A program made the translations under genes and the position numbers. From Kribbella antiqua (GTDB lineage: Bacteria; Actinomycetota; Actinomycetes; Propionibacteriales; Kribbellaceae), in NCBI RefSeq assembly GCF_004345665.1, contig NZ_SLWR01000019.1, positions 1 through 64,000 on the forward strand: DNA of 64,000 nucleotides, in the 5' to 3' direction. Shown here in pieces: positions 1 through 64,000 of the stretch; position 1 is the stretch's first letter; each line of letters begins with the position of its first letter. The notes under the pieces were generated by a model. The model did not search any database. It was not told the DNA's origin and saw only the letters and a list, made by a program, of their open reading frames with translations.

Positions 1-392
1 GGACGACGCCCCGGCCCCTTCTTCACACGACGAGATGAAGACAACACAACCTCCCAATTCAGGACGAAGTGTTGCAACCGTCAGTAGAAACCACCCCGCC
101 GCCAGGGGGTCAGTTTTCAGCTGCCGTTGACAAACTGGAGTCAATTCGGGATGTCGGAGTTGTCCATAAGGGCCGAGAGAGACGCACCTGACGCCTAGAG
201 ATGGCAGAGTTGACCCCATCGCGCAGCCTTTTAAACTGCAGGTGCAGCGATCGACCGGACCGAAGGTACGCCTTGAACAGCGCAGAGCGGGCCAACTCCG
301 GTGGTGTTGCCTTCCCTGGCGCGGCGGTGTACGTCATGCTTCAGGCTCCGGGACGCTTGGGTTTCCTGGGATTGACTGGCGGGGGGCTTGCC
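1..392. other. No gene seen; left edge of window
   Basis: I see no convincing coding sequence here. Short frames on both strands lack SD sites and recognisable protein. This is presumably intergenic or decayed DNA of the integrated element that ends at the tRNA near 5141. A T-rich stretch around 230 precedes the lipoprotein gene but no clear promoter could be assigned. Confidence 0.5.
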
Positions 393-1049
393 ATGGGGGT
401 TTGTGTTCATGCGCGTGGTGCGATCGGCCGCGTGGCGCTGATGGGTGCGTTGCTGGCGTGTTTGGCGTCGTGTGGGGGGCAGAGCGGGTCGGCGCAGCCG
501 ACGGTGACGCAGACGATGGTGTATGTGCCGACGGTGCAGCCGTCGTCGCCGGCCCCGTCGGTGTCGGGTGGGGATGCGAGCACGATCGAGGGTCGGCTGG
601 CGACCTGTCGCGAGCTGAGGTATTTCGATCTGGCGCCGGTGACGACAGGGAACTCGACGGTCGCCGGCGGCGTGCTGGGGCAGTGGTTCCGCGCGAACGA
701 AAGCAATGACGATCCGCGTTGGGTGGGGTGCGTCGTGGAGGATCCGTCGAACGAGCTGGGTATGTACATCGCGTCGACGCATCTGCTCACTGGCATGGTC
801 GAGGGCGGGGTGCGGCCCGCTGACGGTAGCGGGCCGGAGCGCACCATAGAGGTTCGGGCCACGGACCCCCAGCAGGTGGAAGGCAACTGGGTGAACGTTA
901 CGGAGACGATGAACCTGCACGTGGTGTTCCACGCGTTGGCGCCTTACAAGACGGGGTTCGTTTTCTTGAAGGGCCTGCAGATCACCGCGCGGAAGGTGGT
1001 CATCCATGGCACAGATCTGGGGCCGGGCGGCACGTACGGGACGATGTGA
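393..1049 (+). CDS. Predicted lipoprotein, function unknown
   Basis: A 218-aa exported protein of unrecognised function. The ATG at 393 has a G-rich SD (positions 381-386) about six bases upstream. It opens a short n-region, a hydrophobic stretch and a lipobox LASC with Cys27 as the predicted lipidated residue. Starts at 432 (GTG) or 441 (ATG) would also keep the lipobox. A Thr/Pro/Ser-rich linker follows to about residue 60, then a globular domain with two Cys (CRELRY, GCVVED). The frame is open 190 bases further upstream, but that extension would bury the signal peptide. It stands alone in decayed DNA left of the integrase, so it is probably cargo of the integrated element (inference). Confidence 0.65.
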   Translation: MGVCVHARGAIGRVALMGALLACLASCGGQSGSAQPTVTQTMVYVPTVQPSSPAPSVSGGDASTIEGRLATCRELRYFDLAPVTTGNSTVAGGVLGQWFRANESNDDPRWVGCVVEDPSNELGMYIASTHLLTGMVEGGVRPADGSGPERTIEVRATDPQQVEGNWVNVTETMNLHVVFHALAPYKTGFVFLKGLQITARKVVIHGTDLGPGGTYGTM

Positions 1050-1342
1050 CCGGGCTCTATGGGGTGGCCTGGGCAACTAAACCCAGCATGTACCCGGTCG
1101 CGCTCGAGCGCGGGCTGCCGGGCCAGGGGACGATACCTGGCCGGATGGCGTGCCGAGCCGGTGAGGCGGTGTGTTCCTGGGGGCGGGTGCCTACCGAGCA
1201 GTCGACCAGTGAAGTGCATCTTGTGCCACGCGAGCGTTGCGGTCCCGGGGCGCTCGCCTTAGGCGTGGTGCGGGTCGTGGTGGGAGGTGGTGTCAACTCA
1301 TGCGGGATGTGGCCGTGGTGCGAAGAGAGTGATGGCAAAGTT

Positions 1343-1394
1343 GCTGGTAGAGGCCAGATGCGGCGGCGTCGTTCTTCTCGTAATAAGGTCGTCC
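1343..1394. repeat. Degenerate repeat, copy 1 (partner at 3265-3321)
   Basis: Shares GCTGGTAGAGGCC, then GTCGTTCTTC, TCGTAAT and AAGGTCGTC in the same order with 3265-3321. The roughly 100 bases to the left of each copy are also loosely alike. On the minus strand copy 2 ends a frame reading DDLLITRKNDIIG-stop, so this could be the decayed 3' end of a transposase gene. That reading is weak. A tRNA-like reading was considered and rejected. Confidence 0.45.
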
Positions 1395-1512
1395 GTACTC
1401 CCCAACTCGCCAGCGGACTGGCGCGAGCGTGTCGAGATCTCGCCGCAGCGCCGTGCAGCAGTGCCGAGCGGGCATTGAACTCGGTTCGCCGTCATGCTTG
1501 AGGTCGTTATAA

Positions 1513-1572
1513 CCTGACTTGGGCCACGATTCGGGCCTGAGCGACGCGGCAGTGCGCTGACCTGCGAGTTTG
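1513..1572. repeat. IS-end-like repeat, copy 1 (partner at 2761-2820)
   Basis: Begins CCTGACTTGGGCCACG, continues TTCGGG and later TGACCTGCGAGTTTG. All three blocks recur in order at 2761-2820, where they lie just in front of an IS1634-type transposase N-terminus. I read both as left ends of related insertion sequences. No transposase remnant follows this copy. Confidence 0.45.
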
Positions 1573-2057
1573 CATGAGCTGCGGCGAGAATCTGCGCACC
1601 AATTCGGGTCATCAGCACCCGCCCGGCGCCGTCATTGCGATCATGCGGCCAGTACTCTGCATGCAATCTCGTTGCCTCGAGCAATGTCTTTTGCCCGGCA
1701 GCAGCCGCAGGCTGGCCGGTTCAGGCCTGAGGTGAGCCGACGCCCATGAAGGGGCACTTCCCATGTCAAATCGCCACGCGGACCGGTGCGGCACAACCGC
1801 CCCCGATGGACTACCCAAGCCAGATATCAACCCGAACGTCGCGTTGGAACTACCCGCGGCCGGCCCTCCGACATGCGCACTAACGTGGCCCAGGTCGGGT
1901 TCCACTGTGGTGGTCCGGTCGTGCCGGGGTTAGCGTGTTGGTCAAGATGTGTCGGTGGAAACGACGAGTCATGCTCCACTGCAGCCCACGAGCGCGTGAG
2001 TGCAGGCACGGTGCGACTCCGGCGAATGGTTCAGCGGCGCGAAAGGGGGAATAGGTT

Positions 2058-2755
2058 ATGGATAAGAAAGTCACGATTTTCCGTCGGAGGGGCTCAGACA
2101 TCCCCCGGAAGTCGAAGCGGTGCTTGTAGCGTCCGTAAGCACCGGGGCAGCCGTAGCTGTCCAAGCTGTGTTCGTCGATGACCCCGCGGGGGACTCGCCA
2201 GCGACCTCTAATGCCCATAGCTACGTTGACGAGCCATATTTTGATATTGTACGGGCGGAAATTGCCAAGCGATCTCAAGAATTCATACTTACCATCCGGC
2301 TCGAGGCTCCTATACCGGCGACTCTTCCCAATCCCCCTGGCGAAGATGGAACGTTTCTTTGGATGTTTGGCTTAGATACGCAGTCAGGTGATATCGCAGG
2401 CTTTCCCTTCCCTCCGGGAATTGGGGAAGCTCGGCGCTTTGAGTTCTTTGGTGTTCTGTCTTGGGACGGCGATGAATTCCAAGCTCGCCTAATCGATCGG
2501 ACGCCGCTTGCGACGGGAGGAGAAGCCCTCACCCCACCGATTCCATACTCGATTAACGCAGCGAGGAATGAAGTGGCACTGAAAGTTGGGGCCGCCATGA
2601 TCGGTGATCCAGCATCATTTAAGTGGCTCGCGATAACCGCGGTCCGTAGCGCGCACGAGGGGACAGATGGTGTTCACCCTGCTGACTTCGCCCCCGACGG
2701 ACAACCGCAAATTGGCCCTAGTGCTGCTCCGCGGAAGTTCGTGGAGGGGTGTTGA
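2058..2755 (+). pseudogene. Secreted protein gene, frameshifted within its signal peptide
   Basis: The ATG at 2058 has a good SD (AGGGGGA, 2044-2050). It reads a basic n-region MDKKVTIFRRRGSDIPRKSKR and then stops at 2127. The -1 frame from 2120 continues at once with a hydrophobic VLVASVSTGAAVAVQA segment and about 200 aa of ordered protein ending EGC. Joining the frames gives a textbook signal peptide plus a beta-rich extracellular domain, so one base has been lost near 2115-2121. The alternative is initiation at the GTG at 2120, which would lack basic residues. The gene is clearly lower in GC than the rest of the window, suggesting foreign origin. Function is not recognised. Confidence 0.6.
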
Positions 2756-2760
2756 TCAGA

Positions 2761-2820
2761 CCTGACTTGTGCCACGTTCGGGGGTCTCGGCTGAGCTCGG
2801 GCCGTTGACCTGCCGGTTTG
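2761..2820. repeat. IS-end-like repeat, copy 2
   Basis: Starts six bases after the stop of the secreted-protein gene with CCTGACTTGTGCCACG, matching 1513 onwards, and leads into a truncated IS1634-type transposase. This is the position expected of an IS left terminus. Confidence 0.5.
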
Positions 2821-2829
2821 TGCCGGTTG

Positions 2830-3189
2830 ATGCCTCGATGTGTGCACTACGCGGGTGTCTTTGGGCTGTCGGTCGTGGCTCCGTGTGTGCGCACAGTGAA
2901 GACGGCCTCGGGTGCGACCGCGGTCCAGATCGTGTATTCCTCGCGGCGTGGCTCTCGGGACATTGAGCACATCGGGTCGGCGCACGACGACGTGGAGCTC
3001 GAGCTGTTGAAGGCTGCCGCGCGGCAGCGCATGGCGGCAGAGCAGGGTGAACTCGACCTCGGTCTCGAGGCCGAGCCCGCTGAGGGTGTGGGTTGTGGCG
3101 GACCGTTGGCGATCACCTCGTCGCGGATGGGGCACTTGTGGGACGTGTTGGTCCGCAGTCCTAATGGGGCAGCGCCTCGCCGACCGTGA
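2830..3189 (+). pseudogene. Truncated IS1634-family transposase (N-terminus only)
   Basis: The frame reads VRTVKTASGATAVQIVYSS, then RRGSRDIEHIGSAHDDVELE, a Lys/Ala/Arg helix ending GELDLGLE, and ITSSRMGHLWDVL. This is the N-terminal region of actinobacterial IS1634-family DDE transposases as I know them. Full-length members run to roughly 450-550 aa. Here similarity ends near 3150 and the frame stops at 3189, so no catalytic core remains. The start is uncertain (ATG 2830 or TTG 2818). It is a dead remnant beside the IS-end-like repeat at 2761. Confidence 0.7.
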
Positions 3190-3264
3190 TGCCGCTCGTG
3201 GTGCGCGATTGCTGGCACCAACGAGGAAATTCGCGTGTGGTGCGGCAGAAGCCTCATGCAAACC

Positions 3265-3321
3265 GCTGGTAGAGGCCCTATCCGATGATGTCGTTCTTCC
3301 TCGTAATCAGAAGGTCGTCGG
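3265..3321. repeat. Degenerate repeat, copy 2 (partner at 1343-1394)
   Basis: Second copy of the block described at 1343. It sits between the truncated transposase and the integrase 3' end. The stretch 3190-3383 contains no supported gene. Confidence 0.45.
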
Positions 3322-3383
3322 TTTGGCTTTGCGCTCCGTTCGTTGACCCCCCCGACCTGTTGACCGCCTCGCCCAGGTCGCCG

Positions 3384-5036
3384 CTATGACGGTGCTGCCG
3401 GCTTAAGTTCGGTGACGGAGGCCAAAGGCGGATCGTCGCCGGTAGCAACCGTCGCGCGCTTCCCGCGGGACGCGGTGACGAGACCTGCCGCCACCAGCAG
3501 TGCCACCGCGCGGTGGGCCGTACTGGCGGCGACGCCGTACCGGGCGGCTAGGTTCTTCTCTGATGGCAACGGATCGCCGTGAGCCAGAATGCCGGCGTCA
3601 ATAGCGCCACGGAGATCGGCTGCGATGCGCTCGTATGGCTTCAGGTCTTCGTTCGTGACATCAGGCACGGCGGGCTTCGAGGCCTTGGCGTCACGCGCCG
3701 CCGGCCTGGTGGGAAGGCGCACGGGGGTCGCTCCTGCCGCGCGCTGATCTGCTTCGGACCACCAGGCCGTGTAGACCCGCAGTGTTGTGGTGCCACCGCC
3801 CGAGTGACCCAAGCGGCCAGCGGCGGAGCGCACGTTGTAGCCCGCCATGATCAGCTCGGTTGCGTTGTAGTGGCGGTGGTTCTTGAGCTCGGTATCGATC
3901 CCGAGTCGCTTCGCGAGCCTCGCATAGCGTTTGCTGACGGAGTCCGGATGCAGCGGCCGAATTCCGTCCGGCGCTGAAGAGAAGATGTACCCGTTCGGGT
4001 CGAATTGGATACCGAGCTCGCTGGCGCGCTGGCGGCAGCGTGCTTCGTGTTCGTCGAGGACTGCGTCGGGCTCAGTGTCCATGACGATCCGCCGCTGTTG
4101 ATGCGTCATAGTGTCCTTCTCCTCGAGGTGGCCGGCGTCGTTCACGAAGATCGAGCGGCGGACGCTGAGGACCGATGTGGCACCTTCGCGGCGCGTGCGA
4201 TCGCTCCAACGCAGCGCGCACATCTCGCCGCGGCGATTGCCGGTCGTTGTCTTCGTTGACAGGAAGGCGCCCCAGTCCTCGTCCTCTTTCCAGGCCTCTG
4301 TGAGCAGGCGGCCGACCTCGTCAACGGTCGGCGGGTGCGGGTCGGGCGTGGGCAGTCCTGGCTTGCTCGCATGCTCGGCGGGATTCACGGCGATCCACCC
4401 CCACACCACCGCGCGGTCGAGGGCGCCGCTCAGAATCCAGTGGATCTGACGAATGGTTGAGTCGCCGAGGCCTTTGCACACGTGCGGTTTGCACATGCGG
4501 CGGCACCGCCAGCATCCCTGTGGGTTGTCGCGACGGCAGCGATTTCCCTCGTGCTCGTCGCACTGATGAGGACGCGCCGTACGGTGCTGGATGAACTTCT
4601 TGCCGTCGCAGTGAAGACGGCAGCGGCGCAGCTCGGCATAGAACGAATCGAGAATCTCGACGCCGGTTCCAATCTGGCCGAGCTTGGACAGCGGTGTTGT
4701 ACCCAGCAACGGCTTGATGTGGTTGTTGTATTTCGATCGGTATCCCCGCAGCGTCAAGACGTCGACGTCGACGACGTCGAGGTACTTGACCAAGAGTTGA
4801 TCGACATTCGCGCGGGTCTTTGGGTTCCGCCCTTCGTCGACCTGGTTGAGGAAGCGGGTCTTGATCTTCTCTGCCTCCTGTGCCTGCTTCGGGCCAGGTG
4901 GCACGGTCTTGGTTAGGTAGAAGGGCTTCTTCGTTACAGGGTCTTGGCCGGCGTACACCCGGACTCGCAGTGCGCCGGAAGGTAGTGGCGTGATGTTGCC
5001 GCGCTGCCGTTCCCGCGGCTTCCCCGATGCAGCCAT
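3384..5036 (-). CDS. Tyrosine-recombinase integrase fused to a GntR-type winged helix
   Basis: A 550-aa site-specific recombinase expected to integrate and excise the element at the neighbouring tRNA. In order: an N-terminal arm-binding/SAM-like region (about 1-130); a Cys/His-rich insertion (about 135-190, some ten Cys) of the kind seen in actinobacterial integrases; and a catalytic domain with Arg-I in GNRRGEMCALRW (R268), box II NHRHYNAT (R388), LGH and the nucleophile in RVYTAW (Y422). The usual first His of box II is Lys385. Residues about 460-535 form a GntR-like wHTH (LPSEKNLAARYGV, TAHRAVALLVAAGLV), so the protein may bind DNA twice or regulate itself. The gene runs away from the tRNA with its start 105 bases from the tRNA 3' end. 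I see no SD, so the mRNA may be leaderless. Confidence 0.9.
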   Translation of the reverse strand: MAASGKPRERQRGNITPLPSGALRVRVYAGQDPVTKKPFYLTKTVPPGPKQAQEAEKIKTRFLNQVDEGRNPKTRANVDQLLVKYLDVVDVDVLTLRGYRSKYNNHIKPLLGTTPLSKLGQIGTGVEILDSFYAELRRCRLHCDGKKFIQHRTARPHQCDEHEGNRCRRDNPQGCWRCRRMCKPHVCKGLGDSTIRQIHWILSGALDRAVVWGWIAVNPAEHASKPGLPTPDPHPPTVDEVGRLLTEAWKEDEDWGAFLSTKTTTGNRRGEMCALRWSDRTRREGATSVLSVRRSIFVNDAGHLEEKDTMTHQQRRIVMDTEPDAVLDEHEARCRQRASELGIQFDPNGYIFSSAPDGIRPLHPDSVSKRYARLAKRLGIDTELKNHRHYNATELIMAGYNVRSAAGRLGHSGGGTTTLRVYTAWWSEADQRAAGATPVRLPTRPAARDAKASKPAVPDVTNEDLKPYERIAADLRGAIDAGILAHGDPLPSEKNLAARYGVAASTAHRAVALLVAAGLVTASRGKRATVATGDDPPLASVTELKPAAPS

Positions 5037-5071
5037 ACCGCGACGTTAACATGAGTTCATGTCATGGGGCA

Positions 5072-5128
5072 TGTCACGGACGGGGCTGGATCCGTCGCAG
5101 GTCACGGCCGAATGTGACCGTGACCTGC
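5072..5128. promoter_or_regulatory. Candidate integrase arm-type sites between int and the tRNA
   Basis: Contains an 11-bp perfect inverted repeat, GCAGGTCACGG (5097-5107) and CCGTGACCTGC (5118-5128), with a 10-base spacer. A further TGTCACGG lies at 5073-5080. Repeats in this position, between an integrase gene and the tRNA 3' end holding the crossover, fit integrase arm sites. They could instead be an operator used by the fused GntR domain. No protein-binding data support either reading. Confidence 0.5.
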
Positions 5129-5140
5129 GGTGATGCGGAG

Positions 5141-5214
5141 TAGGGCGGGCGGGACTCGAACCCGCGGCCCAGGGATTATGAGTCCCCTGCTCTAACCAGC
5201 TGAGCTACCGCCCC
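5141..5214 (-). tRNA. tRNA with CAT anticodon (elongator Met or Ile2); integration target
   Basis: A 74-nt cloverleaf on the minus strand. Acceptor 5' strand is GGGGCGG, D-arm GCTCAGCTGGTTAGAGC, anticodon loop CTCATAA and T-arm GCGGGTTCGAGTCCCGC, with A73 and no encoded CCA. CAT may be elongator Met or lysidine-modified Ile2; the sequence alone does not settle it. Position 72 is T, giving a G1-U72 wobble pair. The 3' end faces the integrase, the standard layout for an element integrated at a tRNA 3' end, which rebuilds that end from its own sequence. Confidence 0.9.
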
Positions 5215-5333
5215 TTGTGTCTGGCAGATCGTATCTGGTGGCGGGCGGAAACCAGGGGGCGGTCAGGGGTTTGACGGAGGGGCGGGTACGGCGGACCGGG
5301 CATGATGGAGGCAGACGAACGAAGGGGAGTCTG

Positions 5334-5477
5334 ATGGGCTGGTTCATATTTCTCGTGCTCGTAGTGGGTGCGATCGCGGCGTACAAGTACCGGGTGCCGT
5401 TGCTGGCGAAGTTGCTCGGTCAGCCGGAGCACCGGATTCAGCGGGCCATCGAGCGGCGGAAGGGCAACAAGGGCTGA
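5334..5477 (+). CDS. Small membrane protein, 47 aa
   Basis: The ATG at 5334 has a strong SD (AGGGGAG) five bases upstream. The protein has one N-terminal transmembrane helix (WFIFLVLVVGAIAAYKY) and a basic cytoplasmic tail ending in ERRKGNKG. It resembles no family I can name. Its own terminator hairpin follows 14 bases after the stop, so it appears to be a monocistronic gene between the two tRNAs. The in-frame open region upstream (from 5217) overlaps the tRNA edge and is not coding. Confidence 0.7.
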   Translation: MGWFIFLVLVVGAIAAYKYRVPLLAKLLGQPEHRIQRAIERRKGNKG

Positions 5478-5491
5478 GCGGGGCATGAAAG

Positions 5492-5518
5492 AAGCCGGTT
5501 CCAGAGTGGAACCGGCTT
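5492..5518. terminator. Intrinsic terminator hairpin
   Basis: Perfect 12-bp stem AAGCCGGTTCCA / TGGAACCGGCTT with a 3-base loop, followed by the T-rich GTTGTATT. It ends the small membrane-protein transcript and may also act on the tRNA-Asn transcript from the other strand. Confidence 0.85.
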
Positions 5519-5527
5519 GTTGTATTG

Positions 5528-5600
5528 CTCCCGCGACTGGACTCGAACCAGTAACCTGCCGGTTAACAGCCGGCTGCTCTGCCAATTGAGCTACGCGGGA
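5528..5600 (-). tRNA. tRNA-Asn (GTT)
   Basis: A 73-nt cloverleaf on the minus strand. Acceptor TCCCGCG pairs with CGCGGGA. D-arm is GCTCAATTGGCAGAGC, anticodon stem-loop GCCGGCTGTTAACCGGC with anticodon GTT, and T-arm CTGGTTCGAGTCCAG, with G73 and no encoded CCA. All stems are intact, so it should be functional. Confidence 0.95.
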
Positions 5601-5703
5601 TCGTGGTGTTCCCTGCCCTCGATCCCCGAGGACCTGAGTAGGTTAGCAGGCCCGCGCCGTTCCACAAAAACGGGATTCGGGCCCGGCGGGGTTGGTTTCT
5701 GGG

Positions 5704-6243
5704 TCAGATTCCGAACTCGTCCCGGACCGACTTGAGTGCCGCCTCGGCCGCGTCGAGGACACCGGGCTGATCGGGCTCCAATCCCTTGTCCAGAACGAAG
5801 TTCCAGACCACCTCGGCGTTCGGGTCGGCCGGGTTCCGGCGGCCGACGACGCGAACGCCGCGTTTGCCGGCGAGCGGGACGTGGCGCTGGACCAGGACGC
5901 TGGCGTCGATGCGTTCGCGCAGCAGCTGGCCGAAGCGGCCGGGGTCGTCGACCGAGAGGTCGGTCGCGCGCAGTGGCGTGCCGAACGCGGTCGTCTCGTA
6001 AATGTGCAGGACGGAGGTCTCGGCGTCCCAGCCGGCGCGCTCGATCGTCTCCCAGCCGACGCGGCGGACGGCGGCCGGAGCGCCGGTAGCGTCGGTCGGG
6101 AGGTAGACGGCGGCGCGCGTACCTGCGACCCAGCGGCCATTCGCCAGCTCGACGGCGGCCAGGATGTGCTCCTTGCCGCCGGTAGAGGCGACGGACACCG
6201 CCTCAGTCAGCTCGCGCGGCCAGGACGTACGCCTCAGTCTCAC
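5704..6243 (-). CDS. Conserved-type hypothetical protein, 179 aa
   Basis: A soluble alpha/beta protein with no signal peptide or transmembrane segment and no domain I can name. The N-terminal half is strand-rich (ELANGRWVAGTRAAVYL); the C-terminal half is helical and acidic (VLDAAEAALKSVRDEFGI). The start is GTG at 6243. The gene follows the sigma-factor gene by 37 bases on the same strand and may be co-transcribed with it. Confidence 0.65.
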   Translation of the reverse strand: MRLRRTSWPRELTEAVSVASTGGKEHILAAVELANGRWVAGTRAAVYLPTDATGAPAAVRRVGWETIERAGWDAETSVLHIYETTAFGTPLRATDLSVDDPGRFGQLLRERIDASVLVQRHVPLAGKRGVRVVGRRNPADPNAEVVWNFVLDKGLEPDQPGVLDAAEAALKSVRDEFGI

Positions 6244-6280
6244 TGCTTCATCATTGCAGTCGATCCAAACTCCTCAGTGG

Positions 6281-7165
6281 TCAGGCCGCGTAGTCGCGGA
6301 GGTGGTGGGTGGCCCGGCGGCGCAAGTTTCGAAGCGCCTCGCGTTCGAGCGCTCGGACCTCGTCTGCGGACAGCTGGAGGTGGTCGGCGGTCTCGTCGAC
6401 TGTCGCCGGGGCGTGGCCGTGGAGGCCGTAGCGGTGACGCAAGACTTGCTGATGCAGGTCGTCCAGGAACTCCAGTTGGTAAGCCAGGTCCCGGCGCAGA
6501 GCCGCTCGCAGGACGATCGTGTCGTCGTCGACCAGCGGCTCGGTGTCGTCGAGGTCCAGCGCCTCTGGGTGGATCCGCCAGGCCTGGGCACGCTCGACGC
6601 GAGCGACGGTCAAGCCGGACGCAGCCGCGAGCTCGTTGGTGGTTGGTTCCCGGCCGAGGCGCTGCGTGAGGTCGTGACGCGTCGATCCCAGCCGGCACGC
6701 GTCCGTGTACGCCTGCGCCGGCATCCGCACCAGCCGCGACCGGTCCGAGATCGCGCGGCCGATCGACTGCCGGATCCACCAGATCGCGTACGTCGAGAAG
6801 CGGTGGCCGCGCCGGTGGTCGAACCGCTCGACCGCCCGCATCAGCCCGATGTTGCCCTCCTGAATCAGGTCGAGCAGCGAGATCCCCTTGCCGGTGTACC
6901 GCTTGGCCAGCGACACGACCAGCCGCAGGTTGCCCTCGATCATCCGCCGCCACGAATGCTTCCCGAGCGCGACCACCTGCCGCAGGTCCGCGGGATCATG
7001 CCGGCCAGGGTCGCCAGCCAGTCGCTCCGCCGCCAGCAGCCCGGCCTCGATCCAGTATGAGTGCTCGTGCACCTCCTCCAGTGTCAGTAGTTCGTGGTTC
7101 CCGATGTCGCGCAGATAGGCCACCAGCGCGGTGACATCGGCCGGTTCGCAGTCCAGCTCGGCCAT
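6281..7165 (-). CDS. Group 2 (RpoD-like) sigma-70 factor
   Basis: A 294-aa RNA polymerase sigma factor. Region 2 is intact (NLRLVVSLAKRYTG, LLDLIQEGNIGLMRAVERFD, FSTYAIWWIRQSIGRAI) and would contact the -10 element. Region 3 follows (LTQRLGREPTTNELA). Region 4 (VLRHRYGLHG, ETADHLQLSADEVRALEREALRNLRR) would contact the -35 element. Region 1.1 is missing, as expected of a group 2 alternative sigma rather than the essential RpoD. ATG 7165 is chosen because AAGGAGAGGGG sits just upstream; the longer frame starts with a TTG inside that SD. No anti-sigma gene is adjacent. Confidence 0.9.
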   Translation of the reverse strand: MAELDCEPADVTALVAYLRDIGNHELLTLEEVHEHSYWIEAGLLAAERLAGDPGRHDPADLRQVVALGKHSWRRMIEGNLRLVVSLAKRYTGKGISLLDLIQEGNIGLMRAVERFDHRRGHRFSTYAIWWIRQSIGRAISDRSRLVRMPAQAYTDACRLGSTRHDLTQRLGREPTTNELAAASGLTVARVERAQAWRIHPEALDLDDTEPLVDDDTIVLRAALRRDLAYQLEFLDDLHQQVLRHRYGLHGHAPATVDETADHLQLSADEVRALEREALRNLRRRATHHLRDYAA

Positions 7166-7293
7166 CCTGTCCCCTCTCCTTGCCAAAGAGAGTGCCGTGT
7201 TTTGGGCACCCGGAGATCACCAATTCCGTAGTGGTGGATAACTCCGGGTAGCTGTGGATGAACCACAGTGCGCCGTACCAAAACTGCCTATCC

Positions 7294-7782
7294 TCAGGAC
7301 CAGGACGGGTACGACGAGGCGAGCTCGGCGTACCGCTCGGACCAGTTGGGCAGGTGGGTGCCGGCCAGGTGAGCGTCGAGGCGGTCGAAGAAGGCGTGCG
7401 TACCGGGGATGAAGCCGCGGGCGTTGGCGACGGACAGGCCGGTGTGGGTGAAGGTCAGTAGCGTGCCGTCGCCAGACGAGCGGAGTTCGTAGCGGACGAC
7501 GCTGTCCTCGACGATGCGCTGACGCCATTCGTGTTCGAGCACGTACGGCGGATCCCAGACCAGGATCCGGCCGGTCAGACGCTTGCTGTCGACGGCCGCT
7601 GGTGGTTCGTCGGGCACCATCTCGATAGTGCCCCCGTCGATGACCGTCTCCCCGAACCAGGCCTTGCGTTCCGAGGGTTCGGTGAGGGCCGCCCATACCC
7701 GCTCGATCGGGTGTGGGAGATAGCGCTCGAAGGTCATCGTGGCGCGGTCGCCGTCGATGGTCAGGGTGCCTAAGCGGTTCAT
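7294..7782 (-). CDS. SRPBCC (AHSA1-like) ligand-binding domain protein
   Basis: A 162-aa START/SRPBCC fold protein. The family start FERYLPHPIERVWAALTEP is evident, followed by AWFGE, a beta-sheet hydrophobic cavity region and the C-terminal helix FFDRLDAHLAGTH. Its start overlaps the stop of the upstream ArsR gene by four bases (ATGA), the classic arrangement of this pair in actinobacteria. The partner regulator probably controls both. The ligand is unknown. Confidence 0.9.
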   Translation of the reverse strand: MNRLGTLTIDGDRATMTFERYLPHPIERVWAALTEPSERKAWFGETVIDGGTIEMVPDEPPAAVDSKRLTGRILVWDPPYVLEHEWRQRIVEDSVVRYELRSSGDGTLLTFTHTGLSVANARGFIPGTHAFFDRLDAHLAGTHLPNWSERYAELASSYPSWS

Positions 7783-8099
7783 TCGGGGGACTCCTCCTGA
7801 GTTCGGGAAAGGTGCTGCTCGAGGGCGTCCAGATGGCGCGGCCAGTACTTCCGGTAGCGGCTGATCCAGTTCTCGATCTCGATCAGCCGGTCGGCGCGCA
7901 GCGCGTAGATCCGCCGCTGCCCGTCCGGCCGGACCTCAACCAGCCCGACCTCGCGCAGGATCCGCAGATGCCGCGAGACCGCCGGCTGGGTGAGCCGGTC
8001 CAACCGCGCGACCAGCTCACCGGCCGGCCGCTCGCGCTCCGCCAGCAGGTCCAGCAATTCCCGTCGGCTCGGCTCCGCGATCGCCTCGAACACGTCCAT
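7779..8099 (-). CDS. ArsR-family transcriptional regulator
   Basis: A 106-aa winged-helix repressor. It begins DVFEAIAEPSRRELLDLLAE, with recognition helix LTQPAVSRHLRILREVGLVEV and wing DGQRRIYAL. No metal-binding Cys cluster is present, so it belongs to the non-metal branch that usually travels with an SRPBCC gene, as here. The promoter described at 8108-8136 places the transcript start almost on the start codon. Confidence 0.92.
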   Translation of the reverse strand: MDVFEAIAEPSRRELLDLLAERERPAGELVARLDRLTQPAVSRHLRILREVGLVEVRPDGQRRIYALRADRLIEIENWISRYRKYWPRHLDALEQHLSRTQEESPE

Positions 8100-8107
8100 G
8101 CCAGGAA

Positions 8108-8136
8108 GTATTACAGGAGGCGTATATACAGTTCAA
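8108..8136 (-). promoter_or_regulatory. Sigma-70-type promoter of the ArsR/SRPBCC operon, probably leaderless
   Basis: On the minus strand TTGAAC (8131-8136) and TAATAC (8108-8113) are separated by 17 bases. The -10 ends nine bases from the ATG at 8099, so transcription should start at or within a few bases of the start codon. No SD is seen before that ATG. The AT-rich imperfect dyad around 8120-8144 may hold the ArsR operator. Confidence 0.6.
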
Positions 8137-8190
8137 GTGATATGTCTGAGCGGCGGTGAAATGGTCCCCGCTCAGGACTACCGTGGGCGG

Positions 8191-9054
8191 GTGCGAGTTG
8201 CGACCTGGAATGTGAACTCGGTCAAGCAGCGGCTGCCGCGGCTGCTGGGCTGGCTGGATGAGCGGCAGCCGGATGTCGTGTGCCTGCAGGAAACCAAGCT
8301 GGCGAACGACGCCTTCACCGAGTTGCTCGACGAAGAGCTGACCAGCCGCGGCTACCAGACCGCGCTGCATGGAGAAGTCCAGTGGAACGGCGTCGCCCTG
8401 CTCTCCAAGGTCGGGCTGGAGGATGTCGTCACCGGGCTCGCCGAGGCGCCCGGTTTCCCGCATCCCGAGGCGCGTGCGATCGCGGCGACCTGCGGCGGGA
8501 TCCGGATCCACTCGCTCTACGTGCCGAACGGCCGGGTGCCTGATTCGGATCACTACCACTACAAGCTCGCCTGGCTCGCGGCCTTGCGCGCGGTGGTGGC
8601 GGCCGGGCCGGCCGATCAGATCGTCTGCGGTGACATGAACATCGCTCCGACCGACGCCGACGTTTTCGACCCAGCGGCGTACGTCGGTCAGACGCATGTG
8701 ACGGCGCCGGAGCGGCAGGCTCTGGCTGACCTGATGGCGGCCGCCGACCTGCACGACGTCGTACGGGAGCGGTGGCCGGATGAACGGGTTTTCAGCTACT
8801 GGGACTACCGCGCCGGCATGTTCCACCAGGACCTCGGCATGCGCGTCGACCTGATGCTCGCGAGCGATCCGGTCGCGGATCGGGTCAAGGCCGCGTGGAT
8901 CGATCGCAAGGCGCGCAAGGGGACCGGCCCGAGCGACCACGCGCCGGTCATCCTCGACCTCGACGTCGCGCCGGACGGCGACATCGGGCCGGTCGTCCCA
9001 CCGCCGTCCGCGCCGCGGGTCGGTAAGAAGACCAAACTTCCGCAGAGCCGCTGA
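8191..9054 (+). CDS. xthA: Exodeoxyribonuclease III (AP endonuclease, XthA-like)
   Basis: A 287-aa exonuclease/endonuclease/phosphatase-fold enzyme that nicks DNA at abasic sites and trims 3' blocked ends in base excision repair. Motifs: VRVATWNVNSVKQRL, the metal ligand in CLQETKL, the SLYVPNG turn, GDMNIAPTDADVFD, and the C-terminal FSYWDYRAGMF and GPSDHAPVILDL with the catalytic His. GTG 8191 gives the family's usual N-terminus; ATG 8161 is an in-frame alternative adding ten residues. The C-terminus carries a Pro/Lys-rich extension. The next gene overlaps its stop (ATGA). Confidence 0.93.
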   Translation: MRVATWNVNSVKQRLPRLLGWLDERQPDVVCLQETKLANDAFTELLDEELTSRGYQTALHGEVQWNGVALLSKVGLEDVVTGLAEAPGFPHPEARAIAATCGGIRIHSLYVPNGRVPDSDHYHYKLAWLAALRAVVAAGPADQIVCGDMNIAPTDADVFDPAAYVGQTHVTAPERQALADLMAAADLHDVVRERWPDERVFSYWDYRAGMFHQDLGMRVDLMLASDPVADRVKAAWIDRKARKGTGPSDHAPVILDLDVAPDGDIGPVVPPPSAPRVGKKTKLPQSR

Positions 9055-10172
9055 TGCGTCGACTCGCCGCGGCCGCCGCCCTGACCGCTGCGGCTCTGAT
9101 CCTCACCGCCTGCAATGACAGCAAGGGATCCACACCGTCGCCCGTCGCCTGGACCAAGGTCGACGTGGGGGCGGAGCCCGTCGTACTCACGGAACACGGT
9201 GGCCAGCTCTTGGTAGGGCTGCGCGATCGTGGCGCCAAAGTGGTGCCGCAACTCGTCGTACTGGACGGTGATCAGCGCAAGAAGGTCACCGTCACGCCGT
9301 CACCGCAGAGCCCGTACGCCTTCGAGGCGATCTGGTATTCGATCGCGTACGACGGCAAGCGCCTGCTCGCGCTTGGAGGAGCGGCCGGTGGGGCGCATTC
9401 CAATACGCGGTGGACGGTATGGACCGGCACGCTCGACAAAGGTTTGGTCGAGCATCCGCAGACGTTCGAGACGTTCGGCGGGCAGACCGCAGGCCAGCTG
9501 TTCTCGGCCGTGATCACGCCGTCGGGTGGCGCGCTGCTCGGATCGTGGGGCGGTGTGGAGACCGGCAACGATGCCTCCGTCTGGTTGCCACAGGGTGAGA
9601 CGAAGTGGGTCCGGCAGAATCCTGCGAAGACGGCTCTGCAAAGCACACCGTCGCTGCTGGTCGGTGGGAGCTACGGTACGACGCTCGGCGAGGGCATCCT
9701 GCTGGTCGGTTCGCAAGTGCGGCTCGCGCCGAACGTGGTCGCCCAGGAGGCCGCCATCTGGCGATCCACCAAGCTCAACCAGGGCTGGAGCCGGATGGCC
9801 CTGCCGGAACCGGGTGACCGCAGTCAGGCGCTCACGGCGACCTGTACGACGTCGTGCGTCATCTCCGGGTACGTCGACGGACAGCTCGCGCTCTGGCAAC
9901 TCGACGAGAAGGGCAGCGCGAAGCGCCTGACCAGTGTGCCCTCGATCCCGGTGGGGGACAAGGACAAGCTGCCGCCGCCGATCGTCGACGGCGACCGCAT
10001 CGTCCAGATCGTTGCCCAGGACAACAAGGTAAAGGTGCTTACCTACCGGGACGGCGGCTGGACCGTGCAGGAGTCGACCGGCGCGGAAGGAGCCGTCGCC
10101 GACGCCGTACTGACGGAAGGCAAGGTCTACCTGATCGCCGGCAACGCGCTCTGGACGACAACCCTCAGCTGA
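9054..10172 (+). CDS. Predicted lipoprotein, beta-propeller-like, function unknown
   Basis: A 372-aa protein with a clear lipoprotein signal peptide: two Arg, an Ala/Leu core, lipobox LTAC and lipidated Cys20. The mature part is strand-rich with repeated Trp/Gly motifs (FEAIWYSIAYDGKRLLALGG, AIWRSTKLNQGWSRMALPE), which suggests a propeller-like extracytoplasmic sensor or binding protein. The exact function is not recognisable. It overlaps exonuclease III by ATGA, implying translational coupling although no functional link is evident. Confidence 0.75.
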   Translation: MRRLAAAAALTAAALILTACNDSKGSTPSPVAWTKVDVGAEPVVLTEHGGQLLVGLRDRGAKVVPQLVVLDGDQRKKVTVTPSPQSPYAFEAIWYSIAYDGKRLLALGGAAGGAHSNTRWTVWTGTLDKGLVEHPQTFETFGGQTAGQLFSAVITPSGGALLGSWGGVETGNDASVWLPQGETKWVRQNPAKTALQSTPSLLVGGSYGTTLGEGILLVGSQVRLAPNVVAQEAAIWRSTKLNQGWSRMALPEPGDRSQALTATCTTSCVISGYVDGQLALWQLDEKGSAKRLTSVPSIPVGDKDKLPPPIVDGDRIVQIVAQDNKVKVLTYRDGGWTVQESTGAEGAVADAVLTEGKVYLIAGNALWTTTLS

Positions 10173-10665
10173 GCAGGCCCTTCACGTACGCCGCCTGGCC
10201 CGCGTGCTCGAGGTCGTCGCCGATCACGCTGACCAGCCGGACACCCAGCGTGACTGGTGGATTCCAGCGCCGGTCGACGATCCGGTCGAGCTCGTCGTCG
10301 GTGATCGTCTTCAGGTACTCCAGCGTGCGCGCGTGGACGGCGTCGTAGTACCCGAGCAGCAACTCACCCGACACCTGCACCTGCGCGACCTGGTCTGAAG
10401 TGTGCCCATAGCCGGTGTCCGCGGCGTCGAACGGCAGCCCAAGCCGCTCATGCCACCCGTCGGCGGTCAGGACCTGCTCGTAGCCGCCCGCGTCGGCCAG
10501 GTGGTCGTCCTGGATCCGGGTCAGATGCCAGATCAGCCACGCGATCGAGTTCGCCGTCCCGCTGGGCCGGGTCGCGAGTTCCTTGTCGTCCAGTCCTTCG
10601 ACGACGCCGTGCACCTCCTCCTGGATCCGGCTGTACGCGTCGATCAGCAGTTCACTCGTGTTCAT
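10165..10665 (-). CDS. DinB-like (DUF664) protein, possible thiol transferase
   Basis: A 166-aa four-helix protein of the DinB/YfiT superfamily. The His triad that binds metal is visible: IAWLIWHLTRIQDDH, YYDAVHARTLEYL and GDDLEHAGQAAYVKGLL. In actinobacteria such proteins include mycothiol- or bacillithiol-dependent S-transferases; the substrate here is unknown. It ends eight bases inside the lipoprotein gene's 3' end on the opposite strand. The short upstream sequence lacks an obvious SD. Confidence 0.85.
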   Translation of the reverse strand: MNTSELLIDAYSRIQEEVHGVVEGLDDKELATRPSGTANSIAWLIWHLTRIQDDHLADAGGYEQVLTADGWHERLGLPFDAADTGYGHTSDQVAQVQVSGELLLGYYDAVHARTLEYLKTITDDELDRIVDRRWNPPVTLGVRLVSVIGDDLEHAGQAAYVKGLLS

Positions 10666-10731
10666 GAACAGCCACGCTAGCGCGCGCCGCCGACAGTTCT
10701 AAGGTGGAGCAAACGACAAGAGGGAGCAATT

Positions 10732-11763
10732 GTGGAATACCGCACTCTGGGCGCGAGCGGCGCCGTCGTCTCCACCTATGCGCTCGGCACGATGACGTTC
10801 GGCAACGAGACCGACGAGGCCGGGTCGCACACGCAGCTGGACCGGTACGTCGAGGCCGGCGGCAACTTCATCGACACCGCGGACGTATACACCTCGGGCG
10901 TGTCGGAGGAGATCATCGGCCGCTGGCTGGCGAAGAGCTCCGCCCGCGACGACGTCGTACTGGCGACCAAGGGCCGGTTCCCGATGGGGGAGACGCCCAA
11001 CGATGTCGGCACCTCCCGGCGACACCTGCGGCGGGCTCTGGACGCGTCCCTGAGCCGCCTCGGCGTCGAGCACGTCGACCTCTACCAGCTGCACGCGTGG
11101 GACCCGATCACCCCGCTCGAGGAGACGCTCAGCTTCCTCGAGGACGCCGTACGCGCGGGCAAGATCTCGTACGGCGGTCTGTCCAACTTCACCGGGTGGC
11201 AGCTGCAGAAGGCCTGCGACCTGATCGATCGGCGCGGGTGGTCGCGCCTCGTCACGCTGCAGCCGCAGTACAACCTGCTGGTGCGTGAGATCGAGTGGGA
11301 GATCGTGCCGGCCGCGCAGGAGAACGGTCTCGGCCTGCTGCCGTGGTCGCCGCTCGGCGGTGGGTGGCTGACCGGGAAGTACTCGTTCGACGAGGAGCCG
11401 ACCGGCGCGACCCGCCTCGGCGAGAACCCCGACCGCGGCGTCGAATCCTGGCACCGCCGCAGCCGGAACCAACGCGTCCGGGATGTCGTAGAGGCGGTCC
11501 GGGAGATCGCCGAGGCGCGCGGAATCTCGATGGCGCAGATCGCCCTCGCCTGGCTCGTCGATCGCCCGGCCGTCACGTCGGTCATCCTCGGCGCCCGCAC
11601 CCTGGATCAGCTCAACGACAACCTCTCCGCCGCCGACCTCCACCTCACCGACGAGGAGACCGAAAAGCTCAACCAGGCCAGCGATCCAGGCGCAGCCGAC
11701 TACCCGTACGGCGGCCCAGGCATCGCCCAGCGAGACCGCCCGATCGCGGGTGGGCGCGGCTAG
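10732..11763 (+). CDS. Aldo/keto reductase
   Basis: A 343-aa NADPH-dependent oxidoreductase with a TIM-barrel fold. The catalytic tetrad is complete: Asp and Tyr in FIDTADVYTSG, Lys in VLATKG and His in LYQLHAWDP. The cofactor region reads VTSVILGARTLDQLNDN. GTG start at 10732 with SD GAGGGAGC. Closest in style to the YghZ/Tas-like AKR subgroup. It converges on the gene at 11760 with a four-base overlap. The substrate cannot be told. Confidence 0.93.
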   Translation: MEYRTLGASGAVVSTYALGTMTFGNETDEAGSHTQLDRYVEAGGNFIDTADVYTSGVSEEIIGRWLAKSSARDDVVLATKGRFPMGETPNDVGTSRRHLRRALDASLSRLGVEHVDLYQLHAWDPITPLEETLSFLEDAVRAGKISYGGLSNFTGWQLQKACDLIDRRGWSRLVTLQPQYNLLVREIEWEIVPAAQENGLGLLPWSPLGGGWLTGKYSFDEEPTGATRLGENPDRGVESWHRRSRNQRVRDVVEAVREIAEARGISMAQIALAWLVDRPAVTSVILGARTLDQLNDNLSAADLHLTDEETEKLNQASDPGAADYPYGGPGIAQRDRPIAGGRG

Positions 11764-12344
11764 TCCGTTCGCTCCACAGCCGCGCGGAGGGCGGCGTACG
11801 ACGCGACGAGGGCGCGGCGCTCCGCAGCCAGCAGCGGGTCGTCGCGATGGCTTCTGGCTCTGACCCATCGGTCGGAGAGGTCCATCGCCTCGACCCGCTT
11901 GCGCGCTGCCGGACGGACGTCGTCCGGCTCAGCGCCGTACACAAACGAATAAAGCTCCACGAGTGCCGCTTCAAGCTGTTCCGTGGTGACGGACTCGTCG
12001 TGCTGGTGCTCGCGATGGATCCGCCACCACTCGACCTCCAGCGCCGCCGCTTGCGCTGCGTCCAGATCCAGTGCGACGAGCTGATAGAAGCGGCGCATGT
12101 ACTCGCGGGCCGCGTCCGGCTGGTTGTCGGGGTACGGTGCCCATAGCTGGTTGGCGCGCAGCACGTACCAGGCTCCGGCCAGGGTGCGATGGGGTGGCAT
12201 GCCGAACGCGGCACCGACCATCCCGACGGACGCGACGAGGAAGCTGCGCCACTCGTGGCGGTAGTAGGCGGCCCAGGCGTCGGTCTCGCGGTTGCCGACG
12301 ACAACGGGGTCGAACGACCGCGGTCCAGGTTTGGTGGCAGGCAT
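11760..12344 (-). CDS. Hypothetical protein, 194 aa
   Basis: A soluble, mostly helical protein rich in Trp, Arg and Ala (RHEWRSFLVASVGMVG, YMRRFYQLVALDLD, EVEWWRIHREHQH). The layout resembles small actinobacterial helical proteins but I cannot name the family. The ATG at 12344 has a strong SD (GGGAGGG). The open frame extends 340 bases further upstream but overlaps the divergent gene at 12369 and is not the gene. Only 24 bases separate the two divergent start codons. Confidence 0.7.
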   Translation of the reverse strand: MPATKPGPRSFDPVVVGNRETDAWAAYYRHEWRSFLVASVGMVGAAFGMPPHRTLAGAWYVLRANQLWAPYPDNQPDAAREYMRRFYQLVALDLDAAQAAALEVEWWRIHREHQHDESVTTEQLEAALVELYSFVYGAEPDDVRPAARKRVEAMDLSDRWVRARSHRDDPLLAAERRALVASYAALRAAVERTD

Positions 12345-12368
12345 GATCCCTCCCGCTGAGGAGATCCG

Positions 12369-13094
12369 ATGAACGATGGTATTCCCGGCGTTGTCGCCAG
12401 GATGCAGCAACGGCTCGACGACCTGCCGGCCGAGTTGTCTCACCGGCGGATCTTCCTCAGCACGTACCTGCGCACCACGCAGGCCGTCGGCGCCGCGATC
12501 GAGCAAGCCCATTTCGAGGATCCGGAGTGGGTCGACGACTGGGACGTGAAGTTCGCCGAGCTCTATCTGGACGCCCACGACGCGGACCTCGCCGGCCAAA
12601 AGGTGCCACGACCGTGGCGACTTGCCTTCGAGGCGGATCCGGAGCTGCCCGCGCTGCGGCACGTGCTGCTCGGCATCAACGCCCACGTGAACTACGACCT
12701 GCCGCAGGCGCTGCTAGCCGTGATCAGCGACGACGACTTCACCGACCCGTTCCTGCTGGACCGACGCAGGCGTGACCACGAGCGGATCGACAGCGTCCTC
12801 GCCGGGCGTGTCAAAGCCGAAGACGATGAGCTTGGCGCCAAGGAGCTGCTCGACCGCGTGCTCACGCCGCTCAACCGGCGTGCGTCGCGGCGCTTCCTGC
12901 GGGAGTCCCGCCAGAAGGTCTGGCACAACGCCGCTGAGCTGCAACGCGCCCGCCTTGAGGGGGAGTACGCCAGCCGGCTGGCCGAGCTGGAGCTGCTCAG
13001 CGCGGCGAAGATCGCGGATCTACTCCGCCCTGGGCAGGTGCTACTCCGACTCGGGGTCACCGGCTTCGGCGTCACCCTGCCGCCACCCGCCTAG
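12369..13094 (+). CDS. DUF5995-family protein
   Basis: A 241-aa all-helical protein with the features of DUF5995: VARMQQRLDDLP near the start, the central LLGINAHVNYDLPQAL, and DFLLD-type acidic segments before a long charged helix (RRFLRESRQKVWHNAAEL). Function is unknown. No signal peptide or membrane segment is seen. SD GAGGAG precedes ATG 12369. Its 3' end overlaps the converging sigma-factor gene by 54 bases. Confidence 0.8.
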   Translation: MNDGIPGVVARMQQRLDDLPAELSHRRIFLSTYLRTTQAVGAAIEQAHFEDPEWVDDWDVKFAELYLDAHDADLAGQKVPRPWRLAFEADPELPALRHVLLGINAHVNYDLPQALLAVISDDDFTDPFLLDRRRRDHERIDSVLAGRVKAEDDELGAKELLDRVLTPLNRRASRRFLRESRQKVWHNAAELQRARLEGEYASRLAELELLSAAKIADLLRPGQVLLRLGVTGFGVTLPPPA

Positions 13095-13964
13095 CTTCTC
13101 CGGGTTGAGGACGGCCCAGATGTGCTTGATGCGGTCGTCGGCGATGTCGAACGCCATCACCATCACGATCGCACCGTCGTGCTCCGCGACCAGGCCGGGG
13201 CGACCGTTGACGGTGCGCTCCAGCAGCGTGTAGCCGACGCCTCTGGCGGCGAGATCGGCGAAGTAGCGCGCGACCTCCGCGCCGCCTTCGACCGGGTGCG
13301 GTGCCGCATTGGCGACGCCGCCGCCGTCTCCGGTTGCGACGACACCGGGATCGAGCAGGCTGATGAGCGCCTGGATGTCGCCAGCTTGCCAAGCCTCCTT
13401 GAAGTTCCTGACGATGCCGGCGGTCGACGGTGCCGGAGTCGCGGGTACGTCGGCGTCGCGCAGCCGGCGCCGGGCCGACGAAGCCAGCTGCCGGCAGGCC
13501 GCCGGCGTACGGCCGACGATCTCGGCGACTTCGCCGAAGGGGTATCGGAACACGTCGTGCAGGATGAACGCGACGCGCTCGGCCGGCGTCATCGCTTCGA
13601 GTACGACGAGGAAGGCCATGTTGATCGACTCGTCGAGCGTGACCCGGTCGGCCGGATCCACCGGGCTGCTCCACTCCGTCCCGTCAGGCACCGGCTCCGG
13701 GATCCACTCGCCGACGTAGCGCTCCCGCCTCGCCCGCGCCGAGCCGAGCAGGTCCAGGCAGATCCGGCTCGCGACCGTCGTCAGCCAGCCGCCGGGGGAC
13801 TCGATCGCGTCCTGTTCCCGCCGCGACATTGCGTACCACCGCGTGTACGTCTCCTGTACGACGTCCTCGGCCTCGGCGACCGAGCCGAGCATCCGGTAGG
13901 CCAGATTGATCAGCCGCCGGCGCTCACTCACGATGGCGCTCAGGCTCGGATCCATGTCGGTCAC
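13041..13964 (-). CDS. sigJ: ECF41 (SigJ-like) RNA polymerase sigma factor
   Basis: A 307-aa extracytoplasmic-function sigma factor. Sigma2 is RRRLINLAYRMLGSVAEAEDVVQETYTRW; the linker motif WIPEP is a hallmark; sigma4 is AFILHDVFRYPFGEVAEIVGRTPAACRQLASRARR-like. A fused C-terminal SnoaL-like domain carries DGGG and NPEKL. In ECF41 the C-terminal domain replaces a separate anti-sigma and tunes activity. Start GTG 13964 is chosen from the SD GGGAAGG eight bases upstream; ATG 13955 is also possible. The divergent DoxX gene at 14085 is a plausible target. Confidence 0.93.
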   Translation of the reverse strand: MTDMDPSLSAIVSERRRLINLAYRMLGSVAEAEDVVQETYTRWYAMSRREQDAIESPGGWLTTVASRICLDLLGSARARRERYVGEWIPEPVPDGTEWSSPVDPADRVTLDESINMAFLVVLEAMTPAERVAFILHDVFRYPFGEVAEIVGRTPAACRQLASSARRRLRDADVPATPAPSTAGIVRNFKEAWQAGDIQALISLLDPGVVATGDGGGVANAAPHPVEGGAEVARYFADLAARGVGYTLLERTVNGRPGLVAEHDGAIVMVMAFDIADDRIKHIWAVLNPEKLGGWRQGDAEAGDPESE

Positions 13965-14013
13965 AGTGCACACCTTCCCTTCCTCACCAGTACGACGAAA
14001 CACCCCGCCGAAC

Positions 14014-14027
14014 TGTCAGGCCTGACA
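14014..14027. promoter_or_regulatory. Palindrome in the sigJ-doxX divergent promoter region
   Basis: TGTCAGGCCTGACA is a perfect 14-bp palindrome midway between the divergent starts. Each half resembles the TGTCA-type -35 reported for ECF41 factors, and CGTC occurs downstream on both strands (plus 14041-14044; minus 13994-13997). The spacers are 20 and 23 bases, longer than the about 16 I expect for ECF41, so the assignment is tentative. It may be a bidirectional autoregulated promoter or a repressor site. Confidence 0.45.
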
Positions 14028-14084
14028 CCCGTCCGGCCTGCGTCGTCGTACTCGTGACCGAACCATCCTGCCGGGAGAACGCCC

Positions 14085-14444
14085 ATGAACATCGCACTGT
14101 GGATCATCGCGAGCCTGCTCGCCGTCGCCTCCCTGGCCGGAGGCGCCGTGAAACTGGCCCAGCCCAGGGAGAAGCTGGCCGCGGTCGGCTGGGGCTGGGT
14201 CAACGACTTCGGCGACGGCACTGTCAAAACCATCGGCACCCTCGAGATCCTGGCCTCGGTGGGTCTGGTGCTGCCAGCGCTCCTCGACATCGCCCCGGTG
14301 CTGGTTCCGCTGACCGCTGTCTGTCTGGTGTTGCTGATGCTCGGCGCGATGATCACGCACGTACGTCGGCACGAGGCCCAGCTGATCGTGGTGAACCTGG
14401 TCATCGTCGCCCTGGCCGGTTTTGTGGCGTGGGGGCGGTTCTAG
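14085..14444 (+). CDS. DoxX-family integral membrane protein
   Basis: A 119-aa protein with four predicted transmembrane helices (IIASLLAVASLAGGAVKL, ILASVGLVLPALLDIAP, LTAVCLVLLMLGAMITHV, IVVNLVIVALAGFVAW). The family-type segment AVGWGWVNDFGDGTVKTIGTLE lies between helices 1 and 2. DoxX-like proteins are often linked to oxidative stress and redox membrane complexes. SD CGGGAGAA precedes ATG 14085. It is divergent from the ECF41 sigma gene and probably under its control. Confidence 0.85.
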   Translation: MNIALWIIASLLAVASLAGGAVKLAQPREKLAAVGWGWVNDFGDGTVKTIGTLEILASVGLVLPALLDIAPVLVPLTAVCLVLLMLGAMITHVRRHEAQLIVVNLVIVALAGFVAWGRF

Positions 14445-15145
14445 TCGGGCAGTACGCCTGACCAGATGACGCCGACCGCCAAGCACCCGAGTGTGACCAG
14501 ACCGAACAGTCCGACCCACAGCAGCGCCGGTACGCCGGTCAGCCGCCGTAGCTGGTCCGCGTCGGAACTGCGGCCGCCACCGCCTCTCCGCGAGTACTGG
14601 AGCTCTAGTACGGCGCGGGGCGCTGCGAGCAGCAGGAACCACGTCAGAAGATGGGCGAAGGCGGACTGGACAGCTGAGGAGCCCCACCACGAGACGCCGA
14701 AGACGACTGCGCCGAAGACCAGAACCGACCAGAGCCCGTACAGGTTGCGGATCTGGAGCAGGAGGATCGCCAGCGCGAGTAGCAGTCCCCAGAGCAGCGC
14801 GACGGCGTACCCGCGGCTGAGAACGAACGCGGCGGCCAGCCCGAACAGCGCGGGGCCGGGATAGCCGGCCAGCAGTACGGCGATCATGCCCACGCCGGTC
14901 GGTTTGCCACGCGACACGGTCACGCCGGAGGTGTCGGAATGCAACCGGATGCCGGCGAGCTTCCGCCCGACCAGTGCGGCGATCAGCCCGTGTGCGCCCT
15001 CGTGCGCGATCGTCACGATCTGCCGCGTGTTCCGCCACAACGGCCGCCAGCCGATCAGCACCAGCGCAGCGACCGCAGTACCGACCACCACTTGCCACGA
15101 CGGCTGCGGCTGCACGGACGTCAAGCTGTCCCAGACCTCATTCAT
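14441..15145 (-). CDS. M50-family membrane metallopeptidase
   Basis: A 234-aa multispan protein. The zinc motif HEGAH (in IVTIAHEGAHGLIAALVGRK) lies in an early helix, and the N-x-x-G/PG region GYPGPALFGLAAAF follows, as in actinobacterial M50B-like peptidases. Such enzymes cleave substrates inside the membrane; the target is unknown. ATG 15145 is preferred because AAGGA lies seven bases upstream; GTG 15151 is too close to it. Its stop overlaps the converging DoxX stop by four bases. Confidence 0.85.
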   Translation of the reverse strand: MNEVWDSLTSVQPQPSWQVVVGTAVAALVLIGWRPLWRNTRQIVTIAHEGAHGLIAALVGRKLAGIRLHSDTSGVTVSRGKPTGVGMIAVLLAGYPGPALFGLAAAFVLSRGYAVALLWGLLLALAILLLQIRNLYGLWSVLVFGAVVFGVSWWGSSAVQSAFAHLLTWFLLLAAPRAVLELQYSRRGGGGRSSDADQLRRLTGVPALLWVGLFGLVTLGCLAVGVIWSGVLPD

Positions 15146-15253
15146 CAGCACATCCTTACAGGAGGGTGGTCAACGTTCGGCCGTTGACATCGGTGAAAGC
15201 GCGGACGACGGTGGAGGGATCGCCCGGGGAGGGGCCGCCGCGTTGGGGGAGAC

Positions 15254-17302
15254 ATGTCACAGCCACGCAGTATGAAAGCCACGTCGCAACAGAGCACCGC
15301 CAGGAAAGCCAGTACGGCCAAGAAGACCACGACCGCCAAGAAGGCACCGGCGAGGACGACAACAGCCGGCAAACGCGCCGCGAAGCAGACGCTCGCCCGG
15401 AGCGGGCAGGCAGCGGCCGTTGTTTCACTGGGAGAGTTCCTCGGTACGGCGGGGACGTTGACGATCGGGCAGCGGAAGCTGCTGGTCGAGCAGGCGTTGC
15501 TGATGCTCGAGCAGAACTACGTGCACCTGCCACTCAAGGCCGCGATGCACGCCGTGAACCCGCTGCAGCGCCTGCGGGTGATGCGGTCCCGGATGGAACG
15601 CCAGACCGGCGAGACGATGGAGCCGGAGTGGATCTTCCACCGGCAGATGTCGAGCATCTTCCACTCGGTCCGCGACCTGCACACCAACTACTTGCTGCCC
15701 GTTCCGTTCGCGGGCAAGATCGCGTTCCTGCCGTTCATGATCGAGAAGTGCTACGACGCGGCCGGTGCGGAGCATTACCTGATGACTCGCACGGTGACCG
15801 GCTACTCGGCTCCGCAGTTCGGCGCCGGTGCTGAGGTGACGCACTGGAACGGTACGCCGATCGCTCGCGCGGTCGCGCTGAACGGCGCGCAGTTCGCCGG
15901 CAGCAACGACGCCGCCAACCTCGCTCGCGGCTTGGAGTCGCTCACCCTGCGCCCGCTGGTGATCCAGTCGCCGCCGGACGAGGACTGGGTGACGCTGACC
16001 TACATCGGCCTCGACGGTTCCACGCAGGAGCTGCGCGAGCAGTGGAAGGTCACCACCAACCTGCCGCCGATGACGGACCTGGACGCGATCAGCGAGACCT
16101 CGGCCTCGATGGGCCTGGACCTCGACTCCGACGAGAAGGCCCGCGCGAAGAAGGTTCTCTACATCCGCGATGTCATCGAGTTGGAAGGCGGCCAGAGCTC
16201 GGCCGAGCTGAGCGCTCCGGCCGCTGTAAGCGGTGCGGACCTGCCGACCACGATGCCTGGCGTGTTCCGCGCGCGTGAGGTCGTCACGCCGTACGGGACG
16301 TTCGGGCACTTGCGGATCTTCACGTTCAGCGTGCAGAACCCGGTCGCGTTCCGGGACGAGTTCGCCCGGCTGGCTGCAGCGCTGCCGCAGAACGGTCTGA
16401 TTGTCGACGTTCGCGACAACGGCGGCGGGCACATCTACGCCAGCGAGTTCACCCTGCAGACGCTGACGCCGCGGCACATCTCGCCGGAGCCGGTGCAGTT
16501 CATCAGTACGCCGCTCAACCTGCGGATCTGCCGCCGGCACAAGGACAACCCGTCGGGGATCGACCTGGGTCCGTGGTTCGACTCGCTCGACCTGGCGACC
16601 GAGACGGGTGCGGCGTACTCGGCGGCGAAGCCGATCACGCCGGAGGACGGCGCGAACGACATCGGGCAGACCTACCACGGCCCGGTGGTGCTGATCACCG
16701 ATGCACGGGTGTACTCGGCGACGGACATCTTCGCCGCCGGATTCGCCGACCACGAGATCGGCACCATCCTCGGTGTCGACGACAACACCGGCGCGGGTGG
16801 CGCGAACGTGTGGACGCACGGCTTGCTCGCCGCGCTGCTCAACGAACCGCCGCCACCGGATCCGACCTCGCCGTACGAGGCACTGCCGAACGGCGCGAAT
16901 CTGCGGGTCGCGATCCGCCGGACGCTGCGGGTCGGGGAGCTGTCCGGCACGCCGGTGGAGGATGTCGGCGTACAGCCGCACGCGACGCACAGGATGACCC
17001 GGGCCGACCTGCTGGACGGCAACGTGGACCTGCTGAACAAGGCCGGATCGTTGCTTGCGGCAATGCCGCACCGGCGTCTCGGTGTGTCGACCTCGCTCAG
17101 CGGTACGACGCTCACGGTCACGCTGGACGTGGACGGGATCGACCGGGTCGACATCTACCTGGACGATCGCCCGATCAGCTCCGAGGACCTGGCGGATGCG
17201 CCGCTGAACATCGACATCCTGGAGGTCGCGCCCGGCCAGCTCTTGAGAGCCGACGGCTACCAGGAGGGGGCGCTCGTCGCCTCTCGTCGCAACCGGGTCT
17301 GA
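15254..17302 (+). CDS. S41-family peptidase with a Lys/Ala/Thr-rich N-terminal tail
   Basis: A 682-aa C-terminal-processing-peptidase relative. Residues about 1-50 are a low-complexity basic tail of AKK and TAKK motifs like histone H1 tails. A helical region follows, then a domain with a PDZ-like segment (about 180-300). The S41 catalytic core (about 360-560) has LIVDVRDNGGGHIYAS, the nucleophile in VYSATDIFAAGF and GVDDNTGAGGANVWTH. The usual Lys after the Ser is not obvious, so catalysis may use a variant dyad or triad. There is no signal peptide, so it is probably cytoplasmic. SD GGGGGAGA precedes ATG 15254. It is not clearly part of the downstream operon. Confidence 0.85.
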   Translation: MSQPRSMKATSQQSTARKASTAKKTTTAKKAPARTTTAGKRAAKQTLARSGQAAAVVSLGEFLGTAGTLTIGQRKLLVEQALLMLEQNYVHLPLKAAMHAVNPLQRLRVMRSRMERQTGETMEPEWIFHRQMSSIFHSVRDLHTNYLLPVPFAGKIAFLPFMIEKCYDAAGAEHYLMTRTVTGYSAPQFGAGAEVTHWNGTPIARAVALNGAQFAGSNDAANLARGLESLTLRPLVIQSPPDEDWVTLTYIGLDGSTQELREQWKVTTNLPPMTDLDAISETSASMGLDLDSDEKARAKKVLYIRDVIELEGGQSSAELSAPAAVSGADLPTTMPGVFRAREVVTPYGTFGHLRIFTFSVQNPVAFRDEFARLAAALPQNGLIVDVRDNGGGHIYASEFTLQTLTPRHISPEPVQFISTPLNLRICRRHKDNPSGIDLGPWFDSLDLATETGAAYSAAKPITPEDGANDIGQTYHGPVVLITDARVYSATDIFAAGFADHEIGTILGVDDNTGAGGANVWTHGLLAALLNEPPPPDPTSPYEALPNGANLRVAIRRTLRVGELSGTPVEDVGVQPHATHRMTRADLLDGNVDLLNKAGSLLAAMPHRRLGVSTSLSGTTLTVTLDVDGIDRVDIYLDDRPISSEDLADAPLNIDILEVAPGQLLRADGYQEGALVASRRNRV

Positions 17303-17334
17303 GATCGTCCAACTGTCCGAGGAGGTAACTTTCG

Positions 17335-17348
17335 GATTGTGGACAATC
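17335..17348. promoter_or_regulatory. Inverted repeat over the acnX start, GntR/FCD-operator-like
   Basis: GATTGT-GG-ACAATC spans the GTG start at 17339. The arms match a perfect palindrome inside the same gene at 18193-18210. The TTGT-NN-ACAA form is typical of operators for FCD-type GntR repressors, which often control amino-acid and hydroxy-acid catabolism. No such regulator gene is in the window. Binding here would block translation initiation or early elongation. Confidence 0.5.
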
Positions 17349-18598
17349 TGCGCCTGACCGCCGAGGAAGAAGGGATGCTCGGCGGTCGGGACGGTGCCGG
17401 GGTCGCGCTGGCGATGCGGGTGATCGTGGGGCTGGCGCGGATCGCGGAAGCGCCGCGGCTGGTCGAGATCACCTCGGCGCATGTCGATTCGTGCCTGTAC
17501 CACGGCCAGGTCAGCCTCGACTTCGCCCACCGGCTGGTCGACCTCGGTGCTATGGTGCGCGTCCCGACCACGCTGAACGTCGGCTCGATGGATCTCCTCC
17601 ATCCCGGCCTGATCCGCAGTAGCACCTCGGCCGAGCGCCGGATCGCGACCGGCGGACGCGAGCTGATGTCGGCGTACGTCGCCCTCGGTTGCACCCCGAC
17701 GTGGACCTGCGCGCCATACCAGCTTCCGGACCGGCCCAGGTTTGGCGAGCATGTCGCGTGGGCGGAGTCGAACGCGATCGTGTTCGCCAATTCGGTGCTC
17801 GGGGCAAGGACCGACCGGTACGGCGACTTCGTCGACATCTGCGCTGCGATCACCGGGCGAGCGCCGTACGCCGGATTGCACACAACCGAGGCGCGGCGCG
17901 GGACGGTGGTGTTCGACTGCCGGCCGTTGGGTGATCGGTTCCTGCGGTCGGAGTTGGCGTATCCGCTGCTCGGGCATCATGTCGGGTCCCTGGCCGGGAG
18001 CGAGATCCCTGTGCTGGTTGGGATTCCGGGCGATGTCGGCGAGGACAGGCTGAAGGCATTCGGCGCTGCTGCCGCCTCGGCCGGGGGAGTGGCGATGTTC
18101 CATGCGGTCGGGGTGACGCCCGAGGCGCCTGCCGCGGTTGATCAGCTGCCGCGCTACGACGTCGACCTTTCGACGATGCGGAGTACTCGCCAGAGATTGT
18201 CGACAATCTCATCCGGCGGGCTCGACGCGATCAGCGTCGGCACACCGCACGCGTCGTACGACGAATGTGTGCAGCTCGCGGAACTCCTGCGCGACGGACC
18301 GCGGATCGTCATGCCCCTCTATCTGTCGACTGGTCGGGCGACGCGTGCGCAGGCTGCGGAGTCCGGCGTACTGGGGAGCCTGGAAGCCGCGGGGGTGACG
18401 GTGGTCGTCGACACGTGTACCTACGTGACGTCGATCCTCGCGCCGGGCGTGAAGAACGTGATGACGAACTCGGGCAAGTGGGCGCACTACGCGCCCGGCA
18501 ACATCAACGTCGACGTCGTCCTCGGCTCCCTGGAGGAATGCGTGGCATCGGCTCGGGCCGGTCGCGTCGTACTTGACGATGGATTGTTCGAGTCATGA
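17339..18598 (+). CDS. Aconitase X catalytic subunit (DUF521)
   Basis: A 419-aa iron-sulfur dehydratase large subunit. Family landmarks: LTAEEEGMLGGRDGAGVALAM, TSAHVDSCLYHG, ALGCTPTWTCAPY, FGEHVAWAESNAIVFANSVLGARTDR, GRAPYAGLH and the C-terminal TCTYV and VMTNSGKWAHYAPG with cluster-ligand Cys. Split bacterial aconitase X enzymes act as cis-3-hydroxy-L-proline dehydratases; the archaeal ones dehydrate mevalonate phosphate. The bacterial role is more likely here. The start is GTG 17339 with AGGAGG 13 bases upstream, rather far. It overlaps the small subunit by four bases (ATGA). Confidence 0.92.
   Translation: MDNLRLTAEEEGMLGGRDGAGVALAMRVIVGLARIAEAPRLVEITSAHVDSCLYHGQVSLDFAHRLVDLGAMVRVPTTLNVGSMDLLHPGLIRSSTSAERRIATGGRELMSAYVALGCTPTWTCAPYQLPDRPRFGEHVAWAESNAIVFANSVLGARTDRYGDFVDICAAITGRAPYAGLHTTEARRGTVVFDCRPLGDRFLRSELAYPLLGHHVGSLAGSEIPVLVGIPGDVGEDRLKAFGAAAASAGGVAMFHAVGVTPEAPAAVDQLPRYDVDLSTMRSTRQRLSTISSGGLDAISVGTPHASYDECVQLAELLRDGPRIVMPLYLSTGRATRAQAAESGVLGSLEAAGVTVVVDTCTYVTSILAPGVKNVMTNSGKWAHYAPGNINVDVVLGSLEECVASARAGRVVLDDGLFES
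18193..18210. promoter_or_regulatory. Perfect 18-bp palindrome inside acnX
   Basis: GAGATTGTCGACAATCTC is an uninterrupted palindrome about 860 bases downstream of the related site over the start codon. Its core ATTGTCGACAAT is a typical FCD-GntR operator form. Two related sites within one operon suggest a looped or roadblock repression complex (inference). Confidence 0.5.
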
Positions 18599-19014
18599 TC
18601 CAGGCGCGCACGCTCACACCAGGCACCGCTGTTGGCGAGGCGATCCGCCTGACCGCACCGCTGTCCTTCTGGGGCGGCACAGACGACGAGGGCCGCATCA
18701 TCGACGCGCATCATCCGCAGTGCGGCGAGGTGCTGGCCGGCCGCGTGCTGGTGATGGAGTCCGGCCGGGGTTCGAGCTCAGCCTCCAGCGTCCTCGCCGA
18801 ACAGATCCGCGCAAGCACCGCCCCCGCCGCCATCATCCTCGCCCGCCCCGACACGATCATCGCGCTAGGCGCTCTTGTCGCGCAGGAGCTGTACGGCCTC
18901 ACCACCCCGGTCGTCGTCACCGCGTCGTACACCGAAATCCCGGACGGCCGACGGGTGCAGGTACATGCCAATCCCGATCGTGCGATTGTCAGCTGGTCTA
19001 CATTCGGCCAATGA
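18595..19014 (+). CDS. Aconitase X swivel-domain subunit (DUF126)
   Basis: A 139-aa small subunit that carries the swivel domain of aconitase. Landmarks: PLSFWGGTDDEGRIIDAHHPQCGE, the GRVLVMESGRGSSSASS loop with the catalytic Ser, and ALGALVAQELYG. It partners the preceding catalytic subunit, with which it overlaps by ATGA, and in turn overlaps the metallopeptidase gene downstream. Assembled, the pair should be a cytosolic dehydratase. Confidence 0.92.
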   Translation: MIQARTLTPGTAVGEAIRLTAPLSFWGGTDDEGRIIDAHHPQCGEVLAGRVLVMESGRGSSSASSVLAEQIRASTAPAAIILARPDTIIALGALVAQELYGLTTPVVVTASYTEIPDGRRVQVHANPDRAIVSWSTFGQ

Positions 19015-19894
19015 AGCTACGGGGTGCGGCCGCGCTGTGGGCCGCTGTTGTCTTGCTGCTCGCCGGTTGCGCGAGAACCGCCGAGCCTGATGCGAACGCC
19101 GCGGCCGCCTCCGAGGCAGCCAAGCTGAGGTCGGCTCTCCCGACCACCACGACTCCCGAGCCGACGGCGGACTCGACCGCGCCCGTCTCAGCGCCGCCGC
19201 AGCCGGCAGCGCTGGCGAAGAACCCGATCTACCACGTCGGCAAGCTCACCACGCCGAAGTGCGCTGAGCCTCAGATCGAGCCGACATCGCTGAAGAACGT
19301 CCGCGCGTACTACACGCAGTACGTTGCCTGCCTCGACAAGGCCTGGGCGCCCGCGATCCGCAAGGCAGGCTTCAGATTCACTCCGCCGAAGCTGGTCGTC
19401 GTCATGGGTCAGTCTCCGTCGTCGCCGTGCGATGTCGACGACGGAACCGACTACTACTGCGGCGACACGATCTACAAAGACGCCGAGCCCAACCTCGCCG
19501 CGTACAAGGAAGATCCGGACTGGGCGCTGGCGTGGATGGCGTTGATCATCGGCCACGAGTACGGGCATCACGTCCAGGCACTGACCGGCATTCTGGACGC
19601 GGAGTACCAGCGCAGTCTCACGTTGAACGGCGTCGACGCTCACCTCGAGGACGACCGACGGGTCGAGCTGCAGGCGTCCTGCTTCAGCGGCGTCTACGTC
19701 GGAGCGGACCGGGAATCCTTTCCAGTCACGCCGGAGTGGCTGAACACCTGGAATCTGTCATCCGGGAGACGATCGACTCCGAGCATGACCACGGCAAGAG
19801 CGAGAACCACGGCTACTGGACCACCGCAGGATTCGACGCGGCCTCCCCGGCTGCCTGCAACACCTACACGGCCGGCTCACCACTGGTCAGCTGA
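19011..19894 (+). pseudogene. Neutral zinc metallopeptidase-like lipoprotein, frameshifted near the C-terminus
   Basis: Starts at the ATG overlapping the DUF126 stop. It has a lipoprotein signal (LAGC, Cys20), a Thr/Pro linker, then a YpfJ-type zinc peptidase domain with HEYGHH (H182-H187) and the third ligand in RRVELQASCF. After about 19740 this frame turns into Pro/Arg/Thr nonsense to 19913. The -1 frame carries the expected ending ETIDSEHDHGKSENHGYWTT, then AGFDAASPAACNTYTAGS and a stop at 19894. A single missing base is the simplest cause, either a real mutation or a sequencing error. The catalytic part is intact, so a truncated protein might keep activity. Confidence 0.75.
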
Positions 19895-21096
19895 GCCCGG
19901 CGGCGGGACATGAGTGCGGCGGTGGTGGCGAAGAGGAGGGCGGAGGTGGTGAGGGTGAGGGGGAGGTTGGTCAGGTTGGCGAAGGCGGCGGTTGCGGCGC
20001 CGCAGGTGATGACGCCGAGGTACTCGGTTTGGGCCAGGAACGAGTGGGTGGTGGCGCGGATGTCCGCGGTCGTCCTGGCGTTCACCCAGATGGTGCTGAT
20101 CACTCGGGTGAGCGGGATGACAATGCCTGAAACCAGTACGACGGCGATCGAGCCGGCGACTGGATCGCGGGCGAACGCGAGCAAGAGCGTGCCGATCGCA
20201 CCGGCGACGGCGGTCAGGGCGTAGTAGCTGCGGGTGCGATCGCCGGCGATCCGCTGACCCAGCAGACGCAAGGTTGCGGCGCCGAGGATCAGCCCGATGA
20301 CGCCGAGGATGGTGAACCAGAAGACTGGATCGGGTTCGCTGGGCAGGCCGAGGTCGAGGAGCTGCTTTTGTTGCAGGCGACCGACCGCGACCGAAGCGCC
20401 GTTGATCAGGAAGGTCGCGGCGAAGATCAGCAGGATTTCGCGACTTCGCCGTACGAGCGTCCACCCCCGGCGGAAGGTGTTCCAGGACGCCGACCAGCGG
20501 GCGGTGCGCACCGGGATGAACCGCTGCTCGGAGAAGCGGAGCACGACGTACAACGCCAGCGACATCATCGCGGCACCGGCGACGACGATCGTGACGTCCC
20601 GGCGGGTGGCCCAGGCCAGCAGGCCGAGGGCGATGAGGCCGGTCGCGGCGCCGGTCAGTTGGGCGCGGGCGGCGCGGGCGAGGACTGCGGGGATGTGGTC
20701 CGGCTGGTCGAGCTCATCGGTGATCCAGGCGATGTCGGAGCCGCTCGCGAAGGTCCACGAGATGCCCCACAGCGCCTGCGTCGCGAGGAGTGCCGGGAAC
20801 GACTGCACCAGACCGGTGGTGAGCATCGCCGCACCCATCAGGACCTGGGAGATGACCAGCGACCACTTGCGGCTGACGGTGTCGGCGAACACGCCGGCCG
20901 GCACCTCGCAGACCAGCGCGACGGCACCCTGCACCGAGCCGATCAGGACGAGTTCGGCGGGGGAGAGTCCTGCATCGACAACCAGATAGACGCTCGTGAC
21001 GAGCCACCATCCCCGGTGCAACACCGCCCGCAGCCACGTCCACCGGACGAACACAGTCACCAACCCACTCCGCACCTCCCTCCGCTCTGCCTCCAC
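19864..21096 (-). CDS. MFS transporter
   Basis: A 410-aa major facilitator with about twelve transmembrane helices. The loop 2-3 signature is FADTVSRKWSLVISQVLMG and a long central basic loop (SASWNTFRRGWTLVRRSRE) separates the halves. It resembles drug or metabolite exporters of the MFS_1 class; the substrate is unknown. Its 3' end overlaps the converging metallopeptidase gene by about 30 bases. No SD-backed start downstream of 21096 looks better. Confidence 0.88.
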   Translation of the reverse strand: MEAERREVRSGLVTVFVRWTWLRAVLHRGWWLVTSVYLVVDAGLSPAELVLIGSVQGAVALVCEVPAGVFADTVSRKWSLVISQVLMGAAMLTTGLVQSFPALLATQALWGISWTFASGSDIAWITDELDQPDHIPAVLARAARAQLTGAATGLIALGLLAWATRRDVTIVVAGAAMMSLALYVVLRFSEQRFIPVRTARWSASWNTFRRGWTLVRRSREILLIFAATFLINGASVAVGRLQQKQLLDLGLPSEPDPVFWFTILGVIGLILGAATLRLLGQRIAGDRTRSYYALTAVAGAIGTLLLAFARDPVAGSIAVVLVSGIVIPLTRVISTIWVNARTTADIRATTHSFLAQTEYLGVITCGAATAAFANLTNLPLTLTTSALLFATTAALMSRRRAQLTSGEPAV

Positions 21097-21305
21097 CCTC
21101 CACCGGCCGTGCTGCCGGCGCTAACGGATTTCTCACGGTGATGTGAGGTTCTTCATATTGTTCGTAACTATAAGCAGCTTGCGATAGTTTGGAATCGTGG
21201 CTGGGATCACAGCGGAAAACGAATGACCGTTCTTGATTTCCGCCCGGCCGCGGGAGCAGGGTTGAACCTCAGAGAACGAGCGTTCGGTTTGGGTTGGGGG
21301 TCGGC

Positions 21306-22124
21306 GTGGCGCAGATGACTCTGGAGCGGCCAGCGCTTCCGGTGGAGGTCAAGCCGCATGCCGGCGTACGGCGGATCGTGCGGGAAGTGCTGCTGCTCGC
21401 CGCGCTGTTCGGGGCCTACAACCTCGGCCGTTTCCTGTCCGCGGACCACGCGGGATCGGCGTACCGGCATGCCGACGAGCTCATCCGGTGGGAGGTCTGG
21501 CTCGGGCTGCCCAGTGAGGCGACCGTGCAGGAGCACGCGCTGCAGATCCCGGGGCTGGCCGACGCCGCCAATGTCGTCTACGCGAGCGTGCACTTCCCGC
21601 TGACGGCGATCGTGCTGCTCTGGTTGATGATCCGGCGTCCGGCCGAGTACGGCAAAGCGCGAACCGCGATGGCCATCCTGACAGGGCTGGCGCTGATCGG
21701 GCACATGTTCTTCCCGCTGGCGCCGCCGCGGATGATGCCGGGCTGGGTCGATACCGGCGTACTGCTTGGGCAATCGGTCTATGGTCCGACGACGGACTCA
21801 GGTGTGGCGAACCAGTTCGCGGCTATGCCGAGTCTGCATGTCGGCTGGGCGTTCATGGTCGCGGTGTTCATGATCCGGGCGACTCGATCGCGGTGGCGGT
21901 GGTTGTGGATCGCGCATCCGGTGATCACCTTCGCCGTCGTCGTGGTGACGGCCAACCATTACTTCCTCGACGGAGTAGTCGCGATCACCCTGGCGCTGCC
22001 GTTGCTGCTCATCTTCGACCCGCGGCGGGTGCGTCCAAAGAACGCACCCGCCGTCGTACCGATCGGTCAGCGCTTGGACGACTTGCCGGCCGCGGCCAGC
22101 TCCTCGTCGGCGCGGACCAGGTAG
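21306..22124 (+). CDS. PAP2/AUR1-like membrane phosphatase or phospholipid headgroup transferase
   Basis: A 272-aa integral membrane protein with about six helices. PAP2-type motifs are PPRMMPG, AMPSLHVGWAFM (C2 motif, SLHV) and ANHYFLDGV (C3 motif). This spacing matches AUR1/inositol-phosphorylceramide-synthase-like proteins of actinobacteria, which transfer or hydrolyse lipid phosphates at the outer membrane face. GTG 21306 has a G-rich SD five bases upstream; TTG 21294 and ATG 21315 are alternatives. The C-terminus overlaps the converging SulP gene by 58 bases. Confidence 0.85.
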   Translation: MAQMTLERPALPVEVKPHAGVRRIVREVLLLAALFGAYNLGRFLSADHAGSAYRHADELIRWEVWLGLPSEATVQEHALQIPGLADAANVVYASVHFPLTAIVLLWLMIRRPAEYGKARTAMAILTGLALIGHMFFPLAPPRMMPGWVDTGVLLGQSVYGPTTDSGVANQFAAMPSLHVGWAFMVAVFMIRATRSRWRWLWIAHPVITFAVVVVTANHYFLDGVVAITLALPLLLIFDPRRVRPKNAPAVVPIGQRLDDLPAAASSSSARTR

Positions 22125-24277
22125 GGCTCGCGGTCCAGGACCAGCCGGGCCGCCGCCGCGCCGATGTCGAACCACAGGCCGATCAGCTCGAGTCGCCCTT
22201 CGTTCTCGGCCTTGCGTACGCAGGCGAAACTCCGCAGATTCGCCAGCTGTACGCCGACATTCGCGACCGACAGCTTGTCGGCCGGAGACAGCTTCGCGTC
22301 GGTGGCCGGGTCGACGATGTCTGGCATCCCGACAGCACGACGTACTGATGGCTCCAGGTGGCGGAGCCAGTTCTGCAGCCCTGAGCCGGCTGGAGCATTC
22401 GCCTCCAGCGCCGCCGCCGCGGCACCGCAGTGCGAGTGTCCGCAGACGACGATCGAACGAACGCCGAGTACGTCGACGGCATACTCGATCGCGGCGTCCA
22501 CGGAGTTGCTGTTCGAGCCCTTCGGCGGGACGAGATTGCCGATGTTCCGCACGCAGAACTGCTCGCCGGGGCCGCTGGTGGTGATCATGTTCGGCACGAT
22601 CCGCGAGTCCGCGCAGGTGATGAACAACTGCGCCGGCCGTTGCCCGTCGGCGGCGAGTTTGGCCAGCATCGGCCGGATCAGATCGGCCGACGCCTCGAAC
22701 TCACGGATGCCGTCCAGCATCGAGGCGCGCTGGTCGGGCTCGGGAATCACCTGGGGTTGCCAGGGCAGCCGCCGGGCCGAGTCGGTGCTCATCGCGGCCC
22801 GGAACGCGGCCCGGTTGAGCTCGACCGAACCACCGCGGGCGAGGTGCCCGCGCCGCCAGTCCTCGATCGCCTCGTACGCCGCATGGTCGAGATGGTCGAC
22901 CTCGAGTTCCACCCGGACCGGCGCGCCGACGGGAATCGTCCGCAGCGTCCGGACCAGCGACGCGACACCGAGGAAGACGAGCGTGCCCTGGATCCGCACG
23001 GTCCACAGCCCGTTCTCCTCGCTCGCGGTGACGGTCGCGCGGGCCAGCCGGTAGAGCACTCTGGCAATCGCCAATACGAGTCCGATCAGGACCCCCTCGG
23101 CCAGTCCGAGTAGGGCGACGCCGGCCGCGGTAACGACGTACACGAGCAACTCGTCATGCCGCTTGAGCGTCCGGATGTGGGCGAGCTGGACCAGGCGCAA
23201 CCCGGTGACGAGCAGTACGCCGGCCAGCGCGGCCATCGGGATCAACTCGAGCATCGCCCCCGCCGCGAGTACGAACGCGGCGATCCAGAGGCCGTGCATG
23301 ATCGCGGAGGCGCGGGTCCGCGCGCCGGCCGCGACGTTGGTGGAGCTGCGCACGATCACGCCGGTCACCGGCATGCCACCGAGTGCGCCGGACACCGCGT
23401 TCGCGGCGCCCTGACCGATCAGCTCGCGGTCGAGGTTGCTCCGCTTGCCGCGATGAAGCTTGTCCACGGCAACGGCCGAGAGCAACGACTCCACACTGGC
23501 AACCAAGGCAACGGTCAGCACCGCGGTGAAGATCTCCAACGGTGGGCCGCCGGGCATCGTGGGCAGGATGAGCTCTTGTAACGGCTGGTCCGGGAGGTCG
23601 ACGCGGGTGACGTCGACCATGAAGACCGCGGCGAGTGCGGTTGCGGTGACGACGGCAACCAACGGCGCCGGAATCACCTTCGCTCTGGGGAGCCGAGGCC
23701 AGGCGAGCAGGATGACGATGGTCAATACGCCGACCAGCACCGAATGACCGTGATGCGCCATCAACTGGCCGGGAAGCGCCGCCAGGTTGGCGATGAGTGA
23801 GCTCTGCGCCTTTCCGCCGAGCACCACGTGCAGCTGCTGGACGGCGATGGTGACGCCGATCCCCGCGAGCATGCCGTGCACCACGGCGGGAGACAGGGAG
23901 AGAGCGAGCCGCCCGATCCGGGTGACGCCCAGCAGGATCTGTAACAGGCCGGCGGCGCAGGTGATGCCGGCGGTCGCGGCCCAGCCGTACTGACCGACGA
24001 GGCCGGCGACGACAACGGTGAGGCCGGCGGCGGGACCGCTGACCTGCAACGGGGATCCGCCGAGCGCGCCGGCGACGACGCCGCCGACCACCGCGGCCAC
24101 CAGGCCGGCGATCAGCGGGGCGCCGGACGCGGCGGCGATCCCCAGGGAGAGTGGTATCGCGATCAGGAAGACCACCAGCGAAGCCGGTAGGTCATGGTGA
24201 AGGATTGACTTCCAGGTACTGCGTTCAGGCGCAGGACTGGAGGCAGGCGGGGAATGGGAAGTTGACATGGTCGGCAC
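22067..24277 (-). CDS. SulP-type transporter fused to a beta-carbonic anhydrase
   Basis: A 736-aa fusion. Residues about 25-400 are a SulP (SLC26) permease with some ten to twelve helices (PLSLGIAAASGAPLIAGLVAA, GGMPVTGVIVRSSTNVAAGARTR-type segment). A short STAS domain follows (about 420-500). Residues about 530-736 are a beta-carbonic anhydrase with zinc ligands in TCADSRIVP and VVCGHSHCGA. Such fusions are thought to move bicarbonate and interconvert it with CO2 at the membrane. GTG 24277 has GGAGG four to five bases upstream; ATG 24268 is an alternative. Confidence 0.93.
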   Translation of the reverse strand: MPTMSTSHSPPASSPAPERSTWKSILHHDLPASLVVFLIAIPLSLGIAAASGAPLIAGLVAAVVGGVVAGALGGSPLQVSGPAAGLTVVVAGLVGQYGWAATAGITCAAGLLQILLGVTRIGRLALSLSPAVVHGMLAGIGVTIAVQQLHVVLGGKAQSSLIANLAALPGQLMAHHGHSVLVGVLTIVILLAWPRLPRAKVIPAPLVAVVTATALAAVFMVDVTRVDLPDQPLQELILPTMPGGPPLEIFTAVLTVALVASVESLLSAVAVDKLHRGKRSNLDRELIGQGAANAVSGALGGMPVTGVIVRSSTNVAAGARTRASAIMHGLWIAAFVLAAGAMLELIPMAALAGVLLVTGLRLVQLAHIRTLKRHDELLVYVVTAAGVALLGLAEGVLIGLVLAIARVLYRLARATVTASEENGLWTVRIQGTLVFLGVASLVRTLRTIPVGAPVRVELEVDHLDHAAYEAIEDWRRGHLARGGSVELNRAAFRAAMSTDSARRLPWQPQVIPEPDQRASMLDGIREFEASADLIRPMLAKLAADGQRPAQLFITCADSRIVPNMITTSGPGEQFCVRNIGNLVPPKGSNSNSVDAAIEYAVDVLGVRSIVVCGHSHCGAAAAALEANAPAGSGLQNWLRHLEPSVRRAVGMPDIVDPATDAKLSPADKLSVANVGVQLANLRSFACVRKAENEGRLELIGLWFDIGAAAARLVLDREPYLVRADEELAAAGKSSKR

Positions 24278-24450
24278 GGGTCCTCCGGCGTCGGTGCTCT
24301 GGGCAAGGAGCTCTGGGCATCAGGCGTCGAAACAAAGAGTGTCGATCTGGTTACCCATCGTACTGGCCCGTTCAAGCCCAGAACAGCGACAATTCCAATT
24401 CGTTGCCTAGGGCCCCGCTCACGCCGACAGCTGACGATTGCTCAGGGCAT

Positions 24451-25752
24451 CTACCCGAACAGCACCCGCCGGGTGTGGTCGGTGTCCGTGTACTCCCGGA
24501 CCGCGACGATCCGGTCGCCGGACACAGTGAAGACCGCCGCACATTTGTTGTCATAGGCACCACCGGCTCGCGCCGTCGCCTGAGAGGTCCACTCGGCGAA
24601 CACCTGCTCCCCGTCGGCGAGGACGTTGGTCAGCGTGATCGTCACCCGCGTGCCCGGTGCGAACAGGTTGCCCGCGGCACCGAGAAAGTCGTCGAGGACC
24701 GCATCCCGTCCCTTCCATTCGCCGGACAACGGGAGTTCGCCCGGGTACGTCCACACCACATCCGGCGCGAAGCTGTCCCGCATCGTCTGCCGATCGCCGG
24801 CAGCCGCCGCCTCGACGTACCTGGTCACAACTGTCTTTGGATCCATCGGTGGTGTCTCCTCCTGCAGAGTCAGTACGGCGTTGCCGCGAATGCGACGGTT
24901 GCGTAGGTCGTCGAGTACGGCAGCCGTCTGCGACCAGTCCTCGACGCGGCCGATCTCGGGGTGCAGCCGGCCGGATGCGACCAGGCGGACCAGCGTCGCC
25001 AGGTCCTGGTCGTCGCGGCCGTCGGTGTAGTGGAAGTGCTTGATGATCGCGTTCTCCGGGCCGTCGAAGAGGCTGAAGAAGTCCAGCTCGACCGGCTGCC
25101 TGCTCGCTTCGCCGAACCAGATCAGTTGGCCGCCGGCAACGAGTTTCGACAGTGCAATCGGCAGGCTCGCGCCGCCGACGGATTCGAGTACGAGGTCGAA
25201 GGGGCCGCGCGCGTCCGAGACGTCGTACACGAGGGTCTCGGCGCCGAGTTCGAGCAGCCGGTCGCCGCGGGCGGGGGAGGAGACCACGGCGGTGACGGAT
25301 GCGCCGGCTGCTGCCGCGAGCTCGGTGAAGTAGTGGCCGACTCCGCCGGAGGCGCCGGTCAGCAGGATCCGCCGTCCGATCACGCTGCCCGCCGTACGCA
25401 GCAATCGCAACGCGGTCAGCCCGGCCAGCGGAAGCGCGGCGGCCTGGGTGAACGAGATGTTGTCCGGCAGTACGGCGACCTGCGTGGCGGGCGCGGTGAC
25501 ACGCTCGGCCCAGCCGGAGTGCGGCAGATGCGCGACTATCCGGGATCCGATCGGCAGGTCGTCGTCGGTCGACTCGATCACGCGGCCGGCGATGTCCTTG
25601 CCTGGGCGCCAGCCTTCGCGTGGCTGCTCCAGCTGGAAGGTCTCGCCGCGGTTGATCGAGAAGGCCGCGACCTCGATGAGTAGGTCGCCGGCCGGCTCTT
25701 TGACTTCTGCCAGCGCGACCTTGCCGCTGTCCACCGGAACGATTGCTCTCAT
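24451..25752 (-). CDS. MDR-type quinone oxidoreductase fused to a SnoaL/NTF2-like domain
   Basis: A 433-aa protein. Residues 1 to about 300 are a zinc-less medium-chain reductase (SINRGETFQL, GKDIAGRVIE, cofactor motif LTGASGGVGHYFTELAAAAG). After TLQEETPP a second domain begins MDPKTVVTRYVEAAAAGD and runs to 433 as a SnoaL/NTF2-like polyketide-cyclase fold (VVWTYPGELPLSGEWKGRDAVLDD). The internal Met (coded at 24844-24846) follows a strong SD, AGGAGG, so the second domain may also be made separately. The gene is divergent from an HxlR regulator that probably controls it, an arrangement like redox-sensing QorR-qor pairs. Confidence 0.88.
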   Translation of the reverse strand: MRAIVPVDSGKVALAEVKEPAGDLLIEVAAFSINRGETFQLEQPREGWRPGKDIAGRVIESTDDDLPIGSRIVAHLPHSGWAERVTAPATQVAVLPDNISFTQAAALPLAGLTALRLLRTAGSVIGRRILLTGASGGVGHYFTELAAAAGASVTAVVSSPARGDRLLELGAETLVYDVSDARGPFDLVLESVGGASLPIALSKLVAGGQLIWFGEASRQPVELDFFSLFDGPENAIIKHFHYTDGRDDQDLATLVRLVASGRLHPEIGRVEDWSQTAAVLDDLRNRRIRGNAVLTLQEETPPMDPKTVVTRYVEAAAAGDRQTMRDSFAPDVVWTYPGELPLSGEWKGRDAVLDDFLGAAGNLFAPGTRVTITLTNVLADGEQVFAEWTSQATARAGGAYDNKCAAVFTVSGDRIVAVREYTDTDHTRRVLFG

Positions 25753-25820
25753 TGCCTTCTTGCTCCTTCACCTAGACTCGGCAACGACGCTACGAACCAG
25801 TCGTGGCGCTGCGGAAGACA

Positions 25821-25834
25821 GCACTAATTACTGC
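25821..25834. promoter_or_regulatory. Candidate HxlR operator between the divergent genes
   Basis: GCACTAATTACTGC is a palindrome (GCA-N-TAATTA-N-TGC) with one mismatched pair. It lies 12 bases before the HxlR ATG and about 70 bases from the oxidoreductase start. AT-rich dyads of this size are typical HxlR sites. No direct evidence is available. Confidence 0.45.
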
Positions 25835-25846
25835 GCTAGGCACCGA

Positions 25847-26227
25847 ATGGATACCGACCAGGTCAGAGGCAGGTGGGACGCCACCAAGGGCGCCTGCCCG
25901 ACGCGTCAGGTGCTCGGCCGGATCGGCGACACCTGGACGATGCTCGTGATCAGCACGCTCGAGAAGCATGGGACCCTGCGCCACGGCCGGCTGACGTCGA
26001 TCATCGAGGGCATCACGCAGAAGATGCTCACCCAGACCCTGCGGCACCTGGAACGCGACGGGATTGTCCAGCGTGATGTTGTTCCTACTGTGCCGGTGAC
26101 GGTCAGCTATACCCTGACACCGCTCGGCCTGAGCCTGGCTGCGGCGGTCGCGACGATGCGTACCTGGGCATACGACCACATGGACGAGATCGCCACCGCG
26201 CGCGACGAGTACGACGCCAAACTCTGA
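25847..26227 (+). CDS. HxlR-family transcriptional regulator
   Basis: A 126-aa winged-helix protein. The family start KGACPTRQVLGRIGDTWTMLV contains the conserved redox-reactive Cys position. The recognition region is EGITQKMLTQTLRHLERDGIV and the wing is PVTVSYTLTPLG. Members such as QorR and YodB sense quinones or disulfide stress. Here the divergent quinone oxidoreductase is the likely target. The SDR gene follows by eight bases on the same strand and should be co-transcribed. Confidence 0.92.
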   Translation: MDTDQVRGRWDATKGACPTRQVLGRIGDTWTMLVISTLEKHGTLRHGRLTSIIEGITQKMLTQTLRHLERDGIVQRDVVPTVPVTVSYTLTPLGLSLAAAVATMRTWAYDHMDEIATARDEYDAKL

Positions 26228-26235
26228 GGAGTCAC

Positions 26236-27009
26236 GTGGATCTGCAACTGTCCGGGAAGACCGCGGTGGTCACCGGTGCGAGCAAGGGAATCGGTCTCGC
26301 CTGTGCGGAGGCGCTGGCGTGGGAGGGCGCGAAGGTGACCGGAATCTCCCGTGATCCCGGCAATCTCGCGAAGGCGCAGGAGGAGCTGGCGGCCAAGGGG
26401 CTGAGCTACGACGTCGAGGCGGTCGACCTGACCGACGCTGACGCGACCAAGGCGGCGTTCGAGCGGATCGGCGTACCGGACATCCTGATCAACTGCGCGG
26501 GCGCGGCCCGTCGTACGCCGGTGGACGAGCTGGACAGCAAGGCGCTGCACGCGGCGATGGAGGCGAAGTACTTCACCTACATGCACGCGACCGAGTCGGT
26601 CATCCGCGGCATGGCCGAGCGTGGCAGCGGCGCGGTGGTGAACGTGGTCGGCCAGGGCGGACGCGCGGCGAACCCGCTGCACATCGGCGGCGGCGCAGCC
26701 AACGCGGCGCTGATGCTGGCGTCGGTCGGCTACGCCAAGGCATACGCCGGTCAGGGTGTGCGGGTCAACGTGATCAACCCCGGCATGACCCGGACCGCGC
26801 GCGTCAACGAAGGCCTCGAGGCAGCAGTCCGCGCCAGCGGCCGGCCGAAGGAAGAGCTGCTGCAGGAGATGGTCGCCGAGATCCCACTCGGCCGCGCAGG
26901 CGAACCCGACGAGGTCGCCAACGTCGCCGTCTTCCTCGCCTCCCCGCTAGCCAGCTACGTCACCGGCGCCATCATCACCATGGACGGCGGCGTCACCTCA
27001 GCCATCTAG
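26236..27009 (+). CDS. Short-chain dehydrogenase/reductase lacking the YxxxK pair
   Basis: A 257-aa Rossmann protein of SDR style. The nucleotide motif TGASKGIG, DLTDAD and NCAGA are normal, and the C-terminus is FLASPLASYVTGAIITMDGG. At the active site the usual Ser...YxxxK is replaced by VVGQGGRAANPLHIGGGAANAALML, so both the catalytic Tyr and Lys are absent. A subgroup of SDRs shares this form. It may bind NAD(P) without ordinary reductase chemistry or use other residues. GTG start with SD GAGGAG. It lies downstream of HxlR, consistent with a shared redox or carbonyl-stress function. Confidence 0.88.
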   Translation: MDLQLSGKTAVVTGASKGIGLACAEALAWEGAKVTGISRDPGNLAKAQEELAAKGLSYDVEAVDLTDADATKAAFERIGVPDILINCAGAARRTPVDELDSKALHAAMEAKYFTYMHATESVIRGMAERGSGAVVNVVGQGGRAANPLHIGGGAANAALMLASVGYAKAYAGQGVRVNVINPGMTRTARVNEGLEAAVRASGRPKEELLQEMVAEIPLGRAGEPDEVANVAVFLASPLASYVTGAIITMDGGVTSAI

Positions 27010-27728
27010 GAGAACGGGGTGACTGGGCGGTCTTGGGGTACGCCGTCGAGGGTGATGTCGACGCGTTCGTCGAAGAAGCCGACCAGGCCGGCGACCGGTA
27101 GGAGGGCTGCGGTCGGGAAGTCGTAGGACCAGCCGACGTCGCGGCCATCGACGGACCAGTAGGCCGTGGTGCGGCCCTTGTACGGGCAGGATGTGCGGGT
27201 GTCGCTCGGCGTGAGGTTGTCGAAGTTCACCTCGGTGCGCGGGAAGTAGTAGCGCGGCGGCAGGCCAGTTTCGAAGACGATGACGGTGGAGCTGGATTCG
27301 GCCAGGACCTTGCCGTTCACCTCGACCTTGACGTGCCGGCCGGAGCGGACTGCGTCGCAGCGGGCGTAGGGGCTGCGCGGGTGGACGAACACCTCCTCGT
27401 CCTCCTCGAACCAGCTGTCGAGCGCGTCCCACTGGAACCGCACCAACCCGGCCGCGACCCCGTCGTCGTACACCCAGGCCCGGCCCGAGCCCGCGGTGTG
27501 CACCCGCGCGACACCGTGCTCGAACTCCTTGGTCTCACCCGTGTCCGTGAGTACGCCGTCCGCCACGTCACCGAGCGGAACGTAGTACTGCGGATACGGC
27601 GGGAACTCCCACAGATAGATCGCGTCCTGCGTGTCCAGTACGACGCGGCCGTCGAGCGTCGCGCGGATCCGGCGCGGGACCGGAGCAGTGCCGCCGGGCG
27701 GGACGAGGGGAGCCGGGTAATCGTTCAT
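27006..27728 (-). CDS. Two-domain DUF427 protein
   Basis: A 240-aa soluble protein with two DUF427 repeats. The first is about residues 20-105 (VPRRIRATLDGRVVLDT, YYVPLGDV). The second is about 125-225 (VKVEVNGKVLAESSSTVIVFETGLPPRYYFP, TSCPYKGRTTAYWSVDG). The family is a small beta barrel of unknown function common in actinobacteria. The stop overlaps the converging SDR stop by four bases. No clear SD precedes ATG 27728. Confidence 0.88.
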   Translation of the reverse strand: MNDYPAPLVPPGGTAPVPRRIRATLDGRVVLDTQDAIYLWEFPPYPQYYVPLGDVADGVLTDTGETKEFEHGVARVHTAGSGRAWVYDDGVAAGLVRFQWDALDSWFEEDEEVFVHPRSPYARCDAVRSGRHVKVEVNGKVLAESSSTVIVFETGLPPRYYFPRTEVNFDNLTPSDTRTSCPYKGRTTAYWSVDGRDVGWSYDFPTAALLPVAGLVGFFDERVDITLDGVPQDRPVTPFS

Positions 27729-27745
27729 GGATCCAGTAAAGGCAC

Positions 27746-27774
27746 GGGGCCGGCCCTGGGGAAAGGCCGGCCCC
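27746..27774 (-). terminator. Terminator of the alpha-galactosidase gene
   Basis: Perfect 10-bp GC stem GGGGCCGGCC / GGCCGGCCCC with a 9-base loop, a few bases past the GH27 stop on the minus strand. It lies just before the start of the DUF427 gene and separates the two transcripts. No long U-tract is present, as is common in high-GC genomes. Confidence 0.75.
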
Positions 27775-27782
27775 GCAGTCAG

Positions 27783-29846
27783 TTACACCGTGATCCAGTC
27801 GATGTCGGCGATGTAGCCGGTGGGGTTGTGGACCTTGATCGAGTTGGCTCCGGCGGAGAGCTTCATCGGGAGGTAGGTCACCTGCGGCGTACCCCAGTCG
27901 TTGTCGCCGAGCCCGTGATAGTTGACCCAGTAGGTGTCGGTGCCGTTGACCGTGAGCATGCTCTGCCGGCTGGTGTCGCCGTCGGTGTAGGCGATTTTCA
28001 CCAGGTAGGTGCCAGTCGCCGGCACAGTGATGTTGTTCAGCGTCACAGTCGCGTCACCGCCGATGTTGCCGATCTTCGCGCCGCCCGAGCAGAAGGTGCA
28101 GCCGGAGATGCTCGCGTTCCCGGTCAGCGTGCTGCTCGACGCCTCCGCCTCGTACCGCACTGGTCCGCCAGATTTCGAGGTGAACATGGTGACCGGCGCG
28201 CTCGCCTCGGACGTTCTGTTTGCAACACCCTTCACGGTGAACGTGTACTGCGTCTGCGGCAACAGCCCGGTCACCACGGCACTTGCGCTCGAGGTGGCCG
28301 CCACTTGCTTGCCATTGGCAAAGACCTGGTACGACGATGCGCCCGTGCTCGGCTGCCATTGCAGGCTGACCGTCGTACGGCTGACGTCGGTCGCGGTCAG
28401 GTCGGCCGGCTTGGTCGGAGTGCTGAGCTTGTCCGGCGTGATCTTGTAGAGCTTCGATCCGTGCGCCGGCAGCTCCGCACTGACCTGGCCGGAGACGTCG
28501 CGAGTGTTCTGATCCGCCCAGATGTCGCGGACCGTTGCCTTGCCGGTGATGCCGAGCTGGTCGAAGTTCCCGGTCACGGTGGCAGGGGTCTCGGCCAGGT
28601 TGAAGAGGCCGACCGTGACGCTGCCGTCGGCGTTCTTGGCGTACCAGACCTGCTGCAGCTGGTCCTGGTTCAGCGGGCGGGCGGGATTGCCGGACTGGTT
28701 GATGGCGATGACCTCGCGGTTGGTCAGCAGCTTGAGGCCGTACGCGTCCAGCTTGGTCAGGTCGTCACCAGCGAACAGCGGTGCGGCGTTGATCGCCCAG
28801 AACGTCATGTAGCTCTGCCGCTCGGCCTCGTTCAGGCCGTCCATCTCGCCGACGCCGACGTTGATCGCGTCCAGGTTGTTCCAGTGGCCCGGGCCGGCGT
28901 CGTCGATCCACTGCGGCAGGTCCCACCAGCGCTGCTTCACCGAGCTGTCCCAGCGGACGATGGTGTCGCAGTAGCACTCCACGTCGGTGTCGATCCGCCA
29001 GCCGTTCGAGTTCTGCTTCCACACGTCGGCGTACCGGTGGCTGAGCGACCACGACAGCGTGTACATCATCGGGCGGCCCGAGTTCTGGACGGCGCGCCAC
29101 CACGCCTCGATGTCCTCGGTGTTGTTGTGGTTCGGGTCGTCCGGCGCGCCCTTCCACGAGCCGGGGCCGACGCCGTCCATCTTGACGAAGTCGACACCCC
29201 AGTCCGCAAAAACCCGGGCGATCGAGTCGGCGTACTTCTGCGCGCACGGACTCGCGTAGTTGATCTTGTAGGCCTGATCCCAGCCGTTCGTCGTCCGGAG
29301 ATCCGGGTAGACGATGTCGCGGGTGAAGCAGCCGGGCGCGTCGTAGATCGGGGTGTTGCCGTCCCGGTAGACGTCGAAGCCGAGGCCGACCACGGTGTAG
29401 ATGCCGAACTTCAGGCCGAGCTTGTGGATGTCGTCGCCGACTGCCTTCATCCCGCGCGGGAACCGCGTGGCGTTCGCGACCGGGCGGCCGTACTCGTCAC
29501 CGCCGAGCTGCCAGCCGGCGTCGATGTTGACGTACTCGTAGCCGTACGGCTTGAGCTTCGCCGCCATCGCCTGCGCCTGGGTGAGGACGTTCTTCTCGCT
29601 GATGAAGCTGCCGGGGCCGTCGGGATTCACGCCCGGGTAGTTGGTTGACTGCAGGCTCCAGCTGCTCCAGCCCATGTACGGCTTGGCGGCAACCTGCGGA
29701 TACTTCGCCGGTACGGGCGCTTTCCGGGTCACGGCGGTCTGAGTCGATGTGAGCTGCGCTGCGTCGGCCGGCGCGATCGCGGCTGCTGTCGACACCAGAG
29801 CGACAGCGGCCAGGACGGCTGGGGTACGGCGTTTGATGCTGAACAC
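27783..29846 (-). CDS. Secreted GH27 alpha-galactosidase with FN3-like and CBM35-like domains
   Basis: A 687-aa extracellular enzyme that should release terminal alpha-galactose. A Sec signal peptide ends near APADAA. The GH27 barrel (about 50-330) shows PYMGWSSW, YVNIDAGWQ and the nucleophile in FVKMDGVGP (Asp224); the acid/base is probably the Asp in WRIDTDVE. A beta-sandwich domain (AINQSGNPAR, WYAKNADGSVTVGLFNL) follows to about 450, then an FN3-like module (about 455-540) and a C-terminal carbohydrate-binding module (VRYEAEASSSTLTG to the end). It has its own promoter and terminator, so it is monocistronic. Confidence 0.93.
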   Translation of the reverse strand: MFSIKRRTPAVLAAVALVSTAAAIAPADAAQLTSTQTAVTRKAPVPAKYPQVAAKPYMGWSSWSLQSTNYPGVNPDGPGSFISEKNVLTQAQAMAAKLKPYGYEYVNIDAGWQLGGDEYGRPVANATRFPRGMKAVGDDIHKLGLKFGIYTVVGLGFDVYRDGNTPIYDAPGCFTRDIVYPDLRTTNGWDQAYKINYASPCAQKYADSIARVFADWGVDFVKMDGVGPGSWKGAPDDPNHNNTEDIEAWWRAVQNSGRPMMYTLSWSLSHRYADVWKQNSNGWRIDTDVECYCDTIVRWDSSVKQRWWDLPQWIDDAGPGHWNNLDAINVGVGEMDGLNEAERQSYMTFWAINAAPLFAGDDLTKLDAYGLKLLTNREVIAINQSGNPARPLNQDQLQQVWYAKNADGSVTVGLFNLAETPATVTGNFDQLGITGKATVRDIWADQNTRDVSGQVSAELPAHGSKLYKITPDKLSTPTKPADLTATDVSRTTVSLQWQPSTGASSYQVFANGKQVAATSSASAVVTGLLPQTQYTFTVKGVANRTSEASAPVTMFTSKSGGPVRYEAEASSSTLTGNASISGCTFCSGGAKIGNIGGDATVTLNNITVPATGTYLVKIAYTDGDTSRQSMLTVNGTDTYWVNYHGLGDNDWGTPQVTYLPMKLSAGANSIKVHNPTGYIADIDWITV

Positions 29847-29891
29847 GATGTTTTCCTCCGGGGGCGACCGGGGAGAGAGCGGACCCGGCCG

Positions 29892-29921
29892 AGCCTAGAG
29901 CGGGTTAATTTACATCGTCAA
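29892..29921 (-). promoter_or_regulatory. Promoter of the GH27 gene
   Basis: On the minus strand TTGACG (29916-29921) and TAGGCT (29892-29897) are 18 bases apart, leaving a leader of about 40 bases with GGAGG before the start at 29846. The AT-rich spacer (AAATTAA) stands out in this GC-rich sequence and may also hold an operator for a sugar-responsive regulator. Confidence 0.5.
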
Positions 29922-30035
29922 GTATCCAGGCGCTCGACTCGCTGTGACAGGACTGCGACAGAACCGAGATCAACTTCGGTTCGCAGGCGCGGCGTCGTAC
30001 TCCACAGAAGGACCGGCCCGTGAGGACAGCCGGCC

Positions 30036-31541
30036 TTGTTGAGGGAGGGGATCATCATCGCTACGTCACGAAAGGTCGTTCGCTCGGCGATCGCCGTCGC
30101 GGGCGCGGCCGGGCTCGTCACGCTGGCCGGCTTGGGCGCGTCCGCGGCATCGTCGGGTACGACGTCATCGGCGCTGAAGTTAGTTTCCGGAAGCAATGAC
30201 GTGACACTGGAGAGTATCGAGGACTACGGCGTCGACCTGGATCTCGGTACGCACCTGGTGGCCGGGAAGTCACCGATCGAGGTGCGGGCGACGCGGGCGT
30301 CGTACAAGGATCCGGTGGTTGCGACGCGGTATGTCAACGGGAAGCCGAAGGGCACGTTGCCGGCGACCGACTTCTCCGGAATGAAGAAGTTCCTGCACGT
30401 CACGATCACCGATGCCAAGGGCAAGAAGGTCGTCGACCGGGATCAGACCGTGTGCCTGAACGGGGAGGGCTCGAGGACTCGGCCGGACGCGCCGGACACT
30501 TCGCCGTACCCGGAAGGTTGCCCGGTCAACCCGTTCATGGTCGGCGCGGTCTGGGGGTTGCAGGCCGGCTGGTCGGTGAACACGTTCGACTGGGACAACT
30601 CCCAGCCGGCCAAGCTTGCTGTCGGCAAGTACAAGGCGAAAGTCACGGTGAACAAGGCGTATCGGGACTACTTCAAGATCGGCGCCTACGACTCGAGCGT
30701 CACGCTGAACCTGACAGTCAAGAAGGGGGACTCGTGCGGCGGCGGGCACGACGACGGGTGCATCGCAGGCAAGACCGCCAAGGCCGCTGCTGCCCCGAAG
30801 CCCAACGCGAAGCGCCCGACCGGGAAGCCGAGTGTGCCGAATGGGCCGAAGCCGGACCTGCGGCCGCTGCCCGCGTGGCAGATCTCGGTCGCGCCAGGTG
30901 ACGAAGGTACGCCGAACGCGCAGCGGGACTTCCTGCAGTTCTCGGCGAACGTATGGAACGCGGGCCCGTCGCCGCTGGTGCTGGATGGATTCCGGCAGCA
31001 CGGCAAGGACCTGATGGATGCGTACCAGTACTTCTACGATGCCAAGGGCAAGCAGGTCGGGTACCAGAAGACCGGCACGATGGAGTGGGATCCGCGCGAG
31101 GGTCACACGCACTGGCACTTCACCGACTTCGCGCGCTACAGCCTGCTGAACGCGAAGCAGTCCGAGGTCGTCCGCAGCCAGAAGGAGGCGTTCTGCCTGG
31201 CCGCGACGGACGCGATCGACTACACAGTGAAGAACGCCAACTGGCACCCGTCCAACACCGACCTGCACACGGCCTGCGGCAACCACAGCTCGCTGTCCGT
31301 TCGTGAGGTGCTCGACGTGGGCTCCGGTGACACGTACGTCCAGTCGTTGCCCGGCCAGTCGTTCGACGTGACGGACCTGCCGAACGGCACGTACTACATC
31401 CAGGTTGTGGCCAACCCGGAGAAGCGGCTCTACGAGGCCAGCACGAAGAACAACGTGTCGCTGCGCAAGGTGGTCCTCGGCGGCACCACGCACCACCGGA
31501 CCGTCAAGGTCCCGCCGGTCGGCGCCATCAATGCCCCGTAG
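30036..31541 (+). CDS. Secreted lysyl-oxidase-like copper protein
   Basis: A protein of about 500 aa. An N-terminal signal peptide (RKVVRSAIAVAGAAGLVTLAG to ASAAS) is followed by a first domain (about 45-240) with paired Cys, a Lys/Pro-rich linker (KTAKAAAAPKPNAKRPTGKP), then a lysyl-oxidase-type domain (about 275-470). The copper site is GHTHWHFTDFARYSL, and CLAATDAIDY and TACGNHSSLSVREVLD follow. The product is probably an extracellular amine-oxidising or copper-binding enzyme. The start is unclear: TTG 30036 or 30039 can use GAGGA at 30022-30026. The strongest SD (30041-30050) is followed only by ATC codons. Confidence 0.85.
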   Translation: MLREGIIIATSRKVVRSAIAVAGAAGLVTLAGLGASAASSGTTSSALKLVSGSNDVTLESIEDYGVDLDLGTHLVAGKSPIEVRATRASYKDPVVATRYVNGKPKGTLPATDFSGMKKFLHVTITDAKGKKVVDRDQTVCLNGEGSRTRPDAPDTSPYPEGCPVNPFMVGAVWGLQAGWSVNTFDWDNSQPAKLAVGKYKAKVTVNKAYRDYFKIGAYDSSVTLNLTVKKGDSCGGGHDDGCIAGKTAKAAAAPKPNAKRPTGKPSVPNGPKPDLRPLPAWQISVAPGDEGTPNAQRDFLQFSANVWNAGPSPLVLDGFRQHGKDLMDAYQYFYDAKGKQVGYQKTGTMEWDPREGHTHWHFTDFARYSLLNAKQSEVVRSQKEAFCLAATDAIDYTVKNANWHPSNTDLHTACGNHSSLSVREVLDVGSGDTYVQSLPGQSFDVTDLPNGTYYIQVVANPEKRLYEASTKNNVSLRKVVLGGTTHHRTVKVPPVGAINAP

Positions 31542-31576
31542 GTACTGCAACGCCCCGTGAGGGATTTGAGCTGAGA

Positions 31577-31608
31577 TGCCCCGAAGGTGGCTGGCCACCT
31601 TCGGGGCA
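31577..31608. terminator. Bidirectional terminator between convergent genes
   Basis: Perfect 14-bp stem TGCCCCGAAGGTGG / CCACCTTCGGGGCA with loop CTGG. It lies between the stop of the lysyl-oxidase-like gene (31541) and the stop of the MFS gene (31615). Confidence 0.85.
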
Positions 31609-31614
31609 CCGGAC

Positions 31615-33132
31615 TCAGTGGTGTTGGGGGCGGCGGCGAGGGCGGAGGGGGCGGGTGTGAGGGGCGGTGCGTTGGTGCTGGCGGCGGCCCAGGACGAAGG
31701 GCCGGTTCGGGCGTGACGCCGGGCGGGCCGTTGGCGCCGACAGCTGGATGGGGGCTTGCTCGAGGTTGAGGCGTACGGGCGGCTGGTGCCAGGGGGAGCG
31801 GGTGCGGACGACGACGACGCGGAAGCGACCGTCGCGGCGGAGGCGGAGGCCGATCGCGACGGTTGCGACGGCGGGGATCAGGCCGGCGAGGAGCAGGCTG
31901 TTGCGGGCGCCCCAGTGCTGGGCGATGAAGCCGACCAGCGGTCCGCCGATCGCGCCACCCCCGATGAAGACCAGGTTGTAGATCCCCGACACCCGCCCGC
32001 GGAGCCCGTCCGGCGTGGTCAGCTGGACCATCGACTGTGCCGCGGTGAGGAACATCAGCGTTGCCATGCCCATCGCGGACAGCAGTGGGATGAAGGTCCA
32101 CAGCGACGGCTGGATCGCGGCCACGATCTCGGTCACCGCCAGGATCGACGCGATGCCGACCAGGTTCCGCAACCGCGGCGTCCGGACCCGGCGCGCGGAC
32201 AGCAGCGCGCCGGCCAGCGCACCCACCGCCACCACCGAGTTCAGTACGCCGTACCCCGAAGCGCCGGTGTGGAAGACCCGGTCGGCGAACGCGGTCAGCG
32301 CCACCGGCAGGCTGATCGTGAACATGCCGTAGATCCCGACCAGCGCGATCGCCCAGCGCACGGCCGGCTCGTGGAACGCGTATCGCACGCCGTCGCGCAG
32401 CCCGTCGCGGATCCGCATCCCGGCGCTCGCCCGCCGCGCCGCATGCAGACCCGGCATCTCGGACTCACGCATCATCAGCAGCGCCGAGATGGAGACGAAG
32501 AAGGTCGCCGAGTTGAGCGCGAACGCCCAGGCGGTGCCGATCGTGCCCAGCAGCGCACCGCCGAGCGCGGGGCCGATCATGCTGCCCAGCTGGAACGTCG
32601 ACGAGACCATGCTGATCGCGTTGCGGACCCGCTCCTTGCCGACCAGTTCGGGCACGAACGACTGCCGGGTCGGATTGTCGACAGCGGTCGCCAGACCGAG
32701 GAACAGCGCGAGTGTGTACACCTGCCAGACCTGGACCTGACCGGTGAACGCGAGTACGGCGAGGATGCCGGCCGCGGTGCCCATCGTCGACTGGGTGACC
32801 AGGAGGACCTTCCGCTTCGGGAACCGGTCGGCGATCACACCGCCGTACAGACCGAGCAGGAGGGTGGGGAGGAACTGCAGGGCGGTGGTGATGCCTACCG
32901 CGGTGGCGCTGCCGGTCAGGGTGAGGACCAGCCAGTCCTGGGCGATGCGCTGGACCCAGCCGCCGGTCGAACTGACCAGCAGTCCGCTGACCAGGAGGCG
33001 GAAGTTGCGGACCTGCAGAGCGCTGAAGGTGTCCCGGAAGCCGGGCCTGCGGTCGGTGGGCGGGGTCGTCGTACTGCGGTGGGTGTGGAAGTCGGGGACG
33101 GATGGGACAGTACCGGTGGCCCGGGTGGTCAA
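31615..33132 (-). CDS. MFS exporter (MFS_3/EntS-like)
   Basis: A 505-aa transporter with twelve predicted helices. An N-terminal cytosolic tail is followed by ALQVRNFRLLVSGLLVSSTGGWVQRIAQDWLVL, the loop motif GVIADRFPKRKVLLVTQ and DNPTRQSFVPELVGKERVRNA, all typical of the MFS_3 group that includes siderophore and drug exporters. The last 90 residues are a basic Pro/Arg/His-rich cytosolic tail unusual in length. It is divergent from a LysR regulator whose product probably controls it. Confidence 0.9.
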   Translation of the reverse strand: MTTRATGTVPSVPDFHTHRSTTTPPTDRRPGFRDTFSALQVRNFRLLVSGLLVSSTGGWVQRIAQDWLVLTLTGSATAVGITTALQFLPTLLLGLYGGVIADRFPKRKVLLVTQSTMGTAAGILAVLAFTGQVQVWQVYTLALFLGLATAVDNPTRQSFVPELVGKERVRNAISMVSSTFQLGSMIGPALGGALLGTIGTAWAFALNSATFFVSISALLMMRESEMPGLHAARRASAGMRIRDGLRDGVRYAFHEPAVRWAIALVGIYGMFTISLPVALTAFADRVFHTGASGYGVLNSVVAVGALAGALLSARRVRTPRLRNLVGIASILAVTEIVAAIQPSLWTFIPLLSAMGMATLMFLTAAQSMVQLTTPDGLRGRVSGIYNLVFIGGGAIGGPLVGFIAQHWGARNSLLLAGLIPAVATVAIGLRLRRDGRFRVVVVRTRSPWHQPPVRLNLEQAPIQLSAPTARPASRPNRPFVLGRRQHQRTAPHTRPLRPRRRPQHH

Positions 33133-33256
33133 GAGTGATCCCTACACGAGTGGACTGATCAGGGGAGGACACCTCCATCCTCACTGTTCGGTACTGAATT
33201 CCGACAGCGAATTACTCCTATTAGTCTTATTGCGTCGCGTAATGGGAGGTGCATCG

Positions 33257-34129
33257 ATGTACGACCCGGACCAGCTGCGCACGTTCCTGGCGGTGGCCCA
33301 GTCACTCAGCTTTACCCAGGCGGCGGAACGCCTGGGCATCCGGCAGCCGACGGTGAGCCAGCATGTCCGCAAACTCGAGGCGGCTGTCGGGCGGCCGCTG
33401 TTCCTGCGCGACACGCGGACGGTGACGCTGACCGCGGACGGCGAGGCGATGGCCGGGTTCGCCCGGACCATCCTGGCCGCGCACGAGGAAGCGGTCGGCT
33501 ACTTCACCGGATCCCAGCTGCGGGGGCGGTTGCGGTTCGGCGTCACCGACGATCTCGCGCTCACGCCGCTGCCGCGGATCCTGCGCGACTTCCGGCAGCT
33601 CTACCCGCGGATCGATCTCGAGCTGACGGTTGCCCAGAGCCCCAACCTGCTCCGCCGGGTGGAGTCCGGTCACCTGGATCTCGCCTACGTGAAGCACAGC
33701 GCCGGCGGCGGCTACGAGCCGAATGGACGGCTGGTACGGCGGGATCCGCTCGTCTGGGCCGGGATCGCCGGCACCCGGATCGCGCCGGACGGCCCGGTGC
33801 CGCTGATCGCGTACCAAGCTCCGAGTCTGAGCCGGTCGCTCGGCGTCCAGACGCTGGAGCAGGCGGGCCGGTCGAGCCGGATCACCTGCATCGTCCGCGG
33901 CGTGAACGGCGTACTCGCGGCGGTCCGGGCCGGGCTGGGCGTCGCCATCTTCACCCGGTCGCTGATGCCCGTCGACCTGGTCGAGCTTCCGCCGAGTGCC
34001 GGTCTGCCGGAGCTCCCGGCGATCGATCTCGTCCTGATCACCAACCCTCGCGCCGCGAAGGAGCCCGCCGAGGCGCTGACGGCGGCCATCCTCGGCAGCG
34101 ACCGGGGCGGTGGGGTGGGAGACGTTTAG
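33257..34129 (+). CDS. LysR-family transcriptional regulator
   Basis: A 290-aa protein. The N-terminal wHTH is YDPDQLRTFLAVAQSLSFTQAAERLGIRQPTVSQHVRKLEAAVGRPLF. A periplasmic-binding-protein-like effector domain follows (about 95-280; VAQSPNLLRRVESGHLDLAYV, RGVNGVLAAVRAGLGVAIF). SD GGGAGG precedes ATG 33257. The gene is divergent from the MFS exporter; an ATTAC...GTAAT dyad at about 33210-33242 in the shared promoter region could be its site. Confidence 0.92.
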   Translation: MYDPDQLRTFLAVAQSLSFTQAAERLGIRQPTVSQHVRKLEAAVGRPLFLRDTRTVTLTADGEAMAGFARTILAAHEEAVGYFTGSQLRGRLRFGVTDDLALTPLPRILRDFRQLYPRIDLELTVAQSPNLLRRVESGHLDLAYVKHSAGGGYEPNGRLVRRDPLVWAGIAGTRIAPDGPVPLIAYQAPSLSRSLGVQTLEQAGRSSRITCIVRGVNGVLAAVRAGLGVAIFTRSLMPVDLVELPPSAGLPELPAIDLVLITNPRAAKEPAEALTAAILGSDRGGGVGDV

Positions 34130-34211
34130 ACACAGCCCCACTCAAGCCTGACGCCGCATAAACCCCGATCGAGCGGGCACCCGAGAGGTATCCCACCCTC
34201 GGAGGTTGATC

Positions 34212-35990
34212 ATGGCGACGACGGTCGGCGACTACCTGTTGCAGCGGTTGCGGGACTGGCAGGTGGACACCGTCTTCGGTTACCCGGGCGACGGCATCAA
34301 CGGGATACTCGCCGCCTGGACCCGGGCCAAGGAAGGCCCGCGCTTCGTCCAGGCCCGGCACGAGGAGATGGCCGCGTTCCAGGCGGTCGGCTACGCGAAG
34401 TTCACCGGTCGCGTCGGCGTCTGTACGGCGACCTCCGGCCCGGGCGCGATCCACCTGCTGAACGGTTTGTACGACGCCAAGCTCGACCACGTCCCGGTGG
34501 TCGCCATCGTGGGCCAGACGAGCCGATCCGCGATGGGCGGCTCGTACCAGCAGGAGGTCGACCTGCACTCGCTGTTCAAGGACGTTGCGAGCGAGTACGT
34601 CGAGACCGTCAACGTGCCCGAGCAGTTGCCGAACGTGCTCGACCGGGCAATCCGTACGGCGCTGTCCCGGTCGGCGCCGACAGCGGTCATCGTGCCGGCC
34701 GACGTACAGGAGTTGCACTACGAGGCGCCGTCGCACGCGTTCAAGATGGTCCCGTCGAGCCTGGGGTTCTCGGCCTCGATGGGCGCGCCGGACCAAGAGT
34801 CGCTGCAGCGGGCGGCCGACGTACTGAACAGCGGTCAGAAGGTCGCGATGCTGGTCGGCCAGGGAGCGCGCGGTGCGCGGCGTGAGCTCGAGATCGTCGC
34901 GGAGCTGCTCAACGCGGGCGTCGCGAAGGCGCTGCTGGGCAAGGACGTGCTGAGTGACCACCTGCCGTACGTGACCGGATCGATCGGGCTCCTCGGGACT
35001 CGGCCGAGCTGGGAGCTGATGCAGGGCTGCGACACGCTGCTGACTGTCGGCTCGAGCTTCCCGTATTCGCAGTTCCTGCCGGAGTTCGGGAAGGCGCGGG
35101 CGGTGCAGATCGATGCGGATCCGACCATGATCGGGATGCGGTACCCGTACGAGGTGAACCTCGTCGGCGACGCCGCGACCACGTTGCGCGCGCTCACGCC
35201 GTACCTGGATCACAAGGAGGACCGGTCCTTCCGATCCGGGATCGAGGAGAGCGTGCGGCACTGGTGGGACGTGATGGCGGGCGCCGCGAAGGTGGACGCG
35301 GATCCGGTGAACCCGCAGCGGCTGTTCTACGACTTCTCCATTCGGCTGCCCGACAACTGCATCGTGGTCGCGGACTCCGGCTCGGCGGCCGATTGGTACG
35401 CGCGGCAGCTGAAGTTCAACGACACCACTCGCGGCTCGCTGTCCGGGACGCTGGCGACGATGGGGTCCGCGGTGCCGTACGCGATCGGCGCCAAGATCGG
35501 GAACCCGGGCAAACCGGTTGTCGGCTTCTCCGGTGACGGCGCGATGCAGATGAATGGGCTGGCCGAGCTGATCACGATCAAGCGGTACTGGCAGGAGTGG
35601 GACGACCCGCGGCTGGTGATCGCCGTACTGCACAACAACGATCTCAACCAGGTGACCTGGGAGATGCGATCGTTGCAGGGCGCACCGAAGTTCCCGGACT
35701 CGCAGACGCTGCCTGATGTCGACTACGCCGCGTTCGCGCAGTCGGTCGGGCTGGCGGCTGTCGTCGTACGGGACGGTGATGAGTTGGGTGCGGCGTGGGA
35801 CGCGGCGCTCACGGCGGATCGGCCGACGGTGCTCGATGTGTACTGCGATCCCGACGTACCGCCGATTCCGCCGCACGCGAGCTGGGACCAGATCCAGAAG
35901 ACGGCCAAGTCGTTGTGGCACGGCGACGAGGACCGCTGGGGAGTCCTGAAGGAAGGCGTGAAGACCAAGCTGCAAGAGCTACGGCACTAG
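34212..35990 (+). CDS. Thiamine-diphosphate-dependent enzyme, pyruvate-oxidase (PoxB)-like
   Basis: A 592-aa ThDP enzyme with the three-domain acetolactate-synthase fold. The N-terminal Pyr domain has VFGYPGDGINGIL and the catalytic Glu in ARHEEMAAFQAVGYAKF. The central domain is VLNSGQKVAMLVGQGARGA. The C-terminal PP domain carries the ThDP motif GFSGDGAMQMNGLAELITI with downstream NNDLNQVTWEM. This pattern is seen in actinobacterial pyruvate dehydrogenase (cytochrome)/oxidase relatives. ATG 34212 has GGAGG six bases upstream. It ends 12 bases inside the converging UbiA gene. Confidence 0.92.
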   Translation: MATTVGDYLLQRLRDWQVDTVFGYPGDGINGILAAWTRAKEGPRFVQARHEEMAAFQAVGYAKFTGRVGVCTATSGPGAIHLLNGLYDAKLDHVPVVAIVGQTSRSAMGGSYQQEVDLHSLFKDVASEYVETVNVPEQLPNVLDRAIRTALSRSAPTAVIVPADVQELHYEAPSHAFKMVPSSLGFSASMGAPDQESLQRAADVLNSGQKVAMLVGQGARGARRELEIVAELLNAGVAKALLGKDVLSDHLPYVTGSIGLLGTRPSWELMQGCDTLLTVGSSFPYSQFLPEFGKARAVQIDADPTMIGMRYPYEVNLVGDAATTLRALTPYLDHKEDRSFRSGIEESVRHWWDVMAGAAKVDADPVNPQRLFYDFSIRLPDNCIVVADSGSAADWYARQLKFNDTTRGSLSGTLATMGSAVPYAIGAKIGNPGKPVVGFSGDGAMQMNGLAELITIKRYWQEWDDPRLVIAVLHNNDLNQVTWEMRSLQGAPKFPDSQTLPDVDYAAFAQSVGLAAVVVRDGDELGAAWDAALTADRPTVLDVYCDPDVPPIPPHASWDQIQKTAKSLWHGDEDRWGVLKEGVKTKLQELRH

Positions 35991-36785
35991 CGCGTCACCG
36001 CGGATGATCAAGGCGACGACGCTGACCACAGCGACCGCGATGGTGACCAGGAAGGGCGCGTTCTTCCAGGTCACGATGATTCCCAGCAATACGGCGACTA
36101 CGCCGAGCGCCAGCCAGCCGATCAACCCAGCCGGTCCAGGCGGCGCGATGACGAGCAGGGTCGTTGCTGTCGCAAGTGGCACTGGCGCCAGGAGTCGGGC
36201 GGCGGCGCCGAGTCGTTGCGGCCAGCCCCTGACGCCGGTGGCCAGATCGTCGGCGAGGTCCGGTACGACGTTCGCCAGGTGGGCGCCGACACCGAGTAGT
36301 GCGGTCGCGCCGGTGGCCCACCAAGGCGCCCAGGTGTGGGTGGTGCCGAGCGTGACGAACGACGGGAGCGCACCGAACGCGACGGCGTACGGGAGCCAGG
36401 AGATGGCGGTCGACTTCAGGCCGAGGTTGTACGCCCAGGCGCAGGCGACGAAGAGCAGATGCATCAGTCCGGCGGCTGTTCCGTTGGCCAACGAGACGGG
36501 GATCGTCGCGACGAGCATGATCGCCGCGCCGATCGCGAGAGTGCGGCGACTCACCAGTCCACGTACCACCGGCTTGTCCTGGCGGTTAACAATGGTGTCG
36601 CGAGCGGCATCAATCGCGTCGTTGCTCCAGCCGATCGAGAGGTGGCCGGTGAGGATCGTTGCTGCGACGAGGAGACACCCGGCCGGACTTCGGCCGGCCG
36701 ACCAGGCCACGGCCGTCACGAGCGCGGTGACGGCAACGGTGGGGCCGGGGTGGCAGGCGAGAGCCAGACCTTTGACGGTCTTCAC
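35979..36785 (-). CDS. UbiA-family prenyltransferase
   Basis: A 268-aa membrane enzyme of about eight to nine helices that transfers a prenyl chain to an aromatic acceptor. Both Asp-rich Mg-diphosphate motifs are present: WSNDAIDAARDTIVNRQDKP and NVVPDLADDLATG. It is divergent from the type III PKS operon with only 18 bases between start codons. This suggests it prenylates the PKS-derived (methoxy)hydroquinone, as in known alkyl-O-prenyl-hydroquinone clusters (inference). The start is GTG 36785; the frame continues far upstream only as a shadow of the PKS gene. Confidence 0.88.
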   Translation of the reverse strand: MKTVKGLALACHPGPTVAVTALVTAVAWSAGRSPAGCLLVAATILTGHLSIGWSNDAIDAARDTIVNRQDKPVVRGLVSRRTLAIGAAIMLVATIPVSLANGTAAGLMHLLFVACAWAYNLGLKSTAISWLPYAVAFGALPSFVTLGTTHTWAPWWATGATALLGVGAHLANVVPDLADDLATGVRGWPQRLGAAARLLAPVPLATATTLLVIAPPGPAGLIGWLALGVVAVLLGIIVTWKNAPFLVTIAVAVVSVVALIIRGDALVP

Positions 36786-36803
36786 CGACGTAACGATGCC
36801 ACG

Positions 36804-37850
36804 ATGACGCGGATCGCAGCGGTCCGGCCCGCGTTGCCCCCGTACCGCTATCCGCAATCCGAGTTGACGGAGGCCTTTGCCTCGATCTGTTTGCCCGATG
36901 GCAGAGGTACGGCGTTGCTCCGTCGGCTGCACGCGAATGCGGGAGTGTCGTACCGGCATCTCGCCTTGCCATTGGAGCAGTACGCCGTACTGAAGGACTT
37001 CGGGGAAGCGAACGACGCGTGGATCGCGGCGGCGGTCGAGCTGGGCGCCGAAGCGGTTGCCGGGGCGGTGAAGGACGCCGGGTTGACGCTGGACGATGTC
37101 GATTTGCTGATGTTCACCACCGTGACTGGGGTGGCGGCGCCGTCGATCGATGCGCGGTTGGCGTTGCGGCTGGGGTTGCGGGAGGACGTCAAGCGGGTGC
37201 CGCTCTTCGGGCTCGGGTGCGTGGGTGGGGCGGCGGGGATCGCTCGGGTGCACGACTATTTGCTTGCTTGGCCGAAGCAGGTCGCCGTACTTCTGTCGGT
37301 CGAGTTGTGCTCGTTGACGTTGCAGCGGGACGACTCGTCGTTGCCGAACCTCGTCGGTGGGGCGTTGTTCGGGGACGGCGCGGCGGCGGTGGTTCTCGTC
37401 GGCTCGGAGCATCCGTCGGCGTCGGGGCCTTCGGTGGTGGCGACGCGGAGCCGGTTGTATCCGGACTCCGAGCGGGTGATGGGTTGGGACGTCGGGTCGG
37501 GTGGGTTCCGGATCGTGCTCGGGGCGGATGTGCCGGAGGTGGTGCGGAAGTATCTCGGGTCGGATGTGCGCGGGTTCCTGTCGGACTTCGGGCTGACCGT
37601 GCCGGAGATCGGGACGTGGGTGAGTCATCCGGGTGGGCCGAAGGTGCTCGAGGCGGTGGCGGAGACGCTGTCGTTGCGGCCTGGCGCGCTGGACCTGACC
37701 TGGAAGTCACTCGATGCGGTGGGCAACTTGTCGTCGTCGTCCGTCTTGCATGTGCTGGGTGAAACGCTGCGCCTGGACCCCTCGGGGATGGGAGTGTTGC
37801 TCGCGATGGGTCCAGGGTTCTGTTCCGAGCTTGTGCTGCTGGAGTGGTGA
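36804..37850 (+). CDS. Type III polyketide synthase (alkylresorcinol-type)
   Basis: A 348-aa chalcone/stilbene-synthase-fold homodimeric condensing enzyme. The Cys-His-Asn triad is complete: Cys139 in LFGLGCVGGAAG, His275 in WVSHPGGPK and Asn308 in AVGNLSSSSVLHVL. It would condense a fatty acyl starter with malonyl units. The operon order PKS, ICMT methyltransferase, flavoprotein matches srsABC-type alkylresorcinol/alkylquinone operons, which points to long-chain resorcinols or pyrones as product. ATG 36804 is chosen; upstream open frame is the UbiA shadow. The following gene starts at TGATG on its stop. Confidence 0.93.
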   Translation: MTRIAAVRPALPPYRYPQSELTEAFASICLPDGRGTALLRRLHANAGVSYRHLALPLEQYAVLKDFGEANDAWIAAAVELGAEAVAGAVKDAGLTLDDVDLLMFTTVTGVAAPSIDARLALRLGLREDVKRVPLFGLGCVGGAAGIARVHDYLLAWPKQVAVLLSVELCSLTLQRDDSSLPNLVGGALFGDGAAAVVLVGSEHPSASGPSVVATRSRLYPDSERVMGWDVGSGGFRIVLGADVPEVVRKYLGSDVRGFLSDFGLTVPEIGTWVSHPGGPKVLEAVAETLSLRPGALDLTWKSLDAVGNLSSSSVLHVLGETLRLDPSGMGVLLAMGPGFCSELVLLEW

Positions 37851-38353
37851 TGTACGTCGTACTCATAGTGCTGGTGGGGCTGGAACGGGTCGCCGAGCTG
37901 GTCGTGTCGCTGCGGAACGCGTCGTGGAGTTTCGCTCGGGGTGGAGTGGAGTCTGGCCGCGGGCATTACCCGTTCATGGTGGTGTTGCACACGGGGTTGC
38001 TGGCTGGGTGTCTGGTGGAGGCGGCTCATCGGCCGTTCGTGCCGGCGCTGGGGTGGTCGATGTTCGTGGTGGTGTTGCTGTCGCAGGGCTTGCGGTGGTG
38101 GTGCATCGCGGTGCTGGGTCATCAGTGGAACACGCGGGTGATCGTCGTACCAGGGCTGCGACTGGTTGCGCGTGGCCCCTATCGGTGGTTGCGGCATCCG
38201 AACTATGTCGCGGTGGTTGCCGAGGGCATCGCGTTGCCGTTGGTTCATACGGCGTGGATCACCGCGGTGGTGTTCACAGTGCTCAACATTCCGTTGCTGG
38301 CGGTCCGGATCCGGGCCGAGGAGGCGGCGTTGAAGGCCGCGCTGGTCGAGTGA
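37850..38353 (+). CDS. ICMT-type (isoprenylcysteine carboxyl methyltransferase family) methyltransferase
   Basis: A 167-aa membrane protein with four to five helices. The C-terminal family signature is GPYRWLRHPNYVAVVAEGIALPLVH, preceded by LGHQWNTRVIVVPGLRLVARG. In type III PKS operons of this layout the homologue O-methylates the alkylresorcinol (SrsB role), so a phenolic methyl-ether activity is more likely than prenylcysteine methylation. It overlaps both neighbours (TGATG upstream, GTGA downstream), indicating tight coupling. Confidence 0.9.
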   Translation: MYVVLIVLVGLERVAELVVSLRNASWSFARGGVESGRGHYPFMVVLHTGLLAGCLVEAAHRPFVPALGWSMFVVVLLSQGLRWWCIAVLGHQWNTRVIVVPGLRLVARGPYRWLRHPNYVAVVAEGIALPLVHTAWITAVVFTVLNIPLLAVRIRAEEAALKAALVE

Positions 38354-39429
38354 TCGACCTTCTCGTTGCCGGTGCGGGTCCCGCGGGCGCGGCGACGGCG
38401 ATCCGGGCGGCCCTGTGCGGGCTGTCCGTTGTGGTCGTCGAGCCTCGCTCCGCTCCCATCGACAAGGCGTGTGGGGAGGGCATCGCGCACAGTGCTTGCG
38501 GTTATCTGGATCGCCTCGGCGTTCGGCTGTCGGGCCGTCCGTTCTACGGCATCAGATACCTCGACGCTCAACACCAGGTAGACGCCCGCTTCGACGCCGG
38601 ACCTGGTCTTGGAGTACGCCGTACTGCGCTCCACGCATCGCTGATCGATCGCCTGGCCGAACTGGAGGTGCCGGTCCTGGACCGCCGCGTCGGCGCCATC
38701 ACCCAAAACACGTCATCAGTCACCGCCGCCGGCATCACCGCCCGCTACCTAGCCGCCGCCGACGGCCTCCACTCCGGCATCCGCCGCCAACTCGGGCTCA
38801 ACGCTGGCGCCGGCAACCGCAGCACTGGCGGCTCAGCCGCACCGCGGCTCGCCGCTCCAGCCACCTCCGGCGCCGCAGGCGCCGTCCGGCGCGGCCTGCG
38901 GCAGCACTTTTCGGTTGCGCCGTGGTCGGACCTGGTCGAGGTCTACTGGTCATCTCTCGGAGAGGCCTACTTGACGCCTGTGGCTGACGACCTTGTGGGC
39001 GTCGCCATCCTCACGTCGGAGCGCGGGACCTTTGACTCCCACCTCGAGGCGTTTCCGGCGTTGAGGCAACGGCTGCGTGGAGCGCCGGCTGCTTCTTCTG
39101 TCATGGGAGCCGGGCCGCTCCGGCAGCGGGTCAGTGGCAGGGTCGCCGGGCGGGTGATGCTGGTGGGGGATGCGGCCGGATACGTCGACGCGTTGACCGG
39201 GGAGGGGATCGCGGTGGCGTTGCGGACGTCGGCCGAGTTGGTGCGGTGTGTGCAGGAGGATCGGCCAGAGGCCTACGAAGCGGCCTGGCGGCGGGTGTCC
39301 TGGGAGTGCCGGCTGCTGACCGGATCCTTGCTGTGGGCCCGCAACAGCTCGTTGCTCGCACCCCGTATCGTGCCGGCGGCGGCCCTGCTGCCCGGTCTCT
39401 ACGGCCGGATCGTCAACCGCCTATCGTGA
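38350..39429 (+). CDS. FAD-dependent oxidoreductase, geranylgeranyl-reductase-like
   Basis: A 359-aa flavoprotein. FAD motif VAGAGPAGAATAIRAA at the N-terminus, CGEGIAHSACGYLDRLG, and the second FAD motif MLVGDAAGYVDALTGEGIAVAL near residue 275 are typical of the geranylgeranyl reductase/PHBH superfamily. In the operon it could hydroxylate the resorcinol to a quinone (SrsC-like role) or reduce the prenyl chain added by UbiA. The motif set favours neither. A Gly/Ala/Ser-rich insertion (about residues 153-181) interrupts the middle of the fold. GTG start overlaps the previous stop (GTGA). Confidence 0.88.
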   Translation: MIDLLVAGAGPAGAATAIRAALCGLSVVVVEPRSAPIDKACGEGIAHSACGYLDRLGVRLSGRPFYGIRYLDAQHQVDARFDAGPGLGVRRTALHASLIDRLAELEVPVLDRRVGAITQNTSSVTAAGITARYLAAADGLHSGIRRQLGLNAGAGNRSTGGSAAPRLAAPATSGAAGAVRRGLRQHFSVAPWSDLVEVYWSSLGEAYLTPVADDLVGVAILTSERGTFDSHLEAFPALRQRLRGAPAASSVMGAGPLRQRVSGRVAGRVMLVGDAAGYVDALTGEGIAVALRTSAELVRCVQEDRPEAYEAAWRRVSWECRLLTGSLLWARNSSLLAPRIVPAAALLPGLYGRIVNRLS

Positions 39430-39430
39430 T

Positions 39431-39479
39431 TTCTCTTGGGGCCCGGCGATCGCTCAGACAACCGCCGGGCCCACGAGAA
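39431..39479 (+). terminator. Long stem-loop after the PKS operon
   Basis: TTCTC (39431-39435) pairs with GAGAA (39475-39479). GGGCCCGGCG (39439-39448) pairs perfectly with CGCCGGGCCC (39463-39472) around a 14-base loop. It begins two bases after the flavoprotein stop and is the likely operon terminator. There is no T-tract. Confidence 0.6.
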
Positions 39480-39481
39480 GC

Positions 39482-39572
39482 CCGAGCTTCCTGGTGAAAA
39501 GCTCGGACCGGCCGGTCCAGCCTCCTGGTGAAAGGCTGGAACGGTGCCCCAGCTTCCTGGTGAAAAGCTGGG
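39482..39572. repeat. Three tandem hairpins with one invariant loop
   Basis: Three 25-base units at 39482-39506, 39516-39540 and 39548-39572 each form a perfect 8-bp stem around the identical loop CCTGGTGAA. The stems differ (CCGAGCTT, TCCAGCCT, CCCAGCTT) but every change is matched on the other arm. The period is 34 and 32 bases. They lie in the gap between the converging PKS operon and the PucR-type gene. Covariation with a fixed loop points to a conserved RNA structure or a paired protein-binding element, not simple duplication. The remainder to 39682 holds only a small hairpin near 39622-39638. Confidence 0.75.
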
Positions 39573-39682
39573 ACAGTCCTTGGGGTGTTGCTCGGTGTTT
39601 CTGAGGAAGACTTAATCAGGCGGATGTTGCCCATCCGTTGCCGGAATATGAAGCCTTGTTACGTAGCGCTGTGGTGAAGATC

Positions 39683-41230
39683 TCAGTGCTCGGTTCTCAC
39701 CGCAGCAATCTGTAAGAGCAGAGCGAGGCGCTCGCGCGGATCCGACAGATCCAGCTCCGCTATTTCGCCGATCCGCTTCATCCGGTGCCGCAACGTGTTG
39801 GTGTGCAGATGCAGCTCCCGCGCCGCGCGCTGCGGCTGCCCGGGGTACTCGAGCCACGCTTGCAACGTTTCCACGAACCCGGTGTCGTGCTCGATGTCGT
39901 GCCGCAGCAGCGTTGCCAACGGCCCGTCCATCTTGGTGGTGTCCAGCGACGTGACCGCTCGGTGAACCGTCAGCACATGCCAGGCCTGCTCGACGCGCAG
40001 CGCCGGGCCCTGGGCGACTCCCCGTCGTACCAGGCCTAGAAGCTCGACTGCTTCGGCGCGTGAGCTCGGCAGGTCGGCTGGACCGCGTGCGGGACCACCT
40101 GCCGCGGCGATGGTGCCTGGAGTGGTCTTGGCCTGCTCGGTGACCAGCTTGCGCAACCAGTTCCACGAGCCTGGGCCGTCAGCGTCCGTGACGACCGCCA
40201 GCACGTTCCCGTCGAGGTCTGCGAGCTGCGGCTCGCTCCAGCCGTACCGACGACCAGTCGACTCCCACAGGTCGAGTTGCTGCGGTACGTCGTACCCGTC
40301 GGGCGAGCCAAGCGCGACAACACGCCATGGCTGCGGTGGGAGTCGTACGTCGACCGGGTTGTCGGGGGAGAACTGCCGCAGGATCGTTCGCAGCCTGTCG
40401 ATCGCACTCCGCCGGGCCACGTCCGCCTGAGCCCGCAGCCGCAGCAGGTGCAGCGCCAGCACCGACGCGGCGTTGCTCAGCTCAGCGGTCACCTCGTCGC
40501 TGACCGGACCGTCCACCACAGCCCAGATAGACCCCAGCCACTCACCACCCGCCCGCACCGGTACCACGAGACGCGGCCGGATGCCGTTCGGGCCGTCAGG
40601 CACCAGGAAGGGCTCACTGGACTTGGCCAGCCGCCGGAAGATGCCCCGGGCCCGAAAGTGCGCAATCACCTCGGCAGGGACTCGACGACCGACGATGGTG
40701 GACACACGGGTGGGGTCGGTGAAGTCCTGCCCGGAGGAGTAGGCGAGTACGCGCGACTGGTTGTCTTCGATGGTCACCGGTGCGTCCACGATCGCTGCAG
40801 CGGCATCTGCCAGTGCGAACAGCTCCTGGTGGACTCCGGCGTCTCCGGCAGCGGGGGAGTCCGGTGCGGCGGCTCTGTCGATCACGCCGCGGAGCAGCCA
40901 GACCACATGTGCCCAGGTGACGCTCGGCTGCAGCGCCACGAGGGTGAGCAACCACCGCTCGGCTGCTGCGACCACCGTGGAGTCGTGCGCGAGCGTCGTA
41001 CGCAGAACGACGCCTGACGCGTTGCCGGCGGCACAGCGCTCCACCAGCTCAACGGCGTCCTCGGCGTCGCGTAGACCGAGGCCGAGCACGAGGTCACCGG
41101 GCTGACCGGTGGCCGGCTCTTGCGGGTCGGCCAGGAAGACGTCGCGGACCTCTCCGTCGCCCTTGCCGGGCACCACCACCTCGAACAGGGCAGGGCCGAC
41201 GGCGACGATCAGGTCAGGCGCGGTGATCAT
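39683..41230 (-). CDS. PucR/CdaR-type transcriptional regulator
   Basis: A 515-aa protein. The N-terminal PucR-type domain (about 1-120) is followed by a GAF-like sensory region (about 125-260; DAPVTIEDNQSRVLAYSSG), a GGDEF-like middle part and the C-terminal HTH_30 (about 455-510; LEYPGQPQRAARELHLHTNTLRHRMKRIGEIAELDL). Such regulators often activate catabolic genes for purines, amino acids or amines. It is divergent from the D-amino-acid-dehydrogenase-like gene with a 90-base gap that holds a clear palindrome, so that gene is the probable target. Confidence 0.9.
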   Translation of the reverse strand: MITAPDLIVAVGPALFEVVVPGKGDGEVRDVFLADPQEPATGQPGDLVLGLGLRDAEDAVELVERCAAGNASGVVLRTTLAHDSTVVAAAERWLLTLVALQPSVTWAHVVWLLRGVIDRAAAPDSPAAGDAGVHQELFALADAAAAIVDAPVTIEDNQSRVLAYSSGQDFTDPTRVSTIVGRRVPAEVIAHFRARGIFRRLAKSSEPFLVPDGPNGIRPRLVVPVRAGGEWLGSIWAVVDGPVSDEVTAELSNAASVLALHLLRLRAQADVARRSAIDRLRTILRQFSPDNPVDVRLPPQPWRVVALGSPDGYDVPQQLDLWESTGRRYGWSEPQLADLDGNVLAVVTDADGPGSWNWLRKLVTEQAKTTPGTIAAAGGPARGPADLPSSRAEAVELLGLVRRGVAQGPALRVEQAWHVLTVHRAVTSLDTTKMDGPLATLLRHDIEHDTGFVETLQAWLEYPGQPQRAARELHLHTNTLRHRMKRIGEIAELDLSDPRERLALLLQIAAVRTEH

Positions 41231-41238
41231 GGGGTTAT

Positions 41239-41253
41239 TGTGCTCCGAGCACA
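41239..41253. promoter_or_regulatory. Palindrome in the PucR-dehydrogenase intergenic region
   Basis: TGTGCTC-C-GAGCACA is a perfect 7-bp inverted repeat with a one-base centre, nine bases from the regulator's start. A weaker dyad, GGTGTGATCGCACC, lies at 41272-41285. Either may be the regulator's binding site. Confidence 0.5.
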
Positions 41254-41320
41254 GTCATTTGTCCCGTCAGTGGTGTGATCGCACCATGACAGCTGCTCGC
41301 CGGGGACGCACCATCGATAC

Positions 41321-42586
41321 ATGGTCGCTGCTGGTTCTGCTCACATCGTTCCCGATCGCGTCGCTGTCGTCGGCGCGGGCATGGTCGGACTCGCCACCGC
41401 CTGGTTCCTCCAGGAGGCCGGCGTCGAGGTCACCGTGCTCGATCGCGAAGGCGTCGCCGCGGGCGCGTCCTGGGGTAACGCGGGCTGGCTCACGCCGGGC
41501 CTCGCCACCCCGCTGCCGGAACCGGCCGTCCTCAAGTACGGCGTCCGTGCGGTGCTGAGCCCCTCCTCACCGGTGTACGTTCCACCGACCGCGAGCCCGC
41601 GGCTCCTCAAATTCCTCACCCGCTTCGCTCGCAACAGCACCGCCGGACGCTGGCAGACCGCGATGGAGGCGCTGGTCCCGATCAACCGCCAGGCGCTGAC
41701 CGCCTTCGACTTCCTGGCCAAGGCCGGTGTCGAGGCGACGACGTACGAGGCGAAGTCGTTCCTGGCCGCGTACCGGACCGAGGCCGAGCGGAGCGTGCTG
41801 CTCGAGGAGATCGAGCACATCCACGCGGCCGGCCAGGGCATCGAGTTCGAGGCGATCAGCGGTGACGACGCCCGCGAGATCGAGCCCTCGCTGTCCGACG
41901 AGATCGGCGCCGCGATCCGGCTGCACGGGCAGCGTTTCATCAACCCCGGCGAGTACGTCCAGCTGCTGGCCGACTCGGTGATCGCCCGCGGTGGGCAGAT
42001 CATCAGCGGCGTGCACGTCAAGGACATCGTGGACGAGATCCGCGGCGTCCGGCTTGTCACCGGTGACGGCGAGACCGACCCGTTCGACGCCGTGGTGATG
42101 GCGACCGGCGCCTGGCTGGGCGACCTGGCCCGCCAGTACGGCGTCAAGACCGTCGTACAGGCCGGGCGCGGTTACAGCTTCAGCGTGCCGATCGCGCACG
42201 TGCCGGCCGGACCGGTGTACTTCCCGGCGCAGCGGGTCGCCTGCACGCCGCTGGGTGACCGCCTGCGGGTCGCCGGGATGATGGAGTTCCGCAAGCCCGA
42301 CGCGAAGCTCGACCCGCGCCGGATCGACGCGATCGTCGAGGCGGCCCGGCCGCTGCTGCGGGACGCCGACCTGGACGCTCGCACGTTCGAGTGGGTCGGC
42401 CCGCGGCCGTGCACGCCGGACGGCCTGCCGCTGATCGGCGCCACCGCATCGCCGCGCGTCTTCGCGGCCGGCGGCCACGGCATGTGGGGCATCACGCTCG
42501 GCCCGATCACCGGTCAGCTCCTGGCCGAGACGATCACCACCGGTCGCGCTCCGGCCGAGCTGGCCCCCTTCAACCCGCTCCGCTGA
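41321..42586 (+). CDS. FAD-dependent D-amino acid dehydrogenase-like oxidoreductase (DadA family)
   Basis: A 421-aa DAO-fold flavoprotein. FAD motif VAVVGAGMVGLATAWFLQEAG, then AAGASWGNAGWLTPGLATPLPEP as in DadA, HGQRFINPGEYVQLLADSVIARGG, VMATGAWLGDLARQYG, and the C-terminal GPRPCTPDGLPLIGATASPRVFAAGGHGMWGIT. It should oxidise D-amino acids or related amines and pass electrons to the membrane. No strong SD precedes ATG 41321, but no later start keeps the FAD motif. It is divergent from a PucR-type regulator. Confidence 0.92.
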   Translation: MVAAGSAHIVPDRVAVVGAGMVGLATAWFLQEAGVEVTVLDREGVAAGASWGNAGWLTPGLATPLPEPAVLKYGVRAVLSPSSPVYVPPTASPRLLKFLTRFARNSTAGRWQTAMEALVPINRQALTAFDFLAKAGVEATTYEAKSFLAAYRTEAERSVLLEEIEHIHAAGQGIEFEAISGDDAREIEPSLSDEIGAAIRLHGQRFINPGEYVQLLADSVIARGGQIISGVHVKDIVDEIRGVRLVTGDGETDPFDAVVMATGAWLGDLARQYGVKTVVQAGRGYSFSVPIAHVPAGPVYFPAQRVACTPLGDRLRVAGMMEFRKPDAKLDPRRIDAIVEAARPLLRDADLDARTFEWVGPRPCTPDGLPLIGATASPRVFAAGGHGMWGITLGPITGQLLAETITTGRAPAELAPFNPLR

Positions 42587-42610
42587 CCACCGCGCCGGTC
42601 AGCTTCCGGT

Positions 42611-42649
42611 GAGCGGGCCCTGGCTCAGTCCCCTGCCCAGGGCCCGCTC
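42611..42649. terminator. Bidirectional terminator
   Basis: Perfect 13-bp stem GAGCGGGCCCTGG / CCAGGGCCCGCTC with a 13-base loop, between the converging dehydrogenase (stop 42586) and membrane-protein gene (stop 42653). Confidence 0.8.
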
Positions 42650-42652
42650 CCA

Positions 42653-44158
42653 TCACGCGAGGTACTTGCGGATGACTTCCAGGTCCGCGGTGATCGCCTT
42701 CTGACGCTCGGGCGCGTCGGCCTTGTACGTCGCCAGTTCAGCGGCGGCCTCGGCGGTCTTCTCGCGGAGTCCGGCGAGCTGTGCTGCCGCGTCCGCCTGG
42801 TCGGTCGTTATCCGTGTGCGCGTCAGCCAGGCGCGGTGGGCACCGACAGCGACGATCACCACTCCGACGACGATCCAGAACGGGTGCACGATGCCGAGAC
42901 CGATCGCGACCCCGAGGCCGATCGCGGTGATCACCGTGGCGCCGGCGAGTGCGCGCGGCGTCAGCGGTGGCGCCGCGGCGTTGATCTTCGCGACGGCCTC
43001 GGCCATCGACGCCGGCTCCGGCCCCTCCGGCAGGAGCTTGACCCGGTGCCGGTTCACTTCGTAGGCAACCTCGGTCGGGCTGAGCCCAGCCGCCGTCTTC
43101 GCGAGCTCCTCGGCGTCTTTGAGTACGTCGTCCGCCACGACTCGGAGCGCGGTCGCGGCCAGGTGCGGCTCGTTGGTCTGGCGGAGGTCCGCGGCCAGCA
43201 GCTCCTCGACTTTTCCGGCATCGTCGGTGATCGCGGCGGCCTCTGAGTTGTTGGTGATCCGGGTCCGCAGTTCGGCGACCCGTGCCAAGGACCCCCGCTC
43301 AGGCTCGCTGCCCTCCGAGATCAGCAGGCGCAGCACGGCCGAGGCACTGTCCGGGGTGGGCTCTCCGGCGGCGTAGGCCAGGTCGCGGTCGGGCTCCCGC
43401 ACGGTGGTGTCGCCGGCGATCGTCTCGACGGCGGTTTTGAGCTGGCTCAGGCGTGCCCGGGCGGTTGTCTGGGCGGCGACCTCGGTGAAGCTCGGTCCGG
43501 TTCGTCGTACCGAAGCTGCACGGCCCTCGACGACTTCCACCCAGTTCTTGGTCGAGGCCGTGAGCGGCTCCTGGATACGACCCAGCAACAGCTTCTGCCC
43601 GTCCAGGCCGAAGCCGCCGCGAGCGCCGGTGGTCCATAGTGCGCGCTGCAAGCGCGTGAGCGTTCCGTCGGCGGCCACCGTGCCGAAGGCTGTCTCCAGC
43701 CATTCCGTGCGGACCAAGTCCCGTCGGCCGAGTGCGGCGAGCGCGAGGCTGAGGAAGATCGACGTACGACGCTCGTCGAGTGCCATCGCCTCGGCGAGTG
43801 GGCCCTCCGACAGCCCGTCTGCAGACAGAGCATCGACTGCGGGTTGAAGCCAGTAACCGGCTACCTCACGCACGGGTCCTGGTGGTTGCTCGCCTGACGC
43901 CAGCGCGGTCAGCACCTGCCCGGCGTGGCGTCGTACCTCGGCCGCGGGCGCGAAGCCGATCAGGTCGTAGCGGATGTCGGAGAGCTCGACGAAGGCGTCG
44001 AACGCGTCCGCGAGCTGCGAGAGCCTGGACTCGAGTCCGCCTTGCACCTGGGAGAGCTTGGAGCGCAGGTTCGACGCCTCGCGCATGGCGTGCGACATCT
44101 CGTCGCGCAGCTCCTCGAGCTCGCGGTTCTGCCGGTTCTCGATATACCAATCGCTCAT
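42653..44158 (-). CDS. Coiled-coil membrane protein, function unknown
   Basis: A 501-aa protein. N-terminal coiled coil (LEELRDEMSHAMREASNLRSK), a large helical soluble region, two transmembrane helices near 425-465 (ATVITAIGLGVAIGLGIV, FWIVVGVVIVAVGAHRAW) and a second C-terminal coiled coil (LAGLREKTAEAAAELATYK). No enzymatic motif is visible; the layout suggests a scaffold. ATG 44158 has SD GAGGGGA; the longer frame start lacks one. It follows trxA on the same strand but a strong terminator separates them. Confidence 0.7.
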   Translation of the reverse strand: MSDWYIENRQNRELEELRDEMSHAMREASNLRSKLSQVQGGLESRLSQLADAFDAFVELSDIRYDLIGFAPAAEVRRHAGQVLTALASGEQPPGPVREVAGYWLQPAVDALSADGLSEGPLAEAMALDERRTSIFLSLALAALGRRDLVRTEWLETAFGTVAADGTLTRLQRALWTTGARGGFGLDGQKLLLGRIQEPLTASTKNWVEVVEGRAASVRRTGPSFTEVAAQTTARARLSQLKTAVETIAGDTTVREPDRDLAYAAGEPTPDSASAVLRLLISEGSEPERGSLARVAELRTRITNNSEAAAITDDAGKVEELLAADLRQTNEPHLAATALRVVADDVLKDAEELAKTAAGLSPTEVAYEVNRHRVKLLPEGPEPASMAEAVAKINAAAPPLTPRALAGATVITAIGLGVAIGLGIVHPFWIVVGVVIVAVGAHRAWLTRTRITTDQADAAAQLAGLREKTAEAAAELATYKADAPERQKAITADLEVIRKYLA

Positions 44159-44220
44159 GCGGTCCCCTCGACGGATCGTGGTCGGGGAAAGCATCCCAAT
44201 CCGGGAGGGTCAGCGGATGC

Positions 44221-44249
44221 GAAAGCCCCCGCGTGGTGCGGGGGCTTTC
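44221..44249 (-). terminator. Terminator after trxA
   Basis: Perfect 12-bp stem GAAAGCCCCCGC / GCGGGGGCTTTC with a 5-base loop, ten bases past the trxA stop on the minus strand. Confidence 0.88.
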
Positions 44250-44258
44250 GGTTGGTGC

Positions 44259-44648
44259 TCAGTGAGTGTGCGGCTCGGTGCCGTGCTCGGCCTCGTGGGC
44301 GGCGATCTGCGCGCGTACCTCGTCCATGTCGACGGCGCGGAGCTGGCCGATCAGGTCCTCGAGGGCCGCGGCCGGCAGCGCACCGGGCTGGGAGTACAGG
44401 ACCACGCCGTCACGCACCGCCATCAAAGTCGGGATGGAGCGGATCTGGAACGCCTGCGCCAGCTCCACCTGCTCCTCGGTGTCGACCTTGCCGAAAGTGA
44501 TGTCCGTGTGCTGCTCGGACGACTTCTCGAACACCGGTCCGAACATCTTGCACGGGCCACACCACTCCGCCCAGAAGTCCACCAGGACGAGACCGTCGCC
44601 GCCGACCACCTCGTCGAAGTTCTGCTGGGACAGCTCGACCGTTGCCAC
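44259..44648 (-). CDS. trxA: Thioredoxin
   Basis: A 129-aa thioredoxin with the active site WAEWCGPCK, the cis-Pro in RSIPTLMAVRDG and a C-terminal extension of about 20 residues rich in His, Glu and Ala (AAHEAEHGTEPHTH) that could bind metal. It reduces protein disulfides in the cytosol. No thioredoxin reductase is adjacent. Upstream lie two LacI-like operator sites, so expression may be regulated by a LacI-family protein encoded elsewhere. Confidence 0.95.
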   Translation of the reverse strand: MATVELSQQNFDEVVGGDGLVLVDFWAEWCGPCKMFGPVFEKSSEQHTDITFGKVDTEEQVELAQAFQIRSIPTLMAVRDGVVLYSQPGALPAAALEDLIGQLRAVDMDEVRAQIAAHEAEHGTEPHTH

Positions 44649-44731
44649 TACAACCTCCGAAGTTAGATGAGTTCAGGGTTTTCAACATCGAGCCATCCGC
44701 CGATGTTCCCGCTGGCACGGCGTCGGTCGGA

Positions 44732-44767
44732 CAAGCGTTTGACCGGTGGGATTTGGACAAGCGCTTG
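44732..44767. promoter_or_regulatory. Two tandem LacI-like operator sites
   Basis: CAAGCGTTTG (44732-44741) and the perfect palindrome CAAGCGCTTG (44758-44767) are exactly 26 bases apart in a longer direct repeat (GGACAAGCG-TTGACCGG). The central CG and flanking A/T arms resemble LacI/GalR operators. They lie 84-117 bases upstream of trxA and just past the aldo/keto reductase gene's 3' end. Confidence 0.45.
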
Positions 44768-44836
44768 ACCGGCGGCACGTCGTACCGGCGGGTGACCGGA
44801 ATGCGGAAAAGCAGGTGTGACCTGGGCCACGTTCGC

Positions 44837-45712
44837 TCAGATCGGCATGTCCACGAAGGGTGACTGGTAGTCCTTGACCTCTTCGAGAATCGACGCGGCA
44901 TCCGCTGGCGTCAGGTCGGCTCGCTCGCGCTCCGCGATCACCATCTGCTGCAGCAGCCGGGTCTCGCCGGCCGTCGCCAGGCCAGTGATCTCCGGGTGCC
45001 CGTTCAGCAGCCAGGCGGTCGCCGCGGTGACGTAGCGCTGCTCGTCGAACGGGCGGTACCAGGTGTCGTACGTCTTCTCCTCGCCGTCCTGCCAGTTGCG
45101 CCGGGCAATCATCTTGATCGTCATCAGCGCGGCGTCGGAGGCCTTGATCGCCTCGACCAGTGCGGCGTAGTCGGCGGCGTACTGCGGATCTGTGGACAAC
45201 CGGTAGTTGAGCGGCGTGAGCACGCTGTCGAAGTCGAAGCGGCGCAGACCCTCGAGGTGGACCGCGGGAGCTTGCGCGGTGTGACCGGTGATGCCGATGG
45301 CCCGGACCAGACCTTCTTCCTTGGCCCGAATCGCTGCTTCCAGCGAGCCTTTGGTGCCAGTGACCAGGTCGAGATTCTCCAGATCGCACACCGCGTGCAT
45401 CTGGATCAGGTCGACGTAGTCGGTCTGGAGACGCTCCAACGATCGGTTGATCTCGGCCCAGGCTTCGTCGTACGTGCGCCGCCCGGTCTTGGTGGCGAGG
45501 AAGATGCGGTCCCGGATCTCCGGCATCCGCGGACCGAGCCGGAGCTCGGCGTCGCCGTAGTCGGCGGCCACGTCGAAATGATTGATGCCCGCATCGAGGG
45601 CTTCCTGGATCGAGGCGTCGGCGCGATCCTGGTCGACCGCGCCGAGCGAGGCCGCGCCGTAGATCAGCACCGAGCTGTCGTGTCCGAGTCTGCCCAGTCG
45701 GCGAGTTTCCAT
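44837..45712 (-). CDS. Aldo/keto reductase
   Basis: A 291-aa TIM-barrel oxidoreductase. The tetrad Asp-Tyr-Lys-His is visible in HFDVAADYGDAELRLG, FLATKTG and LIQMHAVCD. The C-terminal region (TAWLLNGHPEITGLATAGETRLLQQ) diverges from classical cofactor-binding sequences, as in Fe-S-free members of the MocA-like AKR group. Substrate unknown. It is unrelated in sequence detail to the AKR at 10732. Confidence 0.9.
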   Translation of the reverse strand: METRRLGRLGHDSSVLIYGAASLGAVDQDRADASIQEALDAGINHFDVAADYGDAELRLGPRMPEIRDRIFLATKTGRRTYDEAWAEINRSLERLQTDYVDLIQMHAVCDLENLDLVTGTKGSLEAAIRAKEEGLVRAIGITGHTAQAPAVHLEGLRRFDFDSVLTPLNYRLSTDPQYAADYAALVEAIKASDAALMTIKMIARRNWQDGEEKTYDTWYRPFDEQRYVTAATAWLLNGHPEITGLATAGETRLLQQMVIAERERADLTPADAASILEEVKDYQSPFVDMPI

Positions 45713-45943
45713 CCTGGTCCTCCAGGGGCTAGCAGGGATGCTCCGACCCTATGCCCCGGTTAAGCGGTTTTGACCCCTCGGCACGGGAGAGTTTTCCACA
45801 GGTTCAGCCCACGATTCGGTTACTATGCGTGATCAGTTGATGCGTTCTTTACCATGTTGTTCGCACGGATATTCGAAACAGTCCGCGGCGTGTGGCATGG
45901 TGTGCGCTGCCCGATCGCGCGGGTCGGGCATGAGAGAGGAGCT

Positions 45944-46117
45944 ATGGCGACGGTACCGAAGGTGTCACGCTTGCCCGGCGAGGGTGACACTGTGCGCGAG
46001 GCGGGTAACAGTATGGCTGCGGGGAGCGATGGTGTATCCGGATCCTGGTCCAAGGACTCCCGGAGGGCAGTTGCTTGCCGTATTGTCCCGGCTACTGTCC
46101 GCGTAACTGCTGTCTGA
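45944..46117 (+). CDS. Small ORF (57 aa) in front of the secretion operon
   Basis: The ATG at 45944 has a strong SD (GAGAGGAG) five bases upstream and is the first well-initiated frame before the operon; the next gene begins 13 bases after its stop. The product is polar and basic with no membrane segment or recognisable domain (VSRLPGEGDTVREAGNSMAAG). It may be a real small component, a leader peptide setting operon expression, or a chance frame. The 230 bases before it hold a possible -10 TACTAT at 45821-45826 and no other gene. Confidence 0.45.
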   Translation: MATVPKVSRLPGEGDTVREAGNSMAAGSDGVSGSWSKDSRRAVACRIVPATVRVTAV

Positions 46118-46130
46118 GGGGCGGGTAGCG

Positions 46131-47366
46131 ATGAGTTGGTGGCGAACTGTGCTGAATCTGCCGCCAAAAGGTGAGCACTGGTCGGATCAACGCCGTACCA
46201 AGAAGCCGGGCAAGGGACGCCCGCAGAGCACCGCGCCGGAGTGGTGGGCCCACCCCGATGGACCGGTGTCACCCACCCCTCGCCAGGCACAGGGTGTAGC
46301 AGCCCAATACTCGGCTCCGCACACTCCTCCGCCGGCCGGCGGAGTGATGGCTCCGCCTCGTCGTCCGTCCGGTCGTACGCCGGAACCGTCCGGCCAGGCG
46401 CACCGGTCACCTGAACGTCTGAAGCAGCGCCCGTCGCATGGTACGCGCGCGGCCCCCGGACAGGGTCGTGAGGTGCTCGAGCCTGGGCAGACGCCGTGGT
46501 CGACCGAGCCGGAGTCCTCGTTCTCCACCTGGGCCCGGCGGTTCTTCCGCGGCCTGGTGGTCGTCGTACTGCTGCTGGCCGCGATCAGCGGGGTCCGCTC
46601 GTGGATCTGGCCGAACAACACCCCGGCGAACGTCGTCACCGGGCAATCCAACTTCCCGTCCGACGAGGCCCGCGCGGTCGCGACGAGGTACGCCGTTTCG
46701 TATCTCAGCTGGGACGAGGACAACCCCACCGCCCGGGCGAAGGCGATCGGCCTCGACCTGGCGTCGGGGATGGACACCACCGCGGGCTGGAACGGCAAGG
46801 GCAGGCAGGCGGCCAGCCAGGCGTACCCGGGTGAGGTGAAGGTCGACTCCAGCGGCGTGGCCGCCGTGGTCGACGTACGCGTGTTGACCCGCTCCTACGT
46901 GAAGCGTGGTGCGGCGTGGGCCGCCTCGTCGGACTCGTGGGTGCGGCTGTCGGTCCCGGTGGCCCGGGCCGCGTCGCGCGTGGTGGTCAGCGGACCGCCG
47001 ATGTACGTGCCGGACAGCCCGGACGCGCTGCCGGACAACATGCCCGAGGCCGGCGCCCTGGACGCCGATCTGACCAAGGCGACCGAGGAGGACGCGAAGG
47101 CGTTCTTCACGGCGTACGCCGGTGACAACCCGTCCGCGGTGACCGCGCCGGGTTCCACGATTCGCGGCCTGGGGGGCCAGGTGAAGTTCGGCGAGCTGAA
47201 GGACTGGCAGGTCTTCACCGGCAACGACGACGAACGGCAGGCGACTGCCGTCGTCACCTGGGACGGGGCGGGGGACACCACCCTGGACCAGAACTACACG
47301 CTCACGTTGAGGCGGACGGTCGCCACCGACGGAGCACAGCGATGGCAAGTGGCTGCCGTCGGATGA
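46131..47366 (+). CDS. TcpC/VirB8-like conjugation-apparatus protein
   Basis: A 411-aa bitopic membrane protein. A Pro-rich cytosolic N-terminus (about 1-140), one transmembrane helix (RRFFRGLVVVVLLLAAISGV, about 140-160) and an extracytoplasmic part with two NTF2-like halves typical of TcpC (PF12642), for example ARAVATRYAVSYLSW and EEDAKAFFTAYAGDNPSAV. In Gram-positive conjugation systems this protein forms the assembly scaffold of the channel. It is the first recognisable gene of the apparatus operon, in the same order as tcp/Tn916 loci. SD GGGGCGGG lies before ATG 46131. Confidence 0.82.
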   Translation: MSWWRTVLNLPPKGEHWSDQRRTKKPGKGRPQSTAPEWWAHPDGPVSPTPRQAQGVAAQYSAPHTPPPAGGVMAPPRRPSGRTPEPSGQAHRSPERLKQRPSHGTRAAPGQGREVLEPGQTPWSTEPESSFSTWARRFFRGLVVVVLLLAAISGVRSWIWPNNTPANVVTGQSNFPSDEARAVATRYAVSYLSWDEDNPTARAKAIGLDLASGMDTTAGWNGKGRQAASQAYPGEVKVDSSGVAAVVDVRVLTRSYVKRGAAWAASSDSWVRLSVPVARAASRVVVSGPPMYVPDSPDALPDNMPEAGALDADLTKATEEDAKAFFTAYAGDNPSAVTAPGSTIRGLGGQVKFGELKDWQVFTGNDDERQATAVVTWDGAGDTTLDQNYTLTLRRTVATDGAQRWQVAAVG

Positions 47367-47415
47367 CACCAGCAACGAGCCGTCGGATGACCGAGGCAAC
47401 AAGGGAGACACCGCA

Positions 47416-47703
47416 ATGATGACGCACGAACTGGCTGCGAGCGTGGTTCAGCTCGCCGTGCCCATGGCCGACAGCAACGTTCCGACGGGCGCGGATTTCA
47501 AGGACTGGGTCCTGGTCATCGCGGGGAACATCTTCATCGCCATTCTCGTCCTGCGTGCCATCGGGCACTACTTCAAGCGCGAGTGGGGCGAGCTGTTCGG
47601 CCACATCGCGGCCGGGGTGCTGGTGGGCGGGCTGATCTACGCCAACAACCAGACCATCAATGTACTCAAGGGCTTCTGGGGATTGCTGTCCGGAGGTAAT
47701 TGA
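47416..47703 (+). CDS. Small T4SS membrane subunit (TcpD-like position)
   Basis: A 95-aa protein with two transmembrane helices (WVLVIAGNIFIAILVLRAI and LFGHIAAGVLVGGLIYA) separated by a basic loop. Its place between TcpC- and TcpE-like genes and its size fit TcpD-type or VirB2/VirB3-type subunits. Sequence alone does not decide. SD AAGGGAG precedes tandem ATGs; the stop shares a base with the next ATG. Confidence 0.72.
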   Translation: MMTHELAASVVQLAVPMADSNVPTGADFKDWVLVIAGNIFIAILVLRAIGHYFKREWGELFGHIAAGVLVGGLIYANNQTINVLKGFWGLLSGGN

Positions 47704-48287
47704 TGCGCGTCGGCCGTACCCTGACCCACCACTTCGAGATCGAGACCCGGCAGTACGACCTGCTCGGCATCGACCTCGGAGAAGGCGCCCGGCGCCGGAT
47801 GATCATCTTCGGTGCGGTGATCATCGTGCTCTGGGTCGCTCTGCTCATCCCGTTCCTCGGGGTGCCCAAGAAGCCCACCGTCAGCCTGTACATCGTCCCG
47901 CCGTTCGTGATCACCGCGTTCGGCTGGCGACCCGGTAAGTTCCACGAACGCCGCCGCCGCGTGACCGAATGGGCGCTCGCCGTCCGCTACGCGTTGCGCG
48001 CCCACCGCCCGATCATCGGACTCGGCGCGCGGGCCGCCGACAAGACGGAGTACTTGCCATGGCGTGAGCGCGTCGCGACCCAGAAGGTGGCCAACCTGGC
48101 CAAGGCCAGAGTGACACCGGAGTGGGATCGCGAGGTCGTGGTGGAGCTGGATCCGAGGGTCCGCGCCGGCGCGGACATCACCGTGAACCAGCGTGCCCGC
48201 CTGCTCGGGGCGGACCACGTACAGCGGGTCAGTCGCAGGACGTCGTCTTCTGGGCTCGGTCGATCGGAGAGGAAGGGGCACGGATGA
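47703..48287 (+). CDS. TcpE/PrgI-like T4SS membrane protein
   Basis: A 194-aa protein. A short soluble start (TLTHHFEIETRQYDLLGIDLG) precedes two adjacent transmembrane helices (IIFGAVIIVLWVALLIPFLG and VSLYIVPPFVITAFGW) and a basic C-terminal cytosolic domain (KFHERRRRVTEWALAVRYALRAHRPIIG). This layout matches TcpE/PrgI family proteins, which pair with the VirB4 ATPase. ATG 47703 has GGAGG six bases upstream. It overlaps the ATPase gene by ATGA. Confidence 0.75.
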   Translation: MRVGRTLTHHFEIETRQYDLLGIDLGEGARRRMIIFGAVIIVLWVALLIPFLGVPKKPTVSLYIVPPFVITAFGWRPGKFHERRRRVTEWALAVRYALRAHRPIIGLGARAADKTEYLPWRERVATQKVANLAKARVTPEWDREVVVELDPRVRAGADITVNQRARLLGADHVQRVSRRTSSSGLGRSERKGHG

Positions 48288-51200
48288 AGATCGCTGACAA
48301 GCTCCTGAACCTGGTGGGCGTCGGCCGCGAGCGCGGCCTGCCGCCCCCGCGTCTTGTTGCCATCGCCGATGGCCTGCTCGTCACCGAACGCAGCGCCGAG
48401 GCGTGGTTCCTGATCTCGGTGGCGAACACCGACCTGGCGACCGAGGCCGAGCAGGACGCCGCCCTGGACGCCGCGGTGAGCGCCGCCGCGACCATCCTCG
48501 GCGACCGGCTCAGCCACCTGAAGGTGGTCTGGGGCCGCTCGACCGGTCAGGACTACATCGACTCCGTGGCCGGCCACTACCGGCTCGGCGACCACGACGC
48601 CTGGGCCCAGACCCGGGCCGACCGGATCGACGAGATGCGGATGCCCGAGCGGTACGTCGCTCTCGGCGTACATCTGTCGGACCGCGACCCACGCGCCACG
48701 GCCCAGGTCCGCGGTTCCATCAGTGACGCCCTGGGTACGACGTCCTGGCGGGTGAGCGCTCGTGAGCTCGCCCACCTCGACGAGCGGGTCCGCAAGCTGG
48801 CCCGGCAGCTCGGGTCCACCGTCTGGCGGGCGCACACCGCGCCGGCCGAGGTGATCTCCTGGCTGATCAGCCGCGAGATGCACCGCGGTGCTGTCGCGGC
48901 TCCACGCCGAGGCCTGATCACCGGTGCGTCCCTGGCCCGGCTCACGTCCGGCCGGGTGGTTCCGTACACCGACCACCTGCGCATCTACGACACGCGTGGG
49001 CAGATCGCGGCGTACACGACTGTGCTCGCGATGACCGACTTCCCCGAAGAGCTCGAGACGCCGGGCGCGGGGGAGTGGCTGCGCACGCTGTCCGAGATCA
49101 AGGCGATCGACGACGACGGCGACGAGATCGACGTCACCGTCGAGGCGTCCGTCCGGTTCCGGGTGCTGACCAAGAAGACGGCCCGGCACCTGGTCGACGA
49201 GACCCGCAAGAGCGCCAAGGAACAACGAAGGTCCGCCGCCAAGGGCACCGCGGAGGAGACCGCCGACGAGATCGTCGAGACCGAACGCATCATGCGTGAG
49301 GTCAAGCGCGACATCAACCGGAGCGGTCTGACCCTGGTCGAGGACCACCCACGCCTGCTGGTCAGCGCGGACACCCGCGAGGACCTGGAGACGTACATCG
49401 ACGCCGTCATCGCGCACTACGCCGACCGCGGCATCACCGTCGCCGTCGGCGCCGACGAGCAGCGCGACCTCTGGCTGGAATCCTTGCCAGGCGACCAGTT
49501 GCGGGTTCCCGACCTCGGGCATGTGCGGGAGTCGACCGCTTTCTTCGGGTCCTGGTTCTGGGGCGGCGCGTCCATCGGTGACGCGACCGGTCCTGCGATC
49601 GGGTATCTGACCGGGTCCACGCCTGGTCTGGTGCGCTTCGACGCTGCAGCCGGTTCTGCTCTTGGCGACGCGACTACGACGTTGTTCTTGGGTCGGTCCG
49701 GTCGAGGCAAGACGACTGCCGCGATGCTCGGTGGTTTGGATAGTGCCTTTGCCGGTGCCTGGGTTCCTTTGCTTGACCTGAAGGGCGACGCTGCCGGCGT
49801 ATCCGCGGTTGCTGCGGAGTACGGCGTACCGACTGCTGTCATCGAGATCACGGCTCAGTTCTCTGGTGCTGCAGACCTCTTGCGTGTTCTGCCTGTCGAT
49901 GATGCTTTGCTGCAGGCGCCTTCGCAGCTGATGTTGCTGCTGCCTCCGCATCTGCGTGGTGCGGCTGAGGCTCCTGTCGTCGCCGCGACGCGAGCTGAGA
50001 TCCAGTCACCTGATCCCTCGTCGTGGGGTGTCATCCAGCGGCTGTGTGCGTCTGACTCGGAGACGGTGCGGACCGTTGGATTCGCGCTGCGGGACCTGGT
50101 CGAGACTGGTCTTGGTTCGGTCGTTGCAGGTCCTCCTTCAGGCTTGTCGTCGTTGACCACGAACCCGGGGTTGTGGGTCGTGCAGATGCCGGGCCTGACC
50201 TTGCCGTCGCCCGAGTCGGCGCCGGAGTCCTGGTCGCCGATCGAACGTGTCGGAATGGCCTGCCTGCGCGGCTGCCTCGCCTGGATGGTCCGTACGACGG
50301 GCCGCCGCGAGTTCCGCGGGCGCTCCAAGGTCGTCATCGTGCCTGAGGTCCATTTGCTGACGAAGACGCCCGACGGCGCGTCCTTCCTCGACTACATCGC
50401 CCGTGTCGGCCGTGCCCTCGGCGCCTCGCTGGTGCTGGACACGCAGGACCCGGCTTCGATCCTGAAGCTCCCGGGTCTGGTCGAGCAGATCACCACTCTG
50501 TTCGCCTTCAGCCTCCGCTCGCGCGAGCAGGTCGACTCGTTGCTCGAGCTGCTTGGGCGGCCGCAGACTCCGCCGTACCAGACCCTGGTCCGCGGCATCA
50601 ACACCGCCGCCAACGGCAAGAGCATCCGCCACGGCCACTGCATCATGCGCGACCGCTGGGACGAAGTAGCCACCGTCCAGATCGACATCCCCAGCGAGCG
50701 CGTCGCCGAACTCCTCCGCACCACCCCGGAATCCGAGCACGCCGCCACCGAACCCACCCAACCCATCCTCCCGGCGTACGAAGAAGACCCCTTCGCCGAC
50801 GACGACTACGAAGACCTCCCCACCCCCGCCGCCACCGCCACAGCCCAAGCCGAAGCCCACACCGCCGAACCGTCCCCCGTCGCCGCCCATGAGGCGGAGA
50901 CCTACGAGGCAAGGGCGGCCTACGAGCCTGGGGCGGCTCACGAGGCAAGGGCGGCCCACGAGCCTGGGGCGGCTTACGAGGGCGGCGCGGCCTACGAAGC
51001 AGGGGCGGCATACGAGGCGAGGTCGGCCTACGAGCCTGGGCCGCCTTCCGAGGCCCACCCGGCTCCCCAGGCACCACCGGCGCCGGCCCAGACACCTGCC
51101 CCGACCCAGGCAGCACACGCGCCCACTCAGACGCCACCGGCGCCCCCTCGGGCACCATCCGCATCCGAGCCAGTATCCCAGCACAACGGCTACGCGGACT

Positions 51201-51415
51201 ATGCCACCGGAGCCGAGCGAAGCGAAGGCGCCCACCGCGAAAACGGCCAGGACCACCACCACCCCCTCCGCTACGAATCCCCGATCGGCCCCGACGAGGT
51301 CTACGACCAAGAAGCCGACGAAGCCGCCTACAACGAAGCCATGTACAACGGCTACGAAGACCCCCAACCACCCCCAGCCCCCAACGGCTCCCCCAACAAG
51401 GAGCACGTCGCATGA
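48284..51415 (+). CDS. VirB4/TcpF-like T4SS ATPase with a repetitive acidic tail
   Basis: A 1043-aa ATPase that should power assembly or transport. The N-terminal half (about 1-440) is the membrane-associated VirB4/TraC-type region. The ATPase domain has Walker A GRSGRGKTT (residues 470-478), LLDLKGDAAG, the Walker B-like KVVIVPEVHLL where Glu stands without the usual preceding Asp, and DTQDPASILKLPGLVEQITTLFAFSLRS as in TraC-type sensors. After about residue 820 the protein becomes low-complexity: an acidic region, eight hexapeptide repeats (874-921), then a Pro/Ala/Gln-rich tail. VirB4 homologues normally lack such a tail. It overlaps its neighbours by ATGA on both sides. Confidence 0.85.
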   Translation: MKIADKLLNLVGVGRERGLPPPRLVAIADGLLVTERSAEAWFLISVANTDLATEAEQDAALDAAVSAAATILGDRLSHLKVVWGRSTGQDYIDSVAGHYRLGDHDAWAQTRADRIDEMRMPERYVALGVHLSDRDPRATAQVRGSISDALGTTSWRVSARELAHLDERVRKLARQLGSTVWRAHTAPAEVISWLISREMHRGAVAAPRRGLITGASLARLTSGRVVPYTDHLRIYDTRGQIAAYTTVLAMTDFPEELETPGAGEWLRTLSEIKAIDDDGDEIDVTVEASVRFRVLTKKTARHLVDETRKSAKEQRRSAAKGTAEETADEIVETERIMREVKRDINRSGLTLVEDHPRLLVSADTREDLETYIDAVIAHYADRGITVAVGADEQRDLWLESLPGDQLRVPDLGHVRESTAFFGSWFWGGASIGDATGPAIGYLTGSTPGLVRFDAAAGSALGDATTTLFLGRSGRGKTTAAMLGGLDSAFAGAWVPLLDLKGDAAGVSAVAAEYGVPTAVIEITAQFSGAADLLRVLPVDDALLQAPSQLMLLLPPHLRGAAEAPVVAATRAEIQSPDPSSWGVIQRLCASDSETVRTVGFALRDLVETGLGSVVAGPPSGLSSLTTNPGLWVVQMPGLTLPSPESAPESWSPIERVGMACLRGCLAWMVRTTGRREFRGRSKVVIVPEVHLLTKTPDGASFLDYIARVGRALGASLVLDTQDPASILKLPGLVEQITTLFAFSLRSREQVDSLLELLGRPQTPPYQTLVRGINTAANGKSIRHGHCIMRDRWDEVATVQIDIPSERVAELLRTTPESEHAATEPTQPILPAYEEDPFADDDYEDLPTPAATATAQAEAHTAEPSPVAAHEAETYEARAAYEPGAAHEARAAHEPGAAYEGGAAYEAGAAYEARSAYEPGPPSEAHPAPQAPPAPAQTPAPTQAAHAPTQTPPAPPRAPSASEPVSQHNGYADYATGAERSEGAHRENGQDHHHPLRYESPIGPDEVYDQEADEAAYNEAMYNGYEDPQPPPAPNGSPNKEHVA
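50903..51046 (+). repeat. Eight hexapeptide-coding repeats in the ATPase tail
   Basis: Eight consecutive 18-base units encode (Y/H)E(A/P/G)(R/G)(A/S)A with a degenerate last unit YEPGPP, residues 874-921. The bases vary little between units, so the array is young and likely variable in length between strains. Confidence 0.85.
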
Positions 51416-53412
51416 CCTGGTCCCGCCGTCTCCGCACGGCGACCACCGTCCTCTGCGTCTCCTTCATCCTCACCGCCCAACTAGCCCTCGCCGCCGACCC
51501 CAACCAAGGCCCAACCAACCCAACGGGCTTCGGCGACCTCCTCCCAACCCCAGACCTGACCCACGGCGACACCAGAACCCTCTTCGAGCAGTACAGCCCG
51601 ATGGTCTACGGTCTGGACTTCGAGAGAAGCATTCGCGATCCGATGGAAGCCGTGTTCAACGGCTACGCACATATCGTGATGATGTACATCGTCGCCATCA
51701 CGCGCGGTGCCATATCAGTGGGCTGGTGGCTCTTCTCGTTCACAGACGTTAAGCCGCTCACCGACGCGACCTCGGCATCTATCGGTGCAACTAGCACGCA
51801 GTTGGTTGGCTGGCTGCTGCCGTCAGCGCTGGCCTTTGGCGCGGTCGCGGCGTACACGCAACGCAAGACCACCGGCAGCGCATTGGGACAGCTCGCTTGG
51901 GTTTTCGTTGCCGGCGTCCTCAGCATCAGCTTCGCTGTTGCCCCGGCTACTTGGTTGCGTGGAGTCGACGGTGCCCGTCAGATGGGCGCGGGTGCAATCA
52001 TGACGGCGTCAGCCGACGCTATGGGGCCAACGATGCAGAGTCCCATTGCGTGGCCGGAGCCCGGCTTCACTGGGACCGCGAGGGATACCTTGCTGAGGAA
52101 GTCCGCCGATGCAAGTTGGCGAGGATTCGCCGTTACGCCGTGGTGCATTGCTGAGTTCGGGTCACTCCAAGCGTGCGGGCGGTACGGCAAGGGAATGCTC
52201 GACGCCGGGACGGACGCGGACGCGAGGCAAAAGTACATTGACTCCGTCGTTGCTCCGGCAGAGGGCGGCGGTGACGCCCCCACGGTCAAGTGGGCGAAGG
52301 GTGACAATGCATTCGGCCGCATCGCCGTGGTTATGTTGGCCGCCATCGCGGCAACATTGTTTGCGTTTCTCAACATCTCGCTGGCCTTCACCGCTTTGAT
52401 GGCCTTTGTGGGCTGCTTGTTGCTCCTTGTTGTTGGGGTGTTCTTTGCCTGTCTGTGGATCATCCCGGGGCGGACGAGGCAGTGGGGACTCAACTGGTTC
52501 GAGGCTTTGGTCGGTCTAGTGCTGCAGTCGTTCCTTGCGATGCTGGTATTTGGTACCGCCCTCACCCTCGTCACTGCCGTTTTCAGCCTGACCGGAGTTC
52601 TTGGTTGGCTTCCGGTGTCCGGACTCGCTATTGCCGTATTGATCGCCGGCTTCAGACTGCGCAGGCTGCTGGACAATCTGACCTCGATGATGCGACCTGG
52701 TTCCGGCAGCATTTTGCTAGGCGGCTTGGCTCGTCGAGGTGCTCTCGGGGTAGCCAGGCGAATGATCGGCGCACTCGGCAGCCGAAGCGCCGCGCCGGCA
52801 CTTACCGAACGCAAGAAGGGGAGCCTGGTTCCGGACTCCAGTCCGCAGCACGTCTCGTCGGTGCGGGTGTATCGGCAGGCGCCTGCAGTTGGGTCCTTGG
52901 GCAGGGCGTCTGCGGGATCCACGCCGTACGAGCTGACCACTGGCGCCGAGCGGCGGCGGGCTGAGGGAGCCGGATCGCCAACTGGAGCGGGGCCCGGTGG
53001 GCAGCATGCTGCTGGTGAGGGGGTTCGGGCGGCTGGTGTCGGTGGGCCTCGTAGTACCTCTGCGGTCAACCTCGCACGTGCTCGCGCCCAGTCGAAGGCT
53101 GAGGGACGCCGGACGATCTCTGTCACAGCCGCCAATGTCGCGCCTGGCGGAGGCTCGGGAGGTTCGCGAAGTGCCTCGGTGGAGAGGCAGAAGGCCCGGC
53201 ATTCCCGGCGCCCGGCGCCGGCACCGTCGTCGGTGAACGAGGTGCGGTACGAGCCGAGGGTGGTGCATACGCATTCGGCCAGCCTTCGCGAGGGTCCGCC
53301 GAAGGGTCAGCGCGCGCGGCGCAAGTCGCCTGCGCCGCAGGCGCGACGGTTCCGCGAGTACTCCGCGTTCACGAAGGACGGCGTGACCGTACACGTGCCG
53401 ACGCGCAGGTGA
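51412..53412 (+). CDS. VirB6/TrbL-like polytopic T4SS channel protein (TcpH position)
   Basis: A 666-aa protein. A cleavable signal peptide (TVLCVSFILTAQLALAA), an extracytoplasmic segment and about seven to eight transmembrane helices (for example IVMMYIVAITRGAISVGWWLF, IAVVMLAAIAATLFAFLNISLAF, ALMAFVGCLLLLVVGVFFACLWII, LAIAVLIAGFRLRRLL) precede a long basic, Gly/Ser/Arg-rich cytosolic tail (about 450-666). This matches VirB6-like inner-membrane channel subunits such as TcpH. Gene order supports the call. GC is lower between about 51600 and 52700 than around it. ATGA overlap with the ATPase. Confidence 0.8.
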   Translation: MTWSRRLRTATTVLCVSFILTAQLALAADPNQGPTNPTGFGDLLPTPDLTHGDTRTLFEQYSPMVYGLDFERSIRDPMEAVFNGYAHIVMMYIVAITRGAISVGWWLFSFTDVKPLTDATSASIGATSTQLVGWLLPSALAFGAVAAYTQRKTTGSALGQLAWVFVAGVLSISFAVAPATWLRGVDGARQMGAGAIMTASADAMGPTMQSPIAWPEPGFTGTARDTLLRKSADASWRGFAVTPWCIAEFGSLQACGRYGKGMLDAGTDADARQKYIDSVVAPAEGGGDAPTVKWAKGDNAFGRIAVVMLAAIAATLFAFLNISLAFTALMAFVGCLLLLVVGVFFACLWIIPGRTRQWGLNWFEALVGLVLQSFLAMLVFGTALTLVTAVFSLTGVLGWLPVSGLAIAVLIAGFRLRRLLDNLTSMMRPGSGSILLGGLARRGALGVARRMIGALGSRSAAPALTERKKGSLVPDSSPQHVSSVRVYRQAPAVGSLGRASAGSTPYELTTGAERRRAEGAGSPTGAGPGGQHAAGEGVRAAGVGGPRSTSAVNLARARAQSKAEGRRTISVTAANVAPGGGSGGSRSASVERQKARHSRRPAPAPSSVNEVRYEPRVVHTHSASLREGPPKGQRARRKSPAPQARRFREYSAFTKDGVTVHVPTRR

Positions 53413-53418
53413 TAGCGG

Positions 53419-54354
53419 ATGGCACGAAGGCACCGAGCGACTGAGAACCGCCGGGAGGGCGCCCGCGCAGCGCGTCATCGCGGTCCCGACAGCGAGCGGG
53501 TCGACTCCGCATACGACGGCACCGATGGACGACCGCGTCCCGGTGCTCCGGACGGCTGGCGTTCGCTGATGAGCGCGGATTACGACTATCCGGAGGAAAT
53601 CGACAACCTCAGCGGTCGCGAGCGGCGTCGGGCAAAGAAGAGCTGGCGGCGCGATGACCATGCGCAGCGCATGGCCTGGTTGCGTAGCCAGCGGCAGGCC
53701 GAGCCGACCAGCCCGGCGGTCATCGTTGCCCTGGTCGTCGTGCTGGCGATCATCATCCTTGGTTTGGGCGGCGGTCTGCCACGGTTGCTCGGTGGTAAGA
53801 ACTCGGACGACGGTGCCCCGATCGGCCTTCTCACTCCCGGCCGATCGGTCGTGCTGCCGACCGCGCCCTCGAACAGTCAGCCGGCAGGTGAGACGACGCC
53901 CGTCGCCACTCCTACCTTGACGCCTCCTCCGCCCGTGACCGAGAGGCCGTCTGCCGAGTCGACCGCGCTGGCAACTGACGTTGTCGGTGCCTGGGCACGC
54001 GCTTTCTACACTCGTGACCCAGCCGCCGAGACCTATGCGACGCTCGTGGCGAAGTGTGCGAAGTACATGACGCCGGAAGTCGCATCGAGCTTCAGTTCAG
54101 CGGGCGATCCGACGTACGACGCACTCAAGAAGGATGGCGGCAAGTCCACGGTCATCGCGGCGCCGGTCAGTACTCCACCCGTCAATGCCGACGCCCCGGT
54201 CGACACCCCGGAGCGGATCACGAGGTTCGTCAAGGTGACGATCGACGTGACCGGCAAGCACGCCCAGCGATTCGACGTACCCCTGCTCGTCACGCTGGTG
54301 AATCAGGACAACCAATGGGTCATCAGTGAGGTGTCCGGCGGTACCGGACCATGA
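53419..54354 (+). CDS. Bitopic membrane protein with VirB8/NTF2-like extracytoplasmic domain
   Basis: A 311-aa protein. A basic cytosolic N-terminus (about 1-95), one transmembrane helix (PAVIVALVVVLAIIILGLGGGL), a Thr/Pro-rich linker and a C-terminal domain (about 175-311) whose helix AWARAFYTRDPAAETYATLVAKCAKYMTPEV and strands VDTPERITRFVKVTIDVTG suggest an NTF2-like fold, as in VirB8. It may be a second scaffold subunit of the apparatus. It sits seven bases after the channel gene and 22 before the hydrolase gene. Confidence 0.72.
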   Translation: MARRHRATENRREGARAARHRGPDSERVDSAYDGTDGRPRPGAPDGWRSLMSADYDYPEEIDNLSGRERRRAKKSWRRDDHAQRMAWLRSQRQAEPTSPAVIVALVVVLAIIILGLGGGLPRLLGGKNSDDGAPIGLLTPGRSVVLPTAPSNSQPAGETTPVATPTLTPPPPVTERPSAESTALATDVVGAWARAFYTRDPAAETYATLVAKCAKYMTPEVASSFSSAGDPTYDALKKDGGKSTVIAAPVSTPPVNADAPVDTPERITRFVKVTIDVTGKHAQRFDVPLLVTLVNQDNQWVISEVSGGTGP

Positions 54355-54375
54355 CCAGTTCAGTGGGGGATCGCG

Positions 54376-55533
54376 ATGTTCGACGAGCGTGATCTCGGTC
54401 GGGGCGTCCTGTCGGTCGCGAGCCGGGGCGTGTTCTTCAAGGCCGCGGCCGCCTTGGCAGTGGTCGGCGTCGCCAGTTTGCTGATGCTGGCTCCTTTTGG
54501 AGGTACCAGCCAGCCTCAAGCGGCCTGCCTTCCGCTGGGGCCAGGTCAAGCCGACAACCCCAATCCCTCGGGAGCGCTGCGGGCCACCCAGCTCTACTTC
54601 GCCAAGCTGATCGACCAGGTCGCCATCGAACGGGGCCTGCCTGGTCGAGCGACGCTCATCGCACTGATGACCGCGCTGGTGGAGTCCGATCTGCAGAACC
54701 TGACCTACGGCGACGCCGACTCGGTCGGGCTCTTCCAACAGCGGCCCACGGCGGGATGGGCCGAAACAGCTGACCAGATCACGAAGGAGCCCGACGGGCC
54801 GGTGTACGCGACCAAGGCCTTCTTCGGCGGAGCCGATGGGCCGAGCCCGCCCGGTCTGGTCGACATCGACGGTTGGCCGTCCATGGCGCTCGGTGACGCC
54901 GCGCAGGCCGTTCAGGTGTCCGCATTCCCCGAGCGCTACGCACTGCGTGAACAAGAGGCGAGGCGGATCGCCGCTGAGGCCGGTATCGACCTGAACCGAC
55001 CCGGCAACCCGTACGCCGGTCGCGCGAACCCGCCGTCGACCGGAACCGTCACCGAAGGCGTCGACCAGGACGACGACTGCGGCGGCCAGGGACTGATCTC
55101 CGGCCAACCGGTGAACGGTGTATGGCCCGAGCAGCAGCAAACCGTCACGGACCCGACCGGAACGGGCGGCCTGGTCACCCCACGTACGGCGGCCTGGGTC
55201 GCCGAGGCCCGCAAGAACCTGGGAACCCTGAGTATGACCTGCTGGGACGCCCACCTCTGGAACCCGACCAGCGACCACCCCCGGGGCAAGGCCTGCGACG
55301 TAATGGTCGGCACCGATGCCCGCCGATCATCCGCAGCCCGCGCCCGGGGCGACCAGATCGCCAATTGGGCCATCAAGACAGCAGGCCAGACCGGCGTACA
55401 TTACGTCATCTGGTACGGCAAAATCTGGTCCGCCCGCCGAGGCACCTGGATCCCCTACAACGGCGGCGGCGTCTACAACCCCACCGACGCCACCGGCGGC
55501 CACTACGACCACGTCCACGTGTCCCTGTACTGA
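54376..55533 (+). CDS. Two-domain peptidoglycan hydrolase (TcpG-like), lytic transglycosylase plus M15-like peptidase
   Basis: A 385-aa protein anchored by one N-terminal helix (AAAALAVVGVASLLMLAPF). The first domain (about 60-200) is lysozyme/SLT-like with the catalytic Glu in ALMTALVESDLQNL and SVGLFQQRPTAGWAE. The second (about 270-385) has the zinc-peptidase pattern SDHPRGKACDVMV and HYDHVHVSLY of LAS/M15-type enzymes. It would open the cell wall for the secretion channel. This is the counterpart of TcpG/Orf14 hydrolases in Gram-positive conjugation systems, although those usually pair SLT with NlpC/P60. Confidence 0.85.
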   Translation: MFDERDLGRGVLSVASRGVFFKAAAALAVVGVASLLMLAPFGGTSQPQAACLPLGPGQADNPNPSGALRATQLYFAKLIDQVAIERGLPGRATLIALMTALVESDLQNLTYGDADSVGLFQQRPTAGWAETADQITKEPDGPVYATKAFFGGADGPSPPGLVDIDGWPSMALGDAAQAVQVSAFPERYALREQEARRIAAEAGIDLNRPGNPYAGRANPPSTGTVTEGVDQDDDCGGQGLISGQPVNGVWPEQQQTVTDPTGTGGLVTPRTAAWVAEARKNLGTLSMTCWDAHLWNPTSDHPRGKACDVMVGTDARRSSAARARGDQIANWAIKTAGQTGVHYVIWYGKIWSARRGTWIPYNGGGVYNPTDATGGHYDHVHVSLY

Positions 55534-55593
55534 TGATCGATGTCTCCGTAGTGTGCCGCGTGTGGCTGAGGTAACGCAGGAAGTGAGTGCTCA

Positions 55594-56652
55594 ATGACCA
55601 GCCCAGGTAATCCGAACGACCAAAACGGTGCCTGGACAAACGGACCATGGCATCCAACCGATCCACCAAATCCCGATCCCCATCGAAAGATGCCGCCGTC
55701 TCCACAGTGGGGCCAGTTGCCACCGGGCGCGTCCGGCATATCGGATGGACGGGGCGGTCCCAGGACGACCGGCGGTCGTGTGGAGGTCTCGGCAGCCACA
55801 ACTCTCCTCACTGCGATCCCGTGGTTCTTCTGGAGCTTCGTCACCGTCTCCTGGATAGCCGGAATCATCGGCTTCGGTTACGGGTGGATCCTCGTACTGG
55901 TCTGGATTTTGTCCGGAGCAGTTGTCTTCATCCATCCGGTCGAGGATTGGATTGCTCGTTACCTGTTCCGTCTCCGGAAGCCGACTCTGGTCGAAGATCA
56001 ACGCATAGCTTCGGTCTGGCCGCAGTTGTCGAGCCGTGCTGGGGTGGAGGCCGGCAAATATTCCGTGTGGATTCAGGAGTCGGAAGATGCCAACGCGACG
56101 CCGACCCCCGGTCACGTCGTCGCCGTGACGACATGGTCGTTGTACAACCTGCCGGCGGCGCATTTGGAGGGCGTGCTGGCACACGACCTCAGTCATCACC
56201 TGGGCGGACGTACGTGGCTCAGTCTGCTGAGCTTCTGGTACTCGATTCCTGCTCGGTGCGCGCTCATCGGCGTACGTGCACTTGTGCGCTTGATGAAGGC
56301 TGTCCCTGCGGTCGGATGTCTGGTCGTTGGCTTCCTGACGCTCGGATATCTGGGGATACTGCTCGCGGTACTGACATTCGACGACAGTCTGACGTTGCCG
56401 CTCCTGTTCCTCACCCCGTTTGTCGCGCCGCCGATTCTCGCGTGGCTCGGTCGTCGAGAGGTCATGCAGGCCGATCGTCGGGCCGCGGCAATGGGCTATG
56501 GACCCACCATCGTGCAGGTTCTCTACGGGTGGCAGGTCCAGCATCAGAACATGCTCGGCCGAGAGGCCAACCGACGCTCCCAGTTGATGTCGAGCACTCC
56601 GTCTCTCGGCGACCGGGTCCGCGCGCTCGAGGGACTAGCGCCGCTGGCATAG
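55594..56652 (+). CDS. M48-like membrane protein with an altered zinc site
   Basis: A 352-aa membrane protein. A Pro/Asn/Gly-rich N-terminus of 65 residues precedes two helices (TTLLTAIPWFFWSFVTVSWIAG, WILVLVWILSGAVVFI), an M48-style cytosolic domain and two further helices. The motif that should read HExxH is H197-D-L-S-H201, and the usual ExxAD third-ligand segment reads EVMQADRRAA, one residue out of register. It may be a pseudo-peptidase or a variant protease serving the secretion complex. It follows the hydrolase gene by 60 bases on the same strand and is the probable last gene of the locus. Confidence 0.72.
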   Translation: MTSPGNPNDQNGAWTNGPWHPTDPPNPDPHRKMPPSPQWGQLPPGASGISDGRGGPRTTGGRVEVSAATTLLTAIPWFFWSFVTVSWIAGIIGFGYGWILVLVWILSGAVVFIHPVEDWIARYLFRLRKPTLVEDQRIASVWPQLSSRAGVEAGKYSVWIQESEDANATPTPGHVVAVTTWSLYNLPAAHLEGVLAHDLSHHLGGRTWLSLLSFWYSIPARCALIGVRALVRLMKAVPAVGCLVVGFLTLGYLGILLAVLTFDDSLTLPLLFLTPFVAPPILAWLGRREVMQADRRAAAMGYGPTIVQVLYGWQVQHQNMLGREANRRSQLMSSTPSLGDRVRALEGLAPLA

Positions 56653-56771
56653 TGCGTTGAGCAACATGGGGAATACCGGCTCCGGAATTCGTCCCGTTAA
56701 GTGCCGGCGGTCCTTGTCAGTAGCGCCGATGTTGGCTCGCCCCTGCTGAGCGGAGGCACATTCGATCTGGC

Positions 56772-57875
56772 TCAGTCCGCGATGCGCTTAATGTCGTGGG
56801 TTGCTTCTGGGGCGGTGAAGGTCAGCAGGTTGTGGGCTTCGGATTCGATGGATTGCCAGGTTTGGGATGTGAGCTTGGTGATCGGCTCGATTTCCAGGCT
56901 GGCGGTTTGTTTGTTGGGGCGGGTTAGTTTCCAGAGGGCGGCTGCGCGGCCGTTGTGGAGGGTGCTGCCTCGGGTCAGGACCTCTTGAAGGGTTAGTTGC
57001 CGGCGGGTGGCGGTGTCGATCCAGCGGGATCGGTCGGCGTGGGAGAGGAGGAGGTTGTCGTATTCCGGGAGGAAGCGAGTAGGGACCTCGGTGTCTTCGT
57101 CGGGGAGGGTGATGCCGGGCAGGTCGTAGAGGGTGCGGCCTGAGTCGGCGTCGGTGTAGGTGCGGAGGTCGAGGCGGTCAAAGACTTCGGCGAGCCGGGT
57201 GAGGCCGGACCAGGTTTGGGCGTCGGCTACCGAGGCCGGTCCGTACGCGGCCAGGTAGCGCCGTACGAGATCGTCGACGGACGGCGCGGGATCGACGGCG
57301 GATCCGAGCCAGAGGTCGGCGGTCGACATCGCCGGGTTGCCGCCCTTGCCCCAGATGCCGCGCGGTGGGGTCTGGATGGTGGGTAGCAGGCAGCGTACGG
57401 CGTGGGCCAGCGCGGCCGGATCGCGGTCGGGCCACAGCGGGGCGAGGTGCTCACGCAGGTGTACGGCGGTCGCCGGGCCGGCGGTCATGCGTTCGATGCC
57501 GGCCTTCAGTACGGCGTCGATGTCGATGCCTTCGAGGCGATGCCGCCCGTACGTCTGGTTCTGGAAGACCTCACGCTCGAGCATCGGCTGGATCAGCGGA
57601 CGGAACGCGAGGAAATCGCGGCTCGACATCAGGTGGATCGTTGCCCGCATCATCGAACCGCGCACCGCCTTGCGATCCTCGATGAGGCCCGCGAGCTCGC
57701 CCGGTTCGAAGTTGTTGAGGCGTGTCCACAGGCCGACGTACGGCGCGAGCGGGGACTGGGCTTGCATGCCGACGAGATGTTCGATCGTCTCCAGCGCGGT
57801 CGCGTCATGGCGCTCGATCAGCCACTGCCGCTGGAGCGTGGCGCGGTTCTGGGCCTGCAGACTCAACTTCGACAT
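56772..57875 (-). CDS. HTH_42 (AlkZ/YcaQ-like) winged-helix DNA glycosylase-family protein
   Basis: A 367-aa protein of the HTH_42 superfamily. The signature VGMQAQSPLAPYVGLWTRLNNF contains the Q-x-Q element used by AlkZ-like DNA glycosylases; YcaQ-type proteins have HxQ there. Further blocks are RGSMMRATIHLMSSRDFLAFRPL and FLPEYDNLLLSHADRSRW. Some family members unhook DNA interstrand crosslinks or protect producers of alkylating antibiotics. The specificity here is unknown. ATG 57875 gives the family N-terminus; the longer frame overlaps the antitoxin gene and is a shadow. Confidence 0.85.
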   Translation of the reverse strand: MSKLSLQAQNRATLQRQWLIERHDATALETIEHLVGMQAQSPLAPYVGLWTRLNNFEPGELAGLIEDRKAVRGSMMRATIHLMSSRDFLAFRPLIQPMLEREVFQNQTYGRHRLEGIDIDAVLKAGIERMTAGPATAVHLREHLAPLWPDRDPAALAHAVRCLLPTIQTPPRGIWGKGGNPAMSTADLWLGSAVDPAPSVDDLVRRYLAAYGPASVADAQTWSGLTRLAEVFDRLDLRTYTDADSGRTLYDLPGITLPDEDTEVPTRFLPEYDNLLLSHADRSRWIDTATRRQLTLQEVLTRGSTLHNGRAAALWKLTRPNKQTASLEIEPITKLTSQTWQSIESEAHNLLTFTAPEATHDIKRIAD

Positions 57876-57941
57876 GGCTGATCCTCTCGTGCTCATGAGT
57901 TCAACGCTAGGCAGGGAAGCGGCCAACTTCGGTCCTCTATT

Positions 57942-57982
57942 CGTACGACGTGCAGCCGGCGACGGGTCGCACGTCGTACGAG
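57942..57982. promoter_or_regulatory. 13-bp perfect inverted repeat before the antitoxin gene
   Basis: TCGTACGACGTGC (57942-57954) and GCACGTCGTACGA (57970-57982) are exact inverse copies 15 bases apart, in the divergent gap between the HTH_42 gene and the toxin-antitoxin pair. The position fits an operator for the antitoxin, which in such systems represses its own operon. As RNA it would also form a stable hairpin. Confidence 0.55.
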
Positions 57983-58046
57983 CGGAAGCCGCCACTCCTG
58001 TGGATAACTTCGGACCCGGTGGGCCGGAAACCAATAGATTCAAGGC

Positions 58047-58541
58047 ATGACCGGATTGCCTTCCGTAGACGATGTCCGTGCCGACCTGCCTGCCATCCTG
58101 GAGCGGTTCCGCGCGAGGCGCACGCGTGCGTTCAGCTTCGGCGCTGGTGTGCCTGAAGCGGTGGTGCTGACGTACGACGAGTTCGAAGACCTCGGCGGCG
58201 AAGCCAAGTTCGCCGTCGGCGACGACGTCCTCGAGCCAGCCCAACTGGCGAGACGATTGGCCGCCGTGGTGGGCGCCGCCCGAACAGGTGAGGGCGACCC
58301 AGTGGTCTGGGGCGAAGCCGGCGAACCAGAGGCAGTCGTCATGTCGACCGCCCAATACCGCTCCCTCCGAGGCGACGACGAACCACCGGCTGGTGTGATC
58401 GACGACCCAACCGCCCGCACCTACGCAACAGAACCACTCCCAGACAGCCGACCCTTCGATCTGGATGAGATCGCCGCGCTGATGGGACCAGAGGCTGTCC
58501 AGGAGTTGGAGGAGATTCGCCGTGAAGGCGACAACCCGTGA
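58047..58541 (+). CDS. Phd/YefM-like antitoxin with two repeated halves
   Basis: A 164-aa protein. Phd-type features appear twice: SVDDVRADLPAILERFRARRTRAFSFG with PEAVVLTYDEFEDL (about 6-50), and AQLARRLAAVVGAARTG with PEAVVMSTAQYRSLRG (about 64-108). A C-terminal acidic tail (about 130-164, FDLDEIAALMGPEAVQELEEI) is of the kind that wraps a RelE toxin. The duplication gives the paired DNA-binding fold in one chain. It overlaps the toxin gene by four bases (GTGA). Confidence 0.75.
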   Translation: MTGLPSVDDVRADLPAILERFRARRTRAFSFGAGVPEAVVLTYDEFEDLGGEAKFAVGDDVLEPAQLARRLAAVVGAARTGEGDPVVWGEAGEPEAVVMSTAQYRSLRGDDEPPAGVIDDPTARTYATEPLPDSRPFDLDEIAALMGPEAVQELEEIRREGDNP

Positions 58542-59190
58542 GCGGCCATCGGGGCTACGAGCTGTTGCTCACGAGCCAGTTCGTCGACGATCTTCGTCGT
58601 TTGGCGGCAGATGCCCGCGCCGCGACCCCACTAAGGCGTTCCTCCGACGGCAGCTCCTGCGGCAGCTCGAGCAGCTCAGCGAGGGAACTACCGACGGGCA
58701 CCATGCGCTCGGATACGAACCAGGGAAAGGGGACCTGCGGGACTGCGTGACGGACTATGTGCAGTCGCATCCGGAACGGAAGGCGGACTATCGGCTGGTG
58801 TTCCGGGAGATCGGTCCGGCAGCGCCGGGGGAGCGGCCGCGACGGGAGTTGCTCGCGATCAAGCCTCGGCGCGGCTCGAACAACATCTACGCGCATGTGT
58901 GCGCCCGCCTGAAGCGCCATCCAGCTGACCGCCAACCGGGCTTGAACCGTTTCGGCGATCGACCAGCGGATTCCGGCGGGAACCAGGCGACCCGGCAGGC
59001 AGAGTTGGATGCGAAGAGGGCGATCGCACACGCTTGGGCCGGGCAGCAACCGTTGGCGTCCTCCCGCCCACTCGACCTGGCCGGCCTGACCGTCGCACGC
59101 ACCACCTCGTCTCGTCGCAGTGCCAGGCACCGCTTGAGCCCGACGCACCACAGCCCCACTCATCCCCGCAACCGCGCCGCCGGCCTCTAA
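58538..59190 (+). pseudogene. RelE/ParE-like toxin gene, frameshifted at a C-run
   Basis: Begins GTG 58538 overlapping the antitoxin stop, reading GYELLLTSQFVDDLRRLAADARAATP. The frame then leaves sense at a CCCC run near 58627-58630. The -1 frame continues exactly as expected: TKAFLRRQLLRQLEQLSEGT, LRDCVTDYVQSHPERKADYRLVFRE, RRELLAIKPRRGSNNIYAHVC and a helical tail to 59190. Restoring a fifth C would rejoin the frames. Either the toxin is inactivated, the base is a sequencing error, or slippage on the C-run makes full-length product. The tail after about residue 150 is longer than in ordinary RelE proteins. Confidence 0.7.
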
Positions 59191-59260
59191 AGAGGTCGGC
59201 CGCCCGCCCGCACCGTCGTACTCGGTGGGCGTTGCAGGCTGCTGCAGCCTGTGGAAACAC

Positions 59261-59418
59261 CCGTCGGCGAACACCCTCCGTATGACACCCTTACACCGAC
59301 CGCACTCACGATCGGAGCCGTACCGCATGATCCGCCGACCGCTCACCCTGACCGTTGCCACGCTCTGCGGCGCCCTAGCGCTAACCGCCTGCAACGGCTC
59401 CCCCGAAGCCGGCCGGCC
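59261..59418. repeat. Module repeat block 1 (partner 61222-61379)
   Basis: Covers the promoter region, SD and lipoprotein signal-peptide coding sequence of module 1. It matches 61222-61379 at a constant offset of 1961 bases with only three differences in 158 positions. It includes the leader TATGACACCC-TTACACC and GGAG before the ATG. The 59191-59260 gap before it holds a small hairpin, CAGGCTG-CTG-CAGCCTG (59235-59251). Confidence 0.85.
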
Positions 59419-59932
59419 CGACCCGACGCCAACCTCTGCATCGCCAACCCCCACCCCAACCGCTCCATCCACTCCTGCCTGGACCCCAGAGGAACAGGCT
59501 TCCGTTACCGCTGCGACAGCGCAGTACAAGATCGCTCGTGCCGCCATCGACGCGGCGCTGCACAGCCCGTCCACGGCAACTCGCGCCAAGCTTGCGCAGG
59601 CTGGAAACGGCGGTGCCTGGATCATTGACGTCCTGGGTGATGTGAAGTTCAACCAGGACCATGGGTGGTACCAGGAGGGCAGGGTGGTCATAGAGTCCGT
59701 GTCCGTTGCCTCGGTGAAGCTGCAGGCGCCACAACCCGAGGTTCGTCTGAACGTGTGTCTCGATACGTCCAAGACCTCCATCCGCTACCAGGCGAATCGG
59801 AAGCCCGTGCCCGTGGGCCCGGACAACGGAGATCGACACAAGGCTCAAGCCGCTCTGGTCTACGCGCCGCCGGCTGGTCAGACCAAGAAGATGTGGTTCC
59901 TCGTCGCGGAGGAAGGTTCAGGCACATGTTGA
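59327..59932 (+). CDS. Lipoprotein of duplicated module, copy 1
   Basis: A 201-aa lipoprotein (lipobox LTAC, Cys22) of unknown function. A Pro/Thr/Ser linker (about 30-52) follows, then a helix AWTPEEQASVTAATAQYKIARAAIDAALH and a beta-rich domain (VVIESVSVASVKL, RLNVCLDTSKTSIRYQA, MWFLVAEEGSGTC) that looks like an NTF2- or SnoaL-type fold. Its last residue is Cys. Its signal-peptide half is almost identical to that of the second copy at 61288, while the mature domain is only moderately similar. Its 3' end overlaps the next gene. Confidence 0.78.
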   Translation: MIRRPLTLTVATLCGALALTACNGSPEAGRPDPTPTSASPTPTPTAPSTPAWTPEEQASVTAATAQYKIARAAIDAALHSPSTATRAKLAQAGNGGAWIIDVLGDVKFNQDHGWYQEGRVVIESVSVASVKLQAPQPEVRLNVCLDTSKTSIRYQANRKPVPVGPDNGDRHKAQAALVYAPPAGQTKKMWFLVAEEGSGTC

Positions 59933-60921
59933 TGGCTGGCGCACGTGCCCTGGCGACGATTCTGATCACAATGGCTGCAGCGTTTGCGCAGGTTGGATCG
60001 GCGGCAGCGGATGACAAGGTGCCGCCGAAGCCCGAGGGAGACTACGTCCTGGTCTGCTACAGCAACCACAAATGTCTATGGGTTCTCCGCTCAGTCGTCG
60101 AGAACGGCCAGCCATCAACGACGTCTCCCGGCAAGAAGCCCGTCAAGAAGGTCACGCCGGCATGTCAGTTCGGTGGTGCTGCGCAGGCGTGTACCTCGGC
60201 ATTGGGTAACTGGTCGAACAGCCAGCAGTGCTATCTGCAGAGCCTGAGTCCACAACCTCCTTACAGCGACCCCCGGTGGCAGGGTCACACGGATGGGGCT
60301 GTCTGGGCTTGTGTGCGGGAGCAGGGGTATGACGAGGGGGAGCATTTGGTGACGAGGTGGGTGTGGTTGCCTGGGGCGCCTGACACCGTCGTCGTCGATC
60401 CAGTGACGTTGGCTTATCAGGCGATTGCGGCGATGGAGTTGGCGCCGCCGATGGTTCGGACAGCGCCGGGGGTTGGGCAGGTTGGGCTCGTCAATATGCC
60501 TGTGTGGTTGTGGGTTGAGAAGACGGAGAACACTTGGGGGCCGATTACTCGGAGTGCGAGTGTGCCGGGGTTGGGTGTGACGGCTACTGGGCGGGTGGTG
60601 GCTGTTGATTGGGCTATGGGGGATGGGAGGACGGTGCGGTGTGCGGGGGCTGGGACGCCGTACGAGAAGTCCATGGGGGTGAAGGATTCGCCTGATTGTG
60701 GGCATCGGTACAAGGAGACGTCTCGCGAGTTGCCGAAGTGCGCGTACCCGGTGACGGCTACTGCTCAGTGGGACATCACGTGGCAGAGCACCCTCGGCGA
60801 AACTGGGCAGATCTCGATGACGCAGCAGGCCACGATCCAGCTGAGGATCGCCGAGGCGATTCCGGTACTGGTCGATCCCAACGCCCCCGAGGCTGCCGCT
60901 CCAGCCAAAGCCAGCTGCTGA
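59926..60921 (+). CDS. Large Cys-rich secreted protein of duplicated module, copy 1
   Basis: A 331-aa protein with a signal peptide (ALATILITMAAAFAQVGSAAA), a variable N-terminal part with CYSNHKC, then conserved blocks: ACQFGGAAQACTSALGNWSN, DPRWQGHTDGAVWACVREQGYD, VWLPGAPDTVVVDPVTLAYQAI and a beta-sandwich-like C-terminal half (MPVWLWVEKTENTWGPITRS, DWAMGDGRTVRCAGAGTPYE). Around a dozen Cys suggest disulfides. It ends in Cys. The family is unnamed to me; similar secreted proteins occur in actinobacteria. It is translationally coupled to the lipoprotein. Confidence 0.75.
   Translation: MLMAGARALATILITMAAAFAQVGSAAADDKVPPKPEGDYVLVCYSNHKCLWVLRSVVENGQPSTTSPGKKPVKKVTPACQFGGAAQACTSALGNWSNSQQCYLQSLSPQPPYSDPRWQGHTDGAVWACVREQGYDEGEHLVTRWVWLPGAPDTVVVDPVTLAYQAIAAMELAPPMVRTAPGVGQVGLVNMPVWLWVEKTENTWGPITRSASVPGLGVTATGRVVAVDWAMGDGRTVRCAGAGTPYEKSMGVKDSPDCGHRYKETSRELPKCAYPVTATAQWDITWQSTLGETGQISMTQQATIQLRIAEAIPVLVDPNAPEAAAPAKASC
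60466..60773. repeat. Module repeat block 2 (partner 62427-62734)
   Basis: A 308-base stretch inside the secreted-protein gene differs from 62427-62734 at only three positions, while the sequences just upstream are clearly diverged. Its codons are rich in G- and T-ending triplets (GTG TGG TTG TGG GTT) unlike the C-ending codons nearby. This points to recent gene conversion. Confidence 0.85.
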
Positions 60922-61221
60922 CATTCCTGTTCGCAGCCGAGCAATCCGCGGCTGCGCGAGAGCGGGCAGCTGCGTTCGCGTGGCCATTAGTGGCCGGATG
61001 AACTCCACCCGAGACACTCCGCGATGGTGCAGCGCGGTGCGACTGTCTGTGGCGTGCTTCGGCGCGTTGCAACCGGCCGTAACCAGGAGCGGATCTTCCT
61101 GGGCCATCGACGCGATGTTGAGTACGTGGCTGTTGTCGGGCCGGGCAAGTGCCAGGGGCGCTCCGTCGATGACCGCCGTCAGTTCCAGGCGCTGCAGGTT
61201 CCTGCAGGCTGTGGAAAACGG
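60922..61221. other. Spacer between the duplicated modules
   Basis: About 300 bases with no well-supported gene. A frame from 61024 reads RRVATGRNQERIFLGHRRDV and VGPGKCQGRSVDDRRQFQALQVP, which has protein-like composition but lacks an SD and runs into the next module's leader. It may be a remnant of a lost gene. The block before the second module contains GCAGGTTCCTGCAGGC at 61193-61208. Confidence 0.45.
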
Positions 61222-61379
61222 CCGTCGGTGAACACCCTCCGTATGACACCCTTACACCGACCGCACTCACGATCGGAGCCGTACCGCATGATCCGCCGAC
61301 CGCTCACCCTGACCGTTGCCACGCTCTGCGCCGCCCTAGCGCTAACCGCCTGCAACGGCTCCCCAGAAGCCGGCCGGCC
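61222..61379. repeat. Module repeat block 1, second copy
   Basis: Second copy of 59261-59418, covering leader and signal-peptide coding sequence of module 2, with three differences. Conservation of the leader implies the two modules share regulation. Confidence 0.85.
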
Positions 61380-61902
61380 AAATTCCACCGTTACCGCCTC
61401 CAGTCGAACTCCGACTCCCACGCTCAGCACCCCCGCCGCTACTCCCACCTGGACACCCGAGGAACAGGCAGCGATCACGGCCGCCAAGGCGCAATACGCG
61501 GCGGCGCGTACCGCCGCTGGCGTCGCGCTCCACGATCCGCGTACCGCAAGTCGCGACCAGTTGGAAGCGGCCGGGAATGGCGGCGCCTGGCTGACATCAA
61601 TCGTCGAGCGCATCGTCTTCCTGCGTGACCGGGGGCTTTATCAGAGCGGAAACGCCAAGATCGTCTCCGCGTCCACAACCTCTGTGGACCTCGCGGCGGA
61701 GCAGCCCTTGGTGGTTCTCAAGAGTTGCATCGACGGCGCCGGAGTGATGATGCGCTATCGCGCGACTGGTAAACCGGTGCCAGTCGTCACCACCAAAGAC
61801 GGTGCTCGGCACACGATGAGCGTTCGCCTCGTCTATGCGACTGCGAAGACCGGATCCAAGAGGTGGTTCCTGGTCGAGGAGAAGGCGACCGGAACATGCT
61901 GA
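61288..61902 (+). CDS. Lipoprotein of duplicated module, copy 2
   Basis: A 204-aa paralogue of the lipoprotein at 59327 with an almost identical signal peptide and LTAC lipobox (Cys22). The mature part aligns throughout (TWTPEEQAAITAAKAQYAAARTAAGVALH, GAGVMMRYRATGKPVPV, RWFLVEEKATGTC) but with many substitutions, so duplication is old and the 5' part was homogenised later. It also ends in Cys and overlaps the following gene by seven bases. Confidence 0.78.
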   Translation: MIRRPLTLTVATLCAALALTACNGSPEAGRPNSTVTASSRTPTPTLSTPAATPTWTPEEQAAITAAKAQYAAARTAAGVALHDPRTASRDQLEAAGNGGAWLTSIVERIVFLRDRGLYQSGNAKIVSASTTSVDLAAEQPLVVLKSCIDGAGVMMRYRATGKPVPVVTTKDGARHTMSVRLVYATAKTGSKRWFLVEEKATGTC

Positions 61903-62882
61903 GGCCGGTCCGGCGCCACCTTCTGACCTTGATCCTCGCCTTCTCTGCCGCTGGCCTTTTCCCTGCCCTGTCGTTGGCGCTGCCGACACCACCACCTGGC
62001 TACGAATGGGTCTGGGACCCGATCTCGAGCACCTACACCTTGGCGCTCAGTGCTGGTATCCCGGTCGAGGAAGATCCTGCGTCAGAAGGCCAGGATCCGA
62101 AATCCAAGAAGAAGCGCACATGCCAGTTCAAAGGTGCGGCACAGGCCTGTACGGACGCAGCTCTGGGTAACTGGTCCAACAGCCATCAGTGTTACATGAG
62201 GCGCGAGGAGCCCCAGCCGCCTTTCAGCGATCCACGGTGGGAAGGCCACACCGATGGGAGTATCTGGGCATGTGTCCGTCAGCAGGGATACGACGAGGGC
62301 GAGCATCTGGTGACCCAATGGGTCTGGTTGCCTGGGGAACCGGACACCGTGGTGATCGACCCCGTGACCCTGGCCTACCGAGCTTTAGCGCAGATGCAGT
62401 TGGCACCGCCGGTGGTGAAGAGCGCTCCGGGGGTTGGGCAGGTTGGGCTTGTCAATATGCCTGTGTGGTTGTGGGTTGAGAAGACGGAGAACACTTGGGG
62501 GCCGATTACTCGGAGTGCGAGTGTGCCGGGGTTGGGTGTGACGGCTACTGGGCGGGTGGTGGCTGTTGATTGGGCTATGGGGGATGGGAGGACGGTGCGG
62601 TGTGCGGGGGCCGGTACGCCGTACGAGAAGTCCATGGGGGTGAAGGATTCGCCTGATTGTGGGCATCGGTACAAGGAGACGTCTCGCGAGTTGCCGAAGT
62701 GCGCGTACCCGGTGACGGCTACTGCTCAGTGGGAGATCACGTGGCAGAGCACCCTTGGTGAAACCGGGCAGATCTCGATGACTCAGGAGGGTGCCACGCA
62801 GTTGCGGATTAGGGAGGCTGTGCCTGTGCTTGTGGATCCCGATGGGGGTGAGGTGGCCGCGCCGGCTAAAGGTGGATGTTGA
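61896..62882 (+). CDS. Large Cys-rich secreted protein of duplicated module, copy 2
   Basis: A 328-aa paralogue of 59926-60921. The signal peptide differs (HLLTLILAFSAAGLFPALSLA) and the first 75 mature residues are unrelated (PPPGYEWVWDPISSTYTLAL, then a Lys-rich KSKKKR stretch). From CQFKGAAQACTDAALGNWSN onward it matches closely. Residues about 178-280 are encoded by the near-identical block. It ends in Cys. The 3' end overlaps the converging hydrolase gene by 17 bases. The swapped N-termini may give the two copies different partners. Confidence 0.75.
   Translation: MLRPVRRHLLTLILAFSAAGLFPALSLALPTPPPGYEWVWDPISSTYTLALSAGIPVEEDPASEGQDPKSKKKRTCQFKGAAQACTDAALGNWSNSHQCYMRREEPQPPFSDPRWEGHTDGSIWACVRQQGYDEGEHLVTQWVWLPGEPDTVVIDPVTLAYRALAQMQLAPPVVKSAPGVGQVGLVNMPVWLWVEKTENTWGPITRSASVPGLGVTATGRVVAVDWAMGDGRTVRCAGAGTPYEKSMGVKDSPDCGHRYKETSRELPKCAYPVTATAQWEITWQSTLGETGQISMTQEGATQLRIREAVPVLVDPDGGEVAAPAKGGC
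62427..62734. repeat. Module repeat block 2, second copy
   Basis: Partner of 60466-60773 with three differences, coding the shared central domain of the second secreted protein. Confidence 0.85.
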
Positions 62883-63429
62883 GGGATTGGCCGGCTAGGA
62901 AGGCGGTTAGGAGGGATTGGCCTAGGGGCCAGGTGTTTAGGTTGCTGGCGGAGTTGATGTGGCCCTGGGGGCCGGTGGTGATTAGGGGGATGGACCAGGC
63001 GGTTGCGAGTCGCGCTGCTGCGTTCACTGTGCAGTAGGGGTCGTTGTCGCTGGCAATCAATACGGCGGGGAGGTTGATGGGGGCCGTGGGCAATGATGTA
63101 AAGGTGGGGAGGCGGTCGGCTGGGAAGGTGGGGGCAGTTGGGTCCGGTGGGGCGACCAGGAAGGCGCCGCGGACCGAGGTGGGGCGAGGGGCGGTTGTGG
63201 TGAGCCAGTGGGCCAGGGCGTGGCAGCCGAGGCTGTGGGTGATGAAAGTGACGGGGGAGGTGGCCTTGGCTACGGCTGTGGTGATGGCTTGACACCAGTC
63301 GTCGAGGTCGGGGGCAGTCCAGGAGGTTGGTTCGAAGCGGATCGCGTCGGGGAGCCAGGCGGTTTGCCAGATGGATTGCCAGTGGTGTTCGTCCGAGCCG
63401 TCGAGGCCGGGCACGATCACGAAGGTCAT
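62866..63429 (-). CDS. RBBP9/YdeN-like serine hydrolase
   Basis: A 187-aa alpha/beta hydrolase. FVIVPGLDGSDEHHWQSIWQ is the family start; the nucleophile is in FITHSLGCHALAHW, the Asp in IASDNDPYC and the His in TTGPQGHINSAS. The small size and lack of a lid fit the RBBP9 family, whose natural substrates are mostly unknown. ATG 63429 has AGGAGAG upstream; the longer frame start does not. It is divergent from the Lrp-type regulator. Confidence 0.9.
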   Translation of the reverse strand: MTFVIVPGLDGSDEHHWQSIWQTAWLPDAIRFEPTSWTAPDLDDWCQAITTAVAKATSPVTFITHSLGCHALAHWLTTTAPRPTSVRGAFLVAPPDPTAPTFPADRLPTFTSLPTAPINLPAVLIASDNDPYCTVNAAARLATAWSIPLITTGPQGHINSASNLNTWPLGQSLLTAFLAGQSLNIHL

Positions 63430-63525
63430 TTGGTCTCTCCTGGGGATCATTTGTCAGTACGGGCGCAGATCGCTGCGCTCCCTGCCATGATGGAGCAGAC
63501 CATCGTGGCTAGATGCTGACAGCTG

Positions 63526-63993
63526 ATGAATCGAAGGCAGATGACCGAGGCAACGACTAGTTCATTGGATCCGATCGACCGGGAGATCCTTGCGATCCTG
63601 CAGGTCGATGGGCGGCTGAGTGGGGCGGACATCGGGCGAAAGGTCAATCTGTCGCAGCCTGCGGTGTCGGCGCGCATCCAGCGGCTGGAGCGGTCTGGGG
63701 TGATCACCGGGTACCGGGCCGTGGTCGATCCGGCGCGTATCGGGCTCAACATTCATGCGGTGGTGCGGGTGAGGACGACTCACGCGCGGATCCCGGAAGC
63801 GCTCGAGCTCTTCGCGACGCTGCCTGAGGTGACATCGACCTATCGATTGACCGGCGAGGACTGCTTCGTGCTCGATGTGCACACGGTCGATGCGGGTCGG
63901 CTCGAGCAGGTTGTCGACACCGTGGGCCGGCTTGGCCCGATCACCACGTCTCTGGTTCTGCGCGAGTACCCGGCCAAACCGCTGCAGCCCTGA
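63526..63993 (+). CDS. Lrp/AsnC-family transcriptional regulator
   Basis: A 155-aa regulator. The N-terminal HTH is LDPIDREILAILQVDGRLSGADIGRKVNLSQPAVSARIQRLERSGVITGY. A C-terminal RAM ligand-binding domain (about 75-150; VVRVRTTHARIPEALELFATLPEV, TYRLTGEDCFVLDVHT) would sense an amino acid. Start ATG 63526 or 63541; neither has a strong SD. It is divergent from the RBBP9-like hydrolase gene across about 96 bases and may control it. Confidence 0.92.
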   Translation: MNRRQMTEATTSSLDPIDREILAILQVDGRLSGADIGRKVNLSQPAVSARIQRLERSGVITGYRAVVDPARIGLNIHAVVRVRTTHARIPEALELFATLPEVTSTYRLTGEDCFVLDVHTVDAGRLEQVVDTVGRLGPITTSLVLREYPAKPLQP

Positions 63994-64000
63994 CCAGAGC

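Follow-up and report, generated by a model that had tools for sequence, protein, structure and literature searches.

The 64,000-nt stretch of Kribbella antiqua DNA analysed here (the window) carries at 46131-56652 a run of eight genes, all on the plus strand, in the order TcpC-like C1, TcpD-like D, TcpE-like E, VirB4, VirB6, second VirB8 (C2), wall hydrolase (G) and M48-like membrane protein (Table 1). Genes 1-7 follow the same order as the transfer module of actinobacterial plasmids, and the M48-like protein is gene 8. Family scans, structure matches and plasmid homologues agreed with the gene run, strand and roles given in the initial annotation, but its description of the junctions as mostly ATGA overlaps was overstated, because only three of the seven overlap (D/E by TGATG; E/VirB4 and VirB4/VirB6 by ATGA) and the other four are gaps of 6 to 60 nt. 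No relaxase, coupling protein or integrase was detected among the eight proteins by Pfam and NCBIfam scans. An integrase is encoded at 3387-5036, 41 kb from the operon, as seen in a family scan whose coverage of the window lay outside 6-38 kb.

Table 1. Positions in the window of the operon genes and of the leader, and the basis of each assignment
Feature	Position	Strand	Basis
Leader between divergent aldo-keto reductase gene and C1	45713..46130	+	Alignment of 38 Kribbella intergenic rows, 37 leader stretches
Leader small ORF, 57 codons from ATG after GAGAGGAG	45944..46117	+	Frame comparison in 38 rows
C1, TcpC/VirB8-1-like membrane protein	46131..47366	+	AF2 model vs PDB; 29-40% to plasmid C1
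D, TcpD-like small membrane protein	47416..47703	+	NF040686 E=0.011, below cut-off; 35-51% to plasmid D
E, TcpE/VirB3-like membrane protein	47703..48287	+	PF12648 E=0.041, below cut-off; 38-44% to plasmid E
VirB4-like ATPase	48284..51415	+	PF12846 (AAA_10) 1.6e-22, 80.5 bits vs cut-off 27.5
VirB6/TrbL-like membrane protein, cassette gene 1	51412..53412	+	TrbL 5.5e-4, CD3337 2.9e-9, both below cut-off; 30-42% to plasmid B6
C2, second VirB8-like protein	53419..54354 (ATG 53419 or 53569)	+	AF2 model from 53569, pLDDT 76.1
G, putative wall hydrolase with two domains and a membrane anchor (VirB1/TcpG position)	54376..55533	+	PHROG, PDB sequence match, plasmid homologues
M48-like integral membrane protein	55594..56652	+	PF01435 2.6e-9; motif HDLSH

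Predicted proteins and leader of the operon

C1 had no Pfam or NCBIfam match, and the Pfam TcpC family (PF12642) gave no match anywhere in its genome. When its AF2 model (mean pLDDT 63.7, low across the N-terminal third) was compared with the PDB, the top match was TcpC (3ub1, 2.3e-12), followed by ICESt3 OrfG; by this fold match, C1 corresponds to the two-domain VirB8 of Tcp and MPF-FA systems. The C1 homologue of a Brachybacterium plasmid scores above the cut-off of the TcpC family (30.8 v 27 bits). Both D and E score under the curated cut-offs; they sit before virB4, resemble TcpD and TcpE in place and size, and have plasmid homologues.

The VirB4-type ATPase of Tcp and MPF-FA systems was recognised through PF12846, and the protein did not reach the cut-off of the TcpF model (41.3 v 1100 bits). 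Its residues 1-825 are nearly invariant across Kribbella, with the Walker A motif GRSGRGKT and the motif VIVPEVH each in 37/37 sequences, and the tail of about 200 aa varies. A VirB4-VirB6 fusion was rejected, as the tail frame of VirB4 enters virB6 in 3 of 35 complete-frame rows and virB6 retains its own ATG. The VirB6-like protein scored 20.2 bits against TrbL (cut-off 25.9), has five hydropathy transmembrane segments and concentrates its variability at aa 421-600.

For C2, the best structural match of the model was the VirB8 domain of PrgL (E 1.8e-4; TM 0.32 by query, 0.57 by target), with TcpC, IcmL and CagV among the further best matches. The hydrolase gave PHROG endolysin/tape-measure matches over residues 66-220 and a PDB sequence match (9flh) over residues 265-384, and is 29-55% identical to plasmid hydrolases across an N-terminal part. 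The M48 motif of the window is HDLSH instead of HExxH, and a motif survey found it lost in all six type III rows (see below); as the motif is lost or altered, the M48 part may be decaying.

The leader upstream of C1 is conserved from about position 45780 onward and its final 60 nt or so are nearly invariant. It contains a small ORF that had escaped the initial annotation; its frame is open upstream as far as an ATG at 45854 and its stop lies 13 nt before C1. The frame of 57-61 codons is conserved, and an ATG-start frame of 50-70 aa was present in 38/38 rows from 37 genomes, two of the rows (L086 and L087) being one genome. As pS (0.140) and pN (0.130) of this ORF are about equal, the constraint acts at the nucleotide level. 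A known riboswitch was rejected, as no Rfam match appeared up to E=5, and a structured RNA was also discarded, with changes on both sides in just 2 of 52 predicted pairs. The leader peptide had no tblastn match in plasmids.

Distribution of the locus and constraint on VirB4

VirB4 was found in all 38 Kribbella genomes searched and in none of 207 other genomes of the order, with three candidates scored per genome; in the phylum search at E<=1e-100, with two candidates scored per genome, the sole match among 396 genomes was that of the window. The two upstream neighbour genes were common to the 37/37 loci fetched, a set that omits one genome represented by a short VirB4 piece. The comparison across related genera that the initial annotation had called for thus places the locus genus-wide in Kribbella and nowhere else found in the order, in keeping with its proposal of a fixed chromosomal apparatus. 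On this fixed synteny a mobile element was rejected. An integrative conjugative element or plasmid would be expected to have a linked relaxase and integrase and a scattered distribution, whereas here the locus is constant in presence and upstream genes, the relaxase family PF03432 is absent from the whole genome of the window, and TrwC relaxase domains occur only on two contigs, C12 and C23. The earlier claim that there is no relaxase is therefore right for the locus, and for PF03432 throughout the genome, but not for the genome as a whole.

VirB4 showed the lowest pN/pS of the ten genes measured (0.043; median identity 98%), compared with 0.160 and 0.177 for two flanking genes; rates and trees were computed without L086, which comes from the same genome as L087. 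None of the 38 VirB4 matches contained an internal stop, and in one single-contig genome VirB6 has been broken by rearrangement while VirB4 remains intact. That the operon is a relic in decay, left by an integrated conjugative element of long ago, would agree with its lack of relaxase, integrase and, in 30 of 38 genomes, coupling gene, with the degraded M48 motifs and with this broken VirB6; it is nevertheless contradicted already by the state of VirB4 and by the purifying selection on the downstream genes, and we hold it to be highly improbable and reject it as the main reading.

Repeated replacement of the cassette downstream of VirB4

The VirB6, VirB8, hydrolase and M48 genes behave as linked allelic types. 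Types were defined by average-linkage thresholds that we chose for each gene, and 33 of 37 rows could be typed, because contig ends truncate three (L097, L114 and L116) and L098 has undergone rearrangement; three of the types are single rows. Type II joins two VirB6/hydrolase clusters through C2 and M48, and is split in two by the VirB6 and hydrolase thresholds. Single-gene types disagree in a few rows, such as L092 and L104 and, for the hydrolase, L105, L106 and L112, and the type I sisters L084 and L085 show strong divergence in M48 and in a portion of VirB6. Statistics for M48 come from the 29 rows in which coverage exceeded 85%.

Cassette type changed at least 11 times on trees built from the constant genes, compared with twice on those of VirB6 and the hydrolase. 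The DNA identity of sister loci is mostly above 0.9 and drops to about 0.4-0.75 at the VirB4 end. This drop fell at the tail of VirB4 in all five sister pairs whose cassettes are unlike, and identity rose again at AlkZ in the two pairs where the alignment lets this be seen. The cassette downstream of VirB4 has thus been replaced repeatedly. The scatter of the types is somewhat below random expectation (11 changes against 13.58 +/- 1.31; 28 of 500 shuffles reach 11), and within a type the cassette genes are still under purifying selection (pN/pS 0.21-0.37). An almost frozen VirB4 motor, with the other half often swapped, suggests recruitment for another cell-to-cell task.

Variability of the outer half also recalls the Bartonella Trw system, which lacks VirD4, has variable subunits and is proposed, in the part of the review consulted, to be adhesive (PMC12857230). 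An envelope or adhesion device of this kind, a variable surface structure with no translocated substrate, is given little credence here, since Pfam scans found no pilin or adhesin family in the eight proteins, and VirB6 and the wall hydrolase point to a channel.

The duplicated secreted proteins next to the operon, which the initial annotation had put forward as candidate clients or surface parts, were not upheld as clients: only one other Kribbella genome (L006, the same as L093) was found to have homologues of sec1/lip/sec2 close to the locus, in a set where many loci end just past the operon. Toxin-immunity cargo after M48 was likewise set aside, as no conserved toxin or immunity gene was seen by eye behind the cassette in 18 complete Kribbella loci.

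Coupling proteins, relatives and the proposed role of the channel

A VirD4-type coupling gene follows M48 in 8 of the 38 Kribbella genomes, all members of one cassette type. The operon of the window has neither this gene nor TcpA, and a profile of the Kribbella-type coupling protein gave no match in its genome; the absence of a coupling protein reported initially thus holds for this locus but not for the family. In three of the four complete loci with the coupling gene, an ORF of 93-95 aa comes after it. FtsK-family and TraG-D_C matches were found on other contigs of the window's genome. An FtsK gene on contig C5 was rejected as coupling partner, lying by eye beside integrase, excisionase and Rep-like genes in an element that we take to be AICE-like. 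Five other TraG-D_C genes are present, of which three belong to further T4SS-like clusters, and the neighbourhoods of the five showed no convincing BLAST match to the operon proteins (best E 7e-4 and 0.001, when M48 and VirB6 were compared with a single L044 protein).

In the parts read, two other actinobacterial plasmids pair M48 with a coupling protein and have no Kribbella-type VirB4; the pair of a Saccharothrix plasmid, again without this VirB4, comes with an annotated relaxase. This sets M48 and the coupling protein apart as a two-gene unit. The operon may be a channel serving an unlinked plasmid; more generally, elements with their own relaxase and coupling protein, and without VirB4, could be served in trans by the fixed channel of Kribbella. 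The Saccharothrix plasmid would fit such use, as would a TrwC relaxase encoded on contig C23 (42 kb) and a region of C12 that has a TrwC domain, a Prim-Pol and a VirD4-type gene and in which the 10 neighbouring proteins tested included no AAA_10. We regard it as unlikely, since it leaves unexplained why the host keeps VirB4 so constrained in every genome, and since the five coupling neighbourhoods gave no convincing match to the operon proteins.

VirB4 relatives, all below 60% identity, occurred in 68 plasmid records. The gene order and homology of the operon were found in the four plasmids read: Paenarthrobacter NZ_CP101191, Streptomyces NZ_CP109008, Brachybacterium NZ_CP107021 and Kocuria NZ_CP035505 share C1-D-E-VirB4-VirB6-C2-hydrolase, with VirB4 42-50% identical. 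Close by they carry, unlike Kribbella, a different VirD4-type gene; a small gene separates VirB4 from VirB6, their VirB4 is without the long tail and, in the parts fetched, nothing matched the Kribbella M48. With the Tcp system of pCW3 and with MPF-FA systems (Tn916, ICEBs1, ICESt3), the operon shares the TcpC fold and VirB4 and, as candidate counterparts, TcpD- and TcpE-like proteins before VirB4, a VirB6-like protein and a wall hydrolase; it differs in having no recognised TcpA, relaxase, oriT-binding gene or integrase, in the extra second VirB8 and M48, and in being chromosomal and fixed in the genus. The placing of TcpD and TcpE in Tcp systems follows the consulted part of PMC12857230.

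Surveys have led to the proposal that relaxase-less type IV systems are common domesticated machines, and domestication for protein transport has been proposed for MOBless T4SSs, which have no linked relaxase (Guglielmini et al. 2011, PMC3158045, in the part consulted). The Kribbella operon resembles them as a VirB4-based apparatus without a linked relaxase of the two families searched (PF03432 and TrwC), and differs in its Gram-positive host, in being fixed and in exchanging cassettes; the verified examples that this part of the paper names are Gram-negative. No relaxase-less T4SS fixed across a Gram-positive genus was found described in the open-licence papers searched. Type IV systems without VirD4 (Ptl, Brucella VirB, ComB and Bartonella Trw) are listed in the consulted part of PMC12857230; most Kribbella loci share with them a VirB4-type apparatus and no coupling protein, and depart from them in the monoderm cell, the Tcp-type parts and the coupling protein of eight relatives. 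DNA uptake or another inward use, as in Helicobacter ComB, which functions without a coupling protein (PMC12857230, same part), would accord with the 30 of 38 Kribbella genomes without the coupling gene; the eight that have it fit export, and inward use seems quite improbable.

The operon is kin to a plasmid module, is present in each of the 38 Kribbella genomes searched, has a constrained VirB4 and no recognised relaxase, and is joined by a coupling protein in one cassette type only. We favour a domesticated contact-dependent channel, and consider it moderately probable that a Tcp-type channel from a plasmid-like element was fixed in the Kribbella ancestor and kept as a host system. A Gram-positive, MPF-FA-like channel would have been captured from an actinobacterial plasmid-like element, joined with the M48-coupling-protein pair and fixed at one chromosomal site, where selection would keep it. 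C1-D-E-VirB4 would form a membrane motor that stays constant, and VirB6-VirB8-hydrolase-M48 the half that spans the envelope and faces the partner; the machine would open the wall and, on contact, export a substrate (protein, possibly DNA) or pass it from cell to cell. In the eight species with the VirD4-type receptor, this would feed the channel, and in the others the substrate might arrive through another receptor or after Sec export. Cassette types may set specificity towards partners, which would account for their turnover. More tentatively, and with a good deal of doubt, the frozen motor and exchangeable trans-envelope cassettes could constitute a genus-wide recognition system, with compatibility types between neighbouring cells like capsule or exclusion types, and with the M48-coupling pair as a plug-in receptor that is lacked or carried with the cassette.

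The 38 genomes offer natural replacements of half a machine on a constant motor, and thereby make the role of a relaxase-less T4SS, and the parts that set its specificity, directly testable.

Conservation and surroundings of the operon

In the window (contig C19, positions 1-64000, of an 8.10 Mb genome in 28 contigs), the stretch of the operon is filled by eight plus-strand genes. VirB4 and M48 gave clear matches to sequence models, and the matches of operon proteins to the VirB6, TcpD and TcpE models lay below the model cut-offs. The best solved match of the structure predicted for C1 was TcpC (3ub1; 2.3e-12; mean pLDDT of the model 63.7, low in the N-terminal third), and that of C2 was the VirB8 domain of PrgL (1.8e-4; TM 0.57 by target length; model pLDDT 76.1). 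These predicted structures support the assignment of C1 and C2 as VirB8-like proteins.

A VirB4 profile matched all 38 Kribbella genomes, and none of the matched stretches contained a stop; in one genome the match was limited to 238 positions on a short contig, and another held two copies. Across the order, 38 of 245 genomes were matched, all of them Kribbella and none of the 207 others (three candidates scored per genome), and in a sample of the phylum the window's own genome was the single match among 396 (two candidates per genome). Among 24 loci with VirB4 relatives from named genomes, 21 were from Kribbella, 20 of them at 82-98% identity and one a tail-only match; the protein of 'Streptomyces sp. 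SID13031' was 97% identical and those of two streptomycetes 46% and 49%.

To the left of virB4, each of the 37 fetched loci had the aldo-keto reductase and thioredoxin genes (gene order listed for eight), and the loci from named genomes had the same neighbourhood. An AlkZ-like gene lay on the right in 17 of the 18 complete Kribbella loci of the latter set, once as a fragment, and was not found in L008. In two streptomycete loci (L021 and L022), the operon had different surroundings. Judged by distribution and gene neighbourhood, the Kribbella operon is fixed, not mobile. In L098, from a single-contig Kribbella genome (contig C1 of G008), a rearrangement of the chromosome cuts virB6 after its first third and leaves virB4 intact, which could be either a real event or an assembly fault.

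The initial annotation had seen neither a relaxase nor a coupling protein, which holds for the locus but not for the genome, where five TraG-D_C genes (contigs C7, C5 and C12, and two on C16) and TrwC relaxase domains (contigs C23 and C12) were detected; no relaxase of family PF03432 was found in it. The TraG-D_C genes of contigs C7 and C16 lie inside other T4SS-like clusters with coupling proteins (L041, L042 and L043), two of which (L042 and L043) have SCO6880-family proteins; L041 adjoins a gene resembling dnaB by eye. A stretch of contig C5 (L035, G000:C5:428000-446000) contains, by eye, integrase, excisionase-like, Rep-like and FtsK-type transfer genes, and we take it to be an AICE-like element. 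The integrase and tRNA genes of the window, 41 kb away from the operon, likely mark where an integrated element ends. The sec1/sec2 DNA blocks share 86.8% identity over 675 nt and 94.8% over 192 nt, and outside the window's genome, homologues were found close to the locus in a single Kribbella genome (L006/L093).

Features of the window and their positions
Feature	Position	Remarks
Phage-type integrase with GntR domain	3387-5036	Beside tRNA-Met and tRNA-Asn genes (5140-5600)
TTTTCCACAGG / TTGTCCACAG motifs	45792-45802	In the leader
Leader reading frame	45944-46117	Frame open further upstream
Operon	46131-56652	Plus strand
sec1/sec2	59665-62882	Secreted proteins, tandemly duplicated around a lipoprotein-like gene

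Constraint and replacement of the cassette

VirB4 (residues 1-825) had a median pairwise pN/pS of 0.043 and a median identity of 98.0% (minimum 93.9%; 37 loci). The ratio was 0.115 for D, 0.147 for E and 0.312 for C1 in 37 loci, and the two flanking genes had 0.160 (reductase) and 0.177 (thioredoxin). For the four downstream genes, referred to as the cassette, it was 0.390 (VirB6), 0.479 (C2), 0.357 (hydrolase; 33 loci each) and 0.614 (M48; 29 loci), and these values are rough because pS is nearly saturated there (0.67-0.70, compared to 0.37-0.40 in VirB4 and the reductase). Ratios inside cassette types were 0.21-0.37, and within types the cassette genes are still under purifying selection. 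In L096, L105 and L113 (three of the 35 rows in which the VirB4 frame is complete), the frame of the VirB4 tail continues through virB6 (1609-1693 aa), which keeps its own ATG.

VirB6, C2, the hydrolase and M48 form linked types, namely I (n=14, including the window), II (n=8) and III (n=8), plus three single loci; VirB6 and hydrolase thresholds divide type II in two, and single genes disagree in a few rows. Among the 30 loci of the three types, at least 11 type changes were needed on the trees of the left flank, VirB4 and five concatenated constant genes. Shuffled labels on the five-gene tree gave 13.58 +/- 1.31 changes, with 11 or fewer in 28 of 500 shuffles. The VirB6 tree and the hydrolase tree each needed two type changes, the minimum possible for three types.

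In five sister pairs with unlike cassettes, DNA identity in the left flank and VirB4 was mostly at least 0.9 per 300 nt, the exceptions being L081/L113 (0.8-0.97) and L108/L104 (lower in places upstream). Identity then fell in the VirB4 tail and stayed at about 0.4-0.75 through M48. Two pairs, L095/L087 and L108/L104, recovered at AlkZ; for the remaining three, the right end lay outside the aligned stretch. The type I sisters L084/L085 also diverge, with identity of about 0.72 over part of VirB6 and about 0.61 over M48. Therefore, some 5 to 7 kb are replaced as a block at one fixed position, in some cases piecewise, for which homologous recombination through the conserved flanks would be the natural mechanism.

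Plasmid relatives, coupling protein and M48

A tblastn search with VirB4 residues 1-849 detected relatives in 68 plasmid records, every one below 60% identity, with at least 80% of the query covered in 42 and non-mobilizable typing in 66. All four plasmids examined closely had the order C1-D-E-VirB4-x-VirB6-C2-hydrolase and a VirD4-type gene within the fetched stretch, and BLAST matched their proteins to C1, D, E, VirB4, VirB6 and the hydrolase of the window in 4/4 and to C2 in 2/4. In one of them, C1 was above the Pfam TcpC cut-off and C2 slightly under that of VirB8 (21.4 v 23.2). The window differs from these plasmids in the lack of gene x between VirB4 and VirB6 and in an additional VirB4 tail of about 200 residues. 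In the Walker B region, P-E instead of D-E is common to all five aligned VirB4s and is therefore a family trait. Immediately before the VirD4-type gene, plasmids typed non-mobilizable carry hypothetical genes of 228-238 aa that look alike by eye (L046 7890-8576, L048 815-1531, L049 28102-28797); the two tested against Pfam (L046 and L048) gave no match, and these genes are candidates for an undescribed relaxase or DNA-processing protein.

A 550-aa VirD4-type protein (TraG-D_C 7.7e-07) is encoded immediately after M48 in eight of 38 Kribbella genomes, the window's not among them. The carriers are the eight type II loci, and at least six changes in its presence were needed on the constant-gene trees. 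In a Nocardiopsis and a Saccharothrix plasmid, an M48 gene overlaps and precedes the gene of this coupling protein (50% and 47%), and over all but about 5 kb of each plasmid this VirB4, C1 and VirB6 had no match at E 1e-4; the Nocardiopsis plasmid has another T4SS-like cluster, which gave a single match to the wall hydrolase, in the C-terminal part of the latter. Neither M48 nor the coupling protein of Kribbella had a match at E 1e-3 in the stretches fetched from the four VirB4 plasmids or in the two streptomycete loci. Most simply, two modules were joined in Kribbella and the coupling gene was then lost in most lineages; possibly, it was gained by type II alone.

The HExxH motif of M48 was intact in 7/7 type II and 12/14 type I rows; the window has HDLSH in its place, and L109 has HELSY. 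The motif was lacking in 6/6 type III rows, and of the two other single rows with M48, L095 had it and L115 did not. Since the motif is lost or changed in some rows, M48 may have turned structural in some lineages.

The leader and the proposed working of the system

Most of the leader before C1 (roughly 420 nt) is conserved genus-wide, namely from about 45780 on. Its reading frame has 57-61 codons in 38/38 rows (37 genomes); the length differences keep the frame, which ends 13 nt upstream of C1 (14 in one row). Synonymous sites are conserved like the others (pS 0.140, pN 0.130); therefore, the nucleotide sequence itself is constrained, and the frame is weak evidence for a protein. Neither Rfam nor covariation supported a known or conserved structure in the leader, and our guess is a leader peptide or a protein-binding region controlling the operon. 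The leader motifs, also found in L080, L084, L088 and L090, resemble DnaA boxes.

The tests made for a conjugative element went against the Kribbella operon, which looks like a relaxase-less T4SS made of Tcp-type parts; relaxase-less T4SSs were described as a class by Guglielmini et al. (PMC3158045). Among the records retrieved, none dealt with a T4SS of Kribbella; the one paper that brings the two together concerns a Streptomyces plasmid that was also transferred to Kribbella as recipient, and Kribbella is absent from the main text of a survey of actinobacterial ICEs (PMC3218068). In T4SSs in general, VirB4 is the power source for assembly or transport, the membrane complex includes VirB6 and VirB8, a VirB1-like hydrolase opens the wall and VirD4 brings the substrates (outlined in PMC12857230).

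In Kribbella, the constant part of such a system would be the motor side and the variable part the envelope side. Exclusion in some elements targets VirB6-like proteins, and in ICEBs1 a VirB6-like protein is reportedly the exclusion target. The turnover of the cassette would be explained if selection on the envelope side depended on the partner.
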